Source of the DNA: Blastopirellula marina DSM 3645
GTDB taxonomy: Bacteria; Planctomycetota; Planctomycetia; Pirellulales; Pirellulaceae
Assembly: GCF_000153105.1 (NCBI RefSeq)
Contig: NZ_AANZ01000002.1
Location: 248,001-312,000 of the forward strand
Direction of reading: 5' to 3'
Length of the DNA stretch: 64,000 nt
Below, in pieces: positions 1-64,000 of the stretch (its first letter is position 1; each line of letters starts with the position of its first letter). The notes under the pieces are model-generated. The model saw only the letters and a program-made list of their open reading frames with translations. It was not told the origin of the DNA and did not search any database. Position numbers and translations under genes: made by a program.

Positions 1-161
1 TGGCTCAGCACTGCTGCATCGTACCAGGAAAAACTAAGTTCCGGGTTCGATGCATAACGACCGAGCGTGCGCAATGTTTCGGCGCGACGACTGTCGTTAA
101 ACATGAAGACATAGCGCTCTGCGCCTTTGACCAGTGCTAGTACGTTAATCTCTTCAGTCAC
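1..161 (-). CDS. Small conserved planctomycete protein (partial, 3' end outside window)
   Basis: Reading leftwards from a GTG at 161 gives 53 codons without a stop, beginning VTEEINVLALVKGAERYVF and including RRAETLRTLGRYASNPEL and SFSWYDAAVLS. A GGAAAGAGAG stretch just upstream could serve as ribosome binding site. The peptide resembles short, highly conserved planctomycete proteins of unknown function; that match is from memory. The C-terminus lies outside the window. It is in the same direction as the following lipoprotein gene, about 46 bp away, so the two may be co-transcribed. No function can be assigned. Confidence 0.6.
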   Translation of the reverse strand, partial: MTEEINVLALVKGAERYVFMFNDSRRAETLRTLGRYASNPELSFSWYDAAVLS

Positions 162-207
162 GTGCGGCTCTCTTTCCAGACGCGGCGGGAACAGTTGGCA
201 ATAAGCG

Positions 208-1218
208 TTATCGGCTTTCGTGCCACCTCAACGCCACTTTCGATTTTCCGGCGCCGCCACGAAGGGAGAGCATCTCGGTAATATGCGTGTAGCAACAGAA
301 TCGAATGAAATCTTCGCTACGATCCAAATAGCCTTGCCACCCGCCGAGACGGGCATCGTCAATAAAGTCATAGTGGGCTTCTGCCAATGCGGTGAGGTCA
401 CTGTCGTTTTCGTCATAGCTGCGAATCTGCGAGATGATTGGGCCATCGTAAGGAAGCAGCGGCGGCCGCTGCAGGCTGGGCGGCGGCGGAACAAACCCGC
501 GCGGATCGGGCCAACCTGCCGGCAACTGCGGCTGCTCTGGCGGTACGCCGCTATCGGCTGGCGCGTCGCCGATGCTAGCACTGCCGTTGACCTGCGGGAG
601 CGGCGCGTCGTTCAGCTGTTCAGCCAATGGATCGCTCGCAGCCTGCGGTGCTGTCGCAGGCGGAGCAGTTGCATGCGGATCCGGAGTTTGCGTTAGGAGT
701 TGTTCTTTAGCGAGCGCGAATTCCGCTTCCCACACGTGCGATTCAGGAATGTATTCTTCGTCGGCCGTGCCCCAGGGAAGACCATAGCCCGGCGGGATCG
801 CGTGGAAGCCAGGATTGACGGCGTACCAGTTGATCGCCAGCGTCATCCGCTTGGGATAGTAAGGGGTAAAGTCGGTGATCGAACCGACGACAACGACATC
901 GACGCCGAGCGTTTCGCCCAGCTTGCGAATCTCGGTCGCGTCGCGACCGCGGATACCGGTCGCTTCCATCGCACGAATTACCACGCCGACAGGAACGATT
1001 TCGAAACCACGGATCCGCTGCAACTGACCGTAATAGGCGATCGTTACTTCGTCGGCGTTCAGCGTGGGAGCGTCGCTCTGATTATTGAAAGGAATAATCG
1101 CGACTTTGCTGAGCTGCGGAAATGGATTGTGATATTGCGGCTGGTGCTTCACATCGGGAAATGCAGTGCACCCCGTGCAAAGGAAGCCAGCTAGCCATAT
1201 CAGCCAGAGCCAACGCAT
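208..1218 (-). CDS. Envelope lipoprotein with CsgG/TolB-N-like domain
   Basis: A 336-residue protein starting MRWLWLIWLAGFLCTGC, a short signal peptide ending in a Cys that could be lipidated, although the lipobox is imperfect. An upstream in-frame start would add 21 polar residues before the signal, so I chose 1218. After the signal, KVAIIPFNNQSDAPT and the VDVVVVGSITDF segment give the alternating strand/helix pattern of CsgG/TolB-N/FlgO-type periplasmic lipoproteins. The second half is Pro/Ala-rich and low complexity, then a conserved-looking C-terminus with IRSYDENDSDLTALAEAHYDF. This is probably an envelope assembly or scaffold lipoprotein; the exact role is unknown. Confidence 0.7.
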   Translation of the reverse strand: MRWLWLIWLAGFLCTGCTAFPDVKHQPQYHNPFPQLSKVAIIPFNNQSDAPTLNADEVTIAYYGQLQRIRGFEIVPVGVVIRAMEATGIRGRDATEIRKLGETLGVDVVVVGSITDFTPYYPKRMTLAINWYAVNPGFHAIPPGYGLPWGTADEEYIPESHVWEAEFALAKEQLLTQTPDPHATAPPATAPQAASDPLAEQLNDAPLPQVNGSASIGDAPADSGVPPEQPQLPAGWPDPRGFVPPPPSLQRPPLLPYDGPIISQIRSYDENDSDLTALAEAHYDFIDDARLGGWQGYLDRSEDFIRFCCYTHITEMLSLRGGAGKSKVALRWHESR

Positions 1219-1363
1219 TGGAATTTGTGGTCGCTTGCAGGTGTGCCCCCCTGCGCGACGATCACCGGCGCTAATGCGCAAGCGATCTTGTCATTGGTCA
1301 GCAATCGGCAAAGTCAACGCAATCGCTTTAGTCGGTTCGCTGGAATTGCGAAAGAAAGTTGCG

Positions 1364-2056
1364 TTAGACGAGCGACTGCATGCTAGCGAGTCCGATTGGT
1401 TCGCGGCTGGTAAACGGCTCGCCGTACTTTGTACCGATCACTTTGCCCCAGTACGAAGCTTCGTCGCGGAGTTTTTCGAGAAAGGTAGGGGACGCCTGTG
1501 AGCGACCTTCGACAAACTGGCTGTGATAGCACGCGATCGACGCCGCTTTCTCTTCCCAATGGTCGCTAATGTCGAGGACGAACGCCGGCTGGATCGCCAT
1601 CTTCAAATGGACGCAGTAATAGTTGTAGATCCGCTCGGGATGAAACGGCGCGCCAGGCATTTCGGTTTTTGACAATTTGGACCAAAACCGAGCCGCATCG
1701 ACCAATTGCGTCGCGGCCAGGTGATCGGGATGCGCGTCTTCCCAATAGGGGGCGAACAACCACCGGGGCCGCACGCGGCGGAAGACGGTCGCAAGTTGCT
1801 CACGAGCTGCTAGCGTCGGTTCGAGACTGCGATTGGGCAGGCCGAGATTCTCGCGCCAGTCGAGCCCCAGAATCTCAGTAGCCGCAGCCGTTTCGGCGGC
1901 GCGCTTTTCCAGTGATCCAAATGGAGTTGGCTCTCCGCTGGTGAGATCAAGAACGCCGACGCGCAAACCTTCGGCTTTGAACTTCAAAATCGCTCCGGCC
2001 ATGCCGAGTTCGGCGTCGTCGGGATGGGGGGCGATGACTAGTACGTCAAGCTGCAT
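1364..2056 (-). CDS. bshB1: PIG-L/LmbE-family deacetylase, BshB1-like
   Basis: A 230-residue zinc-dependent N-deacetylase. The N-terminal metal motif APHPDDAELGMAG (PHPDD) and the downstream HPDH in WEDAHPDHLAATQLV are the diagnostic residues of the LmbE/PIG-L fold. Length and the IYNYYCVHLKMAIQPAFVLD segment fit BshB1, which removes acetate from GlcNAc-malate in bacillithiol synthesis. The start at 2056 follows GGAAGAG and begins right at the first strand of the fold; a longer reading would add 28 non-conserved residues. It diverges from the small lipoprotein at 2146. The bacillithiol role is by family only; a mycothiol- or sugar-deacetylase role cannot be excluded. Confidence 0.8.
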   Translation of the reverse strand: MQLDVLVIAPHPDDAELGMAGAILKFKAEGLRVGVLDLTSGEPTPFGSLEKRAAETAAATEILGLDWRENLGLPNRSLEPTLAAREQLATVFRRVRPRWLFAPYWEDAHPDHLAATQLVDAARFWSKLSKTEMPGAPFHPERIYNYYCVHLKMAIQPAFVLDISDHWEEKAASIACYHSQFVEGRSQASPTFLEKLRDEASYWGKVIGTKYGEPFTSREPIGLASMQSLV

Positions 2057-2145
2057 TTCTCTTCCAAGTTGCTCTAGCGTCGGGGGGTTTGTTTTGACAG
2101 ACTCGGCCCCTTGATCCCGGCTCACTCGATGCTGAACCAAAAATT

Positions 2146-2412
2146 ATGAACCGTACGACCTTACTCTTGTTGCTGCTGTCCGCCAACTTCCTCGTTGGAT
2201 GCCAGACCTGGCGGCCTTGGCGCCAAAAATCGACCGTCGAAGCGATGGAATCGGAATCTGCCGACGAATCCGAGGGGCGAACCTCGATGGATTCGGTGAC
2301 GGAAGAGGTCTCTGGATTCTCCAAAGCATTCCGCGGAGACGGCGGCGGCGACAGTGGAACCGGCTTGAGCAGCCGCTCGCGCGACATCGAAAAACGTCTC
2401 GGCTACAAGTAA
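2146..2412 (+). CDS. Small lipoprotein
   Basis: An 88-residue protein with a clear lipoprotein signal (MNRTTLLLLLLSANFLVGC, lipobox LVGC) and a short hydrophilic, acidic mature part rich in Ser, Glu, Asp and Gly. No recognisable domain. It is transcribed away from the deacetylase gene, with about 90 bp between the two starts. The good signal peptide and lipobox in a gap between genes argue that it is real. Function unknown. Confidence 0.65.
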   Translation: MNRTTLLLLLLSANFLVGCQTWRPWRQKSTVEAMESESADESEGRTSMDSVTEEVSGFSKAFRGDGGGDSGTGLSSRSRDIEKRLGYK

Positions 2413-2455
2413 GCGGACCCACTCTCGCAACTGGTTTGCCGTTCGCAATAGCCTA

Positions 2456-2869
2456 CTAAGTCGATTCGGACGCTTGGTTAGAGTTCGATGGGGCGGCGCC
2501 ATCTTCCAACAGCCAGCTTCGCGCGTCTTCTTTATTTCTGAAGAGATGGCCGTTGAGCAAAGCCCGATTTCGCAGCACCGTCTCGATGAACTTGAGTCTC
2601 TCAAATTGACCGGGGTCTTCGGCGAACCAAGCGATGCGATGTTTCCAGGAAATGCCGGACTGCTCGAAGATCTTGATATGCTTGAAACTGTCCATGGTCG
2701 AAAGTTCTTGTCGGGTCTCCGCTTTGCCCAAGATGTTGTAGCAGTCATGCTGCTGGCAAGCGGCTACGATCCGCCGCCACAGATTTAGAGACTGTTCGTG
2801 GCTAAAAAAGCCATGTCCGACGACATAGATATGGTCTCCGGAAAACTCGATGACGCTTTCTTCTTTCAT
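2456..2869 (-). CDS. SpoIIAA-like (STAS-related) protein, paralogue 2
   Basis: A 137-residue protein, start at 2869 behind AAGGAACGAGGG. It has the strand-helix layout of the SpoIIAA-like/STAS-SEC14 superfamily, with LNLWRRIVAACQQHDCYNIL in the first half and ERLKFIETVLRNRALL then FRNKEDARSWLLE at the end. It is a close paralogue of the gene immediately upstream (2935-3348): both are exactly 137 residues and share LSTMDSFKHI and ETVLRNR. The 65-bp spacing and same strand suggest one transcript. SpoIIAA-like proteins are often anti-anti-sigma-like or stress-related adaptors, but no partner is visible here. Confidence 0.75.
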   Translation of the reverse strand: MKEESVIEFSGDHIYVVGHGFFSHEQSLNLWRRIVAACQQHDCYNILGKAETRQELSTMDSFKHIKIFEQSGISWKHRIAWFAEDPGQFERLKFIETVLRNRALLNGHLFRNKEDARSWLLEDGAAPSNSNQASEST

Positions 2870-2934
2870 CCCTCGTTCCTTCTGTTCCGGCGTCATTGGC
2901 CGAGCGCGACCGGATTCAGTAATCCAACAAAGCG

Positions 2935-3348
2935 CTAGTTGGATTCGGTCGCTTTGCTGGCGCCGGCTTTGGCCGTCACATCTCCGCGCAACCAATTACG
3001 CGCCTCTTCCACCGTCCGGAAAAGACCGCCGTTCACCAAAGAGCGATTCCTCAGAACCGTCTCGACAAACTTCAACTGCTCAAATTTCTCCGGGTCGGAC
3101 GCAACCCACGCAACTCGATGCTTCCAAGTGACGCCGGCCTCTTGAAAGACTTCGATGTGCTTGAAACTGTCCATTGTTGACAATTCACCTTGCGTCTGCG
3201 ACTGCCCCAAGATGTTGTTGCAGTTGTACTTCTGACACGCGGCGATGATCTTCTTCCACAGCGTCATGGAACGCGCGTAGGAATCAGAACCTGTCGTGAC
3301 GACAGAAATATAGTCGCCCATGTATTCGATGAAGTCTTCGTTTTCCAT
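2935..3348 (-). CDS. SpoIIAA-like (STAS-related) protein, paralogue 1
   Basis: A 137-residue protein, start MENEDFIEYMGDYIS at 3348 preceded by GGGGAAGGA at good spacing. Upstream in-frame codons give a basic, non-conserved stretch and were left out. Domain layout as in its downstream twin: LWKKIIAACQKYNCNNILG, LSTMDSFKHIEVFQEAG, ETVLRNRSLVNGGLF and EEARNWLRGD. The pair probably arose by tandem duplication and divergence. The C-terminal tails (Ala/Lys/Ser-rich) differ most. Function unknown; STAS-like regulatory roles are only an inference. Confidence 0.75.
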   Translation of the reverse strand: MENEDFIEYMGDYISVVTTGSDSYARSMTLWKKIIAACQKYNCNNILGQSQTQGELSTMDSFKHIEVFQEAGVTWKHRVAWVASDPEKFEQLKFVETVLRNRSLVNGGLFRTVEEARNWLRGDVTAKAGASKATESN

Positions 3349-3838
3349 CAACCTGATTCCTTCCCCTAAGGCGCGAACGCGTTTCCTGTTAGCGTGCCTG
3401 CGCGAAACTAGCAAATTCATGGTTCCCCTGCAGGCATATCACTTGCCAAAAATCCTCCCCATCGATGGTCGCAACTCCCATATGAGATCGACGTTTTCGC
3501 GGATTCGCTTTTCCCGCTACTCCCTTCCGTTAACCTAAACCACGGCTGGCTACCTATTCAATTATTCGCATTCAAGATAAGCGAAAAAAACCGGCGAAAC
3601 CATCTACAACGTTCCGCACACCCCAATCGCGGCCTAACGGAGCCCTGTTCATTGCAACAAGTCAGGGCAAATTCCCGCCTCGTTAGGCGTCTTTTCTGAC
3701 TTCATGGGAGCCGCAAATTTGACAAAATCATTGTTTTTCACCTAGCCAGCTAATAGCTTTAAAGAGAGGATGTTGAACTGCGCGTCCTCCTTATTTTCTG
3801 CTCATTGCGATTCTTTACTCTCTTACGGGATAGTATTT
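3349..3838. other. Intergenic region with nested inverted repeat
   Basis: About 490 bp between divergent genes with no convincing coding frame. It holds a good -35-like TTGACA at 3719-3724 without a matching -10, and a nested inverted repeat at 3632-3688 listed separately. Confidence 0.5.
3632..3688 (+). repeat. Nested inverted repeat, attC-like ends
   Basis: GCCTAACG (3632-3639) pairs with CGTTAGGC (3681-3688), and inside it GCCCTG (3642-3647) pairs with CAGGGC (3663-3668). The outer arms match the R'' and R' integron core consensus (RYYYAAC and GTTRRRY) and the 57-bp span equals the shortest attC sites, but the inner spacers are very unequal (2 and 12 nt), unlike a normal attC. It could be an orphan attC remnant or an RNA hairpin. 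Confidence 0.4.
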
Positions 3839-4735
3839 ATGCGCCGGTACAGCACGTTCCCCTTCAAAAAGTCTGGTTTTACGCTGGTCGAATTGCTGGT
3901 CGTGATCGCGATCATCGGCGTTTTAATCGCGCTGTTGTTGCCGGCGGTGCAGCAAGCTCGCGAAGCCGCTCGACGGATGCAATGCACCAACAACCTGAAG
4001 CAATTGACGCTAGCGCTGCATAACTACCACGATGTCAATCAAAACTTTCCGATGGCCGCGGCGTCGGATAGCGGCCGTATAGGGGTGCTCTGCCGGCTGC
4101 TTCCTTTCATTGAGCAGCAGAATCTGTACGACCAAATCGAATACGGAACGAGCTACCAGGCCAATTTCGATTTGGCCAAGAACCGGATCGATGGTTTCTT
4201 ATGCCCCAGCGGCACCTTTGAGCAGTCAAAATTTCCGGCCGCAGGCGGGGACGAAGAAGATACGTACACGACGCATTACTACGGCAATGCCGGACCGATT
4301 GGGACCAACACGCTGTCCGGCGTCGCCTATCAACAAGACGCGAGCACCTTTGGGGCCATTTCCAAAGAAGGCATTTTCTACGCTCGCAACTGCTCTTCGT
4401 TTCGAGACATCCAGGATGGAACCAGCAATACGTTAGGCTTTGGCGAAATCTCTTTTGGAAAATACGCCAACAATCGTGCCTGGACGCGCGGTTCGCTTCA
4501 ATACAATGCGACCAACGTCGCGTTGCTAGACACCAAGACTCATTCCCAGCCGATCAATTACGGGAAAAACGGCGCGTCCCTCTCCTTCAATACCGGCTAC
4601 GGCAGCGAACACCCAGGCGGCGCCAACTTCAGCATGATGGATGGATCGGTCCGCTTTCTTCCCCAAACGATCGACATGACGATCTATCGCGGGATCGCAA
4701 GTCGCGCCGGGGGTGAAGTCGGTTCCGTCAACTAG
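3839..4735 (+). CDS. DUF1559 protein, prepilin-type (module 1)
   Basis: A 298-residue member of the planctomycete DUF1559 family. The N-terminus carries a type IV prepilin-like cleavage/methylation signal (GFTLVELLVVIAIIGVL) followed by the conserved QQAREAARRMQCTNNLKQL helix. The C-terminus has the family's H-x9-DG motif as HPGGANFSMMDGSVRF. I start at ATG 3839, which puts the basic MRRYSTFPFKKSG directly before the signal; the ATG at 3770 sits too close to its purine-rich stretch. It is followed 35 bp later by a lipoprotein gene. Such proteins are thought to be surface or pseudopilin-like structures; their exact role is unknown. Confidence 0.9.
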   Translation: MRRYSTFPFKKSGFTLVELLVVIAIIGVLIALLLPAVQQAREAARRMQCTNNLKQLTLALHNYHDVNQNFPMAAASDSGRIGVLCRLLPFIEQQNLYDQIEYGTSYQANFDLAKNRIDGFLCPSGTFEQSKFPAAGGDEEDTYTTHYYGNAGPIGTNTLSGVAYQQDASTFGAISKEGIFYARNCSSFRDIQDGTSNTLGFGEISFGKYANNRAWTRGSLQYNATNVALLDTKTHSQPINYGKNGASLSFNTGYGSEHPGGANFSMMDGSVRFLPQTIDMTIYRGIASRAGGEVGSVN

Positions 4736-4770
4736 GCAGCCGGAAAGCTGCAGATCGGATGAAAGACTAG

Positions 4771-5184
4771 ATGATGCAGAAATCGTATTCTCTACTAGCC
4801 GCAACTTTGTTCGCGAGCCTGCTGTTTAGCGGTTGCCAGCACGAAGAAGTCTCGCGACATCGCATTACCGGCACGGTGACATATCACGGAACGCCAGTCC
4901 CCGCTGGCGCGATCTTCTTCGAGCCTGACGCATCGCAGGGGAACTCGGGCGCTCCGTCGTACGCCCAAATCAAGGACGGCAAGTTTGACACCGCCGCAGA
5001 TGGACTTGGTTTTATCGGCGGCCCGCATCTCGTGACGATCGAAGCGTTCGACGGCAAAGTAACCAATGGCTATGCCCCGCAAGGCGCGCCGCTGACCAAA
5101 GGGAAGAACTACCTCAAGAAGTTCGATTTCCCGCAAGGCGATGATGTCGAACTCCATATCGAAATGACCGAGGTCGTGAAGTAG
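4771..5184 (+). CDS. Lipoprotein with carboxypeptidase-regulatory-like domain (module 1)
   Basis: A 137-residue lipoprotein with signal and lipobox LLFSGC, then an Ig-like strand-rich domain: RITGTVTYHGTPVPAGAIFF followed by IKDGKFDT and GPHLVTIEAFDG. This is the small partner typically encoded after DUF1559 genes in planctomycetes. It lies 35 bp after the DUF1559 stop and just before a strong terminator, so the two form a closed bicistronic unit. Probably an outer-face partner of the pseudopilin-like protein; that pairing is inferred from context. Confidence 0.85.
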   Translation: MMQKSYSLLAATLFASLLFSGCQHEEVSRHRITGTVTYHGTPVPAGAIFFEPDASQGNSGAPSYAQIKDGKFDTAADGLGFIGGPHLVTIEAFDGKVTNGYAPQGAPLTKGKNYLKKFDFPQGDDVELHIEMTEVVK

Positions 5185-5232
5185 CCGCTGTCGGAGGCGT
5201 TTCGCGCTCGATTGCATAACCAAGAAGAAGCC

Positions 5233-5259
5233 AGGGTCCTGCCAAAGGACCCTTTTTTA
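5233..5259 (+). terminator. Rho-independent terminator of DUF1559 module 1
   Basis: GGGTCC (5234-5239), a 7-nt loop, GGACCC (5247-5252) and six T residues. It lies about 50 bp after the lipoprotein stop codon. Confidence 0.85.
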
Positions 5260-5604
5260 TTTCGAAATCCCGAAAAAAGATTTCGAAAGCTTTCGCGACG
5301 ATCACTGCGGCAACAAGCATTTCTGACGCAAAAAAGCACTGTCCAATTGCGTGCTGATCACATTCACTGGCCCTATGGTGGCGCCTAAATCTCTCGATTT
5401 TTGTCGGGCGCCCTTGATTCGATCTTGCGTTTTGAGAACAAGCGGCTAGGCGAACGAACGCATACGCGTCACTAACCGCCATTTAGGGCATTTGCGGCAA
5501 CCGCGGCCTTCATTATTCTGAAAAATGCACGGCTTTTCGCTATATCTGCCGTCGACTTGTCGACCAGTGTTCTCATCATCTTTCGCTCTATCGGGAGTCC
5601 TTTT
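5260..5604. other. Intergenic region before DUF1559 module 2
   Basis: About 345 bp without a supported gene. It has a TTCGAAATC/GATTTCGAA inverted repeat near 5261-5287 just after the terminator and presumably the promoter of module 2; I could not pick a clear -35/-10 pair. Confidence 0.4.
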
Positions 5605-6579
5605 ATGTCTCGAATCTCTTCAACTTCTGTATCCCGGCGTGGCTTTACGCTGGTCGAGTTGCTCGTCGTGATCGCAATCATCGGCGTGTTGATCGCTTTG
5701 TTACTGCCGGCGGTTCAACAAGCCCGCGAAGCGGCGCGGCGCGCCCAGTGCACCAATAACATGAAGCAACTAACGTTGGCGACCCACATGCATCTGGATA
5801 CTTATCCAGACTGGTTTCCGTTGGGTGCGATGAATGGCGCCAACAATCCGACCAAAGTGGAGAACGGCAACTCTTACTCTCGAATCACCTGGCACGTTTT
5901 GCTCTGGCCCTTCATCGAGCAGACCGCGTTGTATGACAACTACGATCTCAATCAGCCGTTCTACGCGACGCCGAACATCGATCAACTGCGCGTTCCCGTC
6001 AACGCTTACTACTGTCCGTCGGATCAGGTCGGCGCCGTTCAAGGCCCCACGGCCGATCCCACCTACTGGCGCGCAATGGGAAACTATGTCGGCAACATGG
6101 GCAACACCCACTTGCATCAAAATGGGGCCGATCAGGCGATCTTCAACGGTTCGCCATTCGGCGTTCGACATACCTATCGTATGAGTCAGATAATTGACGG
6201 CACTTCCAACACCGCCTGTTTCTCAGAGATCATCATCGCATCGGCCAATGCGGTGAATGACAATCGTGGGGACATTCTCAACGATGAAGGAAGCCCCGGT
6301 TTCATGTCGATCTTGACACCCAATTCATCGAGCCCAGACCAATGTCGCCAATGCAAAGCGTCGGCGATGGACGTCAATCACAACGACTACCGCTCGATTC
6401 CCTGTACGATCGCCGCCGACAACTCCGAGATGCAAATCGCCGCGCGGAGCCGTCATCCAGGCGGCGTGATCGTCAGCATGTGCGACGGCTCGGTTCGCTT
6501 TGTCGGTGAGACGATCTCGCAATCGGTATGGCAAGGCGTGTTATCCGGACGCGGCGGCGAAGTGGTTCAGCTTCCGTAG
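5605..6579 (+). CDS. DUF1559 protein, prepilin-type (module 2)
   Basis: A 324-residue DUF1559 protein. ATG 5605 sits 7 nt after GGGAG and is followed by MSRISSTSVSRRGFTLVELL, the prepilin-like signal. The QQAREAARRAQCTNNMKQL helix and the C-terminal HPGGVIVSMCDGSVRF (H-x9-DG) are intact. It shares long blocks with the third module (NTHLHQ, SSPDQCRQCK against SSPDHCAACK, DYRSIPC against DYRTIPC), so modules 2 and 3 are recent relatives while module 1 is more distant. The paired Cys residues in the central SSPDQCRQCK block are absent from module 1. Confidence 0.9.
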   Translation: MSRISSTSVSRRGFTLVELLVVIAIIGVLIALLLPAVQQAREAARRAQCTNNMKQLTLATHMHLDTYPDWFPLGAMNGANNPTKVENGNSYSRITWHVLLWPFIEQTALYDNYDLNQPFYATPNIDQLRVPVNAYYCPSDQVGAVQGPTADPTYWRAMGNYVGNMGNTHLHQNGADQAIFNGSPFGVRHTYRMSQIIDGTSNTACFSEIIIASANAVNDNRGDILNDEGSPGFMSILTPNSSSPDQCRQCKASAMDVNHNDYRSIPCTIAADNSEMQIAARSRHPGGVIVSMCDGSVRFVGETISQSVWQGVLSGRGGEVVQLP

Positions 6580-6681
6580 TCCCTCACCTTGCGTTCGCTG
6601 GTCTCGGCGCGGCGCTGACCTTTATGGTTTAGCGTCCCTGGGCCGGCGGTAAACTCCCTTGTCTATTTGCGAGGCAATATC

Positions 6682-7116
6682 ATGCAAATTCCTATTCTTG
6701 CGACAACTCTCGTCGCCGCCGTGTCGCTGCTTTCGATCGGATGCAGCAGCGGCACAAAGTCCAACGAAGTGAAAGTTAGCGGCAAAGTGACGATTGACGG
6801 ACAACCGATCGAAATCGGCTCCGTTTCGTTCGTCTCCGCTGATGGCGCAACCCCAACCGGCGGCGGTAATATCAAAGACGGAACCTACGTCGCATTTGTC
6901 GCGCCCGGCGAAAAGAAGGTGCTGGTGCTCGGCAACAAGCTCGTCGGTAAAGAAAAGTTGTACGATACGCCCGACAGTCCGACGCGCGATAAGTACGAAA
7001 AGGTGACGCCGCCCGAATACAACGCGTTTGAACTGACGCCGTTGACCGCTTCCATTAGCGGAGCACAGGACGATCTCGACTTTGAGCTTTTGAAGAAGGT
7101 AAAAGCGCGACGCTAA
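6682..7116 (+). CDS. Lipoprotein with carboxypeptidase-regulatory-like domain (module 2)
   Basis: A 144-residue lipoprotein, start chosen at ATG 6682 behind GAGG; lipobox LSIGC. The mature part begins VKVSGKVTIDGQPIEIGSV and continues with GGGNIKDGTYVAFVAPGEK, the Ig-like carboxypeptidase-regulatory fold also seen in the third module, whose protein has the same length. It lies about 100 bp after its DUF1559 partner and is followed by a hairpin terminator. Confidence 0.85.
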   Translation: MQIPILATTLVAAVSLLSIGCSSGTKSNEVKVSGKVTIDGQPIEIGSVSFVSADGATPTGGGNIKDGTYVAFVAPGEKKVLVLGNKLVGKEKLYDTPDSPTRDKYEKVTPPEYNAFELTPLTASISGAQDDLDFELLKKVKARR

Positions 7117-7148
7117 ACTCGCGTTTGCGACTTTCATTCCAACAACTA

Positions 7149-7190
7149 GAAGACCGCGGAAGGATGATTCCTGAAGCGGTCTTCTTCCGT
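7149..7190 (+). terminator. Hairpin terminator of DUF1559 module 2
   Basis: GAAGACCGC (7149-7157) pairs with GCGGTCTTC (7176-7184), followed by a pyrimidine-rich TTCCGTTC tail rather than a pure T tract. Position right after the lipoprotein gene supports a terminator. Confidence 0.6.
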
Positions 7191-7566
7191 TCGAATCGCA
7201 GCAATTCGAGCACGCTGGCGAAATTTTTTTCAAAAAAACAACCCACGCGAAACCCTGCTCAATTTGAGCGGCTTTTTTTGCGACCCTCTAACAATGCCTA
7301 ATCCCACCTAAGCGAATAGGCTGCATGTGGATGTCTTCCATAGGCTGCAATTCGGCGCTATTGGAGCTCGCTGCCGAGCGCTTCAGCGCTCCTATCAAGT
7401 GTATTTAACCGCAACCAATTCAATTTTGGATTGACCCTGCTATTCGCCAAAGTTAGTTTGTCACTACCCTCCCCATGCGCAGCAGTTTGCCTCATTCGAC
7501 TCAAAATGTGCGCTGCTTATTCAATTCTATTTCTTCCTGTTGTCGCATCGTATTTAAGGGAATGTC
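7191..7566. other. Intergenic region before DUF1559 module 3
   Basis: About 375 bp with no supported gene. It contains an AGCGCT-rich stretch near 7375-7395 (GAGCGCTTCAGCGCTC) that can form a small hairpin. Promoter not identified. Confidence 0.4.
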
Positions 7567-8538
7567 ATGATTCATTTTTTGTTGACGCGTCGTGCTCGAC
7601 GCGGTTTTACTCTGGTTGAACTGTTGGTCGTGATCGCGATTATCGGCGTCTTGATCGCGCTCTTGCTGCCTGCCGTGCAACAAGCGCGCGAAGCGGCGCG
7701 ACGGATGCAATGCACCAACAATCTAAAGCAACTAACGCTGGCGACGCACATGCACGCCGATGCGCGCCAAGGGTGGTTGCCGTTGGGCGGGATTGAATGG
7801 ACCGACAAGCTAGAGGATGGCGGCACGTACGGACGCATCACCTGGATGCAGCAGCTTTGGCCTTATATCGAACAAACGGCGCTGTACGACGGCTACACGC
7901 TGAGCGACCCTTTCTATTCCGCCGACAATATTGGCAAATGCCGCGTACCGGTCTCGGCCTATTATTGCCCTTCGGATCAGGTCGGCGCGATGCAAGATCA
8001 AACCGACTCGAACTGGCGAGTTTTGGGCAACTATGTCGCCAACATGGGAAACACCCACTTGCATCAACCCGCAGCGGATCAAGCGGTCTATACCGGCGCC
8101 CCCTTTGGCATTCACCACATCTATAAGCTGAACCACATCGTCGACGGACTCTCGAATACGGCGCTCTATTCAGAATTGATTATTGCGGCGCCTGGCGGGT
8201 TGAGCGATACGCGCGGCGACATTTTGAATGACGACGGCTCACCGGCGTTCATGTCGATTTTGACGCCGAACTCATCGAGCCCCGATCACTGCGCGGCCTG
8301 TAAAGATTCGTCCGAGGATTCCAGCAACCCTGACTATCGGACGATTCCGTGCTACGAAGTGGGGACCGGTCCGACCCATAATCAAAGCGTTCAAGTTGCG
8401 GCCCGCAGCCGACACCCCGGCGGCGTGATCGTCGCGATGTGCGATGGTTCGGCTCGCTTCGTCTCGGAAACGATTTCCGAAACGATCTGGCAAGCGGCGG
8501 TTTCCAGCCGCGGCGGTGAGCCTCAGCAACTTCCGTAA
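7567..8538 (+). CDS. DUF1559 protein, prepilin-type (module 3)
   Basis: A 323-residue DUF1559 protein. ATG 7567 follows AAGGGAATGTC, a good ribosome binding site, and begins MIHFLLTRRARRGFTLVELL. It has the family helix QQAREAARRMQCTNNLKQL and the C-terminal HPGGVIVAMCDGSARF motif. Most similar in this window to module 2, including the central cysteine block SSPDHCAACK. Three such modules in a row, same strand, point to local duplication of a whole two-gene unit. Confidence 0.9.
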   Translation: MIHFLLTRRARRGFTLVELLVVIAIIGVLIALLLPAVQQAREAARRMQCTNNLKQLTLATHMHADARQGWLPLGGIEWTDKLEDGGTYGRITWMQQLWPYIEQTALYDGYTLSDPFYSADNIGKCRVPVSAYYCPSDQVGAMQDQTDSNWRVLGNYVANMGNTHLHQPAADQAVYTGAPFGIHHIYKLNHIVDGLSNTALYSELIIAAPGGLSDTRGDILNDDGSPAFMSILTPNSSSPDHCAACKDSSEDSSNPDYRTIPCYEVGTGPTHNQSVQVAARSRHPGGVIVAMCDGSARFVSETISETIWQAAVSSRGGEPQQLP

Positions 8539-8652
8539 GCTTGCGCGACGGCCATCTACTTCGCCGACCTTTGAACGCGTCGCCGATATCGCTCGTCGGC
8601 GCGTTTGCGCGTTCGCAATTCATTCTTCTATCTTTACGTTTGGTGAATTCCT

Positions 8653-9087
8653 ATGATCCATTGGTGCTCGCTCCCATGTTTGGCGCTCTTCTGCGCCACC
8701 GTCGTAAGCATCGGCTGCGGCGGAGGTCGAACCACGTTTGAAGTTCCCGTCAGCGGCACGATCACCGTCGCCGGCGAACCGGTCACCAAAGGCGCGATTT
8801 CCTTCGTGTCGATCGACGGCGAAACGCCTGCCGGCGGCGGCAGCATCCAAGATGGCGCCTATACGGCGCAGGTCCCGCCGGGCGAGAAGATCGTCGTCAT
8901 CCACGGCAACAAACTAGTCGGCCAACAAAAAGAGTTTCCCGACCTAGAGCAGAGCGCCATGCAAAACGTCTATCAAAAGGTGACCCCTTCTGAATATGGC
9001 TTCAAGCATCTCTCGCCGCTTAAGGTGACGATCGACGAAGCGCAAGAAGGCCTCGACTTCGATCTGCCCAAGGCCAAGAATAAGTAA
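8653..9087 (+). CDS. Lipoprotein with carboxypeptidase-regulatory-like domain (module 3)
   Basis: A 144-residue lipoprotein with lipobox VSIGC, then VPVSGTITVAGEPVTKGAI and GGGSIQDGAYTAQVPPGEK. It aligns almost end to end with the lipoprotein of module 2 (shared HGNKLVG/LGNKLVG and YQKVTPSEY/YEKVTPPEY). It ends just before a terminator, closing the third DUF1559 unit. Confidence 0.85.
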   Translation: MIHWCSLPCLALFCATVVSIGCGGGRTTFEVPVSGTITVAGEPVTKGAISFVSIDGETPAGGGSIQDGAYTAQVPPGEKIVVIHGNKLVGQQKEFPDLEQSAMQNVYQKVTPSEYGFKHLSPLKVTIDEAQEGLDFDLPKAKNK

Positions 9088-9088
9088 A

Positions 9089-9120
9089 ACCGCAGCCGAA
9101 CAATTTCGACTGCGGTCTTT
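9089..9120 (+). terminator. Terminator of DUF1559 module 3
   Basis: ACCGCAG (9089-9095), a 14-nt loop, CTGCGGT (9110-9116), then CTTTTC. It lies a few bases after the lipoprotein stop codon. Confidence 0.7.
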
Positions 9121-9149
9121 TCAATATCGACTGTTGCTCAGGCCGCTGG

Positions 9150-9830
9150 TTAATCGCGGCGGCCCATGTAGATCATGATGTAGTACAGCAGCGTCAATAC
9201 GGCTTGCAGCGTTGCGGCGACGTAGGTCAACGCGGCGGCGTACAGCATGTTGCGGACCACGTGCATGTCTTCTTGCGGCACAATGTTGAGATCGACCAGG
9301 ACTCGCTTGGCCCGTGCACTAGCGTCAAATTCGACCGGCAAGTTGATCAGCTGAAACACGACGACGCAGCCGAACAGGATGATGCCGCCGAGGATTAAAT
9401 ATTTGAAGTTGAAGATCATGCCGATGATCAGCAAGATCCAACTCGCGCTGCTGCCGAAACTGGCGGTCGGAACGGCCAGATTGCGCAGCACCAGCGGCGC
9501 GTAATGCTTGGCGTCTTGAATCGCGTGTCCCGCTTCGTGCGCGGCGATGCCGACCGCGCCCAGCGAACGAGATTGATAAACGTCGGTGCTCAGTCGCAGG
9601 ACCTTGGCGCCGGGATCATAATGATCCGAGAGCTGGCCAGGGATCTGTTCGACGCGCACATCTTGCAGACCGGCCGAATCGAGGATGTGCCGCGCCGCGG
9701 CGGCGCCCGACAACGGCGCCGGCTTTTTCATCGCCGACGCGTAAGTCGACTTCAGCCAGATCTGGGCGATAAACGCCAACAGCAAGGCCGGAGCGATAAA
9801 CAGAAAGTACATCGGGTTGAAGAAAAACAT
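9150..9830 (-). CDS. Membrane zinc metallopeptidase (Zn_peptidase_2/YugP family)
   Basis: A 226-residue integral membrane protease. An N-terminal membrane helix (MYFLFIAPALLLAFIAQIWL) is followed by the substrate-fold domain and the zinc motif HEAGH in GIAAHEAGHAIQDAKHY, then three more hydrophobic segments. The LPVEFDASARAKRVL block is typical of the YugP family. I use ATG 9830; a TTG at 9851 would add seven polar residues. It converges with the DUF1559 lipoprotein gene. Likely a membrane-bound quality-control protease; natural substrates are not known. Confidence 0.9.
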   Translation of the reverse strand: MFFFNPMYFLFIAPALLLAFIAQIWLKSTYASAMKKPAPLSGAAAARHILDSAGLQDVRVEQIPGQLSDHYDPGAKVLRLSTDVYQSRSLGAVGIAAHEAGHAIQDAKHYAPLVLRNLAVPTASFGSSASWILLIIGMIFNFKYLILGGIILFGCVVVFQLINLPVEFDASARAKRVLVDLNIVPQEDMHVVRNMLYAAALTYVAATLQAVLTLLYYIMIYMGRRD

Positions 9831-10100
9831 GGCGTATGGCTCGCCTTTCAATCGTGGATGGAAGTAATGTCAGCCGCCTGGCCTGGGAGGTTGGTGGGAC
9901 CAGAGGCTATTCGCCGTGGGCTGCTCGGAATTATAGGCTCGCAAAATGGCAGGAACAGCTCCTTTCTTCCGTTATGAGCAAGTCACGTTCCACAATCGTC
10001 AAATTGCCTAAATTACGCATTCGCTAGTTTCTCTCAACCGCGCATGCTATAACGAAACGTCGGGGTTTTCGTTCAGACCTTCTACGATTGAGTCGCTTCT

Positions 10101-11273
10101 ATGCCTTCGGTCCGATATTCCGGATTTTGCCTGATTTTGGTTTTGGCGCTTCTTTTGGCGGGTACTAGCTGTCGCCCGTCACTGGCTCCGCCTGCCGGAC
10201 AACCGCTGCCGACTGCGGCGGCCGACATTGACATGGATAAGCTGCGCGATCGAATCGACGCGGTTCTCGACTACACCCTGTCGCAGCGAAAACTGAATAC
10301 CAAGGACCACGCCGCTTGGCAAATTTTGCATGGGGCGCTCGCCTACCAAGATGTCTATCCGGTCGAGCACGAAGGAAAATTCGTTTCGGCCGTCGACCAT
10401 CTTTTACAGGGAGGCAAAATGACCGGCTGGACGATGGAGCGCGGTTCGCCGCTCCCATTCGTTGGCGCCGATGGACAAAAGCGCGTCGGGCTGCGAGCCC
10501 TGTTAGAGCAAGGCTCGAAAACAGGACAAGGACACAACGACCAATGGCTCGCGATTTTGTCACAGTGCGACCTTGCGCCGGAGACGCCGATACTGTTTGA
10601 CGGCCACGAATACACGATGTCCGATTTCATTGGTCAGGTGCAGCTCGACTTGTCGCGCAATTTTGATCGTGAATACAGTTGGACGTTGATCGCACTGACC
10701 GCCTACTTGCCGACCACGGCGTCATGGGTCGACTCGACCGGCAAAACTTGGAGCATTCCCGCTCTGGTTCAATCCGAAGTCGACCAAGGTTTCGGCAGCG
10801 GCGCCTGCGGTGGTACGCATCGCCTGATCGGTCTCTCGATGGCGCTCAATCGCCATACGGCGCAAAACGGCGAGATGACGCCGGAGTGGGTCGCCGCCGA
10901 TGAGCGGATTCAGGAAGCGATCACCAAAGCGCGGGACTACCAAAATCCGAACGGTTCGCTCAGCAGCAACTACTTTGGTCGCCCGGGAAGTTCGCCCGAT
11001 TTGGCTGAAGATATCGGCACCACGGGACACACGCTGGAGTTTCTCTCGCTCTCTTTGACCGAGGATCAACTGCGAGAACCATGGGTCGCCCGAGCGGCGC
11101 AGCACATGTGCAAGGTCTTCGAGCAAACCGAAGGAGCGCCGCTAGAATGCGGAGCCCTTTATCACGCGGCTCACGGCTTGGTCCTTTATCGACAACGCGC
11201 TTTTGGACCGCGTGAGTACAAGTTCGATTTAACCTCCGATGATAGCGACGAAGCGGAAGTCGCCGCCCAGTAA
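10101..11273 (+). CDS. Secreted/lipoprotein of unknown function, helical toroid-like
   Basis: A 390-residue protein with a signal peptide ending LLLAGTSC, a likely lipid anchor. The mature part is largely helical, with LRDRIDAVLDYTLSQRKLN, the DHAAWQILHGAL block, GACGGTHRLIGLSMAL and ECGALYHAAHGLVLY. Spaced Gly-Gly and His-rich helix ends look like an alpha/alpha-toroid fold, but I cannot name a family with confidence. Related proteins occur widely in planctomycetes as hypotheticals. It converges with the PDZ protein gene, with only 10 bp between stops. Confidence 0.65.
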   Translation: MPSVRYSGFCLILVLALLLAGTSCRPSLAPPAGQPLPTAAADIDMDKLRDRIDAVLDYTLSQRKLNTKDHAAWQILHGALAYQDVYPVEHEGKFVSAVDHLLQGGKMTGWTMERGSPLPFVGADGQKRVGLRALLEQGSKTGQGHNDQWLAILSQCDLAPETPILFDGHEYTMSDFIGQVQLDLSRNFDREYSWTLIALTAYLPTTASWVDSTGKTWSIPALVQSEVDQGFGSGACGGTHRLIGLSMALNRHTAQNGEMTPEWVAADERIQEAITKARDYQNPNGSLSSNYFGRPGSSPDLAEDIGTTGHTLEFLSLSLTEDQLREPWVARAAQHMCKVFEQTEGAPLECGALYHAAHGLVLYRQRAFGPREYKFDLTSDDSDEAEVAAQ

Positions 11274-11283
11274 GCCGAATCGA

Positions 11284-14200
11284 CTAATCCCGTCGCCCCA
11301 TTCGCAAGCGTTTTGTGCTGCGGTCGGCGACGCGGCGATACTCGACCTCGACGTCATCGCCGGGATTGAGCGACGCGACGGCGGCCAACACGTCGCCGCG
11401 ACTACGCACGTCGCGGCCGTTCACTTTGGTGAGCAGATCGCCGACGCGAAAACCGATCTCGGCCGCTGGTCCGCCGGCTCGCACGTCCGTCACTTCAACT
11501 CCCTTGTCGGCCTGCCGGATGGTCATCCCCAACTGAGGACCGGCGCCGATTAGCCAGTCGCCGAAGACCTCGTTCCGTTTCAATCGCTCCATCTGCTTCC
11601 GAACCGGATAGGGATTGACGATCACCGGCGATCCGCCGTTCAGCATTGCGACGCACAGCCCGCCCAGCCGCTGTTCGATCTCAATCGCTCCTTGCCCGAC
11701 CGTAAACGGAAAGCTGGGAGGCGTGGTCCAAATCGCGCCAAAGAAGTCTCCTTCTTTGCGTACGACTTCGGCCGCCGGCTTTTGTTGTGCGTCAACGCCG
11801 ACCGCCAGCAAGATCTGCTGACGCTCGTAGTTTTCGCGATGGGTCACATCAATCCAGGGCCAACGATCCTCCTGCGGCGGTTTGTCCGTGATCTGCAGCA
11901 GTCCCAGATCATGCTCACGATCGACGCCAAACGTTTTGCCCGCATACGTTCGCCCATCAGCGGTGGTGATTTTGACGTCGCGTTGAGGGGGAAAGACTTG
12001 ATGCCCCGGCGCGATCACCCACCCTTCGCGCTCGTGGATGATAAAGCCGCGTCCCTGTTGATTGTCGCCGTAGTCGATGGTGACCGACGCCGCGAGCGCC
12101 TGCGGCAAGTTTTGCTCACGGCGATCGCTCCAGTTCTCCCAGTTGTTGCGTTCGGGACTCGGCGCGACGATCAGCTCATAGTCTGAATGCCGGCGCCCCA
12201 GATAGAAGTGGTCAAACAAGCAAGGTCCGCCGTCGACGACGCGCAGTGCGATCCCGGTGACCTGGATCTCCCCAAAATTGGCGAACGGATCGGCGAAACC
12301 GATCTTCCACTCTTCCTTCAGTTCGCTCCCCTCCAACACGACGTAGCCAGGTTCTTTTTTCGCGCCTTTACCCAAACGATAAATGGCCGGCGTTTCGTCG
12401 TCTCCCTCATGCAACAGACGGATCTCGATCTGTCCGCCCCCTTCTTTGCGATAGGCGAAACGGAGAAACCGCAATTCGCCCAGCGCTGATCGCTCGGTGA
12501 TCACCAGCGGCGGATCGAACTTGGCCACTTCGACAAATTCGCCGGGCGCGATCCGCAGCGCCGGAGCGCCGATCATGCTGGGAGAATCAACCAGTTCGAC
12601 GTCCGCTTTTTCGCCGGAGAGCGTTTTCATCTCGGCGACTTCCTCGGCAGTTGGATCCTCCAGCAAGGCGATCAACGTCATACGTTCGGGACCGACGGCG
12701 ATTTCGCGCCAATCGATCGGCATGCGAGCGTCGCAGGGAAACTGACGAATGACCACTTCAACCGGCCCGCTTCGTCCGCCGAGCGCCACGTATCGCGGCG
12801 TTTGACCCGACTCATGTCGCTGGCTCTCGGGCAGTTCGCCGGTAAACGCGCTGGCGCCATCGAGCAACACTTCCAAGCGGGGCGCATCGCCAAATTTCCC
12901 CCAACGATCGGTCGTGATCGTCAGCCAGCGATCGTCCGCAGACAGCTCCAGCGTGCGTCGCAGTTCGAACGGCTTGTTGATCGCAAGCGCCGCTAAGCGC
13001 CACTCGATCGGCTCGCGATCGACATCCCGACGCAAGTTGACGATCCGAATCTCCCCTTCCGGCTGCGGCGCAACAGCCCAACCGTCCCAGGCCGTGATTT
13101 GCTGAATCGCCCGCAGCCGCACTTCCTTTTCCAGCAAATCGCGATCAAGCTGAAATTGCGGCTCTAGCCAATTGGTCAAGTCGCGAATATCAAACGGATC
13201 GGCGCCGTCAGGGCGTTTCTCGTGCGCGGGATCGACTTCCATGTGGAGCTGTTTCGCCTGCTTATCAGCCGACCAGGTGAGCTTGCCGCTGTCGATCACC
13301 TCTTTCGAGCCGACAATCAATGGGCTCTCAAACAGCTGTTCGTCATCCAAAAAGATGCGTGCCTGCACGCAGCCGCCGTCGCGCGCCGCATAGTCTAAGC
13401 CGATTCGCGTTTGAAAACCGCGGACCAGCGGCGACAGCGGCACGCTGATTTTGCTGGCCGCCAAAACGCCCAGTCCCCAGCCAAACAGTTCGTCGCCGGT
13501 GCGGAGCGGGCCGCCGACGACGCTGCGATTGTTGCGCGCCGGCCACCCATTTTCGGAGAAGTACGCGCCGCTGCGATCTTCGCTGTGGGCGAAACGGACC
13601 AGCGGCGGACGATCGGGGGCAAAGGTGCGGCGCAAATAGCTGCGCGCGTTGGGAATCCACAGCACATCTAGCGACCATGCCGGTTGCATTGCGTGGACCC
13701 AGCGATCGCCTTGGTTGTTGTCTCCTTGCGAGTCGGCGTCGAACCGCTGGAGCGACGTGGTCGCCACCAGACCGTCGATCGATTCCCATTGCAACAACCG
13801 TGAAGTGCGCTGCTCGCTGAAACCGTCCGGCAGCAGCATGCCGAGTTCGTCGAGATAAACGTCCCAGCTGTCTGACTCCGGCAGGTGGAGTTCGGCCAGC
13901 TCGTCAAAGCGAGCGACTCGGCGTCCGTTGGCCAACAGCAGATGAGCGTCGCCGTCGACCAGTCGAATCGCGCGAAAACGGACCTTGCGGCCATCGCGAT
14001 AGTAGATCGTCGACGGCTCGTACCGATCGACGGGACTTCCCCGTTTCCAGACGATCTTTTTGACGAAGCGATCGAGCACGCGAACCGAATAATCAATCCG
14101 CTCGTCACCGGGGCGGCGAATATCGATCGTCGGCTGCACTTCAAAGTGAGACGGCACGACCGTACCTTGAACGGCGCTGGTCGGAACATAGCGCGTTACA

Positions 14201-14496
14201 TCGCCGGGCAAACGATCGCCGCTCACCAGTTCGATATAGGCGCTAGGCGTTTCGCTGGGCTGCAGTGAGCGATCCAGCAACCACCGCATCGAATTGTCGC
14301 CGTCGATCAGATTTCGACCAGCAAGTTGCGGCAGCGCGTTGTTTGAGTACCAGTTGCGGATTTGATCGTCGGCCAACCGGTCCCCATTCTCCATCTGGGC
14401 CAGATAGCGCTTCGCAGGCTCATCGGCGGCCGACAGAAAACTTGCCCCTGCGAGAGCCAATAGAACCGAGAACGTGAAACGAATCAAAAACGTCAT
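11284..14496 (-). CDS. Large secreted protein: NPCBM-like region, trypsin-like pseudoprotease and PDZ
   Basis: A 1070-residue exported protein, start MTFLIRFTFSVLLALAGASF at 14496 with signal cleavage near SAADEP. The N-terminal third is strand-rich, the middle has an NPCBM-like lectin block (LRTGDELFGWGLGVLAASKI onward). Near residues 780-960 there is a trypsin/DegP-like fold: GRGFIIHEREGWVIAPGHQV carries the expected His and DREHDLGLLQI the Asp, but the GNSGGP serine loop is replaced by a GLCVAMLNGG-type stretch without it. The last 85 residues form a PDZ domain (GPAAEIGFRVGDLLTKVNG). It therefore looks like a binding protein that lost protease activity. Confidence 0.75.
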   Translation of the reverse strand: MTFLIRFTFSVLLALAGASFLSAADEPAKRYLAQMENGDRLADDQIRNWYSNNALPQLAGRNLIDGDNSMRWLLDRSLQPSETPSAYIELVSGDRLPGDVTRYVPTSAVQGTVVPSHFEVQPTIDIRRPGDERIDYSVRVLDRFVKKIVWKRGSPVDRYEPSTIYYRDGRKVRFRAIRLVDGDAHLLLANGRRVARFDELAELHLPESDSWDVYLDELGMLLPDGFSEQRTSRLLQWESIDGLVATTSLQRFDADSQGDNNQGDRWVHAMQPAWSLDVLWIPNARSYLRRTFAPDRPPLVRFAHSEDRSGAYFSENGWPARNNRSVVGGPLRTGDELFGWGLGVLAASKISVPLSPLVRGFQTRIGLDYAARDGGCVQARIFLDDEQLFESPLIVGSKEVIDSGKLTWSADKQAKQLHMEVDPAHEKRPDGADPFDIRDLTNWLEPQFQLDRDLLEKEVRLRAIQQITAWDGWAVAPQPEGEIRIVNLRRDVDREPIEWRLAALAINKPFELRRTLELSADDRWLTITTDRWGKFGDAPRLEVLLDGASAFTGELPESQRHESGQTPRYVALGGRSGPVEVVIRQFPCDARMPIDWREIAVGPERMTLIALLEDPTAEEVAEMKTLSGEKADVELVDSPSMIGAPALRIAPGEFVEVAKFDPPLVITERSALGELRFLRFAYRKEGGGQIEIRLLHEGDDETPAIYRLGKGAKKEPGYVVLEGSELKEEWKIGFADPFANFGEIQVTGIALRVVDGGPCLFDHFYLGRRHSDYELIVAPSPERNNWENWSDRREQNLPQALAASVTIDYGDNQQGRGFIIHEREGWVIAPGHQVFPPQRDVKITTADGRTYAGKTFGVDREHDLGLLQITDKPPQEDRWPWIDVTHRENYERQQILLAVGVDAQQKPAAEVVRKEGDFFGAIWTTPPSFPFTVGQGAIEIEQRLGGLCVAMLNGGSPVIVNPYPVRKQMERLKRNEVFGDWLIGAGPQLGMTIRQADKGVEVTDVRAGGPAAEIGFRVGDLLTKVNGRDVRSRGDVLAAVASLNPGDDVEVEYRRVADRSTKRLRMGRRD

Positions 14497-14722
14497 AAGC
14501 GCGATTGGGCTCGAGGGGATCAGGGAAGGGGAGAAGCGAGTTCTCTGGATGCCGCAGCACCAGTTTATCAATATCGTATGAGCGCTGCCCGCAATTGGTT
14601 ACGACGCGCTTGGCCGAGAAAACGGCGTTTTGCCCTGTCACGCCGAAATTCTGGCGTCGCTGGGCCGCCCCCGCTACAATGGCCGTCGAAAATCCCCCAA
14701 CCGGACGGAGCAAGTCGCGCCG

Positions 14723-15853
14723 ATGAGTCTTCTCCCAGACCAGTTTGAAGATCCCGCATTTCGCGCCAAGTTGCGGCTGGCGCTCGTCTCGGGCGTGGGG
14801 CCGCGCACTTCTCAGGTGCTGCTGGAGCGATTCGGCACGCATGCAGGGGTGCTCGCCGCGACGCGCAGCGAACTAGAACGGGTCTCCGGCGTCGGGCCCA
14901 AGCTCAGCCAAAAAATCACCACGGCCGGCGAGATCGACATCGATCGCGAGATCTCGCTATGCGTCGATTTTGACGTCGACATCATGGCGCTAGAGGACGC
15001 TCGCTATCCTCACTTGCTGACCGAGATCCCCGACCCGCCGAGCATCTTGTTTTTGCGCGGCGACATTTCTCCGGCGGATGCGATGTCGGTCGCGATCGTC
15101 GGAACGCGACACGCATCAAGCTATGGTCTGGCGCAAGCCGAGCGGTTTGGCTACGAGTTGGCGAAAGCCGGCTTTACCGTGGTCAGCGGACTCGCGCGCG
15201 GCATTGACGCCGCCGCCCACCGCGGAGCGCTGCGCGCCGGCGGGCGCACGATCGCGTTTCTCGCCAGCGGTCTACGGAGCATCTACCCACCGGAACATGA
15301 AACCTTGGCGGACGAAGTCGCCGAGCAAGGCGCGCTGCTGAGCGAATCGCCGCCGCTGGCCAAACCGCTGAGCGGCGCCTTTCCGCAGCGCAATCGTTTG
15401 ATCACCGGCATGAGTCTCGGCGTGATCGTGGTCGAAGCGGCGACGCGCAGCGGCGCACTTATCTCGGCCCGCTGCGCCATGGAGCAAGGGCGCGAGGTCT
15501 TCGCCATCCCGGGGCGCATCGACAACGCGAATGCTCGCGGTTGCCATCGGTTGCTCAAAGATGGCGCCAAGCTCGTGGAATCGATCGATGACGTGCTAGA
15601 AGAGCTGGGCCCCCTGACGCGACCGGCGAAAACCGAAGATGGCAAAACGATTCATGCTCCGATCGAGCTGCAACTGAACGAAATGGAGACCGCGATCATG
15701 CAAGCGCTGGCCGACGGTCAGCCGACCGATATGGACTCGGTGGTCAGTCGCAGCGGTCTGCCGATCCAAAATGTCCTATCCACGATCTGCGTCCTCGAGA
15801 TGCGGCGGCTTGTCCGGCGACTGAGCGGAGTCAGCGTCCAGCGGGCCGTCTGA
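14723..15853 (+). CDS. dprA: DNA-processing protein DprA/Smf
   Basis: A 376-residue DprA. N-terminal HhH-type helices (RLALVSGVGPRTSQVLLERF, VSGVGPKLSQKI) precede the Rossmann core with AIVGTRHASSYGLAQAE, VVSGLARGIDAAAHRGAL and the FPQRNRLITGMS block. A C-terminal winged helix (MDSVVSRSGLPIQNVLSTIC) completes the family layout. DprA loads RecA on incoming single-stranded DNA during natural transformation. The start at 14723 fits where family proteins begin. No other competence genes are visible here. Confidence 0.95.
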   Translation: MSLLPDQFEDPAFRAKLRLALVSGVGPRTSQVLLERFGTHAGVLAATRSELERVSGVGPKLSQKITTAGEIDIDREISLCVDFDVDIMALEDARYPHLLTEIPDPPSILFLRGDISPADAMSVAIVGTRHASSYGLAQAERFGYELAKAGFTVVSGLARGIDAAAHRGALRAGGRTIAFLASGLRSIYPPEHETLADEVAEQGALLSESPPLAKPLSGAFPQRNRLITGMSLGVIVVEAATRSGALISARCAMEQGREVFAIPGRIDNANARGCHRLLKDGAKLVESIDDVLEELGPLTRPAKTEDGKTIHAPIELQLNEMETAIMQALADGQPTDMDSVVSRSGLPIQNVLSTICVLEMRRLVRRLSGVSVQRAV

Positions 15854-16210
15854 TCGGCTCGACTGTGACTCTGGCGGCGGTAAATCGAGCGGCTGGGGCG
15901 AGTCGCTGATCGTGATGAGAAAGATGTACTGTTCGGGGTGTTTTTTGCTCATGCCCCCCAATGTAGCCCTCGGGGGCGCCAACTAGCTGTCACTCGCAAC
16001 CCAACTCTTCGGCAGGAATGCGAATTTCTACCGCTGGCAAGCGGCGGGCGCCCCAGCGATGCCCCGGGTTTTAACGACTATGCCGATCACGCAAGTTCGA
16101 TTTGAACGGGCCGCGGCTCGCTGGCAGTTCGCCACACGTTTGCTGCAGCGAGCAACCGATGAAAGAAGTGATATTTCCCACTTTTGATTTGCCCCTGACT
16201 TGCTCCCGCT
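15854..16210. other. Intergenic region after dprA
   Basis: About 357 bp without a supported gene. A short minus-strand frame (15776-15952, MSKKHPEQYIFLITISDS) overlaps the dprA end by 78 bp and is not convincing. No terminator with a T tract was seen. Confidence 0.4.
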
Positions 16211-17494
16211 ATGAACGACTCCGCCGCGATCCAAGAGGACTTCGCGACCTTCGTCGCTTGGTCGCTTGCTCAATTAGGCGTTGTCGTCGTCGATCAGGGG
16301 GATGGATTCTTTTTGGCCAGCGCGACCAATCCCCAGGCCGAATGGCCGCCGGCCGAGTTTCGTTTTCGGATCGGCTTGCCGGGAGAAGAAGCCGATCATG
16401 GCGCGGTTGTCATCAGTCCCGCCGGTTCGCTCTGGCAAGACATTCTCCGCCGACTCGAACTGTTAGAACCGGCCCCGCAATCGGCCCCCTGCGACGAACC
16501 CGCTGGCGTTCCCGCCTTGGCCGAAGCGCTATTCGCTCCGTACGTGATCGAAGAGGGAAAGTGTCAATTGGGCGGCTGTCGTCTCGAAGAACGCCCACTC
16601 CTGCGCATCACGACGATTCCTGCCGATGGGTCGCCGGTGAGACACCAATTTTTTTGGCGCACCGGAGAGGAGCTAAGCAACCACGAAGTGGTCGCTTTCG
16701 GGCTGAAACATTTGACGCCGCACTTGGCTTACACGCGTGACGCTCGGGCAAGCGTGCAGATCTTGCTCGAGCAATCGCACGATCGCGTCCAAGAGGCGCA
16801 GGGGGGCGATCGGAAACTGGCGTCGATCGTCTGGTGCAAATACGCAATCGGCAAGATCGACATCTTCATCGGAGATGCAACGACCAGCTTGCCGTTTGAG
16901 GGCTGGGCGCGGCACTACGTCTCGGGAGACATTTCGCCTCCTCGGTTCCATTGCGATGCGACCGAGCGTATCGGCTATCATCTGGCCGCCACCGACAACG
17001 GGGTGATCGCTCCGGTCGAGTCAATCGCAACTTGCGAACTGACCGGGCGGCGCGTGCTCGAGTCCGAACTCGAAACTTCGGTCGTCAGCGGAAAACGGGG
17101 CTGCAACGATCAATTCGCGACTTGTCCGGCCAGCGGCGATCGATTGCTGACGACCGAGTTGCAAAGCTGCACCAGTTGCGGACAACAAGTTTCGCCGCGT
17201 GCGCTGCGCGGCGGCGTCTGCCGCGTTTGTCGCAACTTGCGATCGATCAGCAAAGACGATCCGACCATGGCCCGCATCTTGGACGTTTATCCCGGACTGG
17301 ATCAGTGGAGGAACTGGCGCTTGGGAGAATCGCAGGATGCGTATGTACTGCGCGGCGGCGGTTGGTGGAACGAGATCCGCCTGACGTTGGATCTGGCCTC
17401 ACTGCAACCGCGTCGAGCGCAAGAACGGACGAAAGTCGTCGGTCGCTGGCGTCCGCTGCCCGACGTCGAATGGCGACGTCTGTTCGAGAAGTAA
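16211..17494 (+). CDS. Hypothetical protein with cysteine-pair zinc ribbon
   Basis: A 427-residue cytoplasmic-looking protein. The C-terminal half contains Cys pairs in CTSCGQQVSPRALRGGVCR and CRVCRN, plus earlier single Cys motifs (ATCELTGRR, CNDQFATCPASGD), a repeated treble-clef-like pattern that could bind zinc. The N-terminal 200 residues have no recognised motif. It starts at an ATG with no clear Shine-Dalgarno sequence and ends 3 bp from the convergent membrane-protein gene. I recognise no family; similar zinc-ribbon hypotheticals exist in planctomycetes. Confidence 0.7.
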   Translation: MNDSAAIQEDFATFVAWSLAQLGVVVVDQGDGFFLASATNPQAEWPPAEFRFRIGLPGEEADHGAVVISPAGSLWQDILRRLELLEPAPQSAPCDEPAGVPALAEALFAPYVIEEGKCQLGGCRLEERPLLRITTIPADGSPVRHQFFWRTGEELSNHEVVAFGLKHLTPHLAYTRDARASVQILLEQSHDRVQEAQGGDRKLASIVWCKYAIGKIDIFIGDATTSLPFEGWARHYVSGDISPPRFHCDATERIGYHLAATDNGVIAPVESIATCELTGRRVLESELETSVVSGKRGCNDQFATCPASGDRLLTTELQSCTSCGQQVSPRALRGGVCRVCRNLRSISKDDPTMARILDVYPGLDQWRNWRLGESQDAYVLRGGGWWNEIRLTLDLASLQPRRAQERTKVVGRWRPLPDVEWRRLFEK

Positions 17495-17497
17495 CCG

Positions 17498-18043
17498 TTA
17501 TCCGCGCTTACGTTTGCCGCCCAACACGGCGGCGCCGGCGACGATGGCCATACCGACCAAGCCAACGCCAAAGCAGGCCAGCGCAAAGTTGATTCGATTG
17601 CTGCGAATGAGATTGATCACTTCATTGCGCGTGCGGAAGTCGCGGATCTTTTCAAGGTAGCCCTGCTCGGAGAATTCTCCCCACATCTGGACCAACTGTT
17701 CCGCCGGCAACTTCTGAAATTCGGACGCGACCTGTTCCTCGGGAAACGGCTCGACGATGGCCGCTTCCGGCAATCTCATCATGATGTAGCCGCCCATGCC
17801 AAAACCTAACAGCATCACGACAAACCCGACGGCGAAGAGGAGTCCTGCGGCGCGGTTCCATTCGCCGGCGCCGGCCAAAGGACGGCTCCTCGAATCGGCT
17901 TCGTACAGTGGTAACGACCGTAGTTCGCGGAGCGGCGGTACTTCGACCGTCCGGCCGCTCGGGGTTTGAATCAGTTCCCCGGCTTGGGTCGAGTTGACGA
18001 CAACTTGCTCACCTTCATCGGTCGTAAGCAGATATTTCAGCAT
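17498..18043 (-). CDS. Two-helix membrane protein, unknown
   Basis: A 181-residue protein. The N-terminal 65 residues are soluble, starting MLKYLLTTDEGEQVVVNST and including IQTPSGRTVEVPPLRELRSL. A first membrane helix follows (AAGLLFAVGFVVMLLGFGMG), then an 80-residue helical loop with FPEEQVASEFQKLPAEQL and a second helix near the C-terminus (NFALACFGVGLVGMAIVAGA) ending GGKRKRG. No known domain. Codon use and good hydrophobic profile support it as a true gene. Confidence 0.7.
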   Translation of the reverse strand: MLKYLLTTDEGEQVVVNSTQAGELIQTPSGRTVEVPPLRELRSLPLYEADSRSRPLAGAGEWNRAAGLLFAVGFVVMLLGFGMGGYIMMRLPEAAIVEPFPEEQVASEFQKLPAEQLVQMWGEFSEQGYLEKIRDFRTRNEVINLIRSNRINFALACFGVGLVGMAIVAGAAVLGGKRKRG

Positions 18044-18164
18044 AGATACGGACAGGCTAGCGATTAGATGGAATCAAAGGCGATGCGTGCAAACTACTAT
18101 CTTAAATCGAAAACTACGGCCGTGCGTCGCTCAAACGGCGGGATTCCCGTTTTTCGCTGATTCT

Positions 18165-18959
18165 TTACCCCGGCGCCGCAGAACCGCGATTTCCCCACCA
18201 GGGGAGACTGATCCCGCCGTCGATCAACAATGTGGCCCCGGTCATGTAACTATTGGCCGGATCGCACAGATAGGCGATCGCTTCACCCATCTCTTCCGGC
18301 GTACCCAGTCTGCCGAGCGGAATTTTGGAGCCGCCGGTTTCTAACGTCTCTTCCGACGCAAATTTTCGCTCGCCGGGAGTATCGGTCCAACCGGGCTGAC
18401 AAATGTTCACCCGAATGCCGAACTCGGCGACTTCGATCGCAGCTGTTTTGGCCATGTGATCGACCGCCGCTTTGGACATGTTATAAGCCATCGCTCGGGG
18501 AGCTGGAATGAATGCGTGGGGCGAGCTGACAAAGGTGATCGCTCCCCCGTTTCCCTGCTTAAGCATTTGCTCAGTCGCCGCATGCAGCAGATGAAAAGCG
18601 CCCCACATGGTGACATCGATCGTCCGGCGAAACCCGTCGAGGTCGGCCTCGAAATACCGCTGCCGATCGCTATAGGCGGCGTTGCTGACGGCCACATCGA
18701 GACTGCCGAACCGCGCGACGGTCTGTTCCACCATCTGCTGCACCGATTCGAGATCCGAAACATCCCCCTGGATGGCGATCGCCTGGCCGCCGAGTTGCTC
18801 AATTGTCTCGACGACTTCGGCCGCTTTTTCTGGCTGAGAGCGATAATTGACGGCGATGCGGGCGCCGCGTTTGGCGAGTGCGATCGCGGCGGCGCGGCCG
18901 ATTCCGATACTGGCTCCCGTAACAAGAGCCGCTTTTCCAGCAAGATTGAGCGAGTTCAT
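18165..18959 (-). CDS. Short-chain dehydrogenase/reductase (SDR)
   Basis: A 264-residue classical SDR. The cofactor motif is TGASIGIGRAAAIAL, the NNAG-type element appears as VSNAAYSDRQRYF, the catalytic Ser is in ITFVSSPHAF and the Tyr-Lys pair in AYNMSKAAVDHMAK. The C-terminus DGGISLPWWG is usual for this class. ATG 18959 is placed behind GGGAG; a TTG nine bases upstream is less likely. It is most similar to glucose-1-dehydrogenase/FabG-type oxidoreductases; substrate cannot be told from sequence. Confidence 0.9.
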   Translation of the reverse strand: MNSLNLAGKAALVTGASIGIGRAAAIALAKRGARIAVNYRSQPEKAAEVVETIEQLGGQAIAIQGDVSDLESVQQMVEQTVARFGSLDVAVSNAAYSDRQRYFEADLDGFRRTIDVTMWGAFHLLHAATEQMLKQGNGGAITFVSSPHAFIPAPRAMAYNMSKAAVDHMAKTAAIEVAEFGIRVNICQPGWTDTPGERKFASEETLETGGSKIPLGRLGTPEEMGEAIAYLCDPANSYMTGATLLIDGGISLPWWGNRGSAAPG

Positions 18960-20150
18960 CCGTAGCAACTCCCGAATGTCGAGAAAAAAAGAAGGGGGCG
19001 TTTATGCTATCGAGCTCGATTGCGGCAAACAACTAGCGGGACGTAACGGGGCAGATGGCGCGAAATATCAACCGTAATGTTGCCGATTGTCGCCTGGATG
19101 AGAATCCGCTACGCCTAGGAAACCTGGGTAATTTTCGCGGAAGTAAAATTCGCGACCTGCCGCAACAGGAATTCCAAACTAAACTCTAGACCGAGCGGTC
19201 CCCCTAGTTAAAATTTAGAGACTGCGAAATTGAACAGAAGAAGTAGGCCAGCGCAAACCAGTTCCCATTTCGCTCCCTTAGCGACATCTTACCGCTGCGG
19301 CGATGGATTGAGGAAGACGCTCAAATCCGAAGATGGAATACCAAGGGTCGTTAAATAGGTAAGCGGAGGGAATTGCTGATTCGCTTTCGGTTCACTGCAG
19401 TTTATTGCGTCTTCCTAAGTCGTCGCATTCGGTCCAAATTGGCAGCAGAATTGTCTTTCGTTGTCAATCACCCCATAATTAGGTGGACAATGCGCGTTCG
19501 ACGCAAGGAAAACTCATGGAAACCGAACAATACGTTTGATTAGAATAGACGGCATAACCGATTCCTTAGTATCCGCGTTGCGTATTGGGGATGTCAGTGA
19601 AGCAGAAAACAGCGGAACAAGCTTGTCGTTCAAGCGGGTTTTTGAACAAAACCAATGAATGGCAAGTTTGGGATGATTAGGCAAAGTCTGATTGGGCATT
19701 TGCGAAGTTGAACAAGCAGTTCAAGTTCTCATGTCAAATTGGATCGGCAGGATGCCGTCGCAAGACTCAAGAGTTGGCGGACGTAGCACGTAGGAAAAAT
19801 ACGGCGTCTTGGGGAAGCGGCGTGGTTACGGCAAATGGATCGAGGTCGTAACGCGTTTATGTCTAATCTCTTACCAAATGTCCACGGACGGCGATGCGTT
19901 ACTAGTTCGGTGGTAGACTTGCTTGGTTTGATGCCAAGCCGCCGCGAAACTCAACGAGAGAAGCACTGAGATAAATTGATCCTTTTCGCCGCCTCATCAG
20001 TAGGTGGATCGCAACATCCGCACGCAACGCCTTGTCGCGTTACCTCGGCGTCGGAAGCGATCAAATTGGGTGGAATGACGATTGATGCTTTTTGGACGCT
20101 TCCTCGACTAAGAAAATCCCAACTCACGTTTTGGCGAGTGAAGGAGTGCA
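18960..20150. other. Large gene-free gap upstream of rpoD
   Basis: Almost 1.2 kb with no coding frame over about 80 codons, no recognisable tRNA and no transposase remnant. It is visibly richer in A and T than its neighbours. One small hairpin (GCTTGG, 19921-19926, with CCAAGC, 19934-19939) and a GACCG/CGGTC repeat near 19190 are visible. It could hold a long rpoD leader, an RNA gene or decayed DNA; none can be shown from this sequence. Confidence 0.5.
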
Positions 20151-21710
20151 ATGTTGTACGACGCCCTGATTGATGATTTTGAAGACGATGACGCACGCGT
20201 TCGCAGCCCCCGAGATTTTGACGCTTCGGTCGAAGTGTTAGATGGGGATAGCGACGACACCCCTTTGGTCGATGTCGATTCTGACAATGACAACAGCGTC
20301 GATGATTCGTCCGACGAATTTCTCGGCGATGACGGCGAGACTTGGTCGGATGACCCGGTTCGCATGTACCTGACGCAGATGGGCGAAATTCCGCTGTTGA
20401 CCCGTCAGGAAGAAATCTTTCTGGCTCGCAAGATCGAGCTGACTCGCGCCAAGTTCCGCGGCATGCTGCTGGAATGCGATTACGTCATTCAAGACGCGAT
20501 CAAAGTCTTGCGTCGCGTTCAGGATGGCGAACTGCCGTTCGATCGCACCGTGCAGGTCTCGGTGACCGATCGCTTGGAGAAAGAGCAGATCCTCGGCCGT
20601 TTGCCCCACAATCTGAAAACGCTCGATACGCTGCTGAAACGCAACTATCGCGATTACCGGATCGCCACCAGCAAATCGCGGAGCGAAAGCCAACGCGCCG
20701 AAGCTTGGGTTCGTCTCGGTCGTCGTCGTCGTCGCTCGGTCAAGCTGGTCGAAGAACTCGGTTTGCGTACGCAACGCATCGAATCGAAGATCGGTACGCT
20801 CGAAGACTTCTCGAAGCGGATTGATGAGCTGAAGGTTCGCATCGACGAGCACAAGAAGGCGAAAGGGCACGAGTCGGAACGAGCCGACTGGATCGCCGAG
20901 TATCGCAACATCCTGGTCGCTACCCAGGAAACGCCGACCAGCCTGCGTCGTCGCGTCAACCAATTGAAGGTGATCTACTCCGAATACCAGCAAGCCAAAC
21001 GCGAGCTGTCGGAAGGCAACCTGCGCCTGGTCGTCTCGATCGCCAAGAAGTATCGCAACCGCGGCCTCAGCTTCCTGGACCTGATCCAAGAAGGCAACGC
21101 CGGTCTGATGCGAGCCGTCGACAAGTTTGAATACCGTCGCGGTTTCAAGTTCTGCACGTACGCGACTTGGTGGATTCGTCAGGCGATCACTCGCGCCGTG
21201 GCCGACCAAAGCCGCACGATTCGGATTCCTGTCCACATGGTCGAAACGATGTCGCGCGTTCGCAACGTCGCTCGCCAACTGCTGCAGGAAAAGGGACGCG
21301 AACCTACTTTGGAAGAAACGGCCCGTCGCGCCGGCACGACCGTCGAAGAGGCGCGTCGCGTGTTGGCCATGAGCCGCTATCCGATCTCGTTGGATCGTCC
21401 GGTCGGCAACAGCGAAGATAGCCAGTTTGGCGATTTGCTGCCCGATGGCGAAGCCGAAAGCCCGGCGATCGGCGCCGCTCAAGAGATGCTGCGGACGCGC
21501 ATCAGCCGCGTGCTGAAGACCCTCAGCTATCGTGAACGGGAGATCATCAAGCTCCGTTACGGTCTCGGCGATGGTTACAGCTATACGCTGGAAGAAGTGG
21601 GACACATTTTCAAAGTGACCCGCGAACGTATCCGCCAGATCGAAGCGAAAGCGGTTCGTAAACTGCAGCAACCAAGCCGCAGCCAAGAGCTGGTCGGTTT
21701 CCTCGACTAA
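20151..21710 (+). CDS. rpoD: RNA polymerase sigma factor RpoD/SigA (group 1)
   Basis: A 519-residue primary sigma factor. A 60-residue acidic leader ([23 protein letters not shown]) precedes region 1.2 ([20 protein letters not shown]). A basic non-conserved region with [12 protein letters not shown] follows. Regions 2.1-2.4 are intact ([40 protein letters not shown]), then region 3 and region 4.2 ([20 protein letters not shown]). ATG 20151 has AAGGAG five bases upstream. A strong terminator follows, so it is probably monocistronic. The long gene-free upstream gap may hold its leader. Confidence 0.97.
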
Positions 21711-21742
21711 GCTTTCCCGCTTAGCGCGAAATAACAATCGAT

Positions 21743-21779
21743 AAGCCGACGGCCGCTTCTGGCGACGTCGGCTTTTTTT
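21743..21779 (+). terminator. Rho-independent terminator of rpoD
   Basis: GCCGACG (21745-21751) pairs with CGTCGGC (21766-21772), followed by seven T residues. Confidence 0.85.
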
Positions 21780-21792
21780 ATGGAATGTGCGT

Positions 21793-22305
21793 ATGTCGAT
21801 CGGCGAGTCCCCCAATCCATTCCGCTCGCCGGATGACAGCGGCTCATCCGAAGCCGACCCAGCGACTCCGCCGTCGGTCGCACTCGTTTATCTCTTCTCT
21901 GCGCTGCTCACGCTCTTTCAGCTCTGCGTCGCCGTCGCCCTGGCCGTCAACGCGCACGATCGCACCCAGGTCGTCATGCTCTTTCCTTATCTGCCGCTGA
22001 TTTTGGCGGTGGGACTGTGGTTTGGCGGCCGCGCCGTCTGGGCGTCGGCTCGTTACTACCTGGCCTTCGCCACCGTCTCGTCGGCACTCTTCTTTTTAGG
22101 CTCTCTGGCGATGGGTCACATTTGGCCCGCCGCCTATGCCGGGGTTAACACGCTGCTCTGCGCTTTGCTCTATTGGGAGCTTGGCCGATCGGCCGCGCGG
22201 GCTTATTTTGGTTTCATCTGTCCACGCTGCGGCGCTGATCGCCCGCGTGGTCTCGACATTCTGCAAATCGAAGTCCGCTGCCGTCAGTGCGACTTTCGTT
22301 GGTAA
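21793..22305 (+). CDS. Membrane protein with C-terminal zinc ribbon
   Basis: A 170-residue protein with four predicted membrane helices (for example ALVYLFSALLTLFQLCVAVA and YYLAFATVSSALFFLGSLAM) and a short cytoplasmic tail carrying CPRCG and CRQCDFRW, a classic four-Cys zinc ribbon. Start at ATG 21793. The stop is only 16 bp before the TTG start of the methyltransferase, so the two are probably co-transcribed. Function unknown. Confidence 0.7.
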   Translation: MSIGESPNPFRSPDDSGSSEADPATPPSVALVYLFSALLTLFQLCVAVALAVNAHDRTQVVMLFPYLPLILAVGLWFGGRAVWASARYYLAFATVSSALFFLGSLAMGHIWPAAYAGVNTLLCALLYWELGRSAARAYFGFICPRCGADRPRGLDILQIEVRCRQCDFRW

Positions 22306-22321
22306 CGCAAGGAAATCCCCT

Positions 22322-23158
22322 TTGTCGAATGACGAAGCGCCCCATGACTCGTCTTCCAGTGCGCTCGACCACAATCGAGCCGCTTGGGATCGCAAAGTAA
22401 AACAGCGCGATCGCTTTGCGCGACCCGCGAATGATGAAGACTTTCGCGATCCGCTAGCGCTGGTCGATCGCTGGGGTTGGCTCGGCGGCAGCGTCGTCGG
22501 TCAGCGCATCCTGTGTCTGGGCGCCGGCGGTGGTCGACAAGGTCCGCTGTACGCCGCCGCAGGCGCCGTAGTAACGGTGGTCGACATCAGCCCCGCTCAG
22601 CTCGAGCTCGATCGTCAGGTCGCCGCCGAGCGGCGATTGGCGCTAACGACCGTCGAAGCGTCGATGGACGACCTCTCGATGCTCGGCACGGCCGACTTCG
22701 ACGTGATCATCCATCCGGTCAGCACTTGCTACGTCCCCGACCTCCGTCCGGTTTATGCCGAAATAGCGCGGCTGCTAGGTAACGGCGGGCTCTACATCAG
22801 CCAACACAAAACGCCGACCAGTCTGCAAACCGACATTCGCCGCAGCCCCGGCGGCTATGAATTGATCGAGCCCTACTATCGCCGCGGCCCGCTCCCGCCG
22901 GTCGCCGGCAGTCGCCATCGCGAAGAAGGGACGCTCGAGTACCTGCATCGCTGGGAAGATCTGATCGGTCTCTTGTGCCGCACCGGGTTCGTGATCGAAG
23001 ACCTGATCGAACCGCTGCACGCCAAAGAAGAAGCCGAAGCCGATTCCTTCGCCGACCGCTGTCGCTATGTTGCTCCGTACGTGCGGATCAAAGCTCGCCG
23101 CGTGGGACAAACGGCCCAGCAAGAGAGCCGCGGCTCGCTCTGGTTGCCGGGCAGCTAG
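22322..23158 (+). CDS. SAM-dependent methyltransferase (class I)
   Basis: A 278-residue methyltransferase. Motif I is GQRILCLGAGGGRQGPLYAA, followed by VVTVVDISPAQLEL (acidic loop end), and the motif IV region FDVIIHPVSTCYVPDL. I start at TTG 22322 because AAGGAAATCCCC lies at ideal spacing; a longer reading frame would begin inside the upstream gene in another frame. The C-terminal half (ELIEPYYRRGPLPPVAG, HRWEDLIGLLCRTGFVIEDL) looks like UbiE-type class I enzymes found in cyanobacteria and planctomycetes. Substrate unknown. Confidence 0.85.
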   Translation: MSNDEAPHDSSSSALDHNRAAWDRKVKQRDRFARPANDEDFRDPLALVDRWGWLGGSVVGQRILCLGAGGGRQGPLYAAAGAVVTVVDISPAQLELDRQVAAERRLALTTVEASMDDLSMLGTADFDVIIHPVSTCYVPDLRPVYAEIARLLGNGGLYISQHKTPTSLQTDIRRSPGGYELIEPYYRRGPLPPVAGSRHREEGTLEYLHRWEDLIGLLCRTGFVIEDLIEPLHAKEEAEADSFADRCRYVAPYVRIKARRVGQTAQQESRGSLWLPGS

Positions 23159-23211
23159 TCGACTGTGAACCGCCCAGTATTCGGGTGGGTCCGAAAGGGA
23201 CCTCAAAGAAT

Positions 23212-23556
23212 CTAGCGATCCGGCACACAGATAACTTCGCCCGAAGGGAGCCGGTAGGCCGCGCCAAGCCGTTCTCCTTCTCCGCCGAGCATCTGATCCG
23301 AAATTTCAAAACGCTCTAGCTTCGCATCCTGATTTTCAATCGAATCCATCTTCGAATTGCTGGTCTGGCTAGCACTGTTGGCGCCGCTGGTCGACGCTGC
23401 AAACGGCAACCTTGCGATAACCGCTAAAAGCATCGCCACGGCGAAGACCATTGCCACGTCAAACAAGTTGGCGACTCCATCCAGGGGATCTTCTTCGCCC
23501 CCGGTCAACAACTTGCGATGTCGGCCAACTCGCCGACCGCCCAATTTCTTAGACAT
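23212..23556 (-). CDS. DUF2149 protein (partner of CobN/HmuS-like system)
   Basis: A 114-residue protein with a single membrane helix (DVAMVFAVAMLLAVIARLPF) preceded by DPLDGVANLFD and ending in GAAYRLPSGEVICVPD, the profile of DUF2149. The start overlaps the end of the MotA/TolQ-like gene by 8 bp, indicating translational coupling. As I recall, CobN-like genes of Bacteroidetes heme operons (HmuS) and of methanogens are likewise followed by MotA/TolQ/ExbB and DUF2149 genes. Probable role: an ExbD-like part of the membrane complex that energises the CobN-like protein (inference). Confidence 0.85.
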   Translation of the reverse strand: MSKKLGGRRVGRHRKLLTGGEEDPLDGVANLFDVAMVFAVAMLLAVIARLPFAASTSGANSASQTSNSKMDSIENQDAKLERFEISDQMLGGEGERLGAAYRLPSGEVICVPDR

Positions 23557-24184
23557 AGGCGGGATCCTGTTCGCTTTCTCGCGTTTGCGTCAGGCACTGA
23601 AATACGAACTCGGCGTTTGCAATATCCTGGGCGTACACTTGCCGACGAATCGCGCCGATTGCGAAGAAAACTCCGCCTGCGAACAATCCCAACACCGTCG
23701 TACTAAACGCCACGACCAAATTTTGCGCCAGCGATTCGAGGTCGCCGTGCGAAATTCCCAGCAGCGCGGGGCCCAACGGAATCAGCGTGCCCGCCAATCC
23801 CAACATAGGTGAAATGCGGGCGAACAAGTTTAGCCGCGAGATTCGGCTCGCCGCTTCGAGTTCGATATCAGTGAGGCCTTTTTCCAAAGTCAGAGAACTT
23901 CCCGCTGAAGCTTCGATGCATCGTGCGAAAATGCGTAGCAGTCCCGTATAGTCGCCGGAGCTGAGAAAATTCCTACCTGTTAAGGCTGGATCCTCCGTGA
24001 GAGATTCTGTTTGCAGCTTTTGGAAATTACGCCAAGATCTGACATTGGCTCGGCGCTCACCCAGCTCGCGAAGCAGGCCCCCGATTTCTAACAACGCCGT
24101 CCCTCCGAGCACAAGCAATCCAATAATCACCGGATACAATAGGGCGCTCGATGCGAGATATAGTATGCTTGTGATTACGTCCAT
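23549..24184 (-). CDS. MotA/TolQ/ExbB proton channel family protein
   Basis: A 211-residue ExbB-like channel subunit. Three hydrophobic segments are visible: an N-terminal helix (ALLYPVIIGLLVLGGTALLE), then RISPMLGLAGTLIPLGPALL with the conserved Gly-rich channel helix, and LVVAFSTTVLGLFAGGVFFA. The start codon abuts the CobN-like stop codon (TAAATG) and its 3' end overlaps DUF2149, so all three are translated from one message. ExbB-type channels couple proton flow to work in the periplasm; here the client is probably the anchored CobN-like protein. Confidence 0.88.
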   Translation of the reverse strand: MDVITSILYLASSALLYPVIIGLLVLGGTALLEIGGLLRELGERRANVRSWRNFQKLQTESLTEDPALTGRNFLSSGDYTGLLRIFARCIEASAGSSLTLEKGLTDIELEAASRISRLNLFARISPMLGLAGTLIPLGPALLGISHGDLESLAQNLVVAFSTTVLGLFAGGVFFAIGAIRRQVYAQDIANAEFVFQCLTQTRESEQDPAYV

Positions 24185-27100
24185 TTACTCTCTCGGCGCC
24201 CCCCGGCGAATCATATAGCCCGCGCCTAACAGAATCAGACAGACGAGCGGCGTCAGAACGGCTAACCAAGGAAAAGGAGCGTCATTGGGAGTGTCGACAA
24301 CTTCTTCGGCTTGCGGCTCCAGCTTAGCCCCTTCCACTTGTTCGGACGGCTTATCCGCCTGAGCGACTTCGGTTGGCCGTGGTGAAGCCATCGAAGAAGA
24401 AGCGGCGTCATCGGCTTCAGCGATCACCGTCGACTCGGTGATGCGACTTTCATAAGCGGCCAATAACTCAGCCATTGGCTGCGAGGCGCCTGGCTGAAGC
24501 AACAGTCGCACGAAATCTTCCAGCTTGTGATTTCCGCCTCCACGCAAGCCGCCTCCCTCGCCATGCAATGCAACCGACTCAGCGTAAGCTTGCGCGATTT
24601 CTCGTTTCGTGGCGTCGTCTGGATTCCAATATCCTTTTCGAATGGTTTCCAGCAGCACTTCGGTCATATCCTGAAAAGCGAATGGATTTTCCGCCTCAAA
24701 CCATTCGCGAATTGCTAAATTTTTGGTGTCACGCATGTAGACGTTGACAATTTCCTCCCAATTCTCGTCCGAGACGCTGCCGGGACGCATGATGGTCCAT
24801 CCCATTGCATTTGAGACATGGACCGAAACTTGATCGGCGCCGGCATAACCTTCTTTCATCATCCCTTCAATCCATTTGCGATTGAAGAGACGAACGCGGA
24901 AATCGCGCCGCAGCGCGTCTTCCGCCGAAATCATGCGGGCCTGATCTGGATCACGCACATCGGTCAAGATGAACTGCGGCTCTTTACCCGTCAAGTGTTT
25001 GACGGCTAGACACAAACTACCCCCGTGATACCAAACATATTTGTTGGAAAGCGGGCTCCGAGTCCGATCGGACCAACTGCGCATGACGATCTCGGTCCCC
25101 TGGATCTGTCGGTTGTAAACCTCCGGAGCAGTTTCGCCCCACATCTCGTCGGTATAGACATGCCGTGCATGTGAAAGATAGGTTTCCATCAATTCTTCGC
25201 GGCTATCCCATTCGCCAGAGCGCTCAACAAGATAGTAGTAGCCCGCGCTTCCCATTTGTCCTTGCGGATATCCGAAAATGCGCGCCTTCGAGAGCACCTC
25301 GGCTCGCTGAGGGGTCTCTCCCTTCGCCTGCAACTCCTCGGCCACGCGCAGGCTGTTTGCATGGAGAAAATTGCTTGCTTCTTTCAGCTCTGCGACCATC
25401 CGAATCGCTTTGTCGATCAAACGTAACCGGGTCGGCAACATATCACGATAATAGCTTTGACTCGCGATAAACACGTCAATCCGCGGGCGCCCCAGTTCGG
25501 CAGCCGGGATCAATTCGACATCGACGACTAAGTTTTGCGCATCCCAGACCGGACGGACGCCGATCAAGTACATGATTTGCGATTCCATGACGCCATAGTC
25601 TTGAAACGTCGCAAAAGAATTTAGCGTGAAACCAATCTTCTCGGGATAACGTCCCGTCTGATCTCGTTGTTGCTGCAAGAAGTCGTCGATCAATTGCTTG
25701 CCCAACTCCCAAGAGGGACGAGTCGGCACTTCTTCCGGATTCATCACGTACATATTTCGCCCGGTTGGCAAGACAGCCGAGTTACGATCAGGACTAGCGC
25801 CAGGTCCCGGTGGAATATATTTTCCGTCGAGCGCGTTCACGAGTTGATCAAGTTCCATCGTCGTCTGAGCAAAACCGTCACGCAGACGAAGCGCCAACTC
25901 AAATTGTTCCGTCAATTCATCGCTTAATTCGTCGTTTGGAACACCGCCGCCAACAGCGAGCGTCGCGTCGAGCGGAGAGAAATCTTGCTCGACAATTAGC
26001 TTCAATATTTCTTCTCCTCTGGCGCGAAGGTACTTTTTTCGATCACCATCGGTCAGCGCTTCGCCCGGCGGAACTTCGATCACTTCGCCCAGGGTTTCAA
26101 GAAAGCGACTGCGCAAGCATGTCGCCAGCCAGGGAATCAACAAGTCATTCGTCGGGGGCTCTCCAAAGACGTGCAGACTGATCGGCGTCGTTTCCGTATG
26201 AATCTCATGCAAATAGGCAAGCAGCTTTTGAATTTGTTCGGGCGCCAACAGTTTTCCATCTGCGGGACTCTGCTGCAAATCCTGGTCTAGGTGAAGCGCC
26301 AAGTATTGCCGAGTCACTGCTTCTCGAAATTTCTCTTTCAGGGCGCCTTCTTCGAGAGTGATCCATTTGTCGATGTCGTTATGCAAGTTCAACATCTCGT
26401 CCGACAACTCGGCGGCGACCGACGGAGGGACAAGATGATCAATTAGCAATGCATACGCGCGACGCCTTACAGGTGAAGACTCCCCGAGATTGTTGATAAT
26501 CCAAGGATTAATGTTCGGCGTATCGCCCATTGCGATATCGGGCCAATCATGCCCCGACAGGCCCGTCGGCTTACCGGGAAGCAAAAACTCCGTTCCATGC
26601 GTACCGAAATGGATCATTGCGTCGGCGCCAAATTCTTTCTCGAGCCAAAAATAAGTCGCTAGATAGTTGTGCGGCGGCGGAACGCGAACGTCGTGGATCA
26701 GCGAAGTATCGTGGGCTTCGCCGCGCAGCGGCTGCGGGAGGAGAATTACATTTCCCAGATCGATCCGAGGAATCACAATATACTTTTGATCTCCATTCTC
26801 CCAAACGAGAAAACGGCCCGGCGCTGGCCCCCATTTCTCCACGATCTGTTGTTGAAGATCCGCCGGCACTCGTTCTTCTAACCACGTCTGATATTGCTCC
26901 AACGGAACCAGCACGGCGTTTCCACTACGAGCGAGACGATCTAAAACGCCGGGCGCCCAAATGCCGATTTGACGACCGCGATCTTGCATCAAAGCGATCA
27001 ACTCATCCTCATTCGCCGGAACGCGGTTTAGCCGATATCCCTCGTCACGCAATCGATGTAAGATTCTGACCATGCTCCGCGGCGCATTCATAAACATGCC

Positions 27101-28285
27101 GGTGGCGCTGCCGCGCATCAATTCCGCTTTCCCCATTTCCCGATCGTAATAGATGATCGCGACTTTCTTATCCTTCTCGGACTGAACCCCTAATTTCGCC
27201 CAGGCAATTGCTCTGGCCGCCAAATGACGAACTCGGTCAGGGATGGGTAAAAACGCTTCATGACCGCCGCCGCCGTACTCCGTGCCAGCGGCGACCTGAG
27301 GTTCGATCGCGCCAAGGACCTCTTGCCCAACGATATGAAACGCCATTTCGCTAGAAGAAAGGCCCTCCAGCGAAACTTGCCAATCCGCAATCGGTTGCTG
27401 GCGCATAAAGATCGAATGCAAGTGGGGAACTCCGATCTCCTTGCGCCAATCCACCGCTTCGCGGCTATGGCAGGTATGAATAAACGCATTCGGTTTAAAC
27501 TCGCGAACATTCCGTTCGTAGTCTTTCCCAAAGTCCACCATTGCAACCGCAATTCCGCCTTGGAGCTCTAGCTCGCGAATGATCGCGGCGACGACGGCCG
27601 GTTGTTGGAACGCCAGATGAGTCCCATGAACGGCAACAATAAATCTCGGCAAGTTTTCAACGTCGCGTCCGCTTTCTCGAGCCCAACGAAGATACTCGCC
27701 GGTATTGGAAAACATTCCATCATGGTCCGGATGATAAAGCCCGGCCATCGTATCGGCTTCCTCCGGTGCGATCACCGCCCCGGATTTGCCGAGATAAGTC
27801 GTCGAGATATAGATCAGCATTCGCCGCAGATTCTCTGGAGTCGATCCATAATAGCGACTGAGATCGGGGTCACTCTCCACCATTCCCGACTTGGCGAGTT
27901 CGGGAAGATCCTTCTCGGCAATTCCCGATAACGAAAAGACGCGAAGTTGTGGATTTACCTCCTTGGCAGCTTTTAACAACCGCTGGTACTGAGCGCGGTT
28001 TTCATCACGCGTATGCTGAAGGAAGATGACGTCATACTCGCCAAAATCAACTTCTTCAGCGGCGATCGCTTCGTCGGTGACATAGTCGCACGTCAGTCCA
28101 AGCGGCGCCGCAAACGGTTGCATCGCCTCAAAGACGCCTCCGTGCAGGCCCACGAACGCTAACCGCTTTTGAGTTACTTCCATCTCTCCCTCTTGAGCAT
28201 AAGCCGCAGAGGATGACATTTGCCAAGCTATCGCTGAAACGATGCAGATCACGATCCGCGCAGTAATCACTACCGAGTTTTTCAC
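24185..28285 (-). CDS. Secreted, membrane-anchored CobN/HmuS-like chelatase-family protein
   Basis: A 1366-residue protein of the CobN/BchH family. Signature blocks include DAMIHFGTHGTEFLLPGKPT, then GDTPNINPWIINNLGESSPV and YALLIDHLVPPSV. Unlike cytoplasmic CobN it has a signal peptide (MKNSVVITARIVICIVSAIA to about SSAAYA) and a C-terminal membrane helix (PWLAVLTPLVCLILLGAGYM followed by IRRGAPRE) after a 70-residue acidic linker. The catalytic bulk should therefore sit in the periplasm. It uses a GTG start. No CobS/CobT or BchI/D ATPase is nearby; instead a proton-channel gene and DUF2149 follow. Close to HmuS-type proteins proposed to remove metal from heme; insertion chemistry cannot be excluded. 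Confidence 0.85.
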   Translation of the reverse strand: MKNSVVITARIVICIVSAIAWQMSSSAAYAQEGEMEVTQKRLAFVGLHGGVFEAMQPFAAPLGLTCDYVTDEAIAAEEVDFGEYDVIFLQHTRDENRAQYQRLLKAAKEVNPQLRVFSLSGIAEKDLPELAKSGMVESDPDLSRYYGSTPENLRRMLIYISTTYLGKSGAVIAPEEADTMAGLYHPDHDGMFSNTGEYLRWARESGRDVENLPRFIVAVHGTHLAFQQPAVVAAIIRELELQGGIAVAMVDFGKDYERNVREFKPNAFIHTCHSREAVDWRKEIGVPHLHSIFMRQQPIADWQVSLEGLSSSEMAFHIVGQEVLGAIEPQVAAGTEYGGGGHEAFLPIPDRVRHLAARAIAWAKLGVQSEKDKKVAIIYYDREMGKAELMRGSATGMFMNAPRSMVRILHRLRDEGYRLNRVPANEDELIALMQDRGRQIGIWAPGVLDRLARSGNAVLVPLEQYQTWLEERVPADLQQQIVEKWGPAPGRFLVWENGDQKYIVIPRIDLGNVILLPQPLRGEAHDTSLIHDVRVPPPHNYLATYFWLEKEFGADAMIHFGTHGTEFLLPGKPTGLSGHDWPDIAMGDTPNINPWIINNLGESSPVRRRAYALLIDHLVPPSVAAELSDEMLNLHNDIDKWITLEEGALKEKFREAVTRQYLALHLDQDLQQSPADGKLLAPEQIQKLLAYLHEIHTETTPISLHVFGEPPTNDLLIPWLATCLRSRFLETLGEVIEVPPGEALTDGDRKKYLRARGEEILKLIVEQDFSPLDATLAVGGGVPNDELSDELTEQFELALRLRDGFAQTTMELDQLVNALDGKYIPPGPGASPDRNSAVLPTGRNMYVMNPEEVPTRPSWELGKQLIDDFLQQQRDQTGRYPEKIGFTLNSFATFQDYGVMESQIMYLIGVRPVWDAQNLVVDVELIPAAELGRPRIDVFIASQSYYRDMLPTRLRLIDKAIRMVAELKEASNFLHANSLRVAEELQAKGETPQRAEVLSKARIFGYPQGQMGSAGYYYLVERSGEWDSREELMETYLSHARHVYTDEMWGETAPEVYNRQIQGTEIVMRSWSDRTRSPLSNKYVWYHGGSLCLAVKHLTGKEPQFILTDVRDPDQARMISAEDALRRDFRVRLFNRKWIEGMMKEGYAGADQVSVHVSNAMGWTIMRPGSVSDENWEEIVNVYMRDTKNLAIREWFEAENPFAFQDMTEVLLETIRKGYWNPDDATKREIAQAYAESVALHGEGGGLRGGGNHKLEDFVRLLLQPGASQPMAELLAAYESRITESTVIAEADDAASSSMASPRPTEVAQADKPSEQVEGAKLEPQAEEVVDTPNDAPFPWLAVLTPLVCLILLGAGYMIRRGAPRE

Positions 28286-28345
28286 TTGCTGAACGCTCTG
28301 GGAACGAAAGTTCGATTGGACTAAGCGAGCATATTCAACGGGAAC

Positions 28346-29281
28346 TTAATTGCTGATAATATCCCCGGCGGCTCTTGTGCCCATCGCCTGGTAGGCTGTC
28401 GAATCGGTCGTGTCGGCGATGAAGCGGACCGAACCATCTGCAAACGTCAGATTGGCCCCGCCGGGATGTGCGCTGCGAGCAGAGAAATCGTTACAGCCGT
28501 TGTTGGGACCCTTGCAGTCAAAACGCTTGTCATTAGGAGAACGAATCGTCGCGAACATGTTGAACTCCGGCGGACCGCCCAACCATAGTGTGGCGCGATC
28601 CGATTTGATCGGCGCAGTCGCTTGGCAACCGTCAATATCGTTGGCGTCAGTCACATTTCGTTCAAAGATATAATTATCGCGGAGACTGCCGGCATCGTTA
28701 TCACCCTTGAGCGTTTCACCAACTGCGATCGTGTTCGATGTGCCGTCCGTTGTATCTCGCAGTCCAAAAAACGTATTGTGCCCGAACAAGCCGGTGCATT
28801 CGCGTTCGCGACATTCGCACGTAATGCCTTGGTTTCCTAAATAGTTGGTTGGCGCCCATTCGTCCGAATTTCGACCAACCGGATCGCTAGGGCAAATATA
28901 GCTCGCGACGTCAATTCCGCCGGCAGCCTGGAAAGCGGTATTCACATTCGCATTCGTGTCGAGATCGATCAAGGAATAGTCGACCAATTGATAAATATTG
29001 TTTTGCTCAACAAAGGGGAGCAGAAAAACAAGAAAGCCGAATTGATGGCGATAGGATGGGCCATCTGTGCCCGATTCATAATGCGCAGGCGGAAATGCGC
29101 CATGGGTGTCGTGATAAGTATGCAGCGCGATGCCAATTTGCTTCAAGTTATTCGTGCATGACATCCGCCGAGCCGCCTCCCGCGCTTGCTGCACGGCCGG
29201 CAACAAAAGCCCAATGAGAACGCCGATGATCGCAATCACCACCAATAGTTCGACCAACGTAAATCCGTAGTTCTTTCGCAT
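28346..29281 (-). CDS. DUF1559 protein, prepilin-type, in the CobN-like operon
   Basis: A 311-residue DUF1559 protein, start MRKNYGFTLVELLVVIAIIG at 29281 with AGAAGGGCAAG upstream. The QQAREAARRMSCTNNLKQI helix and the C-terminal HPGGANLTFADGSVRFI motif (H-x9-DG) are present. A Cys-rich loop (GITCECRERECTGLFG) is not found in the other three DUF1559 proteins of this window and could bind metal. It lies 60 bp before the CobN-like start on the same strand, unlike the usual DUF1559 + lipoprotein layout, suggesting recruitment into this system. Confidence 0.85.
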   Translation of the reverse strand: MRKNYGFTLVELLVVIAIIGVLIGLLLPAVQQAREAARRMSCTNNLKQIGIALHTYHDTHGAFPPAHYESGTDGPSYRHQFGFLVFLLPFVEQNNIYQLVDYSLIDLDTNANVNTAFQAAGGIDVASYICPSDPVGRNSDEWAPTNYLGNQGITCECRERECTGLFGHNTFFGLRDTTDGTSNTIAVGETLKGDNDAGSLRDNYIFERNVTDANDIDGCQATAPIKSDRATLWLGGPPEFNMFATIRSPNDKRFDCKGPNNGCNDFSARSAHPGGANLTFADGSVRFIADTTDSTAYQAMGTRAAGDIISN

Positions 29282-29346
29282 TTCTCGCTTGCCCTTCTCA
29301 ACAGTCTCGTTAGATATCGTCAAACATATGCGCCGCGATGCGTCTA

Positions 29347-29613
29347 CTATCGCCGTCCCGCCGTAGCTCTCACTTTCGCTGCGCACTTCTCATCACACAC
29401 GATGAAGCCATTGCCGTGGTAAGTAATCAATTGATTCTCGGCGACGTTTTCGATACGTCTCCCGCAGGCCTCGCAGGTTCCCGCTCGATTCAACGGGGTT
29501 GTCACTTGAGGAACAGGATAAGGTGAACTGCTTCCATCGCAGCCCACATGACCGAGTAATGCACCACAAGCCATGATGAGAAAAACATTCGCCGAAAATT
29601 TATCCAAACGCAT
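29347..29613 (-). CDS. Small Cys-rich lipoprotein, TRASH-like metal-binding motif
   Basis: An 88-residue exported protein. The signal MRLDKFSANVFLIMACGALL ends GHVGC; I start at 29613, although ATG 29637 eight codons upstream is possible. The mature part holds CEACGRRIENVAENQLI and YHGNGFIVCDEKCAAKV, i.e. CxxC followed by CxxxC with aromatic residues, a TRASH/YHS-like metal-binding arrangement. It is the first gene of the minus-strand operon leading to the CobN-like protein, 65 bp before the DUF1559 start. A role in metal capture or sensing outside the cell is likely but unproven. Confidence 0.7.
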   Translation of the reverse strand: MRLDKFSANVFLIMACGALLGHVGCDGSSSPYPVPQVTTPLNRAGTCEACGRRIENVAENQLITYHGNGFIVCDEKCAAKVRATAGRR

Positions 29614-30271
29614 CACGATCTGACCGTCCTCGTTCATGCTACGGAGTCACACTCGGATGAGTCGCCTCCACGATTTGACTTTCCTGTTCTTCAAGAAGGA
29701 GTTTACCTAGCACATTCTGGGCCATTGGATACTTCGACTTAAACCACCGAATCTACCGGGGCTGTTACTCAGACGACCGATCGCAAATGTCGCCGCTATC
29801 GACACGACTGTTGAATAAACCGACGCCTGCAGCTTTCACTTCGCAAGCAGCAAGGATCTTGAGAGACTGAAATCGCGAAACTCGCTCACGTACCGGAGCG
29901 CCGATTAGGTTGTTTCAGGGATTTACATCCAACGAAGTCATTAGTGGGTTCAGGACGTAGAGCGGCACATGGTGAACTCCATTGCACGCCACTTTATGCC
30001 TTTCAACATCCTTGATACTTCGTTACAATCTATTGCGACTTTTTTACAACAATTGCAGCGATTCCGCATTTACAACCTCTGGCAGCTTCCTCGATAGGGA
30101 GAGTGATTGGGGGTCTGCCGGAAACGCGGGATTTGGAATAACGGGCGCAACAGAATGCTTGTACGCTAATGGAATAGACGACGTCCGTTTGGCTGCTATC
30201 CGGTTTGGTGGTGAAGAGAAAAGTGTTCTGCGATTGTCCAGTCCACGGGTATGCTGAGGGGGGATCCCGGC

Positions 30272-30335
30272 TTCAAAAAAAAATGCGTGCGGTCCAGTCC
30301 ACTCCAATTTCCTGTTGTCTGGTCCGGCAACAGAG
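30272..30335 (+). repeat. Dispersed GTCCAGTCC repeat, copy A
   Basis: An A-tract followed by GCGTGCGGTCCAGTCCACT, then TGTCTGGTCCGG. The block recurs about 200 bp downstream with the same order of parts, and in inverted orientation within the 60 kb array region. Confidence 0.6.
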
Positions 30336-30471
30336 GTTCGCCCATATTCGCAACCGGGTAGATTGGGCAAAGTTCCGAACAAACGCGGCGCTCGGGAATT
30401 CCATTTTTCGAATGCCCGTTTGTCCGGCGCACAACAGGGGGGGCAGGGGTCGAAGTGTCGGATGAAGGTAC

Positions 30472-30537
30472 GCCCAGAAAAAATGCGCGGAGTCCAGTCC
30501 ACTCCGATTTACTGTTTTCCAGTTGTCCGGTCATTTG
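30472..30537 (+). repeat. Dispersed GTCCAGTCC repeat, copy B
   Basis: An A-tract, then GCGCGGAGTCCAGTCCACT and later GTTGTCCGGTC. It matches copy A at 30272. A shorter fragment (TTGTCCAGTCCACGGG) lies at 30235-30250. Confidence 0.6.
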
Positions 30538-30564
30538 GACTTCATGATTCATTCGACATTAGAA

Positions 30565-33500
30565 TTATCGATTGAACAACTCGTTCAGCCCTTTGTTGAT
30601 TCCCTTTTCGATCAGCCCTTGGGCGGCGCCGCCGATCGCCTGGCCGGCGATGTTTTCGATCGCTCTGGCGTCCAGCTTCGGGCTTTCCAGCGTTCCGCCG
30701 ATCGGCACGTCCAGGTTTTTGCCGCGCAGTCCGGCCAATGTCGGATTGCTTTGAATCCATGACTCTTGTACTGGGATCGTCGCAATCATCTCAATCGTAT
30801 GGTCGACGCCGACCGAGCCTTTGCTGACGATTTGCACTGAGTCGATCTGCATCGTCAGGTTTTGGTGATAGACGCGTCCGCCGGTCATTTGTATCGGCAC
30901 TTGCTGCTCCGGCATGCGCATCAGCACCGTCTCGTTCGGATTGATAGCGCCGGGAATCTGCTTCTTGGCGAGCGCTTGAATCTGCTTGGCGATGACGACG
31001 TATTGGTAGGCCAATGGACCAGGACGGACTTCGGCGCCATGGATGGTCAACGTTCCGGACGCTTCACCACCCATCGGGTTGAAGAGAGGGAAATCGCCTT
31101 GCTGTACGTCAAGCGAGAAGCGTCCTTCTGCGCGGGTCGAATCCGCCAACAACGGCGCGGCGAATTTCATCCAGCCTTGGCACATCTGCGGCGTGATCGC
31201 CAGATTATCGACGATTCGGCTTTTCGGTAGTTGCAACAGCGGCGGGTTCGAGAGCAGCGTCATCCGCGGTTGGGCGTTCAGCTTTCCGCCGCTGATGTCA
31301 AATCGCAAGGGATCAAACGAGACAATGCCCTGGTTAAGATTCGCTTTCACGTTGGCGGCGCCAATCGGCACGCCGTACAACATCGCTTGCCGCCAACCAA
31401 TCGAACCGGCGGCCGACAGTTGCGGCGAAAGCCATGCGAAGGCGCCGGTCGACTGCGAATCTGGCGTAGTCAAAGGGCCTGAGATCTGGAACGGCGATTG
31501 CTGCTTGCCGGTCAACTTGACCTCTTGTCCAGCAAACGCCGCGATCACCGGCGCGAGTTGATCCCAGTCGTAGTTGGCGTCGCCTTGCAAGTGGGCGACC
31601 GGCGCAGTTGACCAAGCTTGAATGTTCCCGGCCGCGGCGACTTGGACGGCAGTCGTCTTCAATTGCATTTTCTCGATGATCGCCGTGTCGGTTGCGTCGA
31701 TGGCGCAGTTCAACTCAAACGCGACGCTCGGCTCGCGCCAGACAACGTCGTACTGCGATCCTGCGGTGACATCGGTCCGCGTACTTACCTGCTGCATCTG
31801 TGGGGTCGCTGCCCGCGATAAAGCGCCCAACTGGAAGTTCTTGATCTCGCCGACGATTCGGGCGGTGACGCCATCGGCGATTTGCTGAAAGTTCAAACTA
31901 CCGGCCAATTCTCCCGACGGACGAAACGCCGGCTGCGACGCCCAGCGTTTCCACTGCATCGTCCGATTCAAATCAAGCCGATAGGCGATGCTGCCGACGG
32001 CCGAACCTTTGCGAGTATCGGTCGCCGGCAAGTAGTTCACTTGCTTGCCGCGGGCCGAAATCGTGGTGCCCACTAATGTAAAGTTGGGCGCCAAGATGCG
32101 ACCATCTTCCAAGCCATACGCCAAGTCGCCATCGAGTTCGACGTTCGGTTCATAGAAGTTCAGCGTCGGCGAGCTAATTGCTAGATTGCTAAGCGAAGCG
32201 CGAATGCCGGAGATCGCAATCTGTTGCGGCGTCAAAGTGACGTTGGCCGCGGCGGCCGTCGTTCCATCGAGTCGCCAGTCGCCGAGATTCATGAGCCCCG
32301 CCAGGCGACCTTGCCAGTGAGCCAACGAGCCGTTGAGCTGCAACTTCAGCTGTTTCGGCTCGACTCCGCCGATCATGATCGGCGCCGCCAGCTCGAGCAC
32401 CAGCAGATCGTTGCCGGCGATCCAGCTTAAGGATCCCGCTTCAATCACCGAGTTATCGCGAATCGTCGAATTGAATTTGATTTCGGCGGCGTTGTCATTC
32501 CAAATGTCGACGCCGTCGCGAGTGGCCCGCATGTTGGCGCCGCGAAACGAGCCGGCCAAACTGGCGCTGTTGGCGCTTTGCCGATTGATTTGCACCAATC
32601 CGTCGGCAACGCCAGAAAGATCCACGCCCAGGTCCACAAACTGCGCCAATTCGGCCGATAATTTCGCCAGATCGACGGTCGCATGAATCTGGGCGCCGCT
32701 GGCGTCTCCCGTTCCATCCGCTTGTAAAAAACTAGCGGTCGCTTCGGCCCGCTGCAGTTGCAACCCGGCCGGACCTTGCACCAGCGTCAAGTTGACCGCG
32801 AGCGGATCGGGCCAGGTCACTTGTTGACCCGACACGAGCGCACCGACATCACTGACATTGCCGGTCGCCGAAATCAGTCCCGGTTGCTGCGGATCGTGCG
32901 CAAGCTTGAAGACCGCTTGTCCGGTTTGAATCACGGCGTCTTCACGCAGTCGCATCAGTTGCGGAAAGCGGGCGCCCATTTTTTCGAGGTCGATGGTTCC
33001 GCCTAAGCGCCAGGCCTGATTGCTGGCGGCGATCGGCGCCGCGGTGAAGTCGGTCAGTTGCGAGATCGGCACGTCGCCGTCGGCGACAAAGTTGGCGCCA
33101 AAGTCGGTCATCACGGCGACCTGCTCGGCCCGCAGGCGTCCCGCGCCATGCAGCATCTTGCCGCGAAATGCGATCTGTCCGCCGCCGACTTGTTCGGGGC
33201 CCAGCACCGCCGGCCAGAACACGCCGCCGATGATCGCTTGCATATCGCCGGAGACCGAATTTCCCTCGCTCGATTGCGCCAGTCGCAGTTTGCCGTCGAG
33301 TTTGCCTTGCGTGCGCAATTCGGTTTCAAACCGGGTCGCCAGCGCTTGGGCTAAACCAAGCGGCACGCTTTCGGCGATCACATCGACCGTCGCTTCGCCG
33401 CCGGCCAAGGTTCCTTGTGCTTGCAGTCGCCCGGTTTGTTCTCCTTGTTTCACGGCCGTCTGCAACGTGAAGTTTTGCGCGACGCCCCCTTCGGCAGTCG

Positions 33501-34125
33501 TCGTGGTAGCGAAATCGACAGCGCAATCATCCAACGACCATGTGTCGCTGGAGGTCGTTTCGCGGATTCGAATCGATCCTTCACGAACCGTCAGATCCAT
33601 TTTTGGAATCAGGGATGTGGTCGCGGCGTCGGCGACGGCGACATCGTGCGAGGTCTCATACTCGGCCGGCGGAAAGAGGATCGCTTCCAGATTGCTGCTC
33701 CCCGGCGAAACGACAAGTTCGGCGCTGGGCCGCATGATTTCGATCGTGCCTAGATCGTTTTGACTCCAGATTAGACTGAGGAACGATTTGCTGAGCTTCA
33801 GTTCTTCGACCGTTGCGACAACATTTCCCTCGACATCGGCGAGCGTGACGTCACGTACGATGGTCGGAGACATCCAACCGAGCGAAGCGCCGCCAACGGT
33901 CGCTTTGCCGTTAATCCCACCGGCGGCGCTAGAAACGGCGATTCCTAACAGCGGAGTCATCGCGATGATGCTGGGCGCTAGATAGAGCCCGGCCAGCGCA
34001 ATGACTAGCAGCAACCAGCGCCAGCTTCCGCCGCTACTTTTGCGGGATCTTTTGCGCTTTGGTTTCTGGGAACGATCGTAATCGTCATCGTAGTCTTGTT
34101 CGCGCGATTTTCGGTTCAGCGCCAT
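30565..34125 (-). CDS. AsmA/TamB-like envelope protein
   Basis: A 1186-residue protein. A basic, low-complexity cytoplasmic tail (KPKRKRSRKSSGGSWRW) precedes one membrane helix (LLLVIALAGLYLAPSIIAM), and the rest is a long run of short beta strands with GASLGW, LRAEQVAVMTDFGANFVADG and similar repeats, typical of AsmA/TamB/YhdP bridge proteins that form a hydrophobic groove. The C-terminal DUF-like part (YQYVVIAKQIQALAKKQIPG, AGQAIGGAAQGLIEKGINKG) is also AsmA-like. Start ATG 34125 has AGGA eight bases upstream. Likely moves or shields lipids between membranes; by family only. Confidence 0.75.
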   Translation of the reverse strand: MALNRKSREQDYDDDYDRSQKPKRKRSRKSSGGSWRWLLLVIALAGLYLAPSIIAMTPLLGIAVSSAAGGINGKATVGGASLGWMSPTIVRDVTLADVEGNVVATVEELKLSKSFLSLIWSQNDLGTIEIMRPSAELVVSPGSSNLEAILFPPAEYETSHDVAVADAATTSLIPKMDLTVREGSIRIRETTSSDTWSLDDCAVDFATTTTAEGGVAQNFTLQTAVKQGEQTGRLQAQGTLAGGEATVDVIAESVPLGLAQALATRFETELRTQGKLDGKLRLAQSSEGNSVSGDMQAIIGGVFWPAVLGPEQVGGGQIAFRGKMLHGAGRLRAEQVAVMTDFGANFVADGDVPISQLTDFTAAPIAASNQAWRLGGTIDLEKMGARFPQLMRLREDAVIQTGQAVFKLAHDPQQPGLISATGNVSDVGALVSGQQVTWPDPLAVNLTLVQGPAGLQLQRAEATASFLQADGTGDASGAQIHATVDLAKLSAELAQFVDLGVDLSGVADGLVQINRQSANSASLAGSFRGANMRATRDGVDIWNDNAAEIKFNSTIRDNSVIEAGSLSWIAGNDLLVLELAAPIMIGGVEPKQLKLQLNGSLAHWQGRLAGLMNLGDWRLDGTTAAAANVTLTPQQIAISGIRASLSNLAISSPTLNFYEPNVELDGDLAYGLEDGRILAPNFTLVGTTISARGKQVNYLPATDTRKGSAVGSIAYRLDLNRTMQWKRWASQPAFRPSGELAGSLNFQQIADGVTARIVGEIKNFQLGALSRAATPQMQQVSTRTDVTAGSQYDVVWREPSVAFELNCAIDATDTAIIEKMQLKTTAVQVAAAGNIQAWSTAPVAHLQGDANYDWDQLAPVIAAFAGQEVKLTGKQQSPFQISGPLTTPDSQSTGAFAWLSPQLSAAGSIGWRQAMLYGVPIGAANVKANLNQGIVSFDPLRFDISGGKLNAQPRMTLLSNPPLLQLPKSRIVDNLAITPQMCQGWMKFAAPLLADSTRAEGRFSLDVQQGDFPLFNPMGGEASGTLTIHGAEVRPGPLAYQYVVIAKQIQALAKKQIPGAINPNETVLMRMPEQQVPIQMTGGRVYHQNLTMQIDSVQIVSKGSVGVDHTIEMIATIPVQESWIQSNPTLAGLRGKNLDVPIGGTLESPKLDARAIENIAGQAIGGAAQGLIEKGINKGLNELFNR

Positions 34126-34364
34126 GACTTGCGTCCTGCGATAGGTAGCTATCAATAAAAAGGGATCTAGGCGCTGGAACTTCTACCGAAATCCCCCCCA
34201 AGACGCCAGACCAAGCCAAACTGCTAGCACAGGAAGTTTTTTCTCGCGGCCGCCGGCTTTCGCTCAAGTTTCCGCGTTCGGTTGGCGGGGTTGGGTTTGA
34301 CAGCCGCTTTCAATTGCTTTATTTACCTCCAGGTCGTCGGCGCACTGCCGGCAAATTGTTCTCC

Positions 34365-35318
34365 ATGCGAACCAGTAAACAAGTGATTCGACCTCGCCTG
34401 ATAACCCTGCTCCTTGGAATGGTCTGCGTGCTGGTTCTTTCCGGCTGTCGCAGCGATCCCAATGTCGCCCTGCTGGAGCGCGATTTGCGCTACCTCGAGG
34501 ACAAGGTCTATTCGTTGCAGGATGTGGTTGAAGAGAAAGATTCGCAGATCAATTCAATCCGGCGCGAAAATGAAACGCTCCGCAAGCGTCTCGGTCTCCC
34601 TGATTTGAACGACGACTTCCAATCGAGAAGCGACTTGCCCGACACGCCGGAGTTGCTGATGGCGACCGGGCTACGACCGGTGACGCGCTCGCCCGCACTT
34701 CAAGCTCCCACCATCGACCTGGGGATGGCGCTTGACGCCGATGAGGCCGAGGTCATCGATCGCCATGTTACGGCGATTCAAATCAATCCACGCTTGAGCG
34801 GCGGCTATGACTTTGACAAGAAGCCCGGCGATGAAGGGGTGATGGTCGTCATCGAACCGCGCAATCGAAACGGCCAATATGTCGATGAAACGGGCCAGCT
34901 GTCGGTCGTCGTGCTGGATCCGGCGCGCGAAGGAAAAGATGCCTATGTCGCGCGATGGGACTTTGACTCTATCGATGCGCAAGCCAAGATGAAACGCTCG
35001 CTGTTGGGGAAGGGGATCCATTTGCAGTTGCCTTGGACCGCCGGGTATCCCGAACACGAAACGCTGGTTTTGTTTGTCCGTTACGAAACTCCGGACGGAC
35101 GTAAACTGGAACAGAAGAAAGAGATTCGCGTTCAATTGCCGGCGACAATCTCGTCTCGCTGGACGCCTGCGATGCAAGACCTGCAGCCGCGGATGACGCA
35201 CGCACCGCGAATCAATGTGCCGTCGGTCGTCGACCTGACGCCGCCTGCCGATTCGCCAGAAGCGGCGACTCCGGCCGCGCGCACCGCGACGGCTCCTGAG
35301 TGGAAACCGTATCGTTAG
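34365..35318 (+). CDS. Coiled-coil lipoprotein, unknown
   Basis: A 317-residue lipoprotein. Signal and lipobox are MVCVLVLSGC, followed by a short coiled coil (ALLERDLRYLEDKVYSLQDV to about RRENETLRKRLG). Residues 120-260 form a strand-rich domain with HVTAIQINPRLSGGYDFDK and GVMVVIEPRNRNGQYVDETG, and the C-terminus is Pro/Ala-rich. Similar planctomycete lipoproteins are common; function unknown. A hairpin (GAAGTC 35318-35323, GACTTC 35341-35346, then TTTC) may end transcription. Confidence 0.75.
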   Translation: MRTSKQVIRPRLITLLLGMVCVLVLSGCRSDPNVALLERDLRYLEDKVYSLQDVVEEKDSQINSIRRENETLRKRLGLPDLNDDFQSRSDLPDTPELLMATGLRPVTRSPALQAPTIDLGMALDADEAEVIDRHVTAIQINPRLSGGYDFDKKPGDEGVMVVIEPRNRNGQYVDETGQLSVVVLDPAREGKDAYVARWDFDSIDAQAKMKRSLLGKGIHLQLPWTAGYPEHETLVLFVRYETPDGRKLEQKKEIRVQLPATISSRWTPAMQDLQPRMTHAPRINVPSVVDLTPPADSPEAATPAARTATAPEWKPYR

Positions 35319-35405
35319 AAGTCGAGCGCCGCAGCGCGATGACTTCTTTCAGCGGCAAGCTGAAATTGGCGCATCGCGCAACGACTCTGACGACGGGAGC
35401 AAGCC

Positions 35406-35840
35406 TTATTGGGCTTCCTCAACCGTGACCTTGATCATCTTGTCACCCTGCTTGATCGCGTCGACCACGTCTTGGCCTTCGGTCACTTTACCGAAGACGG
35501 CGTGCTTGCCATCGAGCCAGTCGGTCTTCGTATGGGTGATGAAAAACTGCGAGCCGTTCGTGTTCGGGCCCGAGTTGGCCATCGACAACACGCCGGGACC
35601 GTCATGCTTCAAGTCGGGATGAAATTCATCTTCAAACTTGTAGCCGGGACCGCCGGTGCCGGTGCCGTTGGGGCAACCTGTTTGGACCATGAAGTCGTTG
35701 ATCACGCGATGGAATTTCAGCCCATCGTAGAACCCGTCGGCGGCGAGCTTCTCGAAGTTGGCGACCGTTTTCGGCGCCTTGTCGTCGTGCAACTGAACTT
35801 TGATCGTACCTTTGTCGGTCTCGATGGAAGCGACTTTCAT
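35406..35840 (-). CDS. ppiB: Cyclophilin-type peptidylprolyl isomerase
   Basis: A 144-residue cyclophilin without signal peptide, so cytoplasmic. The [20 protein letters not shown] and [20 protein letters not shown] blocks contain the catalytic Arg and the active-site Phe/His positions. ATG 35840 follows GAGGAG at good spacing; the first residues [20 protein letters not shown] are the usual start of bacterial PpiB. It catalyses cis-trans isomerisation of prolyl bonds during folding. Confidence 0.93.
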
Positions 35841-35977
35841 CGCGTCTCCTCTTTGCGCTAAATACACGGTGGGGCAATATCAGAATCCCCTATTTTAGCC
35901 CCATAACGATTGCTGCGTAACCGGTCGCACGAATCAACGGATGAGCACTCGATCGGCAGTCACGGCCTGTTCTGCTT

Positions 35978-36850
35978 CTACGGCTTAACCAATTTGGTGA
36001 AAAAACCTTCCCCGGCGAATCGCTGAAACCAGTGGGGCAGATTGCGGGCAAACGCATCGAAATCGGCCGATTGTTCGGCCGCCGCTTCGATCGCTGCGCC
36101 GACGCTCTGACCGGCGAGGAGCGATTGCAGAAGCAAGAATTCACTCTCATCGAGCGGGATGCGCCGCACGATATACTCGCGCCGAGAAAGGGCCAACCAG
36201 GTTGCCGCCGCTGGCGGAATGCTCAGCGGCCGGCCCGCTCGAAAGTCGCTAAAGTAGGCGTTCACCGGAAAGCGATAGGCATGCAAACGAAGACAAGGCG
36301 CCGCGATCAGTCTCGTCTGCGGCCAATCGTCCGGCGAAACTTGCGCCAGATCGTCCGGCGTGATGACGCCCGATTGCTCGGTACCGGGGGCATCAAACGT
36401 TTGCGCCACGCTCCATTCGAATGAAGCGAGATCGATCAGAAAGTCGGCCCAGCCTGGCGCAGCGCTTTCGGCCGCCGGTCGGGTTGTTTCCAGATGGGGG
36501 ACAAATCGATCGGCCAAACGAGACAACGTGTAGCTGGTCGATGGGCGCTTGTCCAAATAGTCGAGCGCGAATCCGTCAAACAGTTCCTGACCTAACGTTT
36601 CGCACAGCGCCGGAAATTGCTCGCGCATGCACTCGACCAATCGGGCGAAGTAGGCGTTGCCGTATACCTGCAGGCGTTCGATGCTCGTGCGCTTTTGGCT
36701 GCGGCCGATTACTTGTTCGACGTCGTCACTCGCGACATCAATCCACTGGCGCGCCGCGGCGTTATCAATTCCGGCCGAGATACCGCGCGGGTTGGTGATC
36801 ACGCTTTGCATCCAGCGCTGCAGCGTCATTAGCGGGTGCGGGTCGCTCAT
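35978..36850 (-). CDS. DUF2063 protein, BufC/HvfC-like partner of an MNIO enzyme
   Basis: A 290-residue protein. The N-terminal helical DUF2063 domain is recognisable from LQRWMQSVITNP, then QVYGNAYFARLVECMREQFP and FALDYLDKRPSTSYTLSRLA. Its ATG overlaps the DUF692 stop (ATGA), so the two are translationally coupled. In bufferin and related RiPP operons this protein is the partner that brings the precursor peptide to the MNIO enzyme. The C-terminal part (ESEFLLLQSLLAGQSVGAAI) is also found in such partners. Confidence 0.88.
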   Translation of the reverse strand: MSDPHPLMTLQRWMQSVITNPRGISAGIDNAAARQWIDVASDDVEQVIGRSQKRTSIERLQVYGNAYFARLVECMREQFPALCETLGQELFDGFALDYLDKRPSTSYTLSRLADRFVPHLETTRPAAESAAPGWADFLIDLASFEWSVAQTFDAPGTEQSGVITPDDLAQVSPDDWPQTRLIAAPCLRLHAYRFPVNAYFSDFRAGRPLSIPPAAATWLALSRREYIVRRIPLDESEFLLLQSLLAGQSVGAAIEAAAEQSADFDAFARNLPHWFQRFAGEGFFTKLVKP

Positions 36851-37764
36851 TCGATCTCCGGCGTCACAAAGTGAAGCGGATGGGGCGCAGGAGCGTCTGC
36901 GCTTTTCGTGGTGATCGGCTCGGGCGACTCTCCCCCTTGCGCGGTGATATGGCCGCGCGCCTTGAGCACTTCGGCATGCATCACATCGAAGGGAGGAATG
37001 TTGGCGTCCCACTCTAATAGCGTTGACGCGCCGCCGGTCAACTCATGCGCAAGTTGATAAAGCCGCCAAACCGGGTCAATCACGGCGGCGTCGTGCGTGT
37101 CGATGCAGTAGTCGCCCATGTTGGTGTGACCGGCCAGATGAAACTGCACGATCCGCTCGTGCGGCACGCCGCGCACATATTCGGCCGGATCAAAATCATG
37201 ATTGACGCCGGATACATAGACGTTGTTCACGTCCAACAGCAGTCCGCAATCGGCCTCGTTGGCCATCGCTGAGAGAAACTCCCATTCGGTCATCGTCGAC
37301 GCGGCGAAGGTGACGTACGAACTAGGGTCTTCCAGCACCAAGGGACGCTCGAGGAATTCCTGCACCGTTTTGATCCGTGCGACGACATGCGCCAGCGACT
37401 CTTCGTTGTAAGGAATCGGCAGCAGGTCGTGCGAATTGCGACCGGCGACGCCGGTCCAACAAAGATGGTCCGAGATCCACCGCGCGTCGATCTCGCCGGC
37501 CAGACGTTTCAACTTGGCGAGATACTCAAAGTCAAGCGGATCCGTGCTGCCGATCGAAAGCGATACGCCGTGCATGACGAGCGGGTAACGCTCGGCGATT
37601 TGATCCAGCACATAGCGCGGGCGCCCCTGCGTGTCGATGTAGTTCTCTGAGATGATCTCGAACCAATCGACCGCCGGCCAATGCTGCAAAATGTGGCCGA
37701 AGTGGACCGAGCGCAAGCCGACGCCGAGCCCCAGGTTTTGATGGCCGAGCCGCGCCGCGGTCAT
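36847..37764 (-). CDS. DUF692 MNIO enzyme (BufB/HvfB family)
   Basis: A 305-residue multinuclear non-heme iron oxidative enzyme. TIM-barrel landmarks are visible: LGVGLRSVHFGHIL and WFEIISENYID near the start, MHGVSLSIGS, WISDHLCWTGVAGRN, LVLEDPSSYV, CGLLLDVNNVYVS and VQFHLAGHTN, which together supply the His, Asp and Glu iron ligands of this family. It lies 78 bp after the Cys-rich precursor and overlaps DUF2063. Family members turn peptide cysteines into metal-binding heterocycles; the partner here is most likely the Cys-rich peptide at 37843-38301. Confidence 0.92.
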   Translation of the reverse strand: MTAARLGHQNLGLGVGLRSVHFGHILQHWPAVDWFEIISENYIDTQGRPRYVLDQIAERYPLVMHGVSLSIGSTDPLDFEYLAKLKRLAGEIDARWISDHLCWTGVAGRNSHDLLPIPYNEESLAHVVARIKTVQEFLERPLVLEDPSSYVTFAASTMTEWEFLSAMANEADCGLLLDVNNVYVSGVNHDFDPAEYVRGVPHERIVQFHLAGHTNMGDYCIDTHDAAVIDPVWRLYQLAHELTGGASTLLEWDANIPPFDVMHAEVLKARGHITAQGGESPEPITTKSADAPAPHPLHFVTPEIE

Positions 37765-37842
37765 GGCGTTCTCTCTCGGGATGCGAAGACCGGCGCAGCA
37801 ATCTGCGGCGCCGGAAAATGTTCAACAGGGAAGAACGGGGAA

Positions 37843-38301
37843 CTACGCTTTCGGTTCCGGGGCCGGTTTGACCTCTTTGCCTTCTTCTTTCATGTGGGCC
37901 TCAAACTTCTCGCGAGCGCCGTCCCATGCGCCTTCCATCAACGGAATCGCACAGCCCCCTTCGCCTTTGCACTCGTTCGTGCCGACCTTGTTGTGGCAGC
38001 CTCCTTGCCCTTTGCATTCGTTTTTGCCGCCGCAGGCATGGGGTTCCAACGTCGCACAGGCTCCGGCGCCGGCGCACTCGTTGTCGCCTCCTTTCCCTTT
38101 TCCTTTGCACTCATTCAACCCGCGGCAGAGGTGCCAGTCTGCTTTCGTATCTTCGCCAGCGGGTTGCTCGCCAGACGCGGCGACGTCGGTCTTGGTTTCG
38201 CCACAACCGAGCGCGGCGCCGCCCAACATTCCGCCCAGCGCGGCGGCGGAAAGACGGTTGAAGTCACGGCGATCAAGGTGGCGCTTGTCGTTTGTAGTCA
38301 T
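37843..38301 (-). CDS. Cys-rich bufferin-like RiPP precursor with Tat lipoprotein signal
   Basis: A 152-residue exported peptide. It begins with a twin-arginine-type leader (DRRDFNRLSAAALGGMLGG) ending in a lipobox-like AALGC. The centre carries nine Cys in NEC and GGC or GAC units, such as LCRGLNECKGKGKGGDNEC and NECKGQGGCHNKVGTNEC, followed by a charged EEGKEVKP tail. The CxGxNxCKGxGGC pattern resembles the BufA2-type bufferins, copper-binding RiPPs made by DUF692/DUF2063 pairs. A Tat plus lipid signal would be unusual for that family. Start ATG 38301 has AGGA upstream. Confidence 0.82.
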   Translation of the reverse strand: MTTNDKRHLDRRDFNRLSAAALGGMLGGAALGCGETKTDVAASGEQPAGEDTKADWHLCRGLNECKGKGKGGDNECAGAGACATLEPHACGGKNECKGQGGCHNKVGTNECKGEGGCAIPLMEGAWDGAREKFEAHMKEEGKEVKPAPEPKA

Positions 38302-38576
38302 GTCAAAGGGTCCTGATGGGATTTAGAAAAAGAGGACGAACCGTCGATCGAAGGCAATCCAAGAGACTCACCCTAACGGCGGTGTTGCTGGAAGTCTAGC
38401 AAGCGTCATCGCGAGGGGACTGTGGATGAACATACAAATTTTTGGTTAAGATCGCCGGAATCCGTCGCCGCGAGCGGCAGTTTGACTGCCAAAACGAACC
38501 TAACTTTCTTCTAATGTTGATCGTACAGATTTCCTTGCTCCGCCGGGCCAACCGGCGCTGATTTCGGGCCGATTGG

Positions 38577-38870
38577 ATGAACCCAACACGACAACAATCG
38601 CCGCGAGGATCGACGCTCAGGTTCGTCTACAACCTCTTTACCGATCTCTTCTTCGGACCGAATTTTCGCTGGAAAGATAACCTTCTGCAGGGAATTATTG
38701 TCGCCGCGTTCCTCGCCATGGGCGCGGTTTACGGCCTGCTGATCGCCGAAGACCCCTATCAAGGCATTCTAGTCGGCAGCCTGATCGGCATCGTCTCGGG
38801 CGGACTCGGCAGCGGGTTCTCGCTGATGATCTTCCGCGGGCTGCGGCATCTGCTGGGGCGTCATGATTAA
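38577..38870 (+). CDS. Small two-helix membrane protein
   Basis: A 97-residue protein. After a basic N-terminus (MNPTRQQSPRGSTLRFVYN) there are two helices, LLQGIIVAAFLAMGAVYGLL and ILVGSLIGIVSGGLGSGFSL. It is transcribed divergently from the bufferin-like operon, with about 275 bp between the starts. No family recognised; the composition and helical content look like a genuine small membrane protein. Confidence 0.6.
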   Translation: MNPTRQQSPRGSTLRFVYNLFTDLFFGPNFRWKDNLLQGIIVAAFLAMGAVYGLLIAEDPYQGILVGSLIGIVSGGLGSGFSLMIFRGLRHLLGRHD

Positions 38871-40296
<1,426 letters not shown>

Positions 40297-40331
40297 TTCT
40301 CCTGAATTACCGGCCTTAAAGAGCTACGAAG

Positions 40332-40364
40332 ACCCTCGCCGCAATCCACGGCGAGGGTTTTTTT
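40332..40364 (+). terminator. Rho-independent terminator of gap
   Basis: ACCCTCGCCG (40332-40341) pairs with CGGCGAGGGT (40349-40358), followed by a run of seven T residues. Very strong. Confidence 0.9.
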
Positions 40365-40504
40365 ATGCGCCCGTTCAAATTAAGGTGGTGACTAAAGCAA
40401 GCCGGTCCCCCTAACTGCGGATCGCAAGACCTGCCCCCAGACACAGTACCCCGGTGGCGGATCATTTATCCTTCCACCCAGGCGGAATCGGGAGACCTAC
40501 TCAG

Positions 40505-42826
40505 ATGGCGAAAACAACTCGACGCGTCGCGATCCAAGCCATGTCGGCCGGCGCCGCTTTGATTAGCCTGCAAAACTCGGATGTCCATGCGAAAGATGCA
40601 GTCGCAGCCGAAGAGCCGAAGTCGGTCAGTCGGTTGGAAAATCGCCATGATCGCGTCTGGTTGGGAGCAGAATATTGGGCCAACCCGATGGAGGATTGGC
40701 GCATCGTCGATGGCGCCGCCGAATGTCAAACCACCGGCGGCGATCGCAATGTCCATCTGCTGACCCACCAGCTGACCAACGCCCAAGCGGCGTTTCAGAT
40801 GTCGGTCAAGCTGCGTCAGGTCGAAGTCAAAAACTCTGACGGCGGCGCCGGTTTTCGGATCGGAGTCCGCAGCGACATCAACGAACATCGCAGTAACTGC
40901 TTCGCCAAAAACGGAATCGACGCCGGCGTCGCCGCCGGCGAACTGGTCCTGGGAAATGCGCGAAAACCGCTGGGCGAAAAGCAGGGCGACCAAGACATCA
41001 CCTTGGCCCTCTCGGGCGCGCCAAGCGCGCAGGGATATCAACTGACCCTCACGGCGGCGAAGCCTGATTCGAATAAACCGTTGGCGACGCTCACCAAGAC
41101 GGTCCCCGCCAATTCGGTTCTGGGCAATGTCGCTCTGGTGAACAACTTCAACAAAGCGATCGGCAACAAACGCGGCGCTCGCTATCGCTTCTGGAACTGG
41201 GAGGTCAGCGGCGACGCGCTGACCGAAACGGTCGAGCACAAATTCGGCCCGATCCTCTGGTCGATGTACTCGCTGAGCGACTCGCGCTCCAGCGCAGGCT
41301 TTGTCCTCAAGTTGAGCGCCCTCACCGGGCCGCTGGGCGTGAACGACAACCAGGAAGTCGAGTTACTTGTCGAAAAAGAAGGAGAGTGGACTTCGTTAGG
41401 CAGGTCCATTTTGGATAAAGATGCCTGGGTTGCGACGTTTCGGATTCCGAATTGGGATGAAAAAACGGCGACCCCGTTCAAGCTGGTCTATCGCGAAGCG
41501 CTCCGCGACGGCGGCGAAAGCGAGTCGGAGTGGACCGGTACCGTGAAGGCGAATCCGGTCGGTCGACCGCTGCGTGTCGGCGCTTTGACCTGCCAGAACG
41601 ATTACGCGTTTCCTTACGAACCGGTCTGCAACAACCTGCTGGCGCTTGATCCCGATATCCTTTACTTCTCGGGCGATCAGCTTTACGAAAACCATGGCGG
41701 CTACGGCATCATCCGCGAGCCGGCTGAACCGGCGATCCTCAACTACTTGCGCAAGTTCTATCAACACGGCTGGTCGTTCCGCGCAGCGATGCGCGATCGC
41801 CCAACCCTCTGTTTGCCGGATGACCATGACGTCTTCCAAGGCAACATTTGGGGCGAAGGGGGCGCGCCGATGATCAACGGCGATACGTCGTCGGCCGGCG
41901 GTTATCGTGAGCCAGCGCGTATGGTCAACGTTGTTCACAAGACCAACGTCGCTCATCATCCCGACCCGTTTGATCCGACTCCCTGCTTGCAGGATATCAG
42001 CGTTTACTACGGCGATGTCGTCTACGGCGACGTCAGCTTCGCCGTGGTCGCCGATCGCCAGTGGAAGAGCGGGCCCGATCACGTCGAAACCGGCAGCGGT
42101 CGCGCGGACCATGTGCCCGATCCTGATTTCGACACGTCGATCCTCGACAAAGCGGGACTGATCTTGTTGGGCGAGCGGCAAGAAGAATTCCTGAAACAAT
42201 GGGTCGATGATTGGCGCGGTCACGGATTGAAGGTCCTGCTCAGTCAAACGGTATTTGCCGGCGTTGCGACGCATCACGGCGGATACGACGGCTATTTGAA
42301 GGCCGATCTCGACTGCGGCAGCTGGCCGCAAACGGCCCGCAATCGGACCGTCGACATCATCCGCAAAGGGATGCCGCTGCATATCAACGGCGATCAACAC
42401 CTGACGACCTTGGTGCAGTACGGCGTCGAGAAACAACGCGACAGCTGTTGGTCGTTTTGCACGCCGGCCATCGCCGTCGGCTATCCCCGGTGGTGGCGCC
42501 CTGACGAACTTGGCATGCCGCACCAGAACCGTCCCAAACATGGCCTGCCGAACACCGGCGAGTTTATCGACGGCTTCGGCAACAAAGCGTACGTCTACGC
42601 CGTCGGCAATCCAGAGGTCGCCACAAAACGGAACCGTTACGAGCGCGCTCACCAAAAAGGAAGCGGCTTCGGCATCGTCACCATCGACACCACCGCGAAG
42701 ACCTACAAGCTCGAGTCGTTCAAGTTTCTGGTCGACGCGACTGACGGCAAAGCGGAAAACCAATTCCCCGGCTGGCCGATCACGATCCAGCAGCAGGAAA
42801 ACGGCGGACAAAACGTGATTGGGTAA
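40505..42826 (+). CDS. PhoD-like metallophosphatase, Tat-exported
   Basis: A 773-residue exported protein. The leader [20 protein letters not shown] has twin arginines. Residues 60-230 form a strand-rich extra domain, and the C-terminal half is the metallophosphatase with [37 protein letters not shown] and [16 protein letters not shown] as metal-binding blocks. The start lies ten bases after GGGAG. PhoD-family enzymes are secreted phosphodiesterases or alkaline phosphatases; exact substrate unknown. Confidence 0.85.
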
Positions 42827-43143
42827 AGCGCTGCTCGCAGTCACCTTTGTTGGTGGCTCGATGCCCCAGCGGCAAGTGGACCGCGGGGTTGATGACGAAT
42901 TCCGAAGCTCAAATGTCGAATCAAACCCGAATGCCCCAATGACGATGGGACCGGACCGCTGCGCAATTTTTCAAAGATCGTGCCAACCGGCCAGTGATGC
43001 CAACAGAGCGATCTGGCTGGGCGAGAAGCCCGCGCTGCTGTTCGCTAATGGCGAATCGACCACGTATCTGTGCGCTATGTCAATCGACAAAGTGCTCGGA
43101 TCGATCTTTGCCCGCGGCGCTATGGGGAATTGTTAAACGCATT
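42827..43143. other. Intergenic region between phoD-like gene and queC
   Basis: About 317 bp between convergent genes. The frame 42819-43136 overlaps the phoD-like stop and has no conserved content, so I see no gene here. A palindromic repeat follows at 43144-43166. Confidence 0.45.
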
Positions 43144-43166
43144 TGGTCCGCAATAGCGGACCCTAC
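43144..43166 (+). repeat. GGTCCGC palindromic repeat, copy 1
   Basis: TGGTCCGC, a 4-nt loop AATA, GCGGACC and then CTAC. One of four near-identical palindromes in the window. The queC stop codon (43163-43165 on the minus strand) lies inside it. Confidence 0.7.
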
Positions 43167-43822
43167 GCCATGTAGGCGGTCGGATCGACTAGCCCGTGTT
43201 TGGCGAACGCTTCTTTTCGCTCGACGCAGGCGCCGCATTTGCCACAGTGTTCTGCCAGGCCTTTGTAGCAAGTCCAGGTCAGCTCGTACGGCACGCCTAG
43301 TTCGCTGCCGCGCTGGGCGATGTCTCCTTTATCAATGTCGACGAAGGGGCGCCAGAGTTCGACGGCGCTCCAGTCGCACAGCTTGGCCGCTTGGTCCATC
43401 GCCGCGGCGAACTCGGGGCGGCAGTCGGGATAGATTGCGTGGTCTCCGCTATGAGCGCCATAGGCGACGGCGACACATTCTTGACTAATCGCCCAGGCGA
43501 TCGAAACCGACAGCAAGATCATGTTGCGGTTAGGGACCACCGTCAGCTTCATGTTCTCTTCGGCGTAGTGCCCTTCGGGGATCTCGATCTCGCGGCCGCT
43601 TAGGCTGTTAGCTCCAAACAACGGATTGATCGCCGAGAGATCGGCGACGATCTGCGGCACGCCGACTTTGTCACACAGCTGACGCGCGTAGTCGAGCTCC
43701 TTCACATGCCGCTGACCATAGTTAATCGAGATCGCGCGCACGTCATGACCAGCGTCGATCAGGTGATAGAGCAGGGTGGCCGAGTCCATCCCTCCGGAAA
43801 CGACGGCGACGACTTTGGACAT
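43163..43822 (-). CDS. queC: 7-cyano-7-deazaguanine synthase QueC
   Basis: A 219-residue QueC. The PP-loop is VAVVSGGMDSATLLY and the zinc site is at the C-terminus (LTWTCYKGLAEHCGKCGACV). VVPNRNMILLSVSIAWAI and AYGAHSGDHAIYPDCRPEFA are family blocks. It makes preQ0 from carboxydeazaguanine, ammonia and ATP, for tRNA queuosine. The stop codon falls inside a dispersed palindrome, which may have supplied it. No other que genes are nearby. Confidence 0.95.
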   Translation of the reverse strand: MSKVVAVVSGGMDSATLLYHLIDAGHDVRAISINYGQRHVKELDYARQLCDKVGVPQIVADLSAINPLFGANSLSGREIEIPEGHYAEENMKLTVVPNRNMILLSVSIAWAISQECVAVAYGAHSGDHAIYPDCRPEFAAAMDQAAKLCDWSAVELWRPFVDIDKGDIAQRGSELGVPYELTWTCYKGLAEHCGKCGACVERKEAFAKHGLVDPTAYMA

Positions 43823-43904
43823 AGGTTGAATCTGCCGATGCGTAATGAAGCGAGAATGCCGACTCGCAGTATACTACAAGGCAGCGAGTTGCCTGAAGCT
43901 TCCT

Positions 43905-43926
43905 TGGTCCGCACAGCGGACCCTAC
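43905..43926 (+). repeat. GGTCCGC palindromic repeat, copy 2
   Basis: TGGTCCGC, a 3-nt loop ACA, GCGGACC and then CTAC. Same orientation as copy 1, on the other side of queC. Confidence 0.7.
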
Positions 43927-43942
43927 TCGATGATGTTTCAAC

Positions 43943-43975
43943 AAAAAACGCGGCCGCCCCAACGGGACGGCCGCG
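43943..43975 (-). terminator. Terminator of ilvN-ilvC
   Basis: On the minus strand CGCGGCCG (43975-43968) pairs with CGGCCGCG (43956-43949), followed by six T residues. It lies about 50 bp after the ilvC stop. Confidence 0.85.
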
Positions 43976-44027
43976 CTTTATATCTTCTGCACTGCTCGAG
44001 CGGTCATTCAACCGCCCCAGCCAGGCA

Positions 44028-45032
44028 TTAAACTTCTTTCGAGTCGATCCAGGTCATCAGCTTGCGGAGACGCTTGCCGACCTGTTCGACCTGATGACCC
44101 TGTTCGCGGCGGCGGATCGCTTTGAAGCGGGGGGCGCCGGCGCGGTTTTCGAGGATCCAATCGCGGGCGAAGGTGCCGTCTTGGATTTCGGTCAACACGC
44201 GCTTCATTTCGGCTTTGGTTTCGGCGGTGATGATCCGCGGGCCGGTCGAATAGTCGCCGAACTCAGCGGTGTTCGAGATGCTGTACCGCATGTAGTTCAG
44301 ACCGCCTTGATAGAGGAGGTCGACGATCAGCTTCAGTTCGTGCATGCACTCGAAGTAGGCCATCTCTTCTTGGTAGCCTGCTTCGACCAGCGTCTCGAAA
44401 CCGGCTTTGACCAGTTCGCTAACGCCGCCGCACAGCACGACCTGTTCGCCGAACAAGTCGGTTTCGGTCTCTTCGGCGAAGGTGGTTTCGATCACGCCGC
44501 CGCGGGTGCCGCCGATTCCTTTGGCGTAAGCCAGACCGATCTTGCGGGTTTCTTCGCTGGCGCCTTCGCCCAATGCGATCAACGACGGAACGCCGCCGCC
44601 GGCGACGTATTCGCTACGAACCAAGTGGCCCGGGCCTTTCGGCGCGACCAGCAACGCGTCGATGCCCTTAGGGGGATCGATCTGGCCGAAGTGGATGTTG
44701 AAGCCGTGCGAGCACATCAGCACGTCGCCTGGCTTCAGGTTGTCGCGGATGTGGGCTTTGTAGATGTCGCCTTGGACTTCGTCGGGAAGCAGGATGTTGA
44801 TGACCTGGGCCTTTTTCACGGCCTCTTCGATCGACATCGGCTCGAAGCCGTGCTCTTTGGCCAGATCGTAGTTGGCGCTGCCAGGACGTTGCCCGATTAC
44901 GACATTGCAGCCGCTATCGCGCAGGTTCTGAGCTTGGGCGTGTCCTTGCGACCCATAACCCAAAATAGCGATCGTCTTATCCTTCAAGACGGAAAGGTCG
45001 GCATCATTGTCGTAGTAAATCTTGGCGGGCAT
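44028..45032 (-). CDS. ilvC: Ketol-acid reductoisomerase IlvC
   Basis: A 334-residue class [25 protein letters not shown] begins the protein, then the NADPH loop [17 protein letters not shown] and [16 protein letters not shown]. The [13 protein letters not shown] and [20 protein letters not shown] blocks and the C-terminal [19 protein letters not shown] are conserved. Start ATG 45032 has AGGA upstream. It converts acetolactate to dihydroxyisovalerate in branched-chain amino acid synthesis and follows ilvN by 118 bp. Confidence 0.97.
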
Positions 45033-45150
45033 TGAAAAATTCCTGTTACGCAACAAAACGGGTATACGGAAAGCAGAGCGACCCGTAGGCCGGAACCCTG
45101 CGAGCATGCAAAAGAACAGCCAAGACGCGCGGTGCATCTCGGCAAATGGT

Positions 45151-45639
45151 TTATTCGAGGTTGCAACCGCTACGAACAATCGCGATTCGGCCGGTGCGAA
45201 CCAGTTCGATAATGCCGAACGGTCGTACGCTTTCGATAAACGCGATGATCTTGTTTTCGGTTCCAGACATTTCGATCACGACTTCTTCGGCGCCGACGTC
45301 GACAATGCGACCACGGAAGATGTCGGCCAGCTCGCGGATCTCGCTGCGTTTGCCGCCGGCGGTCGATACCTTGATCAACATCAAGTCGCGTTCGACAAAG
45401 TCTTGCGAACTGACGTCCAGCACGCGCACGACCGTGACGATCTTTTCGAGCTGCTTGCGTACCTGTTCGAGCACCTGATCATCGCCTACGACTACAAAGG
45501 TCATCCGCGACAGGTTGGGTACGTCAGTTTCCCCAACCGCAAGCGAATCGATATTGTAGCCACGCGAAGCCAGCATCCCCGAGATGTGCGCAAGCACCCC
45601 GGGCACGTTCTGGACGACCGCCGAAAGGACGTGTCGCAT
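45151..45639 (-). CDS. ilvN: Acetolactate synthase regulatory subunit IlvN
   Basis: A 162-residue protein starting [20 protein letters not shown], an ACT domain for valine feedback control, followed by [20 protein letters not shown] and the C-terminal ALS_ss domain with [12 protein letters not shown] and [18 protein letters not shown]. Start ATG 45639 is behind GGGAGAAACTG. It precedes ilvC; no catalytic ilvB lies nearby, so the large subunit must be encoded elsewhere. Confidence 0.95.
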
Positions 45640-45853
45640 CAGTTTCTCCCAGTAGAGTCAGAATAAACCCGCATGATAGCTGCCGCAGTAAGCGGGAACA
45701 AGTAGACGAGACCCCCAAAAGTCCCCTAGGTTCACCCAAGAACGCCAGAACTTAACGCGGACGTAAAGTTAGATTTCATGAGGATTTAAGGTTGACGAAT
45801 ACCGCCTTAAAGGCAGCCTTCGCAGATCGCCAAACTTAGCCCCCTACGAGCCA

Positions 45854-48415
45854 TCATCCCCAATCTTCTCCCTGAGGATCATTCGTCGGTCGATGTCGCC
45901 CAATCAAGCGCGTCACGTCGGCCAGCACTTGCGGCAGCGCCCAACCGCCGGGCGACGCCAAATAGCGGGGCGCCCAGACCGGCTTGAACTTCGACTTGTA
46001 GGCTCGTAACCCTTCAAAGCTGTAAAAGTGATCGCCGTGGCGATAGACCAGGCCGGCCACTTTGTTCCACAGCGGCGCCAAATGGCGATCTTCGATTCCT
46101 GACAGCGGCGCCATGCCAAAGTTGAACCACTCGAATCCCTCCTCCTTCGCCCAGAGCAACAGCTCGATGAACAAAAAGTCCATCAGCCCAGGGACCGACG
46201 AGTCGTACCGCATCAGGTCAATCGACGCTTCTTCTTTGGGTTGATTCGCCAAGATGTTGGCGAATGCGACGATGGTCTCTTGGCTGCGAATCACGGCGAT
46301 GTCGAAATGGCGCAAATAGGCTTCGTCAAAGTAGGCCAGCGAAAAGCCTTTTTCGGCCGCATGCTTCTCGGCGAGCCAGCCGTCAGAGATCTCGCGCAGT
46401 CGCGGCATCAGGTCGGCCGTCTGATCGCGAGGGATGATTTCAAACGTGTAGCCTGACTTCTGCAGCTTGTTACGAGTCGAGCGCAGATTTTTGTAGTGAT
46501 TGCCGGCGATCGAATAGTCGCGAACCGGCACGCGGCCATCTTCGCCCAGTTTCAACAACGTCAGTCCTTGATCGAGATAGATCGAGAGATTCTCTGGCGC
46601 AACCTGATAGAAGACAGGCCAACCGTTGTAGTGATCGCACAGTTCACGATACTTCCAGATCAACTCGGGCCATTGCTCGACCGGCCCCACCGGATCTCCC
46701 ATCGCGATCCACGATCGTTTCTCGACCGCGTACATGATAAACGCAGTGCGGTCCTCGCTAAACAAGAAGCGTTTGTCCCCCAACAGCGCCAGGGTTGACG
46801 TGACGCGCGGCGCTTGGGCGACGATCGCATAAACGGCTTCCATCTCCGCCGGCGTCGGCGGCTGCGTGCGCGGACCTGGCGCTCGAGCTAGAAGTCTCCA
46901 GACGGTGAAGATCAACAGGACCGCCGCGATGCCGACGCTGGCGCGAAGAAAGCGGGGAGCATCGCCGTGGAACGCGAAATCCCACCACAGGTCGTTTTGG
47001 TAGTCGACATGGCGATAGCTGAAAAAGCCGAGCCAGAGGGCGCTGATGATCGCCAGCGCCAACATGCCGATCCACCCCGGCGTGAACCGCTCCTGCACCA
47101 ACGATCCCTTGCGGTAGAATCGGCCGCGGCTCGCGAGCAACGCGGCCAGCACGAGCGACAATAAAATCGCCGCTTCGTAGTCGAAGCCTTTGAGCAGCGA
47201 AGTGACGATGCCGGCGGCCAGCAGCAGGGTCGCTGCCCACCAGGCCGAGTCCAATTTCAGCTGCAGTCCCCGCGCCGTCAGCAACAGCGCGGCGCCGGCC
47301 ACGCTGCCTAAGAAGTGAGACGCTTCCAAAAATGGCAGCGGCAGATAATGCTTCAGCTCGGTGATGCGCGCCCCCACGAGCGGCGTGTTGCCCGAGAGCA
47401 ACATGACTACGCCAGCTAGAAATGCGGCGAACGCCAGCAGGGTCGGCAACACGGCGGCGGCGATTCGCACGGCTTGCAGCGCCATGGGATCAACATGCTG
47501 GCGATGGGCGCGATACTCTTGGCCGCCCAACAACACGATCGCAGCGAACAACGGCAGCAGATAATAGATCACGCGAAAAACCAACAGCGCCGCCACGACA
47601 TCATCTTTGGCGGTCGACGCGGTCAGCGTCAGTATCACCAGCTCAAAGACGCCGATCCCGCCCGGCACGTGCGTTAACACGACGGCGATCGAAGCCAACA
47701 AGAAGACCCCTAAAAACTGCGGATAGCTCATGTCAATGTCTGCCGGCAGCAGCACGTACAAGCAGCCGGCCGCAATCACGATATCGGCCACGGCGACGCC
47801 CAGCTGCGCCGCTGCGATCCCAGGCCCCGGCAAGCGAATCTCTTGGCCGGCGACTTGAAAGGGCTTCTTCCAAAAGTAGGTCATCAGCAGGTAGCTAGCC
47901 GCGATCGCCAGCAGCGCCCAACCGAGTCCATCGACCGTTTTGAACGGCAACTGCAAGTCAGGAGGAATCTCGAACGGATCGAAGACAAACGCCAACCCTC
48001 CGGCCGCGAACACGCCGATCCAAAAGGTTCCCCCAAGCATCAGCGTCAGCTGCAAAATCTCGACCGAGGAAAGCCCCAGCACCGAATACGACCGATAGCG
48101 AACCGGGACTCCTCCCAACGTCGCGCCAAAATTGTAGCTGGCGGCGAAGCCGGTAAACGAAGCGAATGCGACCCGCGGCAGCGGCAACTGACGGCCGATC
48201 GCTTTCAGCGCCAACAGATCGTAGCCGATCAGGACCGCATAGTTGAGAATCATTAGCGCCGCGCTTAGCGCAATCTTCAACGGCGGGATTGCGTTCAGGC
48301 CTTGCCGAACGTCGCGCCAATGGTAATTTCGCAGCTCATGCGCCAACAGCCAAGCGGCGCCGCAAAAAATCAAAACCGCCGCTAACGGCGTTAATCGTGA
48401 AAGCAGACGTTTCAT
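45854..48415 (-). CDS. mprF: Phosphatidylglycerol lysyltransferase/flippase MprF
   Basis: An 853-residue protein. The N-terminal part carries many membrane helices, for example LLSRLTPLAAVLIFCGAAWL and FTGFAASYNFGATLGGVPVR, the flippase domain. The C-terminal 300 residues form the cytoplasmic DUF2156 transferase with FSEDRTAFIMYAVEKRSWIA, DRHLAPLWNKVAGLVYRHGD and YSFEGLRAYKSKFKPVWAPR. It transfers an amino acid, usually lysine, from aminoacyl-tRNA to phosphatidylglycerol, reducing surface charge. The tRNA-charging LysRS gene lies 3.8 kb away. Ala or other specificity cannot be excluded. Confidence 0.93.
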   Translation of the reverse strand: MKRLLSRLTPLAAVLIFCGAAWLLAHELRNYHWRDVRQGLNAIPPLKIALSAALMILNYAVLIGYDLLALKAIGRQLPLPRVAFASFTGFAASYNFGATLGGVPVRYRSYSVLGLSSVEILQLTLMLGGTFWIGVFAAGGLAFVFDPFEIPPDLQLPFKTVDGLGWALLAIAASYLLMTYFWKKPFQVAGQEIRLPGPGIAAAQLGVAVADIVIAAGCLYVLLPADIDMSYPQFLGVFLLASIAVVLTHVPGGIGVFELVILTLTASTAKDDVVAALLVFRVIYYLLPLFAAIVLLGGQEYRAHRQHVDPMALQAVRIAAAVLPTLLAFAAFLAGVVMLLSGNTPLVGARITELKHYLPLPFLEASHFLGSVAGAALLLTARGLQLKLDSAWWAATLLLAAGIVTSLLKGFDYEAAILLSLVLAALLASRGRFYRKGSLVQERFTPGWIGMLALAIISALWLGFFSYRHVDYQNDLWWDFAFHGDAPRFLRASVGIAAVLLIFTVWRLLARAPGPRTQPPTPAEMEAVYAIVAQAPRVTSTLALLGDKRFLFSEDRTAFIMYAVEKRSWIAMGDPVGPVEQWPELIWKYRELCDHYNGWPVFYQVAPENLSIYLDQGLTLLKLGEDGRVPVRDYSIAGNHYKNLRSTRNKLQKSGYTFEIIPRDQTADLMPRLREISDGWLAEKHAAEKGFSLAYFDEAYLRHFDIAVIRSQETIVAFANILANQPKEEASIDLMRYDSSVPGLMDFLFIELLLWAKEEGFEWFNFGMAPLSGIEDRHLAPLWNKVAGLVYRHGDHFYSFEGLRAYKSKFKPVWAPRYLASPGGWALPQVLADVTRLIGRHRPTNDPQGEDWG

Positions 48416-48448
48416 TCCCGTTGTTCCAACTTTCGGCGCGACGTGTCG

Positions 48449-49162
48449 CTATGATCGCCCAGACCCACGACTAGCGATCTCTTCTAAGAGATCGGTTTGC
48501 AACTGCTGAATCTCCAACAACCGTTGCCATTGATGGGTGAGCAGCAAGTCGAGTTTCGAGTGCAGATGGCGGATCTCGAGTTCCGCTTTCAGATTCACGC
48601 GATAGTCATGCTCGGCTCGCAGACGATCTTTCGCCTCTTGGCGATTCTGACTCATCATGATGACCGGCGCCTGAATCGCTGCAAGACAAGATAGCACCAG
48701 ATTCAGCAAAATGAATGGAAAGGGATCAAACGGCTTCGTGAGCAGCGCGATCGAGTTCAACGCGATCCAGACGACCAGCACCGCGCCGAACAGCAGGATA
48801 AAGGTCCAACTGCCGCCGAAACTAGCGACGCGATCCGCGAGTCGCTGCCCGAGCGACTTTTTCTCTTCAAATTCTTCGTCGGGGTTTTCCGCCAAAATCT
48901 CGTGCTGCCGCAGACTCTCGACGACCTGGTCTTCTAAGACCGACAGTTCGCCGCGCTCGGTCTCGAGCGATTGTTGGACATAGTCGGCCCGAAACCGATT
49001 CAAATCGGCAATGCAGATGTGGCTCGCATCGTTCCACGTCGGACACGCTTGCTCGATCAAATGAGCCACCGGCGCACGGATCAAATCGGCCGGCAGAACG
49101 GCGTCGGTCGAGAACGACTTGCCGCAGATATCGCAACGAATTTCGACTTTACGTTTCGCCAT
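48449..49162 (-). CDS. DUF1003 membrane protein
   Basis: A 237-residue protein. The N-terminus has CDICGKSFST, a Cys pair, then two membrane helices (SWTFILLFGAVLVVWIALNS and FPFILLNLVLSCLAAIQAPV) and the MMSQNRQEAKDRLRAEHDYR signature of DUF1003, ending in a coiled-coil tail (LHSKLDLLLTHQWQRLLEIQ). Start ATG 49162 is behind AGAGG. Family members are of unknown function, some linked to metal or phosphate stress. Confidence 0.88.
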   Translation of the reverse strand: MAKRKVEIRCDICGKSFSTDAVLPADLIRAPVAHLIEQACPTWNDASHICIADLNRFRADYVQQSLETERGELSVLEDQVVESLRQHEILAENPDEEFEEKKSLGQRLADRVASFGGSWTFILLFGAVLVVWIALNSIALLTKPFDPFPFILLNLVLSCLAAIQAPVIMMSQNRQEAKDRLRAEHDYRVNLKAELEIRHLHSKLDLLLTHQWQRLLEIQQLQTDLLEEIASRGSGRS

Positions 49163-49423
49163 ATGAACCTCTCAGGCTCTCTCGAAAATGCGCCGCTCAC
49201 GACGGGCGATCGCCGCCGTCATTTGGCGTCTAGACGACTAGATAGAAGACGTTGTCGAAGCAGACCATACGCCGTGCTCCGCTGCAACCATTCGTCGGTT
49301 GACGCAAGTCGTCTGAATTTTTTGCATCGCCGCAGAGCAGGGGGTATGATCAAACGACCCGGCGGCGAACTGCTTTCGGATCCAACTCGCGATCTCTTTT
49401 CTACTGCGCGCGGAGTTCTCTCG

Positions 49424-51031
49424 ATGCCGATCGAATTTGCTTGCCCGGTCTGCAGCAAACGCTTCAAGGTGGACGACAAGCACGTCGGCCGCAAAACCAC
49501 GTGCAAAGCTTGCGGCGCCGCGATCACCGTTCCCGAACAAGGCGAGGCGCAACTCGCCGGCAATTCGAGCGGCGGCAGTACGCTGTACAATCATTCGCAC
49601 AAGGTGAAGCAAGGGTTTGAGATCGCGACCGGCGACGATGATCTGATCGAAGCGGTCAGCCGGCATGTCGAAAAGCATATCGGCGCGGTCGAATCCGTTT
49701 TCCACGAGATCATTTCAGAGACGGTGCATGTCGACATCTTCTACGTCAAGCCGACGCAAGATCGTCCGTACCACACGCTGATCACCTCTGGCATGGCCGA
49801 GCGTCCCATGACGACGCCGCCCGGCGCCGAAGATTTGGCCTACGCCGAACTGATTCTATGCCTACCGGCCAATTGGCCCCTTTCGGAACAAGCGTTCAAA
49901 GAGGAAGCGAACTATTGGCCGCTTCGCTGGATGAAAATCTTGGCCCGCTTTCCGCACGACTACGAGACCTTCTTCACCGTGTCGCACACGATCCCCGGCG
50001 GCAATCCACCGGAAGAGTTTGACCCCAGCACGCCGATGGGGTGCTGGATGTTCGTTCCGCCGATCATGTTTGCCGAAGCAGCCTGGGAAATGGAGCATGA
50101 CGGCCACACGGTTCATTTTCTCTACATGCTGCCGCTCCATCTGGAGGAAATGGAATTCAAGCTGAAACAAGGGTATGACGAAGCGACCGATCGGCTGATG
50201 GATAGCTTTAGCACCGTCGAATTGATCGACATGCAGCGTCCCAGTTTTTATCAGCTGGAAGCGTCGGGACAACTTCGCGCGGCGCACCAAGGGATCATCG
50301 TCCGTTGCTCGTGCGGAGAGACCTATGCTGTCGAAACCAAGCAGGCGGGGCAAACGATCCCTTGTCGAAAATGCGGCCAACCCGTCTATGTTTCGTGCTC
50401 GACGCTCGCGTTGTCTGGCAAACACCCTGATGGCGCGGCCGCTTCGCATCCGGCCGGCGTGCGAATGAGTTTGTTTCGCTACTACGCGTATCGTCCGATT
50501 GAATATCTGTGGTGGCTGATTCCGCTCCTGCTATTTCTAGCGCTCGGCGGTCTGCTGCATTGGGGATTCTTGGTTCCCGCGGCGCTGTTGCTGGTTCCCG
50601 CCGCGCTGCGACCTCGCGCCCTTCGCTATCATTTTATGGACGGCGATACCTGCGCGGCGGTCGTTGTTTCTCTCGATCCGCCGCTGCTCGCCGTGTTGAC
50701 CGACGTCAACGCGACGGGGTCTGGCGATCCGCAAATGGTGATCAAGATCATGCCGCACTACCTGCGCGAGATCGACGGCGTGCCGGTCAAGCTGGGGCAG
50801 AAGGTCGTCGCAGCCGCTTTTTATACGACCGATTTCTCGGGCGAAGAGCGCGAGGGCCCCAAACGCTGGGGCGATTTCGAGCCGCTGCCGATTCAGTACG
50901 GGACCGGCGATCCAGCCGCGATTCGGCATGCGATGTCTCAGGTTTCCCAAAACGCCTGGCGTCAACTGCAAGCGGGCGTAAAGCAGGTTCCGCGTCCCTT
51001 GACGCCGGGCAACTACGACGTCGACGTCTAG
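49424..51031 (+). CDS. Suppressor-of-fused-like (SUFU) protein with zinc ribbons
   Basis: A 535-residue protein. The N-terminus is an MJ0042-type zinc ribbon (FACPVCSKRFKVDDKHVG, then TTCKACGAAITVP), followed by a SUFU domain: VFHEIISETVHVDIFYVKPT, YHTLITSGMAERPMTTPPGA, YAELILCLPANWPL. A second ribbon (VRCSCGETYAVETKQAGQ, then CRKCGQPV) is followed by two membrane helices (EYLWWLIPLLLFLALGGLLH) and a C-terminal domain. Start ATG 49424 is eight bases after GGAG. Bacterial SUFU proteins often occur as immunity or adaptor modules; here it is a multi-domain fusion without a nearby toxin. Confidence 0.8.
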   Translation: MPIEFACPVCSKRFKVDDKHVGRKTTCKACGAAITVPEQGEAQLAGNSSGGSTLYNHSHKVKQGFEIATGDDDLIEAVSRHVEKHIGAVESVFHEIISETVHVDIFYVKPTQDRPYHTLITSGMAERPMTTPPGAEDLAYAELILCLPANWPLSEQAFKEEANYWPLRWMKILARFPHDYETFFTVSHTIPGGNPPEEFDPSTPMGCWMFVPPIMFAEAAWEMEHDGHTVHFLYMLPLHLEEMEFKLKQGYDEATDRLMDSFSTVELIDMQRPSFYQLEASGQLRAAHQGIIVRCSCGETYAVETKQAGQTIPCRKCGQPVYVSCSTLALSGKHPDGAAASHPAGVRMSLFRYYAYRPIEYLWWLIPLLLFLALGGLLHWGFLVPAALLLVPAALRPRALRYHFMDGDTCAAVVVSLDPPLLAVLTDVNATGSGDPQMVIKIMPHYLREIDGVPVKLGQKVVAAAFYTTDFSGEEREGPKRWGDFEPLPIQYGTGDPAAIRHAMSQVSQNAWRQLQAGVKQVPRPLTPGNYDVDV

Positions 51032-51104
51032 CTGGTGCCGTCGATTTTCGATTTCGCAAGAACGATCAAGATACGACTTTTTCCGGCGACTAGAATTCGA
51101 TCGT

Positions 51105-51965
51105 ATGAACGCGACACGCCAGCGATACGAAGCGAAGATTCTCCGCGTCCAGCTCTTGATCCAGCATCACCTGGATGAAGATCTGTCGCTCGAGCATTTG
51201 GCGGCGGCGGCTGATTATTCGCCTTGCCATTTTCATCGAATCTTTCGCGGGATTGTGGGCGAAAGCGCGGATGACTACGTCCGCCGGTTGCGCATGGAGC
51301 GTGCTGCCCAGTCGCTGCGATATCGTCGTCGCTCGGTGCTGGATATTGCGCTCGACGCTGGATATGGATCGCACGAAGCGTTTACCCGCGCCTTCGTGCG
51401 GACGTTTGGCGTCACCCCCAGCGACTATCAGTCGCTGGAGCATCCGCCTGCATCCATCAAGGAAACGCTCATGTCGACCGTCAACTACACCGCCGCCCAC
51501 GTTCGTCTCGAAACCCAACCCTCGCGCCGACTGGCCTACATCCGCGTCGTCGGCAAGTATGACTTCGAGAATCTCAATCCGGCGTTTGGCCGCATCCTCC
51601 AGTTCGCCGCCGAAAACAACTTGATGACCGACTGCACCGCGTGCGTCGGCGTCTATCACGACGATCCCGACGTCACCGCCCCAGAGAAACAGCGGGCCGA
51701 TGTCGGCGTCACCGTCGATGACCAGTTTCAACCAACCGGCGAGATCCAAGTGCAAACCATCCCCAGCGGCAAATGCGCGGTGCTCCGTCACCAAGGTCAC
51801 TACGACACGCTGCACGAAGCCTACCGCTGGTTCTTCTCGGTCTGGCTTCCCGACAGCGGTCACGAACCCGGCGACTTCCCGGCGTACGAAATCTATGTGA
51901 ACGACGCCAGCCAACTGCCGCCAGATCAGTGGCTAACCGATATTTGCGTGCCGTTGGCGGAGTAG
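51105..51965 (+). CDS. AraC-family regulator with GyrI-like effector domain
   Basis: A 286-residue regulator. The AraC helix-turn-helix pair is at the N-terminus (DLSLEHLAAAADYSPCHFHR, SVLDIALDAGYGSHEAFTRA). The C-terminal 155 residues are a GyrI/SbmC-like ligand domain (TQPSRRLAYIRVVGKYDFEN, TIPSGKCAVLRHQGHYDTLH). This order, AraC then GyrI, is that of Rob-like multidrug or stress regulators. No obvious target operon is adjacent. Confidence 0.9.
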   Translation: MNATRQRYEAKILRVQLLIQHHLDEDLSLEHLAAAADYSPCHFHRIFRGIVGESADDYVRRLRMERAAQSLRYRRRSVLDIALDAGYGSHEAFTRAFVRTFGVTPSDYQSLEHPPASIKETLMSTVNYTAAHVRLETQPSRRLAYIRVVGKYDFENLNPAFGRILQFAAENNLMTDCTACVGVYHDDPDVTAPEKQRADVGVTVDDQFQPTGEIQVQTIPSGKCAVLRHQGHYDTLHEAYRWFFSVWLPDSGHEPGDFPAYEIYVNDASQLPPDQWLTDICVPLAE

Positions 51966-52209
51966 AGGGAGCCCGTCAGTATCGCAACAATTCTCGGCAG
52001 ATGTTCTTACCGCATCTTCGCGGCAAGAGCATCGCGCCCAAAACTTGCAGTGCGGTGGAACGCTAGCCCGCTGACGTTCCTCCCCTTCACCCGCATTGAC
52101 CCGCCTCCAAATCTCTGGAAAATGTTGGGGTTCTTGAGGTTACATTCTTCACCATAGCGCCTCGGACATGCTCCGCGGCAATTTTCGCCCCACAACTGAG
52201 GCAATTTTC
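51966..52209. other. Leader region of lysS
   Basis: About 244 bp between the regulator and lysS with no gene. No T-box-like or other riboswitch structure is recognised. Confidence 0.4.
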
Positions 52210-54270
52210 ATGGCCGCACCCGCCAAACGCCCCTCCAAGCACCACGTCTTCCTGCTTTGGTCGAATGACACGGTCAAGGAATGCCGCGAAGTGCGGAAGT
52301 TCTTCAAAGAGTTCAACAAAACGGTCGTCAAACCGCAGTTTGGCGTCACCTTTGAAATCATCGATCATTGCTTTGACACCGACGATCACGGCCATCCCGG
52401 CGCCGTTCCGTCGAAGGATTTGTTGGAAAAAGCCAAAGAAACGCTTGCGCTGACGATCGGTCTGGGATCCGACAACGAAGCGTCCCTGAACCCCTACACC
52501 AAAGAGACGGCGCAGCACGAGCTGGACATCGTGCTGGAGAGCGCCGAGCAGACGCAACTGCACCAGTGCGTGTGGTTTATGCGAAATGACCACAACGGCA
52601 ATCGGGAAGATCTGGCCGGCGAAATGTACGATTTGCTCCGACTGCCGAGCGGTTTAAAACCGAATCGCGTCGAGATGTACGAACCGCAGGACGACTTCAA
52701 AGAGCTGCTGATGCGGGTTGTCGGCAAGATGTTGACCGCCAAGGATCGCCCTTGGACGGTCTCCGAAGACGAAGCGAACCTGTCGGCGTTGGAAGCCGCG
52801 CGTCGCCAAAAGATGCAACAGCTGGTCGAGCTCGGAATCGATCCCTGGGGTCAACGTTTCGATGACCAAATGGCGATCGCCGATGTCCGCGCACGCGAGG
52901 CCGAAATCGTCGAAACGACCGAAACCCAAGGGGGCAAGGAAATCACTTCCTTCGCGGGTCCCAAGGTTCGCATCGCCGGGCGCATCGTGCTGATGCGGCC
53001 GACCGGCAAGCTGGTTTTCGCCGATTTGCGTGATCGAACCGGGCGAATTCAGATCTTTATCGGACAAAATCAGGTCGGCGAGCGAAACTGGCAAATCGCC
53101 CAGTGTCTCGACCTGGCCGATATCATCGGGGTCGACGGCGAGCTGCGCAAAACCAAAACCGGCGAATTGACGATCTTTGTCGAGCAGCTCCACTTTCTGA
53201 CCAAGACCCTCGATCCGCCGCCTGAAAAGCACAAGGGTCTGACCGATCCAGAACTGCGTCAGCGGATGCGTTATCTCGACCTGGCGCACACCGACGGAGC
53301 GATTGAACGCTTCGTCAAGCGAACCGAGATCGTCAAATCAATCCGCAAAACCCTGGCGGATCAAAACTTTATCGAGATCGAAGGCCCGACGCTGCACGCG
53401 ATCGCCGGGGGCGCCGCGGCTCGCCCGTTTATCACGCACCACAACGCGCTCGGCATGGAGCTCTACATGCGGATCGCGCTCGAGCTGCATCTGAAGCGAC
53501 TGCTGGTGGGCGGCATGGAGCGCGTGTTTGAGCTGGGGCGCGTCTACCGCAACGAAGGGATCAGCCCCAAGCATAATCCTGAGTTCACCATGCTCGAGGT
53601 CTATCAGGCCTACGGCGACTACCGCTCGATGATGGATCTGACCGAAGCGGTCATTTCCGGCGCTATCAACGCTATCGGCGCCAGCTTTGAACTGCCGTAT
53701 GGCGAGACGATGGTCAACTTTGCGCCGCCGTTCGAGCGTCGCACCTACGCCGAGTTGTTCCAAGAGAATACCGGGGTCGATCCGACCGACGACGCCGCAG
53801 TGAAGCGGTATGCGATCAATCTTGGTTTGGAAACCGAGGGAAAACATCCTGACGTCATCCGCAACGAAATCTTCGAGGAGAAGGTCGAAGACCAGTTGAA
53901 GGGGCCGATCTTTGTGATGGACTACCCTGCTAGCATCTGTCCGTTGACGAAGCGCAAGACCGACAATCCGGCGGTCGCCGAGCGTTTCGAGCTGTTTATC
54001 AACGGGATGGAAGTCGCGAACGCCTATACCGAGCTGAACGATCCCGACCTGCAAGACAAGCTGTTCCGGACGCAGCTAGACGGACAAGCGGATGAAGACT
54101 CGATGGCCAAGATGGATCACGACTTTATCCGCGCGCTGCGCAACGGCATGCCTCCGGCCGGCGGTTTAGGAATTGGGATTGACCGGTTAGTCATGTTACT
54201 TACTAATACGCAAACGATCCGCGAGATCATTCTATTCCCCCTCCTGCGGCACGAAGCGTCGCACGAATAG
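52210..54270 (+). CDS. lysS: Lysyl-tRNA synthetase with N-terminal TIR/DUF4062-like domain
   Basis: A 686-residue protein against about 500 for normal class II LysRS. Residues from about 188 (EANLSALEAARRQKMQQLVE) onward form the full enzyme: OB-fold (VRIAGRIVLMRPTGKLVFAD), motif 2 (FELGRVYRNEGISPKHNPEF) and motif 3 (GLGIGIDRLVMLLTNTQTIR). The extra 187 residues start KHHVFLLWSNDTVKECREVR and continue with LLEKAKETLALTIGLGSDNE and TQLHQCVWFMRND, an alternating strand/helix fold resembling TIR or DUF4062 domains. ATG 52210 has GAGG eight bases upstream, so the extension is within the gene. Confidence 0.9.
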   Translation: MAAPAKRPSKHHVFLLWSNDTVKECREVRKFFKEFNKTVVKPQFGVTFEIIDHCFDTDDHGHPGAVPSKDLLEKAKETLALTIGLGSDNEASLNPYTKETAQHELDIVLESAEQTQLHQCVWFMRNDHNGNREDLAGEMYDLLRLPSGLKPNRVEMYEPQDDFKELLMRVVGKMLTAKDRPWTVSEDEANLSALEAARRQKMQQLVELGIDPWGQRFDDQMAIADVRAREAEIVETTETQGGKEITSFAGPKVRIAGRIVLMRPTGKLVFADLRDRTGRIQIFIGQNQVGERNWQIAQCLDLADIIGVDGELRKTKTGELTIFVEQLHFLTKTLDPPPEKHKGLTDPELRQRMRYLDLAHTDGAIERFVKRTEIVKSIRKTLADQNFIEIEGPTLHAIAGGAAARPFITHHNALGMELYMRIALELHLKRLLVGGMERVFELGRVYRNEGISPKHNPEFTMLEVYQAYGDYRSMMDLTEAVISGAINAIGASFELPYGETMVNFAPPFERRTYAELFQENTGVDPTDDAAVKRYAINLGLETEGKHPDVIRNEIFEEKVEDQLKGPIFVMDYPASICPLTKRKTDNPAVAERFELFINGMEVANAYTELNDPDLQDKLFRTQLDGQADEDSMAKMDHDFIRALRNGMPPAGGLGIGIDRLVMLLTNTQTIREIILFPLLRHEASHE

Positions 54271-54334
54271 AGCTTGCCGATTGATCCGCGTCGGCATGGA
54301 AGCCGCCGCCGTCGAGAAAGCCGAAGGACTGGCG

Positions 54335-56041
54335 ATGTACAAGCTGATACTCTGCCTGCGCTATCTGCGAACGCGCTATATTGCGCTCGCTTCGATCATT
54401 AGCGTCACGCTCGGCGTGGCGACCATGATCGTCGTCAACTCGGTCATGTCAGGCTTTGCGCACGAGATGCACTCGCGCCTGCATGGCATCCTTTCCGATA
54501 TCGTCATGGAAAGCCACAGTCTGAACGGCTTCTATCATTGGGAAGATGAACTCGCCAAAGTCAAAGAAGTCGCCGGCGACGACATTCAGGACGTCACCGT
54601 CACGGTGCATGTTCCGGCGATGCTCAGCATGAAAATCCGGGATCAATGGATGCCGCGTCACGTAACGCTGGTCGGCATCGATCCCGAGTCGTACGCCAAA
54701 GTCAGCGACTTTACCCAATATCTCAAGCACCCGGCCAATCGCGAGCATGTCGATTTCGACCTGAAAGAATCGGGCTACGAAGGAGACGAAGGTTCTCCCC
54801 TGCGAGACGCCGGCTGGGGACATCGCCGCGGGAAAGTGATGTACGAGCGCGAGCTCGAAATGCAGCTTTCGCAGTTCCGCGAGTTTGAAGAAACCGGCCG
54901 CTGGCCCGACCAAGATCTGCTCCGCCAAAAACGGATCACCCAACCGGCGCCGATCGCACTGGTCGATCACGAAGAAGAAGTCGCCGAAAAAGCGATCTTG
55001 CCTCCGTTCGCGACCGATCCAGGCGCGCCGCCGCTGCCGGGAACGCGTCCCGAAGAACTGAACAAGATGGCCAACGCCGAACTGTACGATCCGAACAAAA
55101 AGGGCTCCGACCCTTTCTCGTCGCGTCGCGGTTTGCCGGCCGAATCGACCTACGATCCGCTGCAGCATCAAGCGACCGGCTTGATCCTGGGCATCGCGAT
55201 CGGCAGCGTTCGAGATCGTGACCAAACGACCGGCGAAGTGAAGGACTACTTCATGGTCCTGCCAGGCGATGACGTCAAGCTTACCTTTCCGACCGCCGAA
55301 AATCCGCCGAAGGCGATGAACGCGACGTTCACCGTCACCGACTTTTACGAAAGCAAGATGAGCGAATACGACGCCGCGTTCGCCTTCATGCCGTTGGATC
55401 AGCTGCAACGTCTGCGCGGCATGATTCATCCCGAACATGGGACGGCGATCTCGTCGATCCAAATCAAGTTGAAAGAGGGCGTCAACCTGCGAGAAGCGAC
55501 CGATAAACTGCGCGCCGCATTTCCGCCGGCGACCAGTCCTTATCGAATTCAGTCGTGGCGCGATCTGCAAGGTCCGCTCCTCTCGGCTGTCGAGATGGAA
55601 AAGACGATCCTCAACATCCTGCTGTTTTTGATCATCGGCGTCGCCGGCTTCGGCATTTTAGCGACGTTCTACATGATCGTCGTCGAGAAGACCAAAGACA
55701 TCGGCATTTTGAAATCGCTGGGCGCGTCGGGCGGCGGCATCATGAGCATCTTCGTCGCTTATGGGCTTTCGTTGGGAATTGTCGGTTCCGGCGTCGGCAT
55801 GGTGTTGGGACTGTTGTTTGTCGTCAACATCAACGCCATCGCATCGGTGATCGAATGGATCACGGGGCGCGAAGTATTCGATCCGACGGTCTATTACTTC
55901 CGCGAGATTCCGACCATCGTCGAACCGTGGAGCATTGCCTGGGTTGTCGCCGGCGCGATGTTGATCGCCGTTTTGGCGAGCGTTTTGCCGGCGATGCGAG
56001 CCGCGCGACTTCATCCCGTAGAGGCACTTCGCTATGAGTAA
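54335..56041 (+). CDS. FtsX-family ABC transporter permease (LolC/MacB-like)
   Basis: A 568-residue permease. It starts MYKLILCLRYLRTRYIALAS at ATG 54335, behind AAGGA at ideal spacing. After the first membrane helix there is a large periplasmic domain (residues 50-425) with the MacB-like fold, then three C-terminal helices (ILNILLFLIIGVAGFGILAT, GIVGSGVGMVLGLLFVVNIN, AWVVAGAMLIAVLASVLPAM). Its gene overlaps the ATPase gene by 8 bp. Family members move lipoproteins or toxins from the inner membrane; lipoprotein sorting is plausible here given the many lipoproteins nearby. Confidence 0.9.
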   Translation: MYKLILCLRYLRTRYIALASIISVTLGVATMIVVNSVMSGFAHEMHSRLHGILSDIVMESHSLNGFYHWEDELAKVKEVAGDDIQDVTVTVHVPAMLSMKIRDQWMPRHVTLVGIDPESYAKVSDFTQYLKHPANREHVDFDLKESGYEGDEGSPLRDAGWGHRRGKVMYERELEMQLSQFREFEETGRWPDQDLLRQKRITQPAPIALVDHEEEVAEKAILPPFATDPGAPPLPGTRPEELNKMANAELYDPNKKGSDPFSSRRGLPAESTYDPLQHQATGLILGIAIGSVRDRDQTTGEVKDYFMVLPGDDVKLTFPTAENPPKAMNATFTVTDFYESKMSEYDAAFAFMPLDQLQRLRGMIHPEHGTAISSIQIKLKEGVNLREATDKLRAAFPPATSPYRIQSWRDLQGPLLSAVEMEKTILNILLFLIIGVAGFGILATFYMIVVEKTKDIGILKSLGASGGGIMSIFVAYGLSLGIVGSGVGMVLGLLFVVNINAIASVIEWITGREVFDPTVYYFREIPTIVEPWSIAWVVAGAMLIAVLASVLPAMRAARLHPVEALRYE

Positions 56042-56900
56042 CGCAGAATCGCAAGGCATGTCCGCACTCGAAATCCGTCTGCAGCGTGAAAGCGTGCTTC
56101 CCGATCACGAAGCCCGCCGTAAAGAACTGACAGGCCCCCACATCAACACGGCCAAATTCGCCCAGCCCGCCGCCGTCGCGAAACCGACGCCGAGCGAAAA
56201 GAAGAAGAAACCGTTGCTCGAAACGCGCGCCCTCCACAAAAGCTACCGCAAGGGTCGGCTGACCATTCCGGTGCTGCGCGGCGTCGATTTCGCCGCCGAA
56301 GAAGGCAAAATCACCTCGATCATCGGGCAAAGCGGCAGCGGCAAAAGTACGCTGTTGCACCTGATGGGAACGCTCGACACGCCGGATGACGGCGAAATCC
56401 ACTTCGCCAACACGCGGATCGACCGGCTTAGTTCGCGCCAGCGCGACTCGTTGCGCAGCCGCGCGTTCGGCATGATCTTTCAGTTCTATCATCTGCTGCC
56501 AGAACTCTCGACGCTGGAGAACGTGTTGACGCCGATCATGATCTCCCACGGCATGTGGCGGTATTGGTCGGCGCGCAAACAGTTTCGCAAGCGGGCCGAA
56601 GAACTGCTAGAGATGGTCGGCCTGAGTCACCGCACGACGCACAAGCCGCGCGAACTGTCTGGCGGCGAAATGCAACGCACGGCCATCGCACGCGCCCTGA
56701 TCGCGCAGCCGCGCATCTTGCTGGCCGATGAGCCGACCGGCAATCTGGATGAGAAAACCGGCGGCGAGATCATGGAGATCTTGAAGCGGCTCAATCGTGA
56801 GCAAAATCTGACGATCGTCATGGTCACCCATGACAGCTCGATCGCCGCGCAAGGACACGACATCATTCGTCTGACCGGCGGACGCGTCGAAAAGCAGTAA
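56034..56900 (+). CDS. ABC transporter ATPase (LolD/MacB-type)
   Basis: A 288-residue ATPase. Walker A is IGQSGSGKSTLLHL, the signature LSGGEMQRTAIARAL and Walker B RILLADEPTGNLDEKTGGEI, followed by the H-loop MVTHDSSIAAQG. It has an extra N-terminal tail of about 60 residues (ALEIRLQRESVLPDHEARRK and KKKKPLLETRALHKSY) before the usual domain. It is coupled to the upstream permease gene by an 8-bp overlap. Together they form a LolCDE/MacB-type exporter. Confidence 0.95.
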   Translation: MSNAESQGMSALEIRLQRESVLPDHEARRKELTGPHINTAKFAQPAAVAKPTPSEKKKKPLLETRALHKSYRKGRLTIPVLRGVDFAAEEGKITSIIGQSGSGKSTLLHLMGTLDTPDDGEIHFANTRIDRLSSRQRDSLRSRAFGMIFQFYHLLPELSTLENVLTPIMISHGMWRYWSARKQFRKRAEELLEMVGLSHRTTHKPRELSGGEMQRTAIARALIAQPRILLADEPTGNLDEKTGGEIMEILKRLNREQNLTIVMVTHDSSIAAQGHDIIRLTGGRVEKQ

Positions 56901-57028
56901 TGCGATTGTTAACTCTCGCGACAAATCCGCCAAAATCGGGCGATTGATCTGGCTGCTGGCGCCGCTCGTTTGATACCCTCCGCGCGCTCTTGATTCATTT
57001 TCGCTCTCTGCACAGCAAGGAGGCTGCG

Positions 57029-58015
57029 ATGCGGGCCGCCATTCTCTCGTTCTTGGCATTTATCTTCGGTTTGGCCTGCGCTACGGGCTGCAACGTCGAG
57101 CAACTCGAAAAAGTCGCCGCTGAGATTGCTCAGCAACAAAACCAGCAGGCGCAAGCGCCCGCCTCCGGAACGACAACCGGCGGCGCCACCGCGGCGCCGA
57201 CCGGCGATAAGATCCGCATCGCTTCGTTCAATATTCAAGTCTTCGGTCAGTCGAAGATGAACAAGCCGGAAGTGATGCAAGTGCTGACCGAGATCGTTCG
57301 TAAGTTTGATGTGGTCGCCATCCAAGAGCTGCGCAGCAGCGAGCAGGATGTCATTCCCCGCTTTCTGCAAATGATCAACAGCACCGGCCGCAACTATGAC
57401 TCGATCGTCGGCCCGCGCCTGGGGCGCTCTAGCAGCAAAGAACAGTACGTCTTTTTGTACGATAAAAATCGAATCGCGGTCGAACCCGATTCGGTCTTTA
57501 CGATCAACGATCCCAGCGACTTGCTCCACCGCGAACCGTTGGTCGCTTCGTTTCACGCGATCGGCGCCGATCGCTCGCGCGTTCCCTTTCGCTTTACCTT
57601 GATCAACATTCATACCGATCCGGATGAAACGGATGAAGAGCTCGACGCGCTGGGCGAAGTCTATCAACTGGTTCGTTACAGCGGTCCGGAAGACGATGTC
57701 ATTTTGCTCGGCGACCTGAACGTCAGCTACAAGAAGCTAGGCGCATTGGGAAAAGTTCCCGGCATCACTTGGACGGTCTCGGACGAAGCGACCAACACGC
57801 TTCGCAAATCGAGCTACGATAACCTGGTCTTTATCGCCGCCGATACCCGCGAGTTCACCGGAGTCGCCGAGGTCTATGACACCGAAAAAGAGTTTAGACT
57901 GACGCGAGATCAAGCGATGGACGTCTCTGATCACTTACCGGTCTGGGGCGAATTTTCCGCCTACGAAGCGGGCCCATCCGCGATCGCCTCTGGTTCCGCC
58001 GCGCCCGTCCGTTAA
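57029..58015 (+). CDS. Endonuclease/exonuclease/phosphatase-fold lipoprotein
   Basis: A 328-residue exported protein: signal MRAAILSFLAFIFGLACATGC with a lipobox-like Cys, a Gln/Ala/Thr-rich linker (residues 25-60), then the EEP fold with IRIASFNIQVFGQSKMNKPE, VVAIQELRSSEQD, DDVILLGDLNVSYKKLG and QAMDVSDHLPVWGEFSA. The Asn, Glu, Asp and His positions of the family active site are all present. Start ATG 57029 has AAGGAGG five bases upstream. Likely a secreted nuclease or phosphodiesterase; substrate unknown. Confidence 0.9.
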   Translation: MRAAILSFLAFIFGLACATGCNVEQLEKVAAEIAQQQNQQAQAPASGTTTGGATAAPTGDKIRIASFNIQVFGQSKMNKPEVMQVLTEIVRKFDVVAIQELRSSEQDVIPRFLQMINSTGRNYDSIVGPRLGRSSSKEQYVFLYDKNRIAVEPDSVFTINDPSDLLHREPLVASFHAIGADRSRVPFRFTLINIHTDPDETDEELDALGEVYQLVRYSGPEDDVILLGDLNVSYKKLGALGKVPGITWTVSDEATNTLRKSSYDNLVFIAADTREFTGVAEVYDTEKEFRLTRDQAMDVSDHLPVWGEFSAYEAGPSAIASGSAAPVR

Positions 58016-58019
58016 TCGC

Positions 58020-58041
58020 GTAGGGTCCGCAGTGCGGACCA
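58020..58041 (-). repeat. GGTCCGC palindromic repeat, copy 3
   Basis: Inverted copy: GTAGGGTCCGC, loop AGT, GCGGACCA. It starts 5 bp after the EEP stop and faces copy 4 about 30 bp downstream, giving a two-hairpin unit. Confidence 0.7.
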
Positions 58042-58073
58042 TCCTTGCCGTTGGAAACCTACTGCACTTCCGA

Positions 58074-58095
58074 TGGTCCGCGCAGCGGACCCTAC
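58074..58095 (+). repeat. GGTCCGC palindromic repeat, copy 4
   Basis: TGGTCCGC, loop GCA, GCGGACC then CTAC. Opposite orientation to copy 3. It lies between the convergent EEP and GntP genes. Confidence 0.7.
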
Positions 58096-58105
58096 GACTT
58101 CGCGA

Positions 58106-59890
58106 CTACACCAGCGGCATCAGCGTCGCCAAGATCAAGGTCGCTAAGAAGCTGACGCCGCCTAAGACCAACAGCAGCAGCGTCCACGACTTCAGCGCTT
58201 CCACTTCGGTCAGTCCGCTCATTTTGGCGAAGACCCAGAACCCGCTGTCGTTCATCCACGATCCCATCAGCGATCCACTGCCGATCGCGGTGGCCAGATA
58301 AACCGGATTACAGCCGAGCGTCTCCGGCGTCGCCAATCCGCCCAACATCGCCGCGCCGGTGATCATCGCGACGGTGCTGGAACCTTGGGCGATCTTCAGC
58401 AGCGACGCGATCGAGAAGCCGAGCAGCAAAATCATGATCGCGCTGCCGCCGCCGTCGCCGACGCTAAACATCTCGCGAATCGCCGGGCCAACGTTGGCGA
58501 CGCCCAGCATCGCGCCAAACGCGCCGCCGGCGCAGGTAATCAAGATAATCACGCCGCCGCTCATCAGCGCCACTTCAACCGATTGAGCCAGCTCTTTCAG
58601 CGATAGGTTGCGTGACGCGGCCAGCGTCGCCATCGCGACGATCGCCGATAACAACAGAGCGAAATTCGCATCGCCGAAAGCCGCCGACCAATTGGCGGCG
58701 ACCCGCGCATCGGTGTTCCAGACATGCGGTTGGACCAGGTCGTCGCCGTAGATCGATTCCAATACCTGGCGATTCATCCGCTCGGCGTCGACCGGCTTCA
58801 TCCGCGTATTGTCGCCGTTCACTTTCTTGACGACGGCCGGCGGCAGCGCCCCCGGCAAGTCAACCGCCAGCGGTTTGTGCGTCAGCACAAATTGATTGAG
58901 TCCCTCGACCAGCGCCTGTTGATCGTCGGTCGAAAGGGGAGCGTCGCGCAGCAGCAGATCGGCGATCTCGGCGCGACGCTCTTGCTGGAACTCGCTTTCG
59001 TTAATCGTCGCGACCATCCGCTTGCCTAGCGAATCGGCGTCGGCCTGACTCTCGGTGCGAACTTGAGCGCGGAACGCCGGCCAGTCGATCTCCTCCGCTT
59101 TGAGCTGGGCGGCGCGTTGGCCGTCGGCGATCGTCGTCAGCACGGTATTGGTCGAGATCAACAACACCGGCAATAAAACCGGCAGCAGCGAGACGAAGAG
59201 ACTCGGCAGTTGACGGTCAGGCAATTCTTCCGGTTCCGGCTCGGCGCTGATCGGCCGCATCGGCAGCGGCATCCAACGGTTCATCAGCATCGAGAACAAC
59301 AACCCGGCGATCGCGCCCGGCAGTGCGACGCAGGCGCCGATCAAGATCATCGTTCCCTTATCAACGCCCAGTTGGTCGGCGACCACCAATGGACCAGGAG
59401 TTGGTGGAACCAACGTATGCGTGATTGCGCCGCCGGTAGCGATCGCCATCACGTAGAGCAGATAGTTTTTCTTGGTGCGGCGGAACAACGAGCGGGCCAA
59501 CGGCACAAGCAGGTAAAAGACGGTGTCAAAAAAGACCGGCACCGCCAAAATAAAACCGCTGCCCATCAGCGCCGCCGGAGCGCGCTCTTCGCCGCAGATA
59601 CTCATCATCCAGCGCACAACCCGATCGGCGGCGCCGCTATCCAACATGCACTTGCCGATGATCGCGGCCAGCGCGATCACGATGCCGACGCCTCCGGCCA
59701 TGCCGCCAAAAGCGGAAGCGACGCGACTGAACTTGTCTTGCACGCTGCCGTCGGCCATCAAGCTGACCACCATCGCGGCGACCAACATCGCGATAAACGC
59801 GTTGGCCCGCAGGACGATAATCAGACCCAACACCGTGGCCATGCCGACACCCAAACAGAGCAGGGCGTAATTCACTTCGTCAGGCGTCAT
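58106..59890 (-). CDS. GntP-family permease with large hydrophilic insertion
   Basis: A 594-residue member of the gluconate:H+ symporter family. The N-terminal half carries many membrane helices (FIAMLVAAMVVSLMADGS, LVPPTPGPLVVADQLGVDKG, a conserved substrate loop), as does the C-terminal half (VEVALMSGGVIILITCAGGA, LKIAQGSSTVAMITGAAMLG). Between them, residues about 260-400 form a long Glu/Arg-rich soluble insertion (ADGQRAAQLKAEEIDWPAFR and EFQQERRAEIADLLL) that most GntP proteins lack. Probable proton-coupled uptake of a hydroxy acid such as gluconate. Confidence 0.85.
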   Translation of the reverse strand: MTPDEVNYALLCLGVGMATVLGLIIVLRANAFIAMLVAAMVVSLMADGSVQDKFSRVASAFGGMAGGVGIVIALAAIIGKCMLDSGAADRVVRWMMSICGEERAPAALMGSGFILAVPVFFDTVFYLLVPLARSLFRRTKKNYLLYVMAIATGGAITHTLVPPTPGPLVVADQLGVDKGTMILIGACVALPGAIAGLLFSMLMNRWMPLPMRPISAEPEPEELPDRQLPSLFVSLLPVLLPVLLISTNTVLTTIADGQRAAQLKAEEIDWPAFRAQVRTESQADADSLGKRMVATINESEFQQERRAEIADLLLRDAPLSTDDQQALVEGLNQFVLTHKPLAVDLPGALPPAVVKKVNGDNTRMKPVDAERMNRQVLESIYGDDLVQPHVWNTDARVAANWSAAFGDANFALLLSAIVAMATLAASRNLSLKELAQSVEVALMSGGVIILITCAGGAFGAMLGVANVGPAIREMFSVGDGGGSAIMILLLGFSIASLLKIAQGSSTVAMITGAAMLGGLATPETLGCNPVYLATAIGSGSLMGSWMNDSGFWVFAKMSGLTEVEALKSWTLLLLVLGGVSFLATLILATLMPLV

Positions 59891-60130
59891 GGGAGGCGTC
59901 TCTAGCGGCTATTTCAGAGAAGTGGGGTAATTTTCTATTGCGCGGGGAAGTATGAGAATGCCACAACGAGGCCCGAATATCAAGAGTTAAGCTGGGAAAT
60001 AGGGAGCTAAATCGGGCGAGAATTGCCTTAGAGCGAAGCTCGTAGCATTGAAAACCTTCTTCAAGACGTGACACCAACTTCCACGTGGTTAGCGATGCCG
60101 TACGACTGCTTCCGATCCACCCCTGTTTTC
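59891..60130. other. Intergenic region before the repeat array
   Basis: About 240 bp upstream of the GntP gene with no supported gene. The repeat array begins at its right edge. Confidence 0.4.
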
Positions 60131-60490
60131 CCGTCCGAAAGGTTGGACAGGACTGGACCGCCGCGTTTTCCCGTCCGAAAGGTTGGACAGGACTGGACCG
60201 CCGCGTTTTCCCGTCCGAAAGGTTGGACAGGACTGGACCGCCGCGTTTTCTCGTGCGAAAGGTTGGACAGGACTGGATCGCCGTGTTTTCTCGTCCGCAA
60301 GGTTGGACAGGACTGGACCGCCGCGTTTTCTCGTCCGCAAGGTTGGACAGGACTGGACCGCCGCGTTTTCTCGTCCGCAAGGTTGGACAGGACTGGATCG
60401 CCGCGTTTTCTCGTACGAAAGGTTGGACAGGACTGGACCACCGCGTTTTCTCGTTTGAAAGATGGGACTGGACTGGACCGCTGCGAATTT
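60131..60490 (+). repeat. 40-bp tandem repeat array
   Basis: Eight contiguous 40-bp units (starts at 60131, 60171, 60211, 60251, 60291, 60331, 60371 and 60411) and a ninth degenerate unit at 60451. Each unit contains GGTTGGACAGGACTGGACCG followed by GCGTTTTC. There are no spacers, so this is not a CRISPR array. Because 40 is not a multiple of 3 and the unit has no stop codon, all six reading frames stay open across the array, which creates large false coding frames. A related GTCCAGTCC element occurs at 30.3 kb. Confidence 0.85.
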
Positions 60491-61059
60491 TTTGGAGTCC
60501 AACGATCACCGCATTCGACATTCCCCCAACGTTGGACCGGACTGCACCTGTTTTTTGAGTTAGCCCCATCGTTCCCCCAAACGCCGCGCGATCCGCTTCC
60601 CAAGTGCGCGCAGCAAACAACGCCGCCAACCTCTCCCGAAGTTGGCGATTCAAACCACAGCACGGCGTTTCCGCCGATGGAAGCGGGTTGCTCTGCGCTT
60701 GAAAAGATGTGAATAAAGTATAACGAACTCCTCCGTAAACTGCAATTCTAAAACAAGACTTTACTGCACCACGGGAAGTCCCCGTCAGCTGCGTGGAGAC
60801 GCCTTCGCAAAAGTGAAGTAGGGACCTATGCATCGCTGCGCCTCTAGGGGCCGATCGGCTCACGGCGCGCAAAGCGGGATGCCCGATGGTGACCAAGGTC
60901 GGTTCGTCCTGCGTAGGCATAAAGCTCAAGGGCTCAACTCATTGCGAGAATGGCAAGGATTGGTCCTGCGGCATTGATGATCCTCACTCCTTCCAATTGA
61001 TTGATTTCGCGTCGCAAGGCCGCTCTAATGCGGGGGTGGATCTCCGGTTTTCTGTCGAG
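60491..61059. other. Region between repeat array and intI
   Basis: About 570 bp. It contains one more degraded GGACCGGACTGCACC copy near 60535 and otherwise no supported gene. Longer frames here come from the array. Confidence 0.45.
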
Positions 61060-62100
61060 ATGAAGGCCATGGCCGCAACCATCCAGCAACGCCGCTCGCC
61101 TTTGGGCTTGTTTCCCGACAAGCCCACGCCCCGATTGTACGACCGCATCATCGAAGTTCTGCGCGTGCGCCGCTACAGCCTCCGCACGGAAGCTGCCTAC
61201 CTCCACTCGATTCGCAGGTACATCGATTTCCATCAGCATCAACATCCCCGCAATCTTGCTGAGAGTGACCTCAACCGCTTTCTCACCCATCTGGCCGTCA
61301 AGGAGCACGTCGCGGCGTCCACGCAGAATCAAGCACTCTCGGCCATTCTGTTTCTCTACGAGCATGTGTTGGAGCAACCGCTCGACCGGATTGAAGGGGT
61401 TGTTCGCGCCCGTCGGCCGAAGCGACTGCCAGTGGTGCTGACGGTCGACGAAGTTTCGCGCGTCATGGTGCATCTGACCAGTGACAAGTGGCTGATCGCG
61501 ATGCTTCTTTATGGCGGTGGCCTGCGATTGCTCGAAGCGCTCCGAATGCGGGTCAAAGACCTGGACTTCGAGCGCAGCGAAATCACCATTCGCGAGGGCA
61601 AAGGGGATAAAGACCGCGTCACCACGATGCCCCGAGCAGTCGTCCACTCCCTGCAGGAACATCTCCAGCGAGTCAAGTTGGTTCACGAGCAGGATGTGGC
61701 TGACGGTTACGGTCGCGCCGAGCTGCCGCATGCGTTGGCCCGCAAATATCCGAATGCGAATCAGGAGTGGTGCTGGCAATTCGTGTTCCCGCAGGAACGC
61801 CGCTGGCGAAACTCCCGGACCAGGGAGCAAGGCCGACACCACATCGACGAATCACTGTTCTCGCGGTCACTGAAGGCAGCGGTGAAACAGGCCGGTCTCA
61901 CGAAGCGAGTCACCAGTCACACTTTTCGCCATTCCTTCGCTACCCACCTGCTGGCCGATGGTTACGACATTCGTACTGTTCAGGAACTGCTTGGTCACAA
62001 AGACGTTCGCACGACAATGATCTACACACACGTCTTGAACCGAGGCGGACGTGGTGTCCGCAGCCCGGCTGACGGTCTGACTCGTGGTCACGGTGAGTGA
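61060..62100 (+). CDS. intI: Integron integrase (tyrosine recombinase)
   Basis: A 346-residue tyrosine recombinase starting [20 protein letters not shown]. The N-terminal SAM-like domain ([40 protein letters not shown]) precedes the catalytic domain with [17 protein letters not shown], the [20 protein letters not shown] box, [10 protein letters not shown] and the Tyr in [11 protein letters not shown]. The IntI-specific inserted patch ([20 protein letters not shown]) marks it as an integron integrase rather than a XerC/D. The cassettes lie downstream of its 3' end, the inverted-intI layout known from planctomycetes and Treponema. Confidence 0.92.
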
Positions 62101-62133
62101 TATGATGAAACATCCTATCACGCAGCAAAAGTC

Positions 62134-62162
62134 TTGAAAAAGATGCAACCACCGAGTATGAA
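62134..62162 (+). promoter_or_regulatory. Candidate cassette promoter (Pc)
   Basis: TTGAAA (62134-62139), exactly 17 bp, then TATGAA (62157-62162). It lies just after intI and 30 bp before the putative attI core site, a sensible position to drive the cassettes. Confidence 0.45.
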
Positions 62163-62186
62163 GAGCCTTGCAACGATTGGCGTCCC

Positions 62187-62200
62187 GCGCGTTAGGCTGA
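62187..62200 (+). other. Putative attI recombination core
   Basis: GCGCGTTAGGCTGA contains GTTAGGC, matching the GTTRRRY integron core site. It lies between intI and the first cassette. The full attI limits cannot be set without experimental data. Confidence 0.5.
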
Positions 62201-62264
62201 CAAAGTTGCAGCCTACAGGTGATACGCTGATCATCCTATAAACAAGTTCGCCGACCTAATAAAC

Positions 62265-62710
62265 ATGCGATATTTCACACAGCAACTATTCGACGCCATG
62301 CAGACCGGACCAGGGGACCCAAACGCTGACCGCGCGATCGCATTGTGGGAACAGAATGTGACTGAATACCGTTCCGCCCTGGATGAACTAAAGCCGCGAT
62401 TACAAGATGGTTTTGCACGCCTTGCAGACACTACACTACATGCGGTGTGATCACGCACGTCGTTGCGGCAGGCTCAGGCCAGATCATCGTTTCCGTCGAC
62501 GCCAGCAACAATCCTTGGGGCCAGACTGGGACCGTAACTCTAAAATTCGATGGCATTCGTTCGGCGAAGGGCGTGGATGAATGCGTTGGTGACGTATGGC
62601 TTTACGAGGAGCTGCACGCAGTCAACGACGCGATAGAATTGTGTGTTCTGCTTGAGGGAGGTGAGCTCTGTATTACTGCCGACAGACTTGACATCTCATG
62701 CGATCCCTGA
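62265..62710 (+). pseudogene. Split cassette gene (frameshifted)
   Basis: Two consecutive short frames, 62265-62450 (61 residues, MRYFTQQLFDAMQTGP) and 62447-62710 (87 residues, VITHVVAAGSGQIIVSVD), look like the two halves of one protein. The joined sequence ...DTTLHAVITHVVAAGSG fits a single family of 140-150 residues as I recall it. The split falls at GTGTGATC, where a duplicated TG (a 2-nt insertion) would account for the change of frame. Alternatively the overlapping GTGTGA could be a natural stop-restart coupling, giving two polypeptides. It is the first integron cassette, with attC1 just downstream. Function unknown. Confidence 0.55.
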
Positions 62711-62724
62711 CGACCACAGTGAGC

Positions 62725-62814
62725 GGCGAACCAAACGATGCAACCGAGTGGCGAAGTCGGGCGTTTTGAAGTGGATGATCAACCGTCGCCACCGGCTGAT
62801 CGTCACCGTTATGT
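62725..62814 (+). other. Integron attC site 1
   Basis: A 90-bp imperfect palindrome. TGGCGA (62749-62754) pairs with TCGCCA (62786-62791), and the outer arms (ACGATG...CCGAG and CCGG...GATCGT) pair with extra bases as usual for attC. The right core is GTTATGT (62808-62814), the left core ends in AAC (62729-62731). The loop holds GTTTTGAAGTGGATGATC, seen in other planctomycete attC sites as I recall them. Confidence 0.75.
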
Positions 62815-62845
62815 GGCATTGAATACCACACCATTTGGAACCTAA

Positions 62846-63268
62846 ATGGCAACAAGCAATCCTCCGCCCGATCCTCCTTTGATCAACCTGGATCAAGACG
62901 TCCTTGACGCGAAGGGCTTTACACTTTCGGGAAAACAGCAGTTCTCGTCGACGGTCCATGATTACACCGACCACCTCCTAGAACGGTCTCTTCAATATGG
63001 GAACGTTGACAAAGCAGACGGGCTACCCGTTGAGGTGACCCACGATCACGTTAGGGCATCAGCGCAATCCCTAACGACTGCTGATTCGCGGATGGCGCCA
63101 AGTAAATGGCTAATTGCGGCACATGTCTCCGAATATCTTTCGACTGCTGCTGCTGGAGTTGGTGGCGGCCACCTTGACGAACAATGGGGGATTATTACTT
63201 TTGGCTTAGGCATATCGGCAGCTGTCCTGCTTGTTGTAATCAGGCTGACTAAGGGGAAGGAAGCATGA
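62846..63268 (+). CDS. Cassette protein with C-terminal membrane helix
   Basis: A 140-residue protein, the first gene of cassette 2. The N-terminal two thirds are soluble (NLDQDVLDAKGFTLSG, HDYTDHLLERSLQYGNVDKA, DSRMAPSKWLIAAHVSEYLS) and one membrane helix near the end (WGIITFGLGISAAVLLVVIR) is followed by LTKGKEA. Its stop overlaps the start of the next gene (ATGA), so the two should be made together. No family recognised; cassette proteins of this size are usually unique. Confidence 0.75.
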   Translation: MATSNPPPDPPLINLDQDVLDAKGFTLSGKQQFSSTVHDYTDHLLERSLQYGNVDKADGLPVEVTHDHVRASAQSLTTADSRMAPSKWLIAAHVSEYLSTAAAGVGGGHLDEQWGIITFGLGISAAVLLVVIRLTKGKEA

Positions 63269-63759
63269 CAGACTACAAATCAAATGCTAAAAAGATCGAA
63301 TACACTGAGTCAGGGAAGGAGCGTCTTGCTGAGTTGAACGATCTCATTCAGCGACAAATCGAGGACGAGATTAGAGAACGGAAATTCCTTCCGGGCGATG
63401 ACGTAATTGAGGTTACCGCTTCTGACATTGAAGAAGTTAAGCGTTCAATGCGCCTTCGATTTCACAACGAACGGGCGCCTAGACTGCAGATGACGGAGTT
63501 GGTTACTCGACTTTACCTCGTGATCGGCATTCTGCTCACACTCGCAGGTATAATGTACCCCCTTCTGGATACGATCCGCCAAAACCCAATCCAATACTCG
63601 ATGATTGGAATGGGGGTGGTTATGTCGCTAATGAGCATGTTTATGACGTACTACGTGAAGATGCGCCGAGAAACATACCTAGAACGGGATCGAATCGAAA
63701 TCGAAAGAGAAATGAGACGCGAGAAACTCCTTGACATGGAACGCGATAACACCACATAA
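63265..63759 (+). CDS. Cassette membrane protein, two helices
   Basis: A 164-residue protein, second gene of cassette 2. A charged soluble part (MTDYKSNAKKIEYTESGKER, RQIEDEIRERKFLPGDD) is followed by two membrane helices (RLYLVIGILLTLAGIMYPLL and SMIGMGVVMSLMSMFMTYYV) and a long charged helix (MRRETYLERDRIEIEREMRR). The stop codon TAA lies inside the attC2 left end, as is usual for cassettes. Its layout, together with the coupled gene before it, could suit a small membrane complex; function unknown. Confidence 0.78.
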   Translation: MTDYKSNAKKIEYTESGKERLAELNDLIQRQIEDEIRERKFLPGDDVIEVTASDIEEVKRSMRLRFHNERAPRLQMTELVTRLYLVIGILLTLAGIMYPLLDTIRQNPIQYSMIGMGVVMSLMSMFMTYYVKMRRETYLERDRIEIEREMRREKLLDMERDNTT

Positions 63760-63846
63760 CCAGCGCGTGCACAGGAGGACGGGTGGTGCGTTTTTTCGTC
63801 TGCTTGCAAGTCTTTCGCCCGTCCCCGGTGACGCGTACCGTTATCC
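63754..63846 (+). other. Integron attC site 2
   Basis: A 93-bp imperfect palindrome. GGACGGG (63777-63783) pairs with CCCGTCC (63818-63824); the arms (CAGCGCGTGCACAGG and CCGGTGACGCGTACCG) pair with mismatches. The left core ACATAAC holds the stop of the upstream gene; the right core is GTTATCC (63840-63846). Confidence 0.78.
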
Positions 63847-63864
63847 GACTAACTCGAACTGCCA

Positions 63865-64000
63865 ATGGGCTACGACTACACCAGCATTCATGTGTTCGCG
63901 GATTCGGACGCCCCCGCAAGAACGCGTGCGCACATCATCGCCCAGCTTCCGGACTTCGTTTCTGGGCAGCCCGTTCCCGAGAACGATGCGAATCGAAGTG
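63865..64000 (+). CDS. Start of third cassette gene (partial)
   Basis: An open frame starting MGYDYTSIHVFADSDAPART about 20 bp after attC2 and running to the window end (45 codons). The HVFADSDAPARTRAHIIAQL portion suggests a soluble protein. It cannot be identified; the remainder lies outside the window. Confidence 0.6.
   Translation, partial: MGYDYTSIHVFADSDAPARTRAHIIAQLPDFVSGQPVPENDANRS

Follow-up and report, generated by a model that had tools for sequence, protein, structure and literature searches.

The operon studied here, from Blastopirellula marina DSM 3645, encodes a chelatase-like protein that is not a cytoplasmic CobN. We favour, with slightly less than even confidence, the reading that the operon specifies a cell-envelope metallo-tetrapyrrole de-chelatase, i.e., a planctomycete form of the HmuS/BtuS branch, whose substrate would probably be heme iron.

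Operon layout and predicted export of the chelatase-like protein

Five co-directional genes occupy positions 23212-29613 on the minus strand of the window (the whole stretch of 64,000 nucleotides that was analysed). These genes, and the codons and sites discussed below, are as follows.

23212-23556, minus strand: DUF2149 protein of 114 aa, with a single membrane helix that carries Asp33 (Pfam, model)
23549-24184, minus strand: ExbB/TolQ/MotA-type proton channel subunit, 211 aa, with conserved Thr133 and Thr163 (Pfam)
24185-28285, minus strand: chelatase-like protein, 1366 aa, GTG start, PF02514 match
24206-24274, minus strand: predicted C-terminal transmembrane anchor FPWLAVLTPLVCLILLGAGYMIRR, approximately residues 1338-1360 (hydropathy)
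25037-25039, minus strand: codon of Tyr1083, which stands where HmuS has His-1209, in the motif LSNKYVWYHGG (alignment of clade rows)
26597-26599, minus strand: codon of His563, equivalent to the HmuS catalytic His-538 (HFGTHG), in 17/17 clade rows
27467-27469, minus strand: codon of His273, equivalent to the HmuS site-1 heme ligand His-254; clade motif HxCH, His in 17/17 clade rows
28013-28015, minus strand: codon of His91 in the head loop, one residue off the place of HmuS Met-79 (site-1 heme ligand); His in 16/17 clade rows and 9/9 added loci
28196-28285, minus strand: predicted N-terminal signal segment MKNSVVITARIVICIVSAIAWQMSSSAAYAQ, residues 1-30 (...SSSAAYA-QE; hydropathy, cleavage site by eye)
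28346-29386, minus strand: ORF of a DUF1559 (SBP_bac_10) pseudopilin of the operon-associated subfamily (Pfam, subfamily tree); the prepilin start Met at 29281 gives 28346-29281
29347-29637, minus strand: small-protein ORF; an internal ATG at 29613 gives MRLDKFSANVFLIMACGALLGHVGC..., a small putative lipoprotein (29347-29613) with C-x2-C...C-x3-C, TRASH-like (alignment, model)
29798-29815, no strand assigned: imperfect palindrome ATCGACACnCGTGTCGAT some 0.2 kb upstream, possibly an operator (weak lead; palindrome scan)

Both the ORFs and Pfam bear out the five-gene operon that an earlier note on this DNA had proposed, its outer limit at 29613 being the internal ATG of the small protein. Specifically, the chelatase matched CobN-Mg_chel (PF02514; 1.2e-283), the ExbB-type protein MotA_ExbB (8.4e-10; 38.9 bits vs. 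a cut-off of 22.9), the next protein DUF2149 (3e-20), and the pseudopilin both SBP_bac_10/DUF1559 (4.4e-55) and N_methyl (8.9e-9); the small protein had no Pfam match above cut-off, and there is no heme-specific gene among the five. The note had also called the chelatase, ExbB-type and DUF2149 genes translationally coupled: the geometry agrees, as the ExbB-type start directly follows the chelatase stop codon (0 nt) and the ExbB-type and DUF2149 ORFs overlap by 8 nt, which makes the coupling itself plausible. The gaps between the chelatase and DUF1559 genes and between the DUF1559 and lipoprotein genes are 60 nt and 65 nt. At the other loci compared below, gene calls are longest ORFs, and distances between overlapping ORFs are approximate.

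A signal peptide and a C-terminal anchor, likewise claimed for the chelatase, are both predicted in the window protein (maximum 17-residue Kyte-Doolittle means of 2.38 and 2.25, respectively) and maintained in its clade, where the N-terminal segment reached a mean of at least 1.6 in 15/17 cases and the C-terminal anchor in 14/16; these predictions come from Kyte-Doolittle hydropathy. Just 10 of the 33 archaeal homologs have an N-terminus above the hydropathy threshold.

Placement in the CobN/HmuS superfamily and residues of the putative metal site

The best PDB match of the chelatase was HmuS (9D26; 1.6e-145), which was reported in 2025 as a heme de-chelatase (PMC12583661). Like HmuS of the Bacteroidota hmuYRSTUV operon, the window protein is of the class I chelatase type, predicted to be exported and anchored, has equivalents of His-538/Glu-577 and His-254, and is encoded alongside ExbB-type (HmuU) and DUF2149 (HmuV) genes. 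It also resembles, as far as their description goes, BtuS1/BtuS2 (Rodionov 2003, cited in PMC6460266), a third CobN-related type that is predicted to be periplasmic and anchored, is distinct from B12-regulated CobN and has a role in heme-iron use by B. fragilis (PMC6460266); from these it differs in the same ways as from HmuS. CobN (with CobST) and ChlH (with ChlID) are homologous large subunits as well but lack signal and anchor, have AAA+ partners and fall in separate clades. Most remaining sequences of the superfamily are not reliably annotatable (PMC12583661, Figure 8 legend).

In our tree, a membrane-anchored superclade held 63 of the 78 rows (SH-aLRT 100). Its group I (support 100) comprises HmuS together with Acidobacteria, PVC and window clades, so that the window protein shares its half of the membrane-anchored branch with HmuS but sits there in a separate clade (11 tree rows, support 100); among the 26 distinct loci of this clade, 25 are planctomycete. 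The tree came from a quick search, with 58 rows of uneven letter make-up, after redundancy reduction at 62% identity and removal of rows with <850 filled columns; L045, L054, L058 and L078, whose ORFs were gappy or over-extended, were excluded, and for nine loci (L205, L206, L208, L209 and L211-L215) clade membership was decided from 50-63% identity and motif rather than from the tree. The groups for the AU test were named after the first tree had been inspected. Grouping with HmuS, the outcome the earlier note had looked for in a tree, was not recovered in the strict sense: an exclusive clade of window protein and HmuS was rejected (p-AU 0.00023), and the residue alignment together with this test rules out plain HmuS membership. 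The note's opposing case, a cytoplasmic CobN, fell as well, since a window+CobN clade was rejected at AU p 1.4e-36 and the genome contained no match to CobS, no CbiC, and a best ChlI score of 32.9 bits against a cut-off of 467. This low ChlI score and the predicted anchor likewise set the protein apart from Mg-chelatase ChlH.

The catalytic and heme-ligand residues of HmuS are partly kept. Equivalents of His-254, His-538 and Glu-577 (the last being Glu602, in 17/17 clade rows) were each present in 43/43 group I rows, and that of His-254 occurred in 0/8 CobN rows (one of them a gap) and 5/76 group II rows. Some archaeal paralogs have lost the HFGTHG His. An alignment with L044 had pointed to direct replacement of Met-79 by His; two realignments shift H91 by one residue and place Met-79 at T92, adjoining the conserved H91, which can thus be called adjacent only. 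HmuS His-1209/Glu-1212 (LSLDHxxEFMGG) are lost, with Y1083 and Y1086 in their place in the window protein and Lys-Tyr-x-Trp instead; the Tyr1083 column reads Y in 15, F in 1 and a gap in 1 (L078, a broken ORF) of 17 clade rows, and Tyr in 9/9 added loci. Asp-1208, Gln-1198, Ser-1067, Trp-1202 and Gln-299 of HmuS are likewise unconserved in the clade, Ser-1014 is retained as S890 in 13/17 rows, and conserved His/Cys have been gained in head and neck. The methionine-rich stretch (the HmuS domain IV insertion) is absent, the window protein having at most 7 Met in any stretch of 100 residues.

Given the lost HmuS residues and the missing methionine-rich stretch, heme chemistry should not be assumed. 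One might go further and suppose that the protein senses, stores or carries heme or a metal in the envelope and is devoid of de-chelatase activity, as the loss of His-1209/Glu-1212 and the many added head and neck His/Cys would suit binding over catalysis, and as the archaeal paralogs without the HFGTHG His would fit too. We consider this improbable: His563 and Glu602 persist in 17/17 clade rows, and conservation extends to the Lys-Tyr-x-Trp that took the place of the lost residues, which together suggest a site that has changed rather than died.

The same machine might instead act on another substrate, removing or inserting Co in corrinoids or stripping Mg, Zn or Ni from chlorophyll- or F430-like tetrapyrroles. 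The second-ligand motif KYxWYHGG is nearer to CobN DDYFQYHGG than to HmuS DHVYEFMGG, the genome's only PF00593 receptor (on another contig) is nearest to BtuB models although below their cut-offs, and one relative in group II, encoded on an Azospirillum plasmid, lies within 8 kb of FecCD, a TonB receptor and nikR. We nevertheless hold this alternative to be unlikely, considering the AU rejection of a clade with CobN, the head-neck His that is common to HmuS and not to CobN, the missing CbiC, owing to which de novo corrin ring synthesis is not expected, and the Rfam search of positions 20000-36000, which gave no match at the gathering threshold and hence no cobalamin riboswitch.

The channel pair and the envelope partners

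As in ExbB-ExbD, TolQ-TolR and MotA-MotB, an ExbB-type protein with two conserved Thr is paired with a single-helix partner that has an invariant membrane Asp. T133 was found in 76/76 rows and T163 in 68/75, and we take both to be pore-helix Thr; the column of DUF2149 Asp33 is Asp wherever it is filled (80 of the 81 aligned rows). DUF2149 showed no detectable homology to ExbD in a profile test (hhalign score 15.66, as high a score being reached by one of 20 column-shuffled controls, which went up to 15.71), though HmuV has been termed ExbD-like (PMC10100974). Its low-confidence structural model had no Foldseek match under E 3.

Methanogen loci carry the trio of chelatase, ExbB-type and DUF2149 genes, as do Bacteroidota hmu operons (PMC10434189), and the earlier note was right to place it in both. 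Both channel genes lay on the same strand within 6 kb of the chelatase in 44 of the 48 other bacterial loci with at least 2.5 kb on both sides, near 0/14 cytoplasmic-type loci, and in 9/24 archaeal loci with at least one flank of that length (4/8 with both); short contigs explain some of the 15/24 archaeal loci lacking the pair nearby. A TonB-receptor cluster (C3) was represented in 0/17 clade, 0/33 archaeal, 41/61 other bacterial and 4/14 cytoplasmic-type loci, and was absent from 15 of the 44 bacterial loci with the pair.

HmuU/HmuV have been assigned to driving the receptor HmuR (PMC10100974, PMC12583661). The window pair could accordingly work as ExbB/ExbD, supplying a TonB receptor with energy, and stand by the chelatase through joint use only, a case helped by the ExbD-like label of HmuV, by the frequent receptors at other bacterial loci and by the one receptor in this genome. 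Yet the pair stays by the chelatase while in 24/26 clade loci a TonB receptor is lacking within 7 kb or to the contig end, it recurs in archaea, and ten ExbD genes are present in the genome, whose lone receptor is on another contig; we therefore deem this quite unlikely. Since the pair accompanies chelatases with or without a receptor, archaeal loci included, the proton channel appears tied to the chelatase and not to a receptor. Proton flow may drive the chelatase, as the earlier note proposed, but the link seen here is one between the channel genes and the chelatase gene. With NADH, the recombinant HmuS protein converted heme and did not require HmuU/HmuV, and ATP was dispensable in lysate (PMC12583661), so a proton-driven force is unnecessary for this chemistry. 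A more specific proposal, which we rate as rather doubtful, has an ExbB-DUF2149 motor act mechanically on a periplasmic class I chelatase whose site is Lys-Tyr-x-Trp; proton power would then do outside the cytoplasm the work that AAA+ ATPases perform inside it for CobN and ChlH, and a dedicated pseudopilin would supply the substrate in place of a TonB receptor. If true, the same pair would serve HmuS and the archaeal homologs, and HmuU/HmuV would not be receptor energisers at all.

The hmu operon has hmuY and hmuR where the present operon has pseudopilin and lipoprotein genes; TonB-receptor profiles matched nothing within 7 kb of it. The upstream partner at the 26 clade loci was a pseudopilin in 20 (19 DUF1559 and one other, at L053, counted as pilin-like from its prepilin motif with no Pfam match), a secreted 630-aa protein of unknown kind (C19) in four and a TonB receptor in two; the lipoprotein occurred in 14/26. 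Of the 19 DUF1559 partners, 16 fell into a single clade made up of operon copies alone (17 rows when L221 is included, support 99) and three into another DUF1559 lineage. With at least 151 DUF1559 genes in the genome, a chance neighbourhood would be possible in one genome, but not at 19/26 loci with 16 of one subfamily. In 8/8 aligned sequences, the small protein shows an invariant Gly-Cys where a lipobox would lie and the four-Cys pattern C-x2-C...C-x3-C, suggestive of a treble clef; the window copy's own lipobox (GHVGC) is imperfect. Its model (pLDDT 75) gave as top Foldseek matches ribosomal chains of 60-odd residues (E 0.11-0.17), which we presume to be L24e as the listing names just the ribosome, and a TRASH domain (2DAS, E 0.23); the NCBIfam L24e model scored E 0.06, below cut-off.

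A survey of gene order found the arrangement conserved beyond one genome and across genera. The suggestion of a planctomycete-specific version stands as far as the DUF1559 and lipoprotein genes are concerned, and less so in that HmuS-like copies with HmuS motifs also occur in other planctomycetes (L040, L041, L043, L044); similarly, the lack of an outer-membrane receptor holds near the operon and not for the genome, which has one TonB-dependent receptor elsewhere.

Distribution, proposed mechanism and significance

In 392 Planctomycetota genomes, DUF2149 was found in 43 and PF02514 in 49, with both in 38 (5.4 expected), 36 of these within 5 kb on one contig (by-eye count). Copies with at least 50% identity were present in 18/397 genomes, and the operon is patchy, given that 0/3 same-genus genomes listed have the gene. 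The locus sample included 40 stretches (L031-L070) drawn from 38 of the 49 Planctomycetota genomes with a match, 10 loci from 159 matched plasmid records and 5 of seven copies with 38-40% identity; G527, split over contigs, was left out. A shared operator was not recovered, a 16-mer scoring 35 vs. 40-45 in 10 shuffles, and promoter/terminator scans did not rise above shuffles. Strong palindrome sites (at least 14/17) were confined to the window, L075 and L076 among 17 loci. On one strand of the 64 kb window, a match of 12 turns up some 15 times, and the matches of that size in L053 and L079 therefore mean little. Among the matches listed from the open-access literature, no paper on a planctomycete CobN/HmuS-type operon was found, and the main texts of the two HmuS papers do not mention planctomycetes.

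Under the favoured reading of an envelope de-chelatase, His273, together with His/Cys specific to the clade such as His91, would bind a metal tetrapyrrole, most likely heme, between head and neck. From there the tetrapyrrole would pass into the body cavity; the residues that ligate the metal and help its removal may here be His563 and Tyr1083, with Lys1082/Trp1085, in place of a His/His pair. The ExbB-DUF2149 unit, standing where AAA+ ATPases serve cytoplasmic CobN/ChlH, could pass proton motive force to the chelatase via its membrane anchor. Pseudopilin and lipoprotein would replace hemophore and TonB receptor in delivery and would also take up the metal once freed; ferrous iron may then enter by FeoB, which the genome encodes.

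The clade is thus a natural experiment in which the catalytic pair has gone from His/His to His/Tyr and the receptor has given way to a pseudopilin, with the proton channel retained. It makes two questions testable, namely the role of ExbB-DUF2149 and which residues set the choice of metal and tetrapyrrole, and it gives one of the hundred-plus planctomycete DUF1559 pseudopilins a concrete functional context.

Placement of the chelatase

We gathered 136 CobN-like ORFs at least 800 aa long from 40 stretches in 38 of the 49 genomes bearing PF02514 (the CobN-Mg_chel model) among 392 Planctomycetota, from 79 named loci and from 10 plasmid loci; three PDB references completed the set. In a 78-row tree the membrane-anchored forms made up a single superclade (63 rows, SH-aLRT 100), separate from CobN and ChlH. 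Within it, group I (28 rows, support 100) comprised the Bacteroidota heme de-chelatase HmuS and planctomycete HmuS-like copies, Acidobacteria, a PVC set and the clade of the chelatase itself (the window clade), and group II (35 rows, support 97) comprised Proteobacteria, anammox planctomycetes, Desulfobacterales, methanogens and ANME. Apart from locus L080, from a Desulfobacterales MAG, all 11 rows of the window clade (support 100) were planctomycete. On a 43-row subset, with groups named only after the first tree, AU tests rejected both a clade joining the window group with HmuS (p 0.00023) and one joining it with CobN (p 1.4e-36), from which we infer that the chelatase is a relative of HmuS and not HmuS itself.

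Several other CobN-like proteins emerged from the same collection. Four from Planctomycetota (L033, L035, L038 and L039, in genomes G058, G158, G005 and G037) are ChlH-like class I chelatases that lack the C-terminal anchor and group with ChlH; in L039 the gene comes after one for a VWA-domain protein, as expected of ChlD/CobT. These loci possibly represent a Mg-chelatase or another class I system. In methanogens and their relatives, four archaeal CobN-like paralogs (L103, L121, L128 and L135) have the HFGTHG stretch of the catalytic His replaced and look like non-catalytic relatives. CobN-like genes stand two or three in tandem in L096 (1087-16706), L111 (1480-16319) and L143 (7965-15897), the hosts being ANME-2, Methanolobus and a Desulfobacterales MAG. 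A group II trio on Azospirillum brasilense plasmid NZ_CP012918.1 (L150) lies within 8 kb of nikR and of genes for a TonB siderophore receptor and an iron-type ABC transporter; going by these neighbours, group II may possibly handle a metal other than iron.

The operon and its partners across the clade

The operon and its surroundings contain the following features:
23212-29613, minus strand: five co-directional genes for a putative lipoprotein, a DUF1559 pseudopilin, the chelatase, an ExbB-type protein and DUF2149
24185-28285, minus strand: the chelatase gene, for a 1366-aa protein of the CobN/HmuS superfamily with a predicted soluble domain at about residues 31-1335
22136-23158, convergent, facing the operon end: a SAM-dependent methyltransferase gene (Methyltransf_11)
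29798-29815: palindrome ATCGACACnCGTGTCGAT, the best plus-strand site in the 64 kb window
30278-30319 and 30478-30519, upstream of the operon: two 42-nt direct repeats, 86% identical and 200 nt apart, one holding the dyad CGGAGTGGACTGGACTCCG

The chelatase stop lies directly against the ExbB start, and the ExbB and DUF2149 genes share 8 nt. L075 and L076 have strong counterparts of the palindrome on the 5' side of their operons; gene clustering across loci put the methyltransferase gene in no cluster common to other loci.

The window genome (6.66 Mb, three contigs) gave no second PF02514 match. Distribution is patchy: the gene is absent from all three same-genus genomes listed, and a relative within the window's own family (f1) occurs in Pirellulaceae bacterium KatS3mg110 (L074), its protein identical to that of L207 from G537. 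Relatives of the protein are also carried by Botrimarina colliarenosi Pla108 and Singulisphaera sp. GP187. Searched class-wide with the chelatase protein, 58 of 397 genomes gave a match, 18 of them at 50% identity or more. New and earlier loci, with six duplicates taken out, amounted to 26 distinct clade loci. A same-strand DUF1559 gene lies 5' of the chelatase in 19 of these, a different pilin-like gene in one (L053), and a secreted protein of about 630 aa (cluster C19) in four (L050, L055, L057 and L073). The C19 protein has repeated AFS/GFS motifs, and its L055 copy, when scanned, had no Pfam or NCBIfam match. The small lipoprotein is present in 14 of the 26.

DUF1559 also stands 5' of the chelatase in all five sister-clade loci analysed (L217-L221, one family), which represent five of the seven such copies, and elsewhere within the cluster in HmuS-like L040, L041 and L043. 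Despite the at least 151 DUF1559 genes of the window genome, a single clade (support 99) is made up of 16 of the 19 operon copies plus that of L221, 17 in all. An RHQ motif occurs in 13 of these 17, and [YF]RHQ in none of the 30 best-scoring DUF1559 copies of the window genome; total Cys number did not cleanly separate operon copies from others. L077, L209 and L213 have copies from a different DUF1559 lineage, and DUF1559 has therefore been recruited more than once.

The ExbB-DUF2149 pair: chelatase or receptor

HmuU (ExbB-type) and HmuV (DUF2149) are currently drawn, in PMC10100974 and PMC12583661, as energising the receptor HmuR. The TonB-receptor cluster (C3) was found at 41/61 other bacterial, 4/14 cytoplasmic-type, 0/33 archaeal and 0/17 window-clade loci; a profile does detect a receptor in L056 and L080 (the latter with a Plug domain), the two of the 26 clade loci where one lies 3' of the chelatase. 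We counted the pair where ExbB and DUF2149 both lay on the chelatase strand and within 6 kb of it, taking 2.5 kb or more as a long flank. It was present in 44 of the 48 other bacterial loci that had long flanks on both sides (15 of these 44 had no receptor), in none of 14 cytoplasmic-type loci, and in 9 of the 24 archaeal loci where one flank or more was long (4/8 where both were). Archaea lack an outer membrane of the Gram-negative kind. By-eye counts in the Planctomycetota sample placed PF02514 in 38 of 43 DUF2149 genomes, against 5.4 expected, and the two within 5 kb of each other in 36 of the 38 with both.

Since the pair persists at loci without a receptor, the locus data speak for a pair that would serve the chelatase rather than a receptor, although its absence nearby in 15 of the 24 archaeal loci counts against this. 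DUF2149 has a single helix (residues 24-49 in a low-confidence predicted model) with an Asp invariant in 80/80 rows, and two Thr are conserved in the ExbB-type protein; these are features as would be needed in a proton motor. Against such a motor stand the lack of detected DUF2149-ExbD homology here and the in vitro activity of HmuS without HmuU/HmuV or ATP, as reported in PMC12583661.

Active site, genome context and proposed mechanism

In the HmuS numbering of PMC12583661, the alignment retains equivalents of the site-1 heme ligand His-254 (H273) and of catalytic His-538 (H563) and Glu-577 (E602) in 17/17 clade rows each. Elsewhere, a His-254 equivalent occurs in 26/26 other group I, 5/76 group II and 0/8 CobN rows. 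Ser-1014 is retained in 13/17 clade rows. While HmuS and the chelatase have these His-538, Glu-577 and His-254 positions in common, His-1209 and Glu-1212 of HmuS are missing from the clade, as are Asp-1208, Gln-1198, Ser-1067, Trp-1202 and Gln-299. A conserved LSNKYxWYxGG replaces His-1209/Glu-1212/Asp-1208 (Tyr 15/17, Lys 15/17, Trp 16/17), and [KR]-Y-x-W is readable in 9/9 further clade loci. The clade also gains H48, H91, H223, H270, C272 and H288; every one of these is present in at least 16 of its 17 rows and in the nine further loci, against at most 10% of other group I rows. In two alignments H91 falls one residue off the place of HmuS Met-79. HmuS-like proteins with the HGR neck and LSLDHVYEFMGG occur in other planctomycetes (L040, L041, L043 and L044, with L043 in the window's own family) and carry Gln or His where HmuS has Met-79; a sequence scan found no methionine-rich stretch in these four copies or in the chelatase.

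The window genome has FeoB, ten ExbD genes and a single TonB receptor, on another contig and nearest to BtuB models, under the cut-off; it gave no match for CobS or CbiC, and generic scores only for ChlI. This content argues against cobalt being inserted for B12 synthesis in the known way, and leaves room for uptake of ferrous iron.

Because the site-1 His and the catalytic His and Glu are kept and FeoB is available, the likeliest role of the chelatase is as an envelope-facing de-chelatase of metallo-tetrapyrroles, heme being the first candidate. A His/Tyr pair in place of His/His could fit heme in its ferric form or a different substrate; ligation of heme by His and Tyr is known in hemophores such as HasA. 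A possible part for the pseudopilin is to carry or present the substrate, and the lipoprotein, whose predicted model finds its nearest folds, as weak matches (E 0.11-0.23), in small ribosomal chains and a TRASH domain, could take up the freed metal. The operon is real, conserved and clade-defining: a machine of the HmuS/BtuS kind with an altered catalytic site and exchanged outer partners, and such a variant is new.
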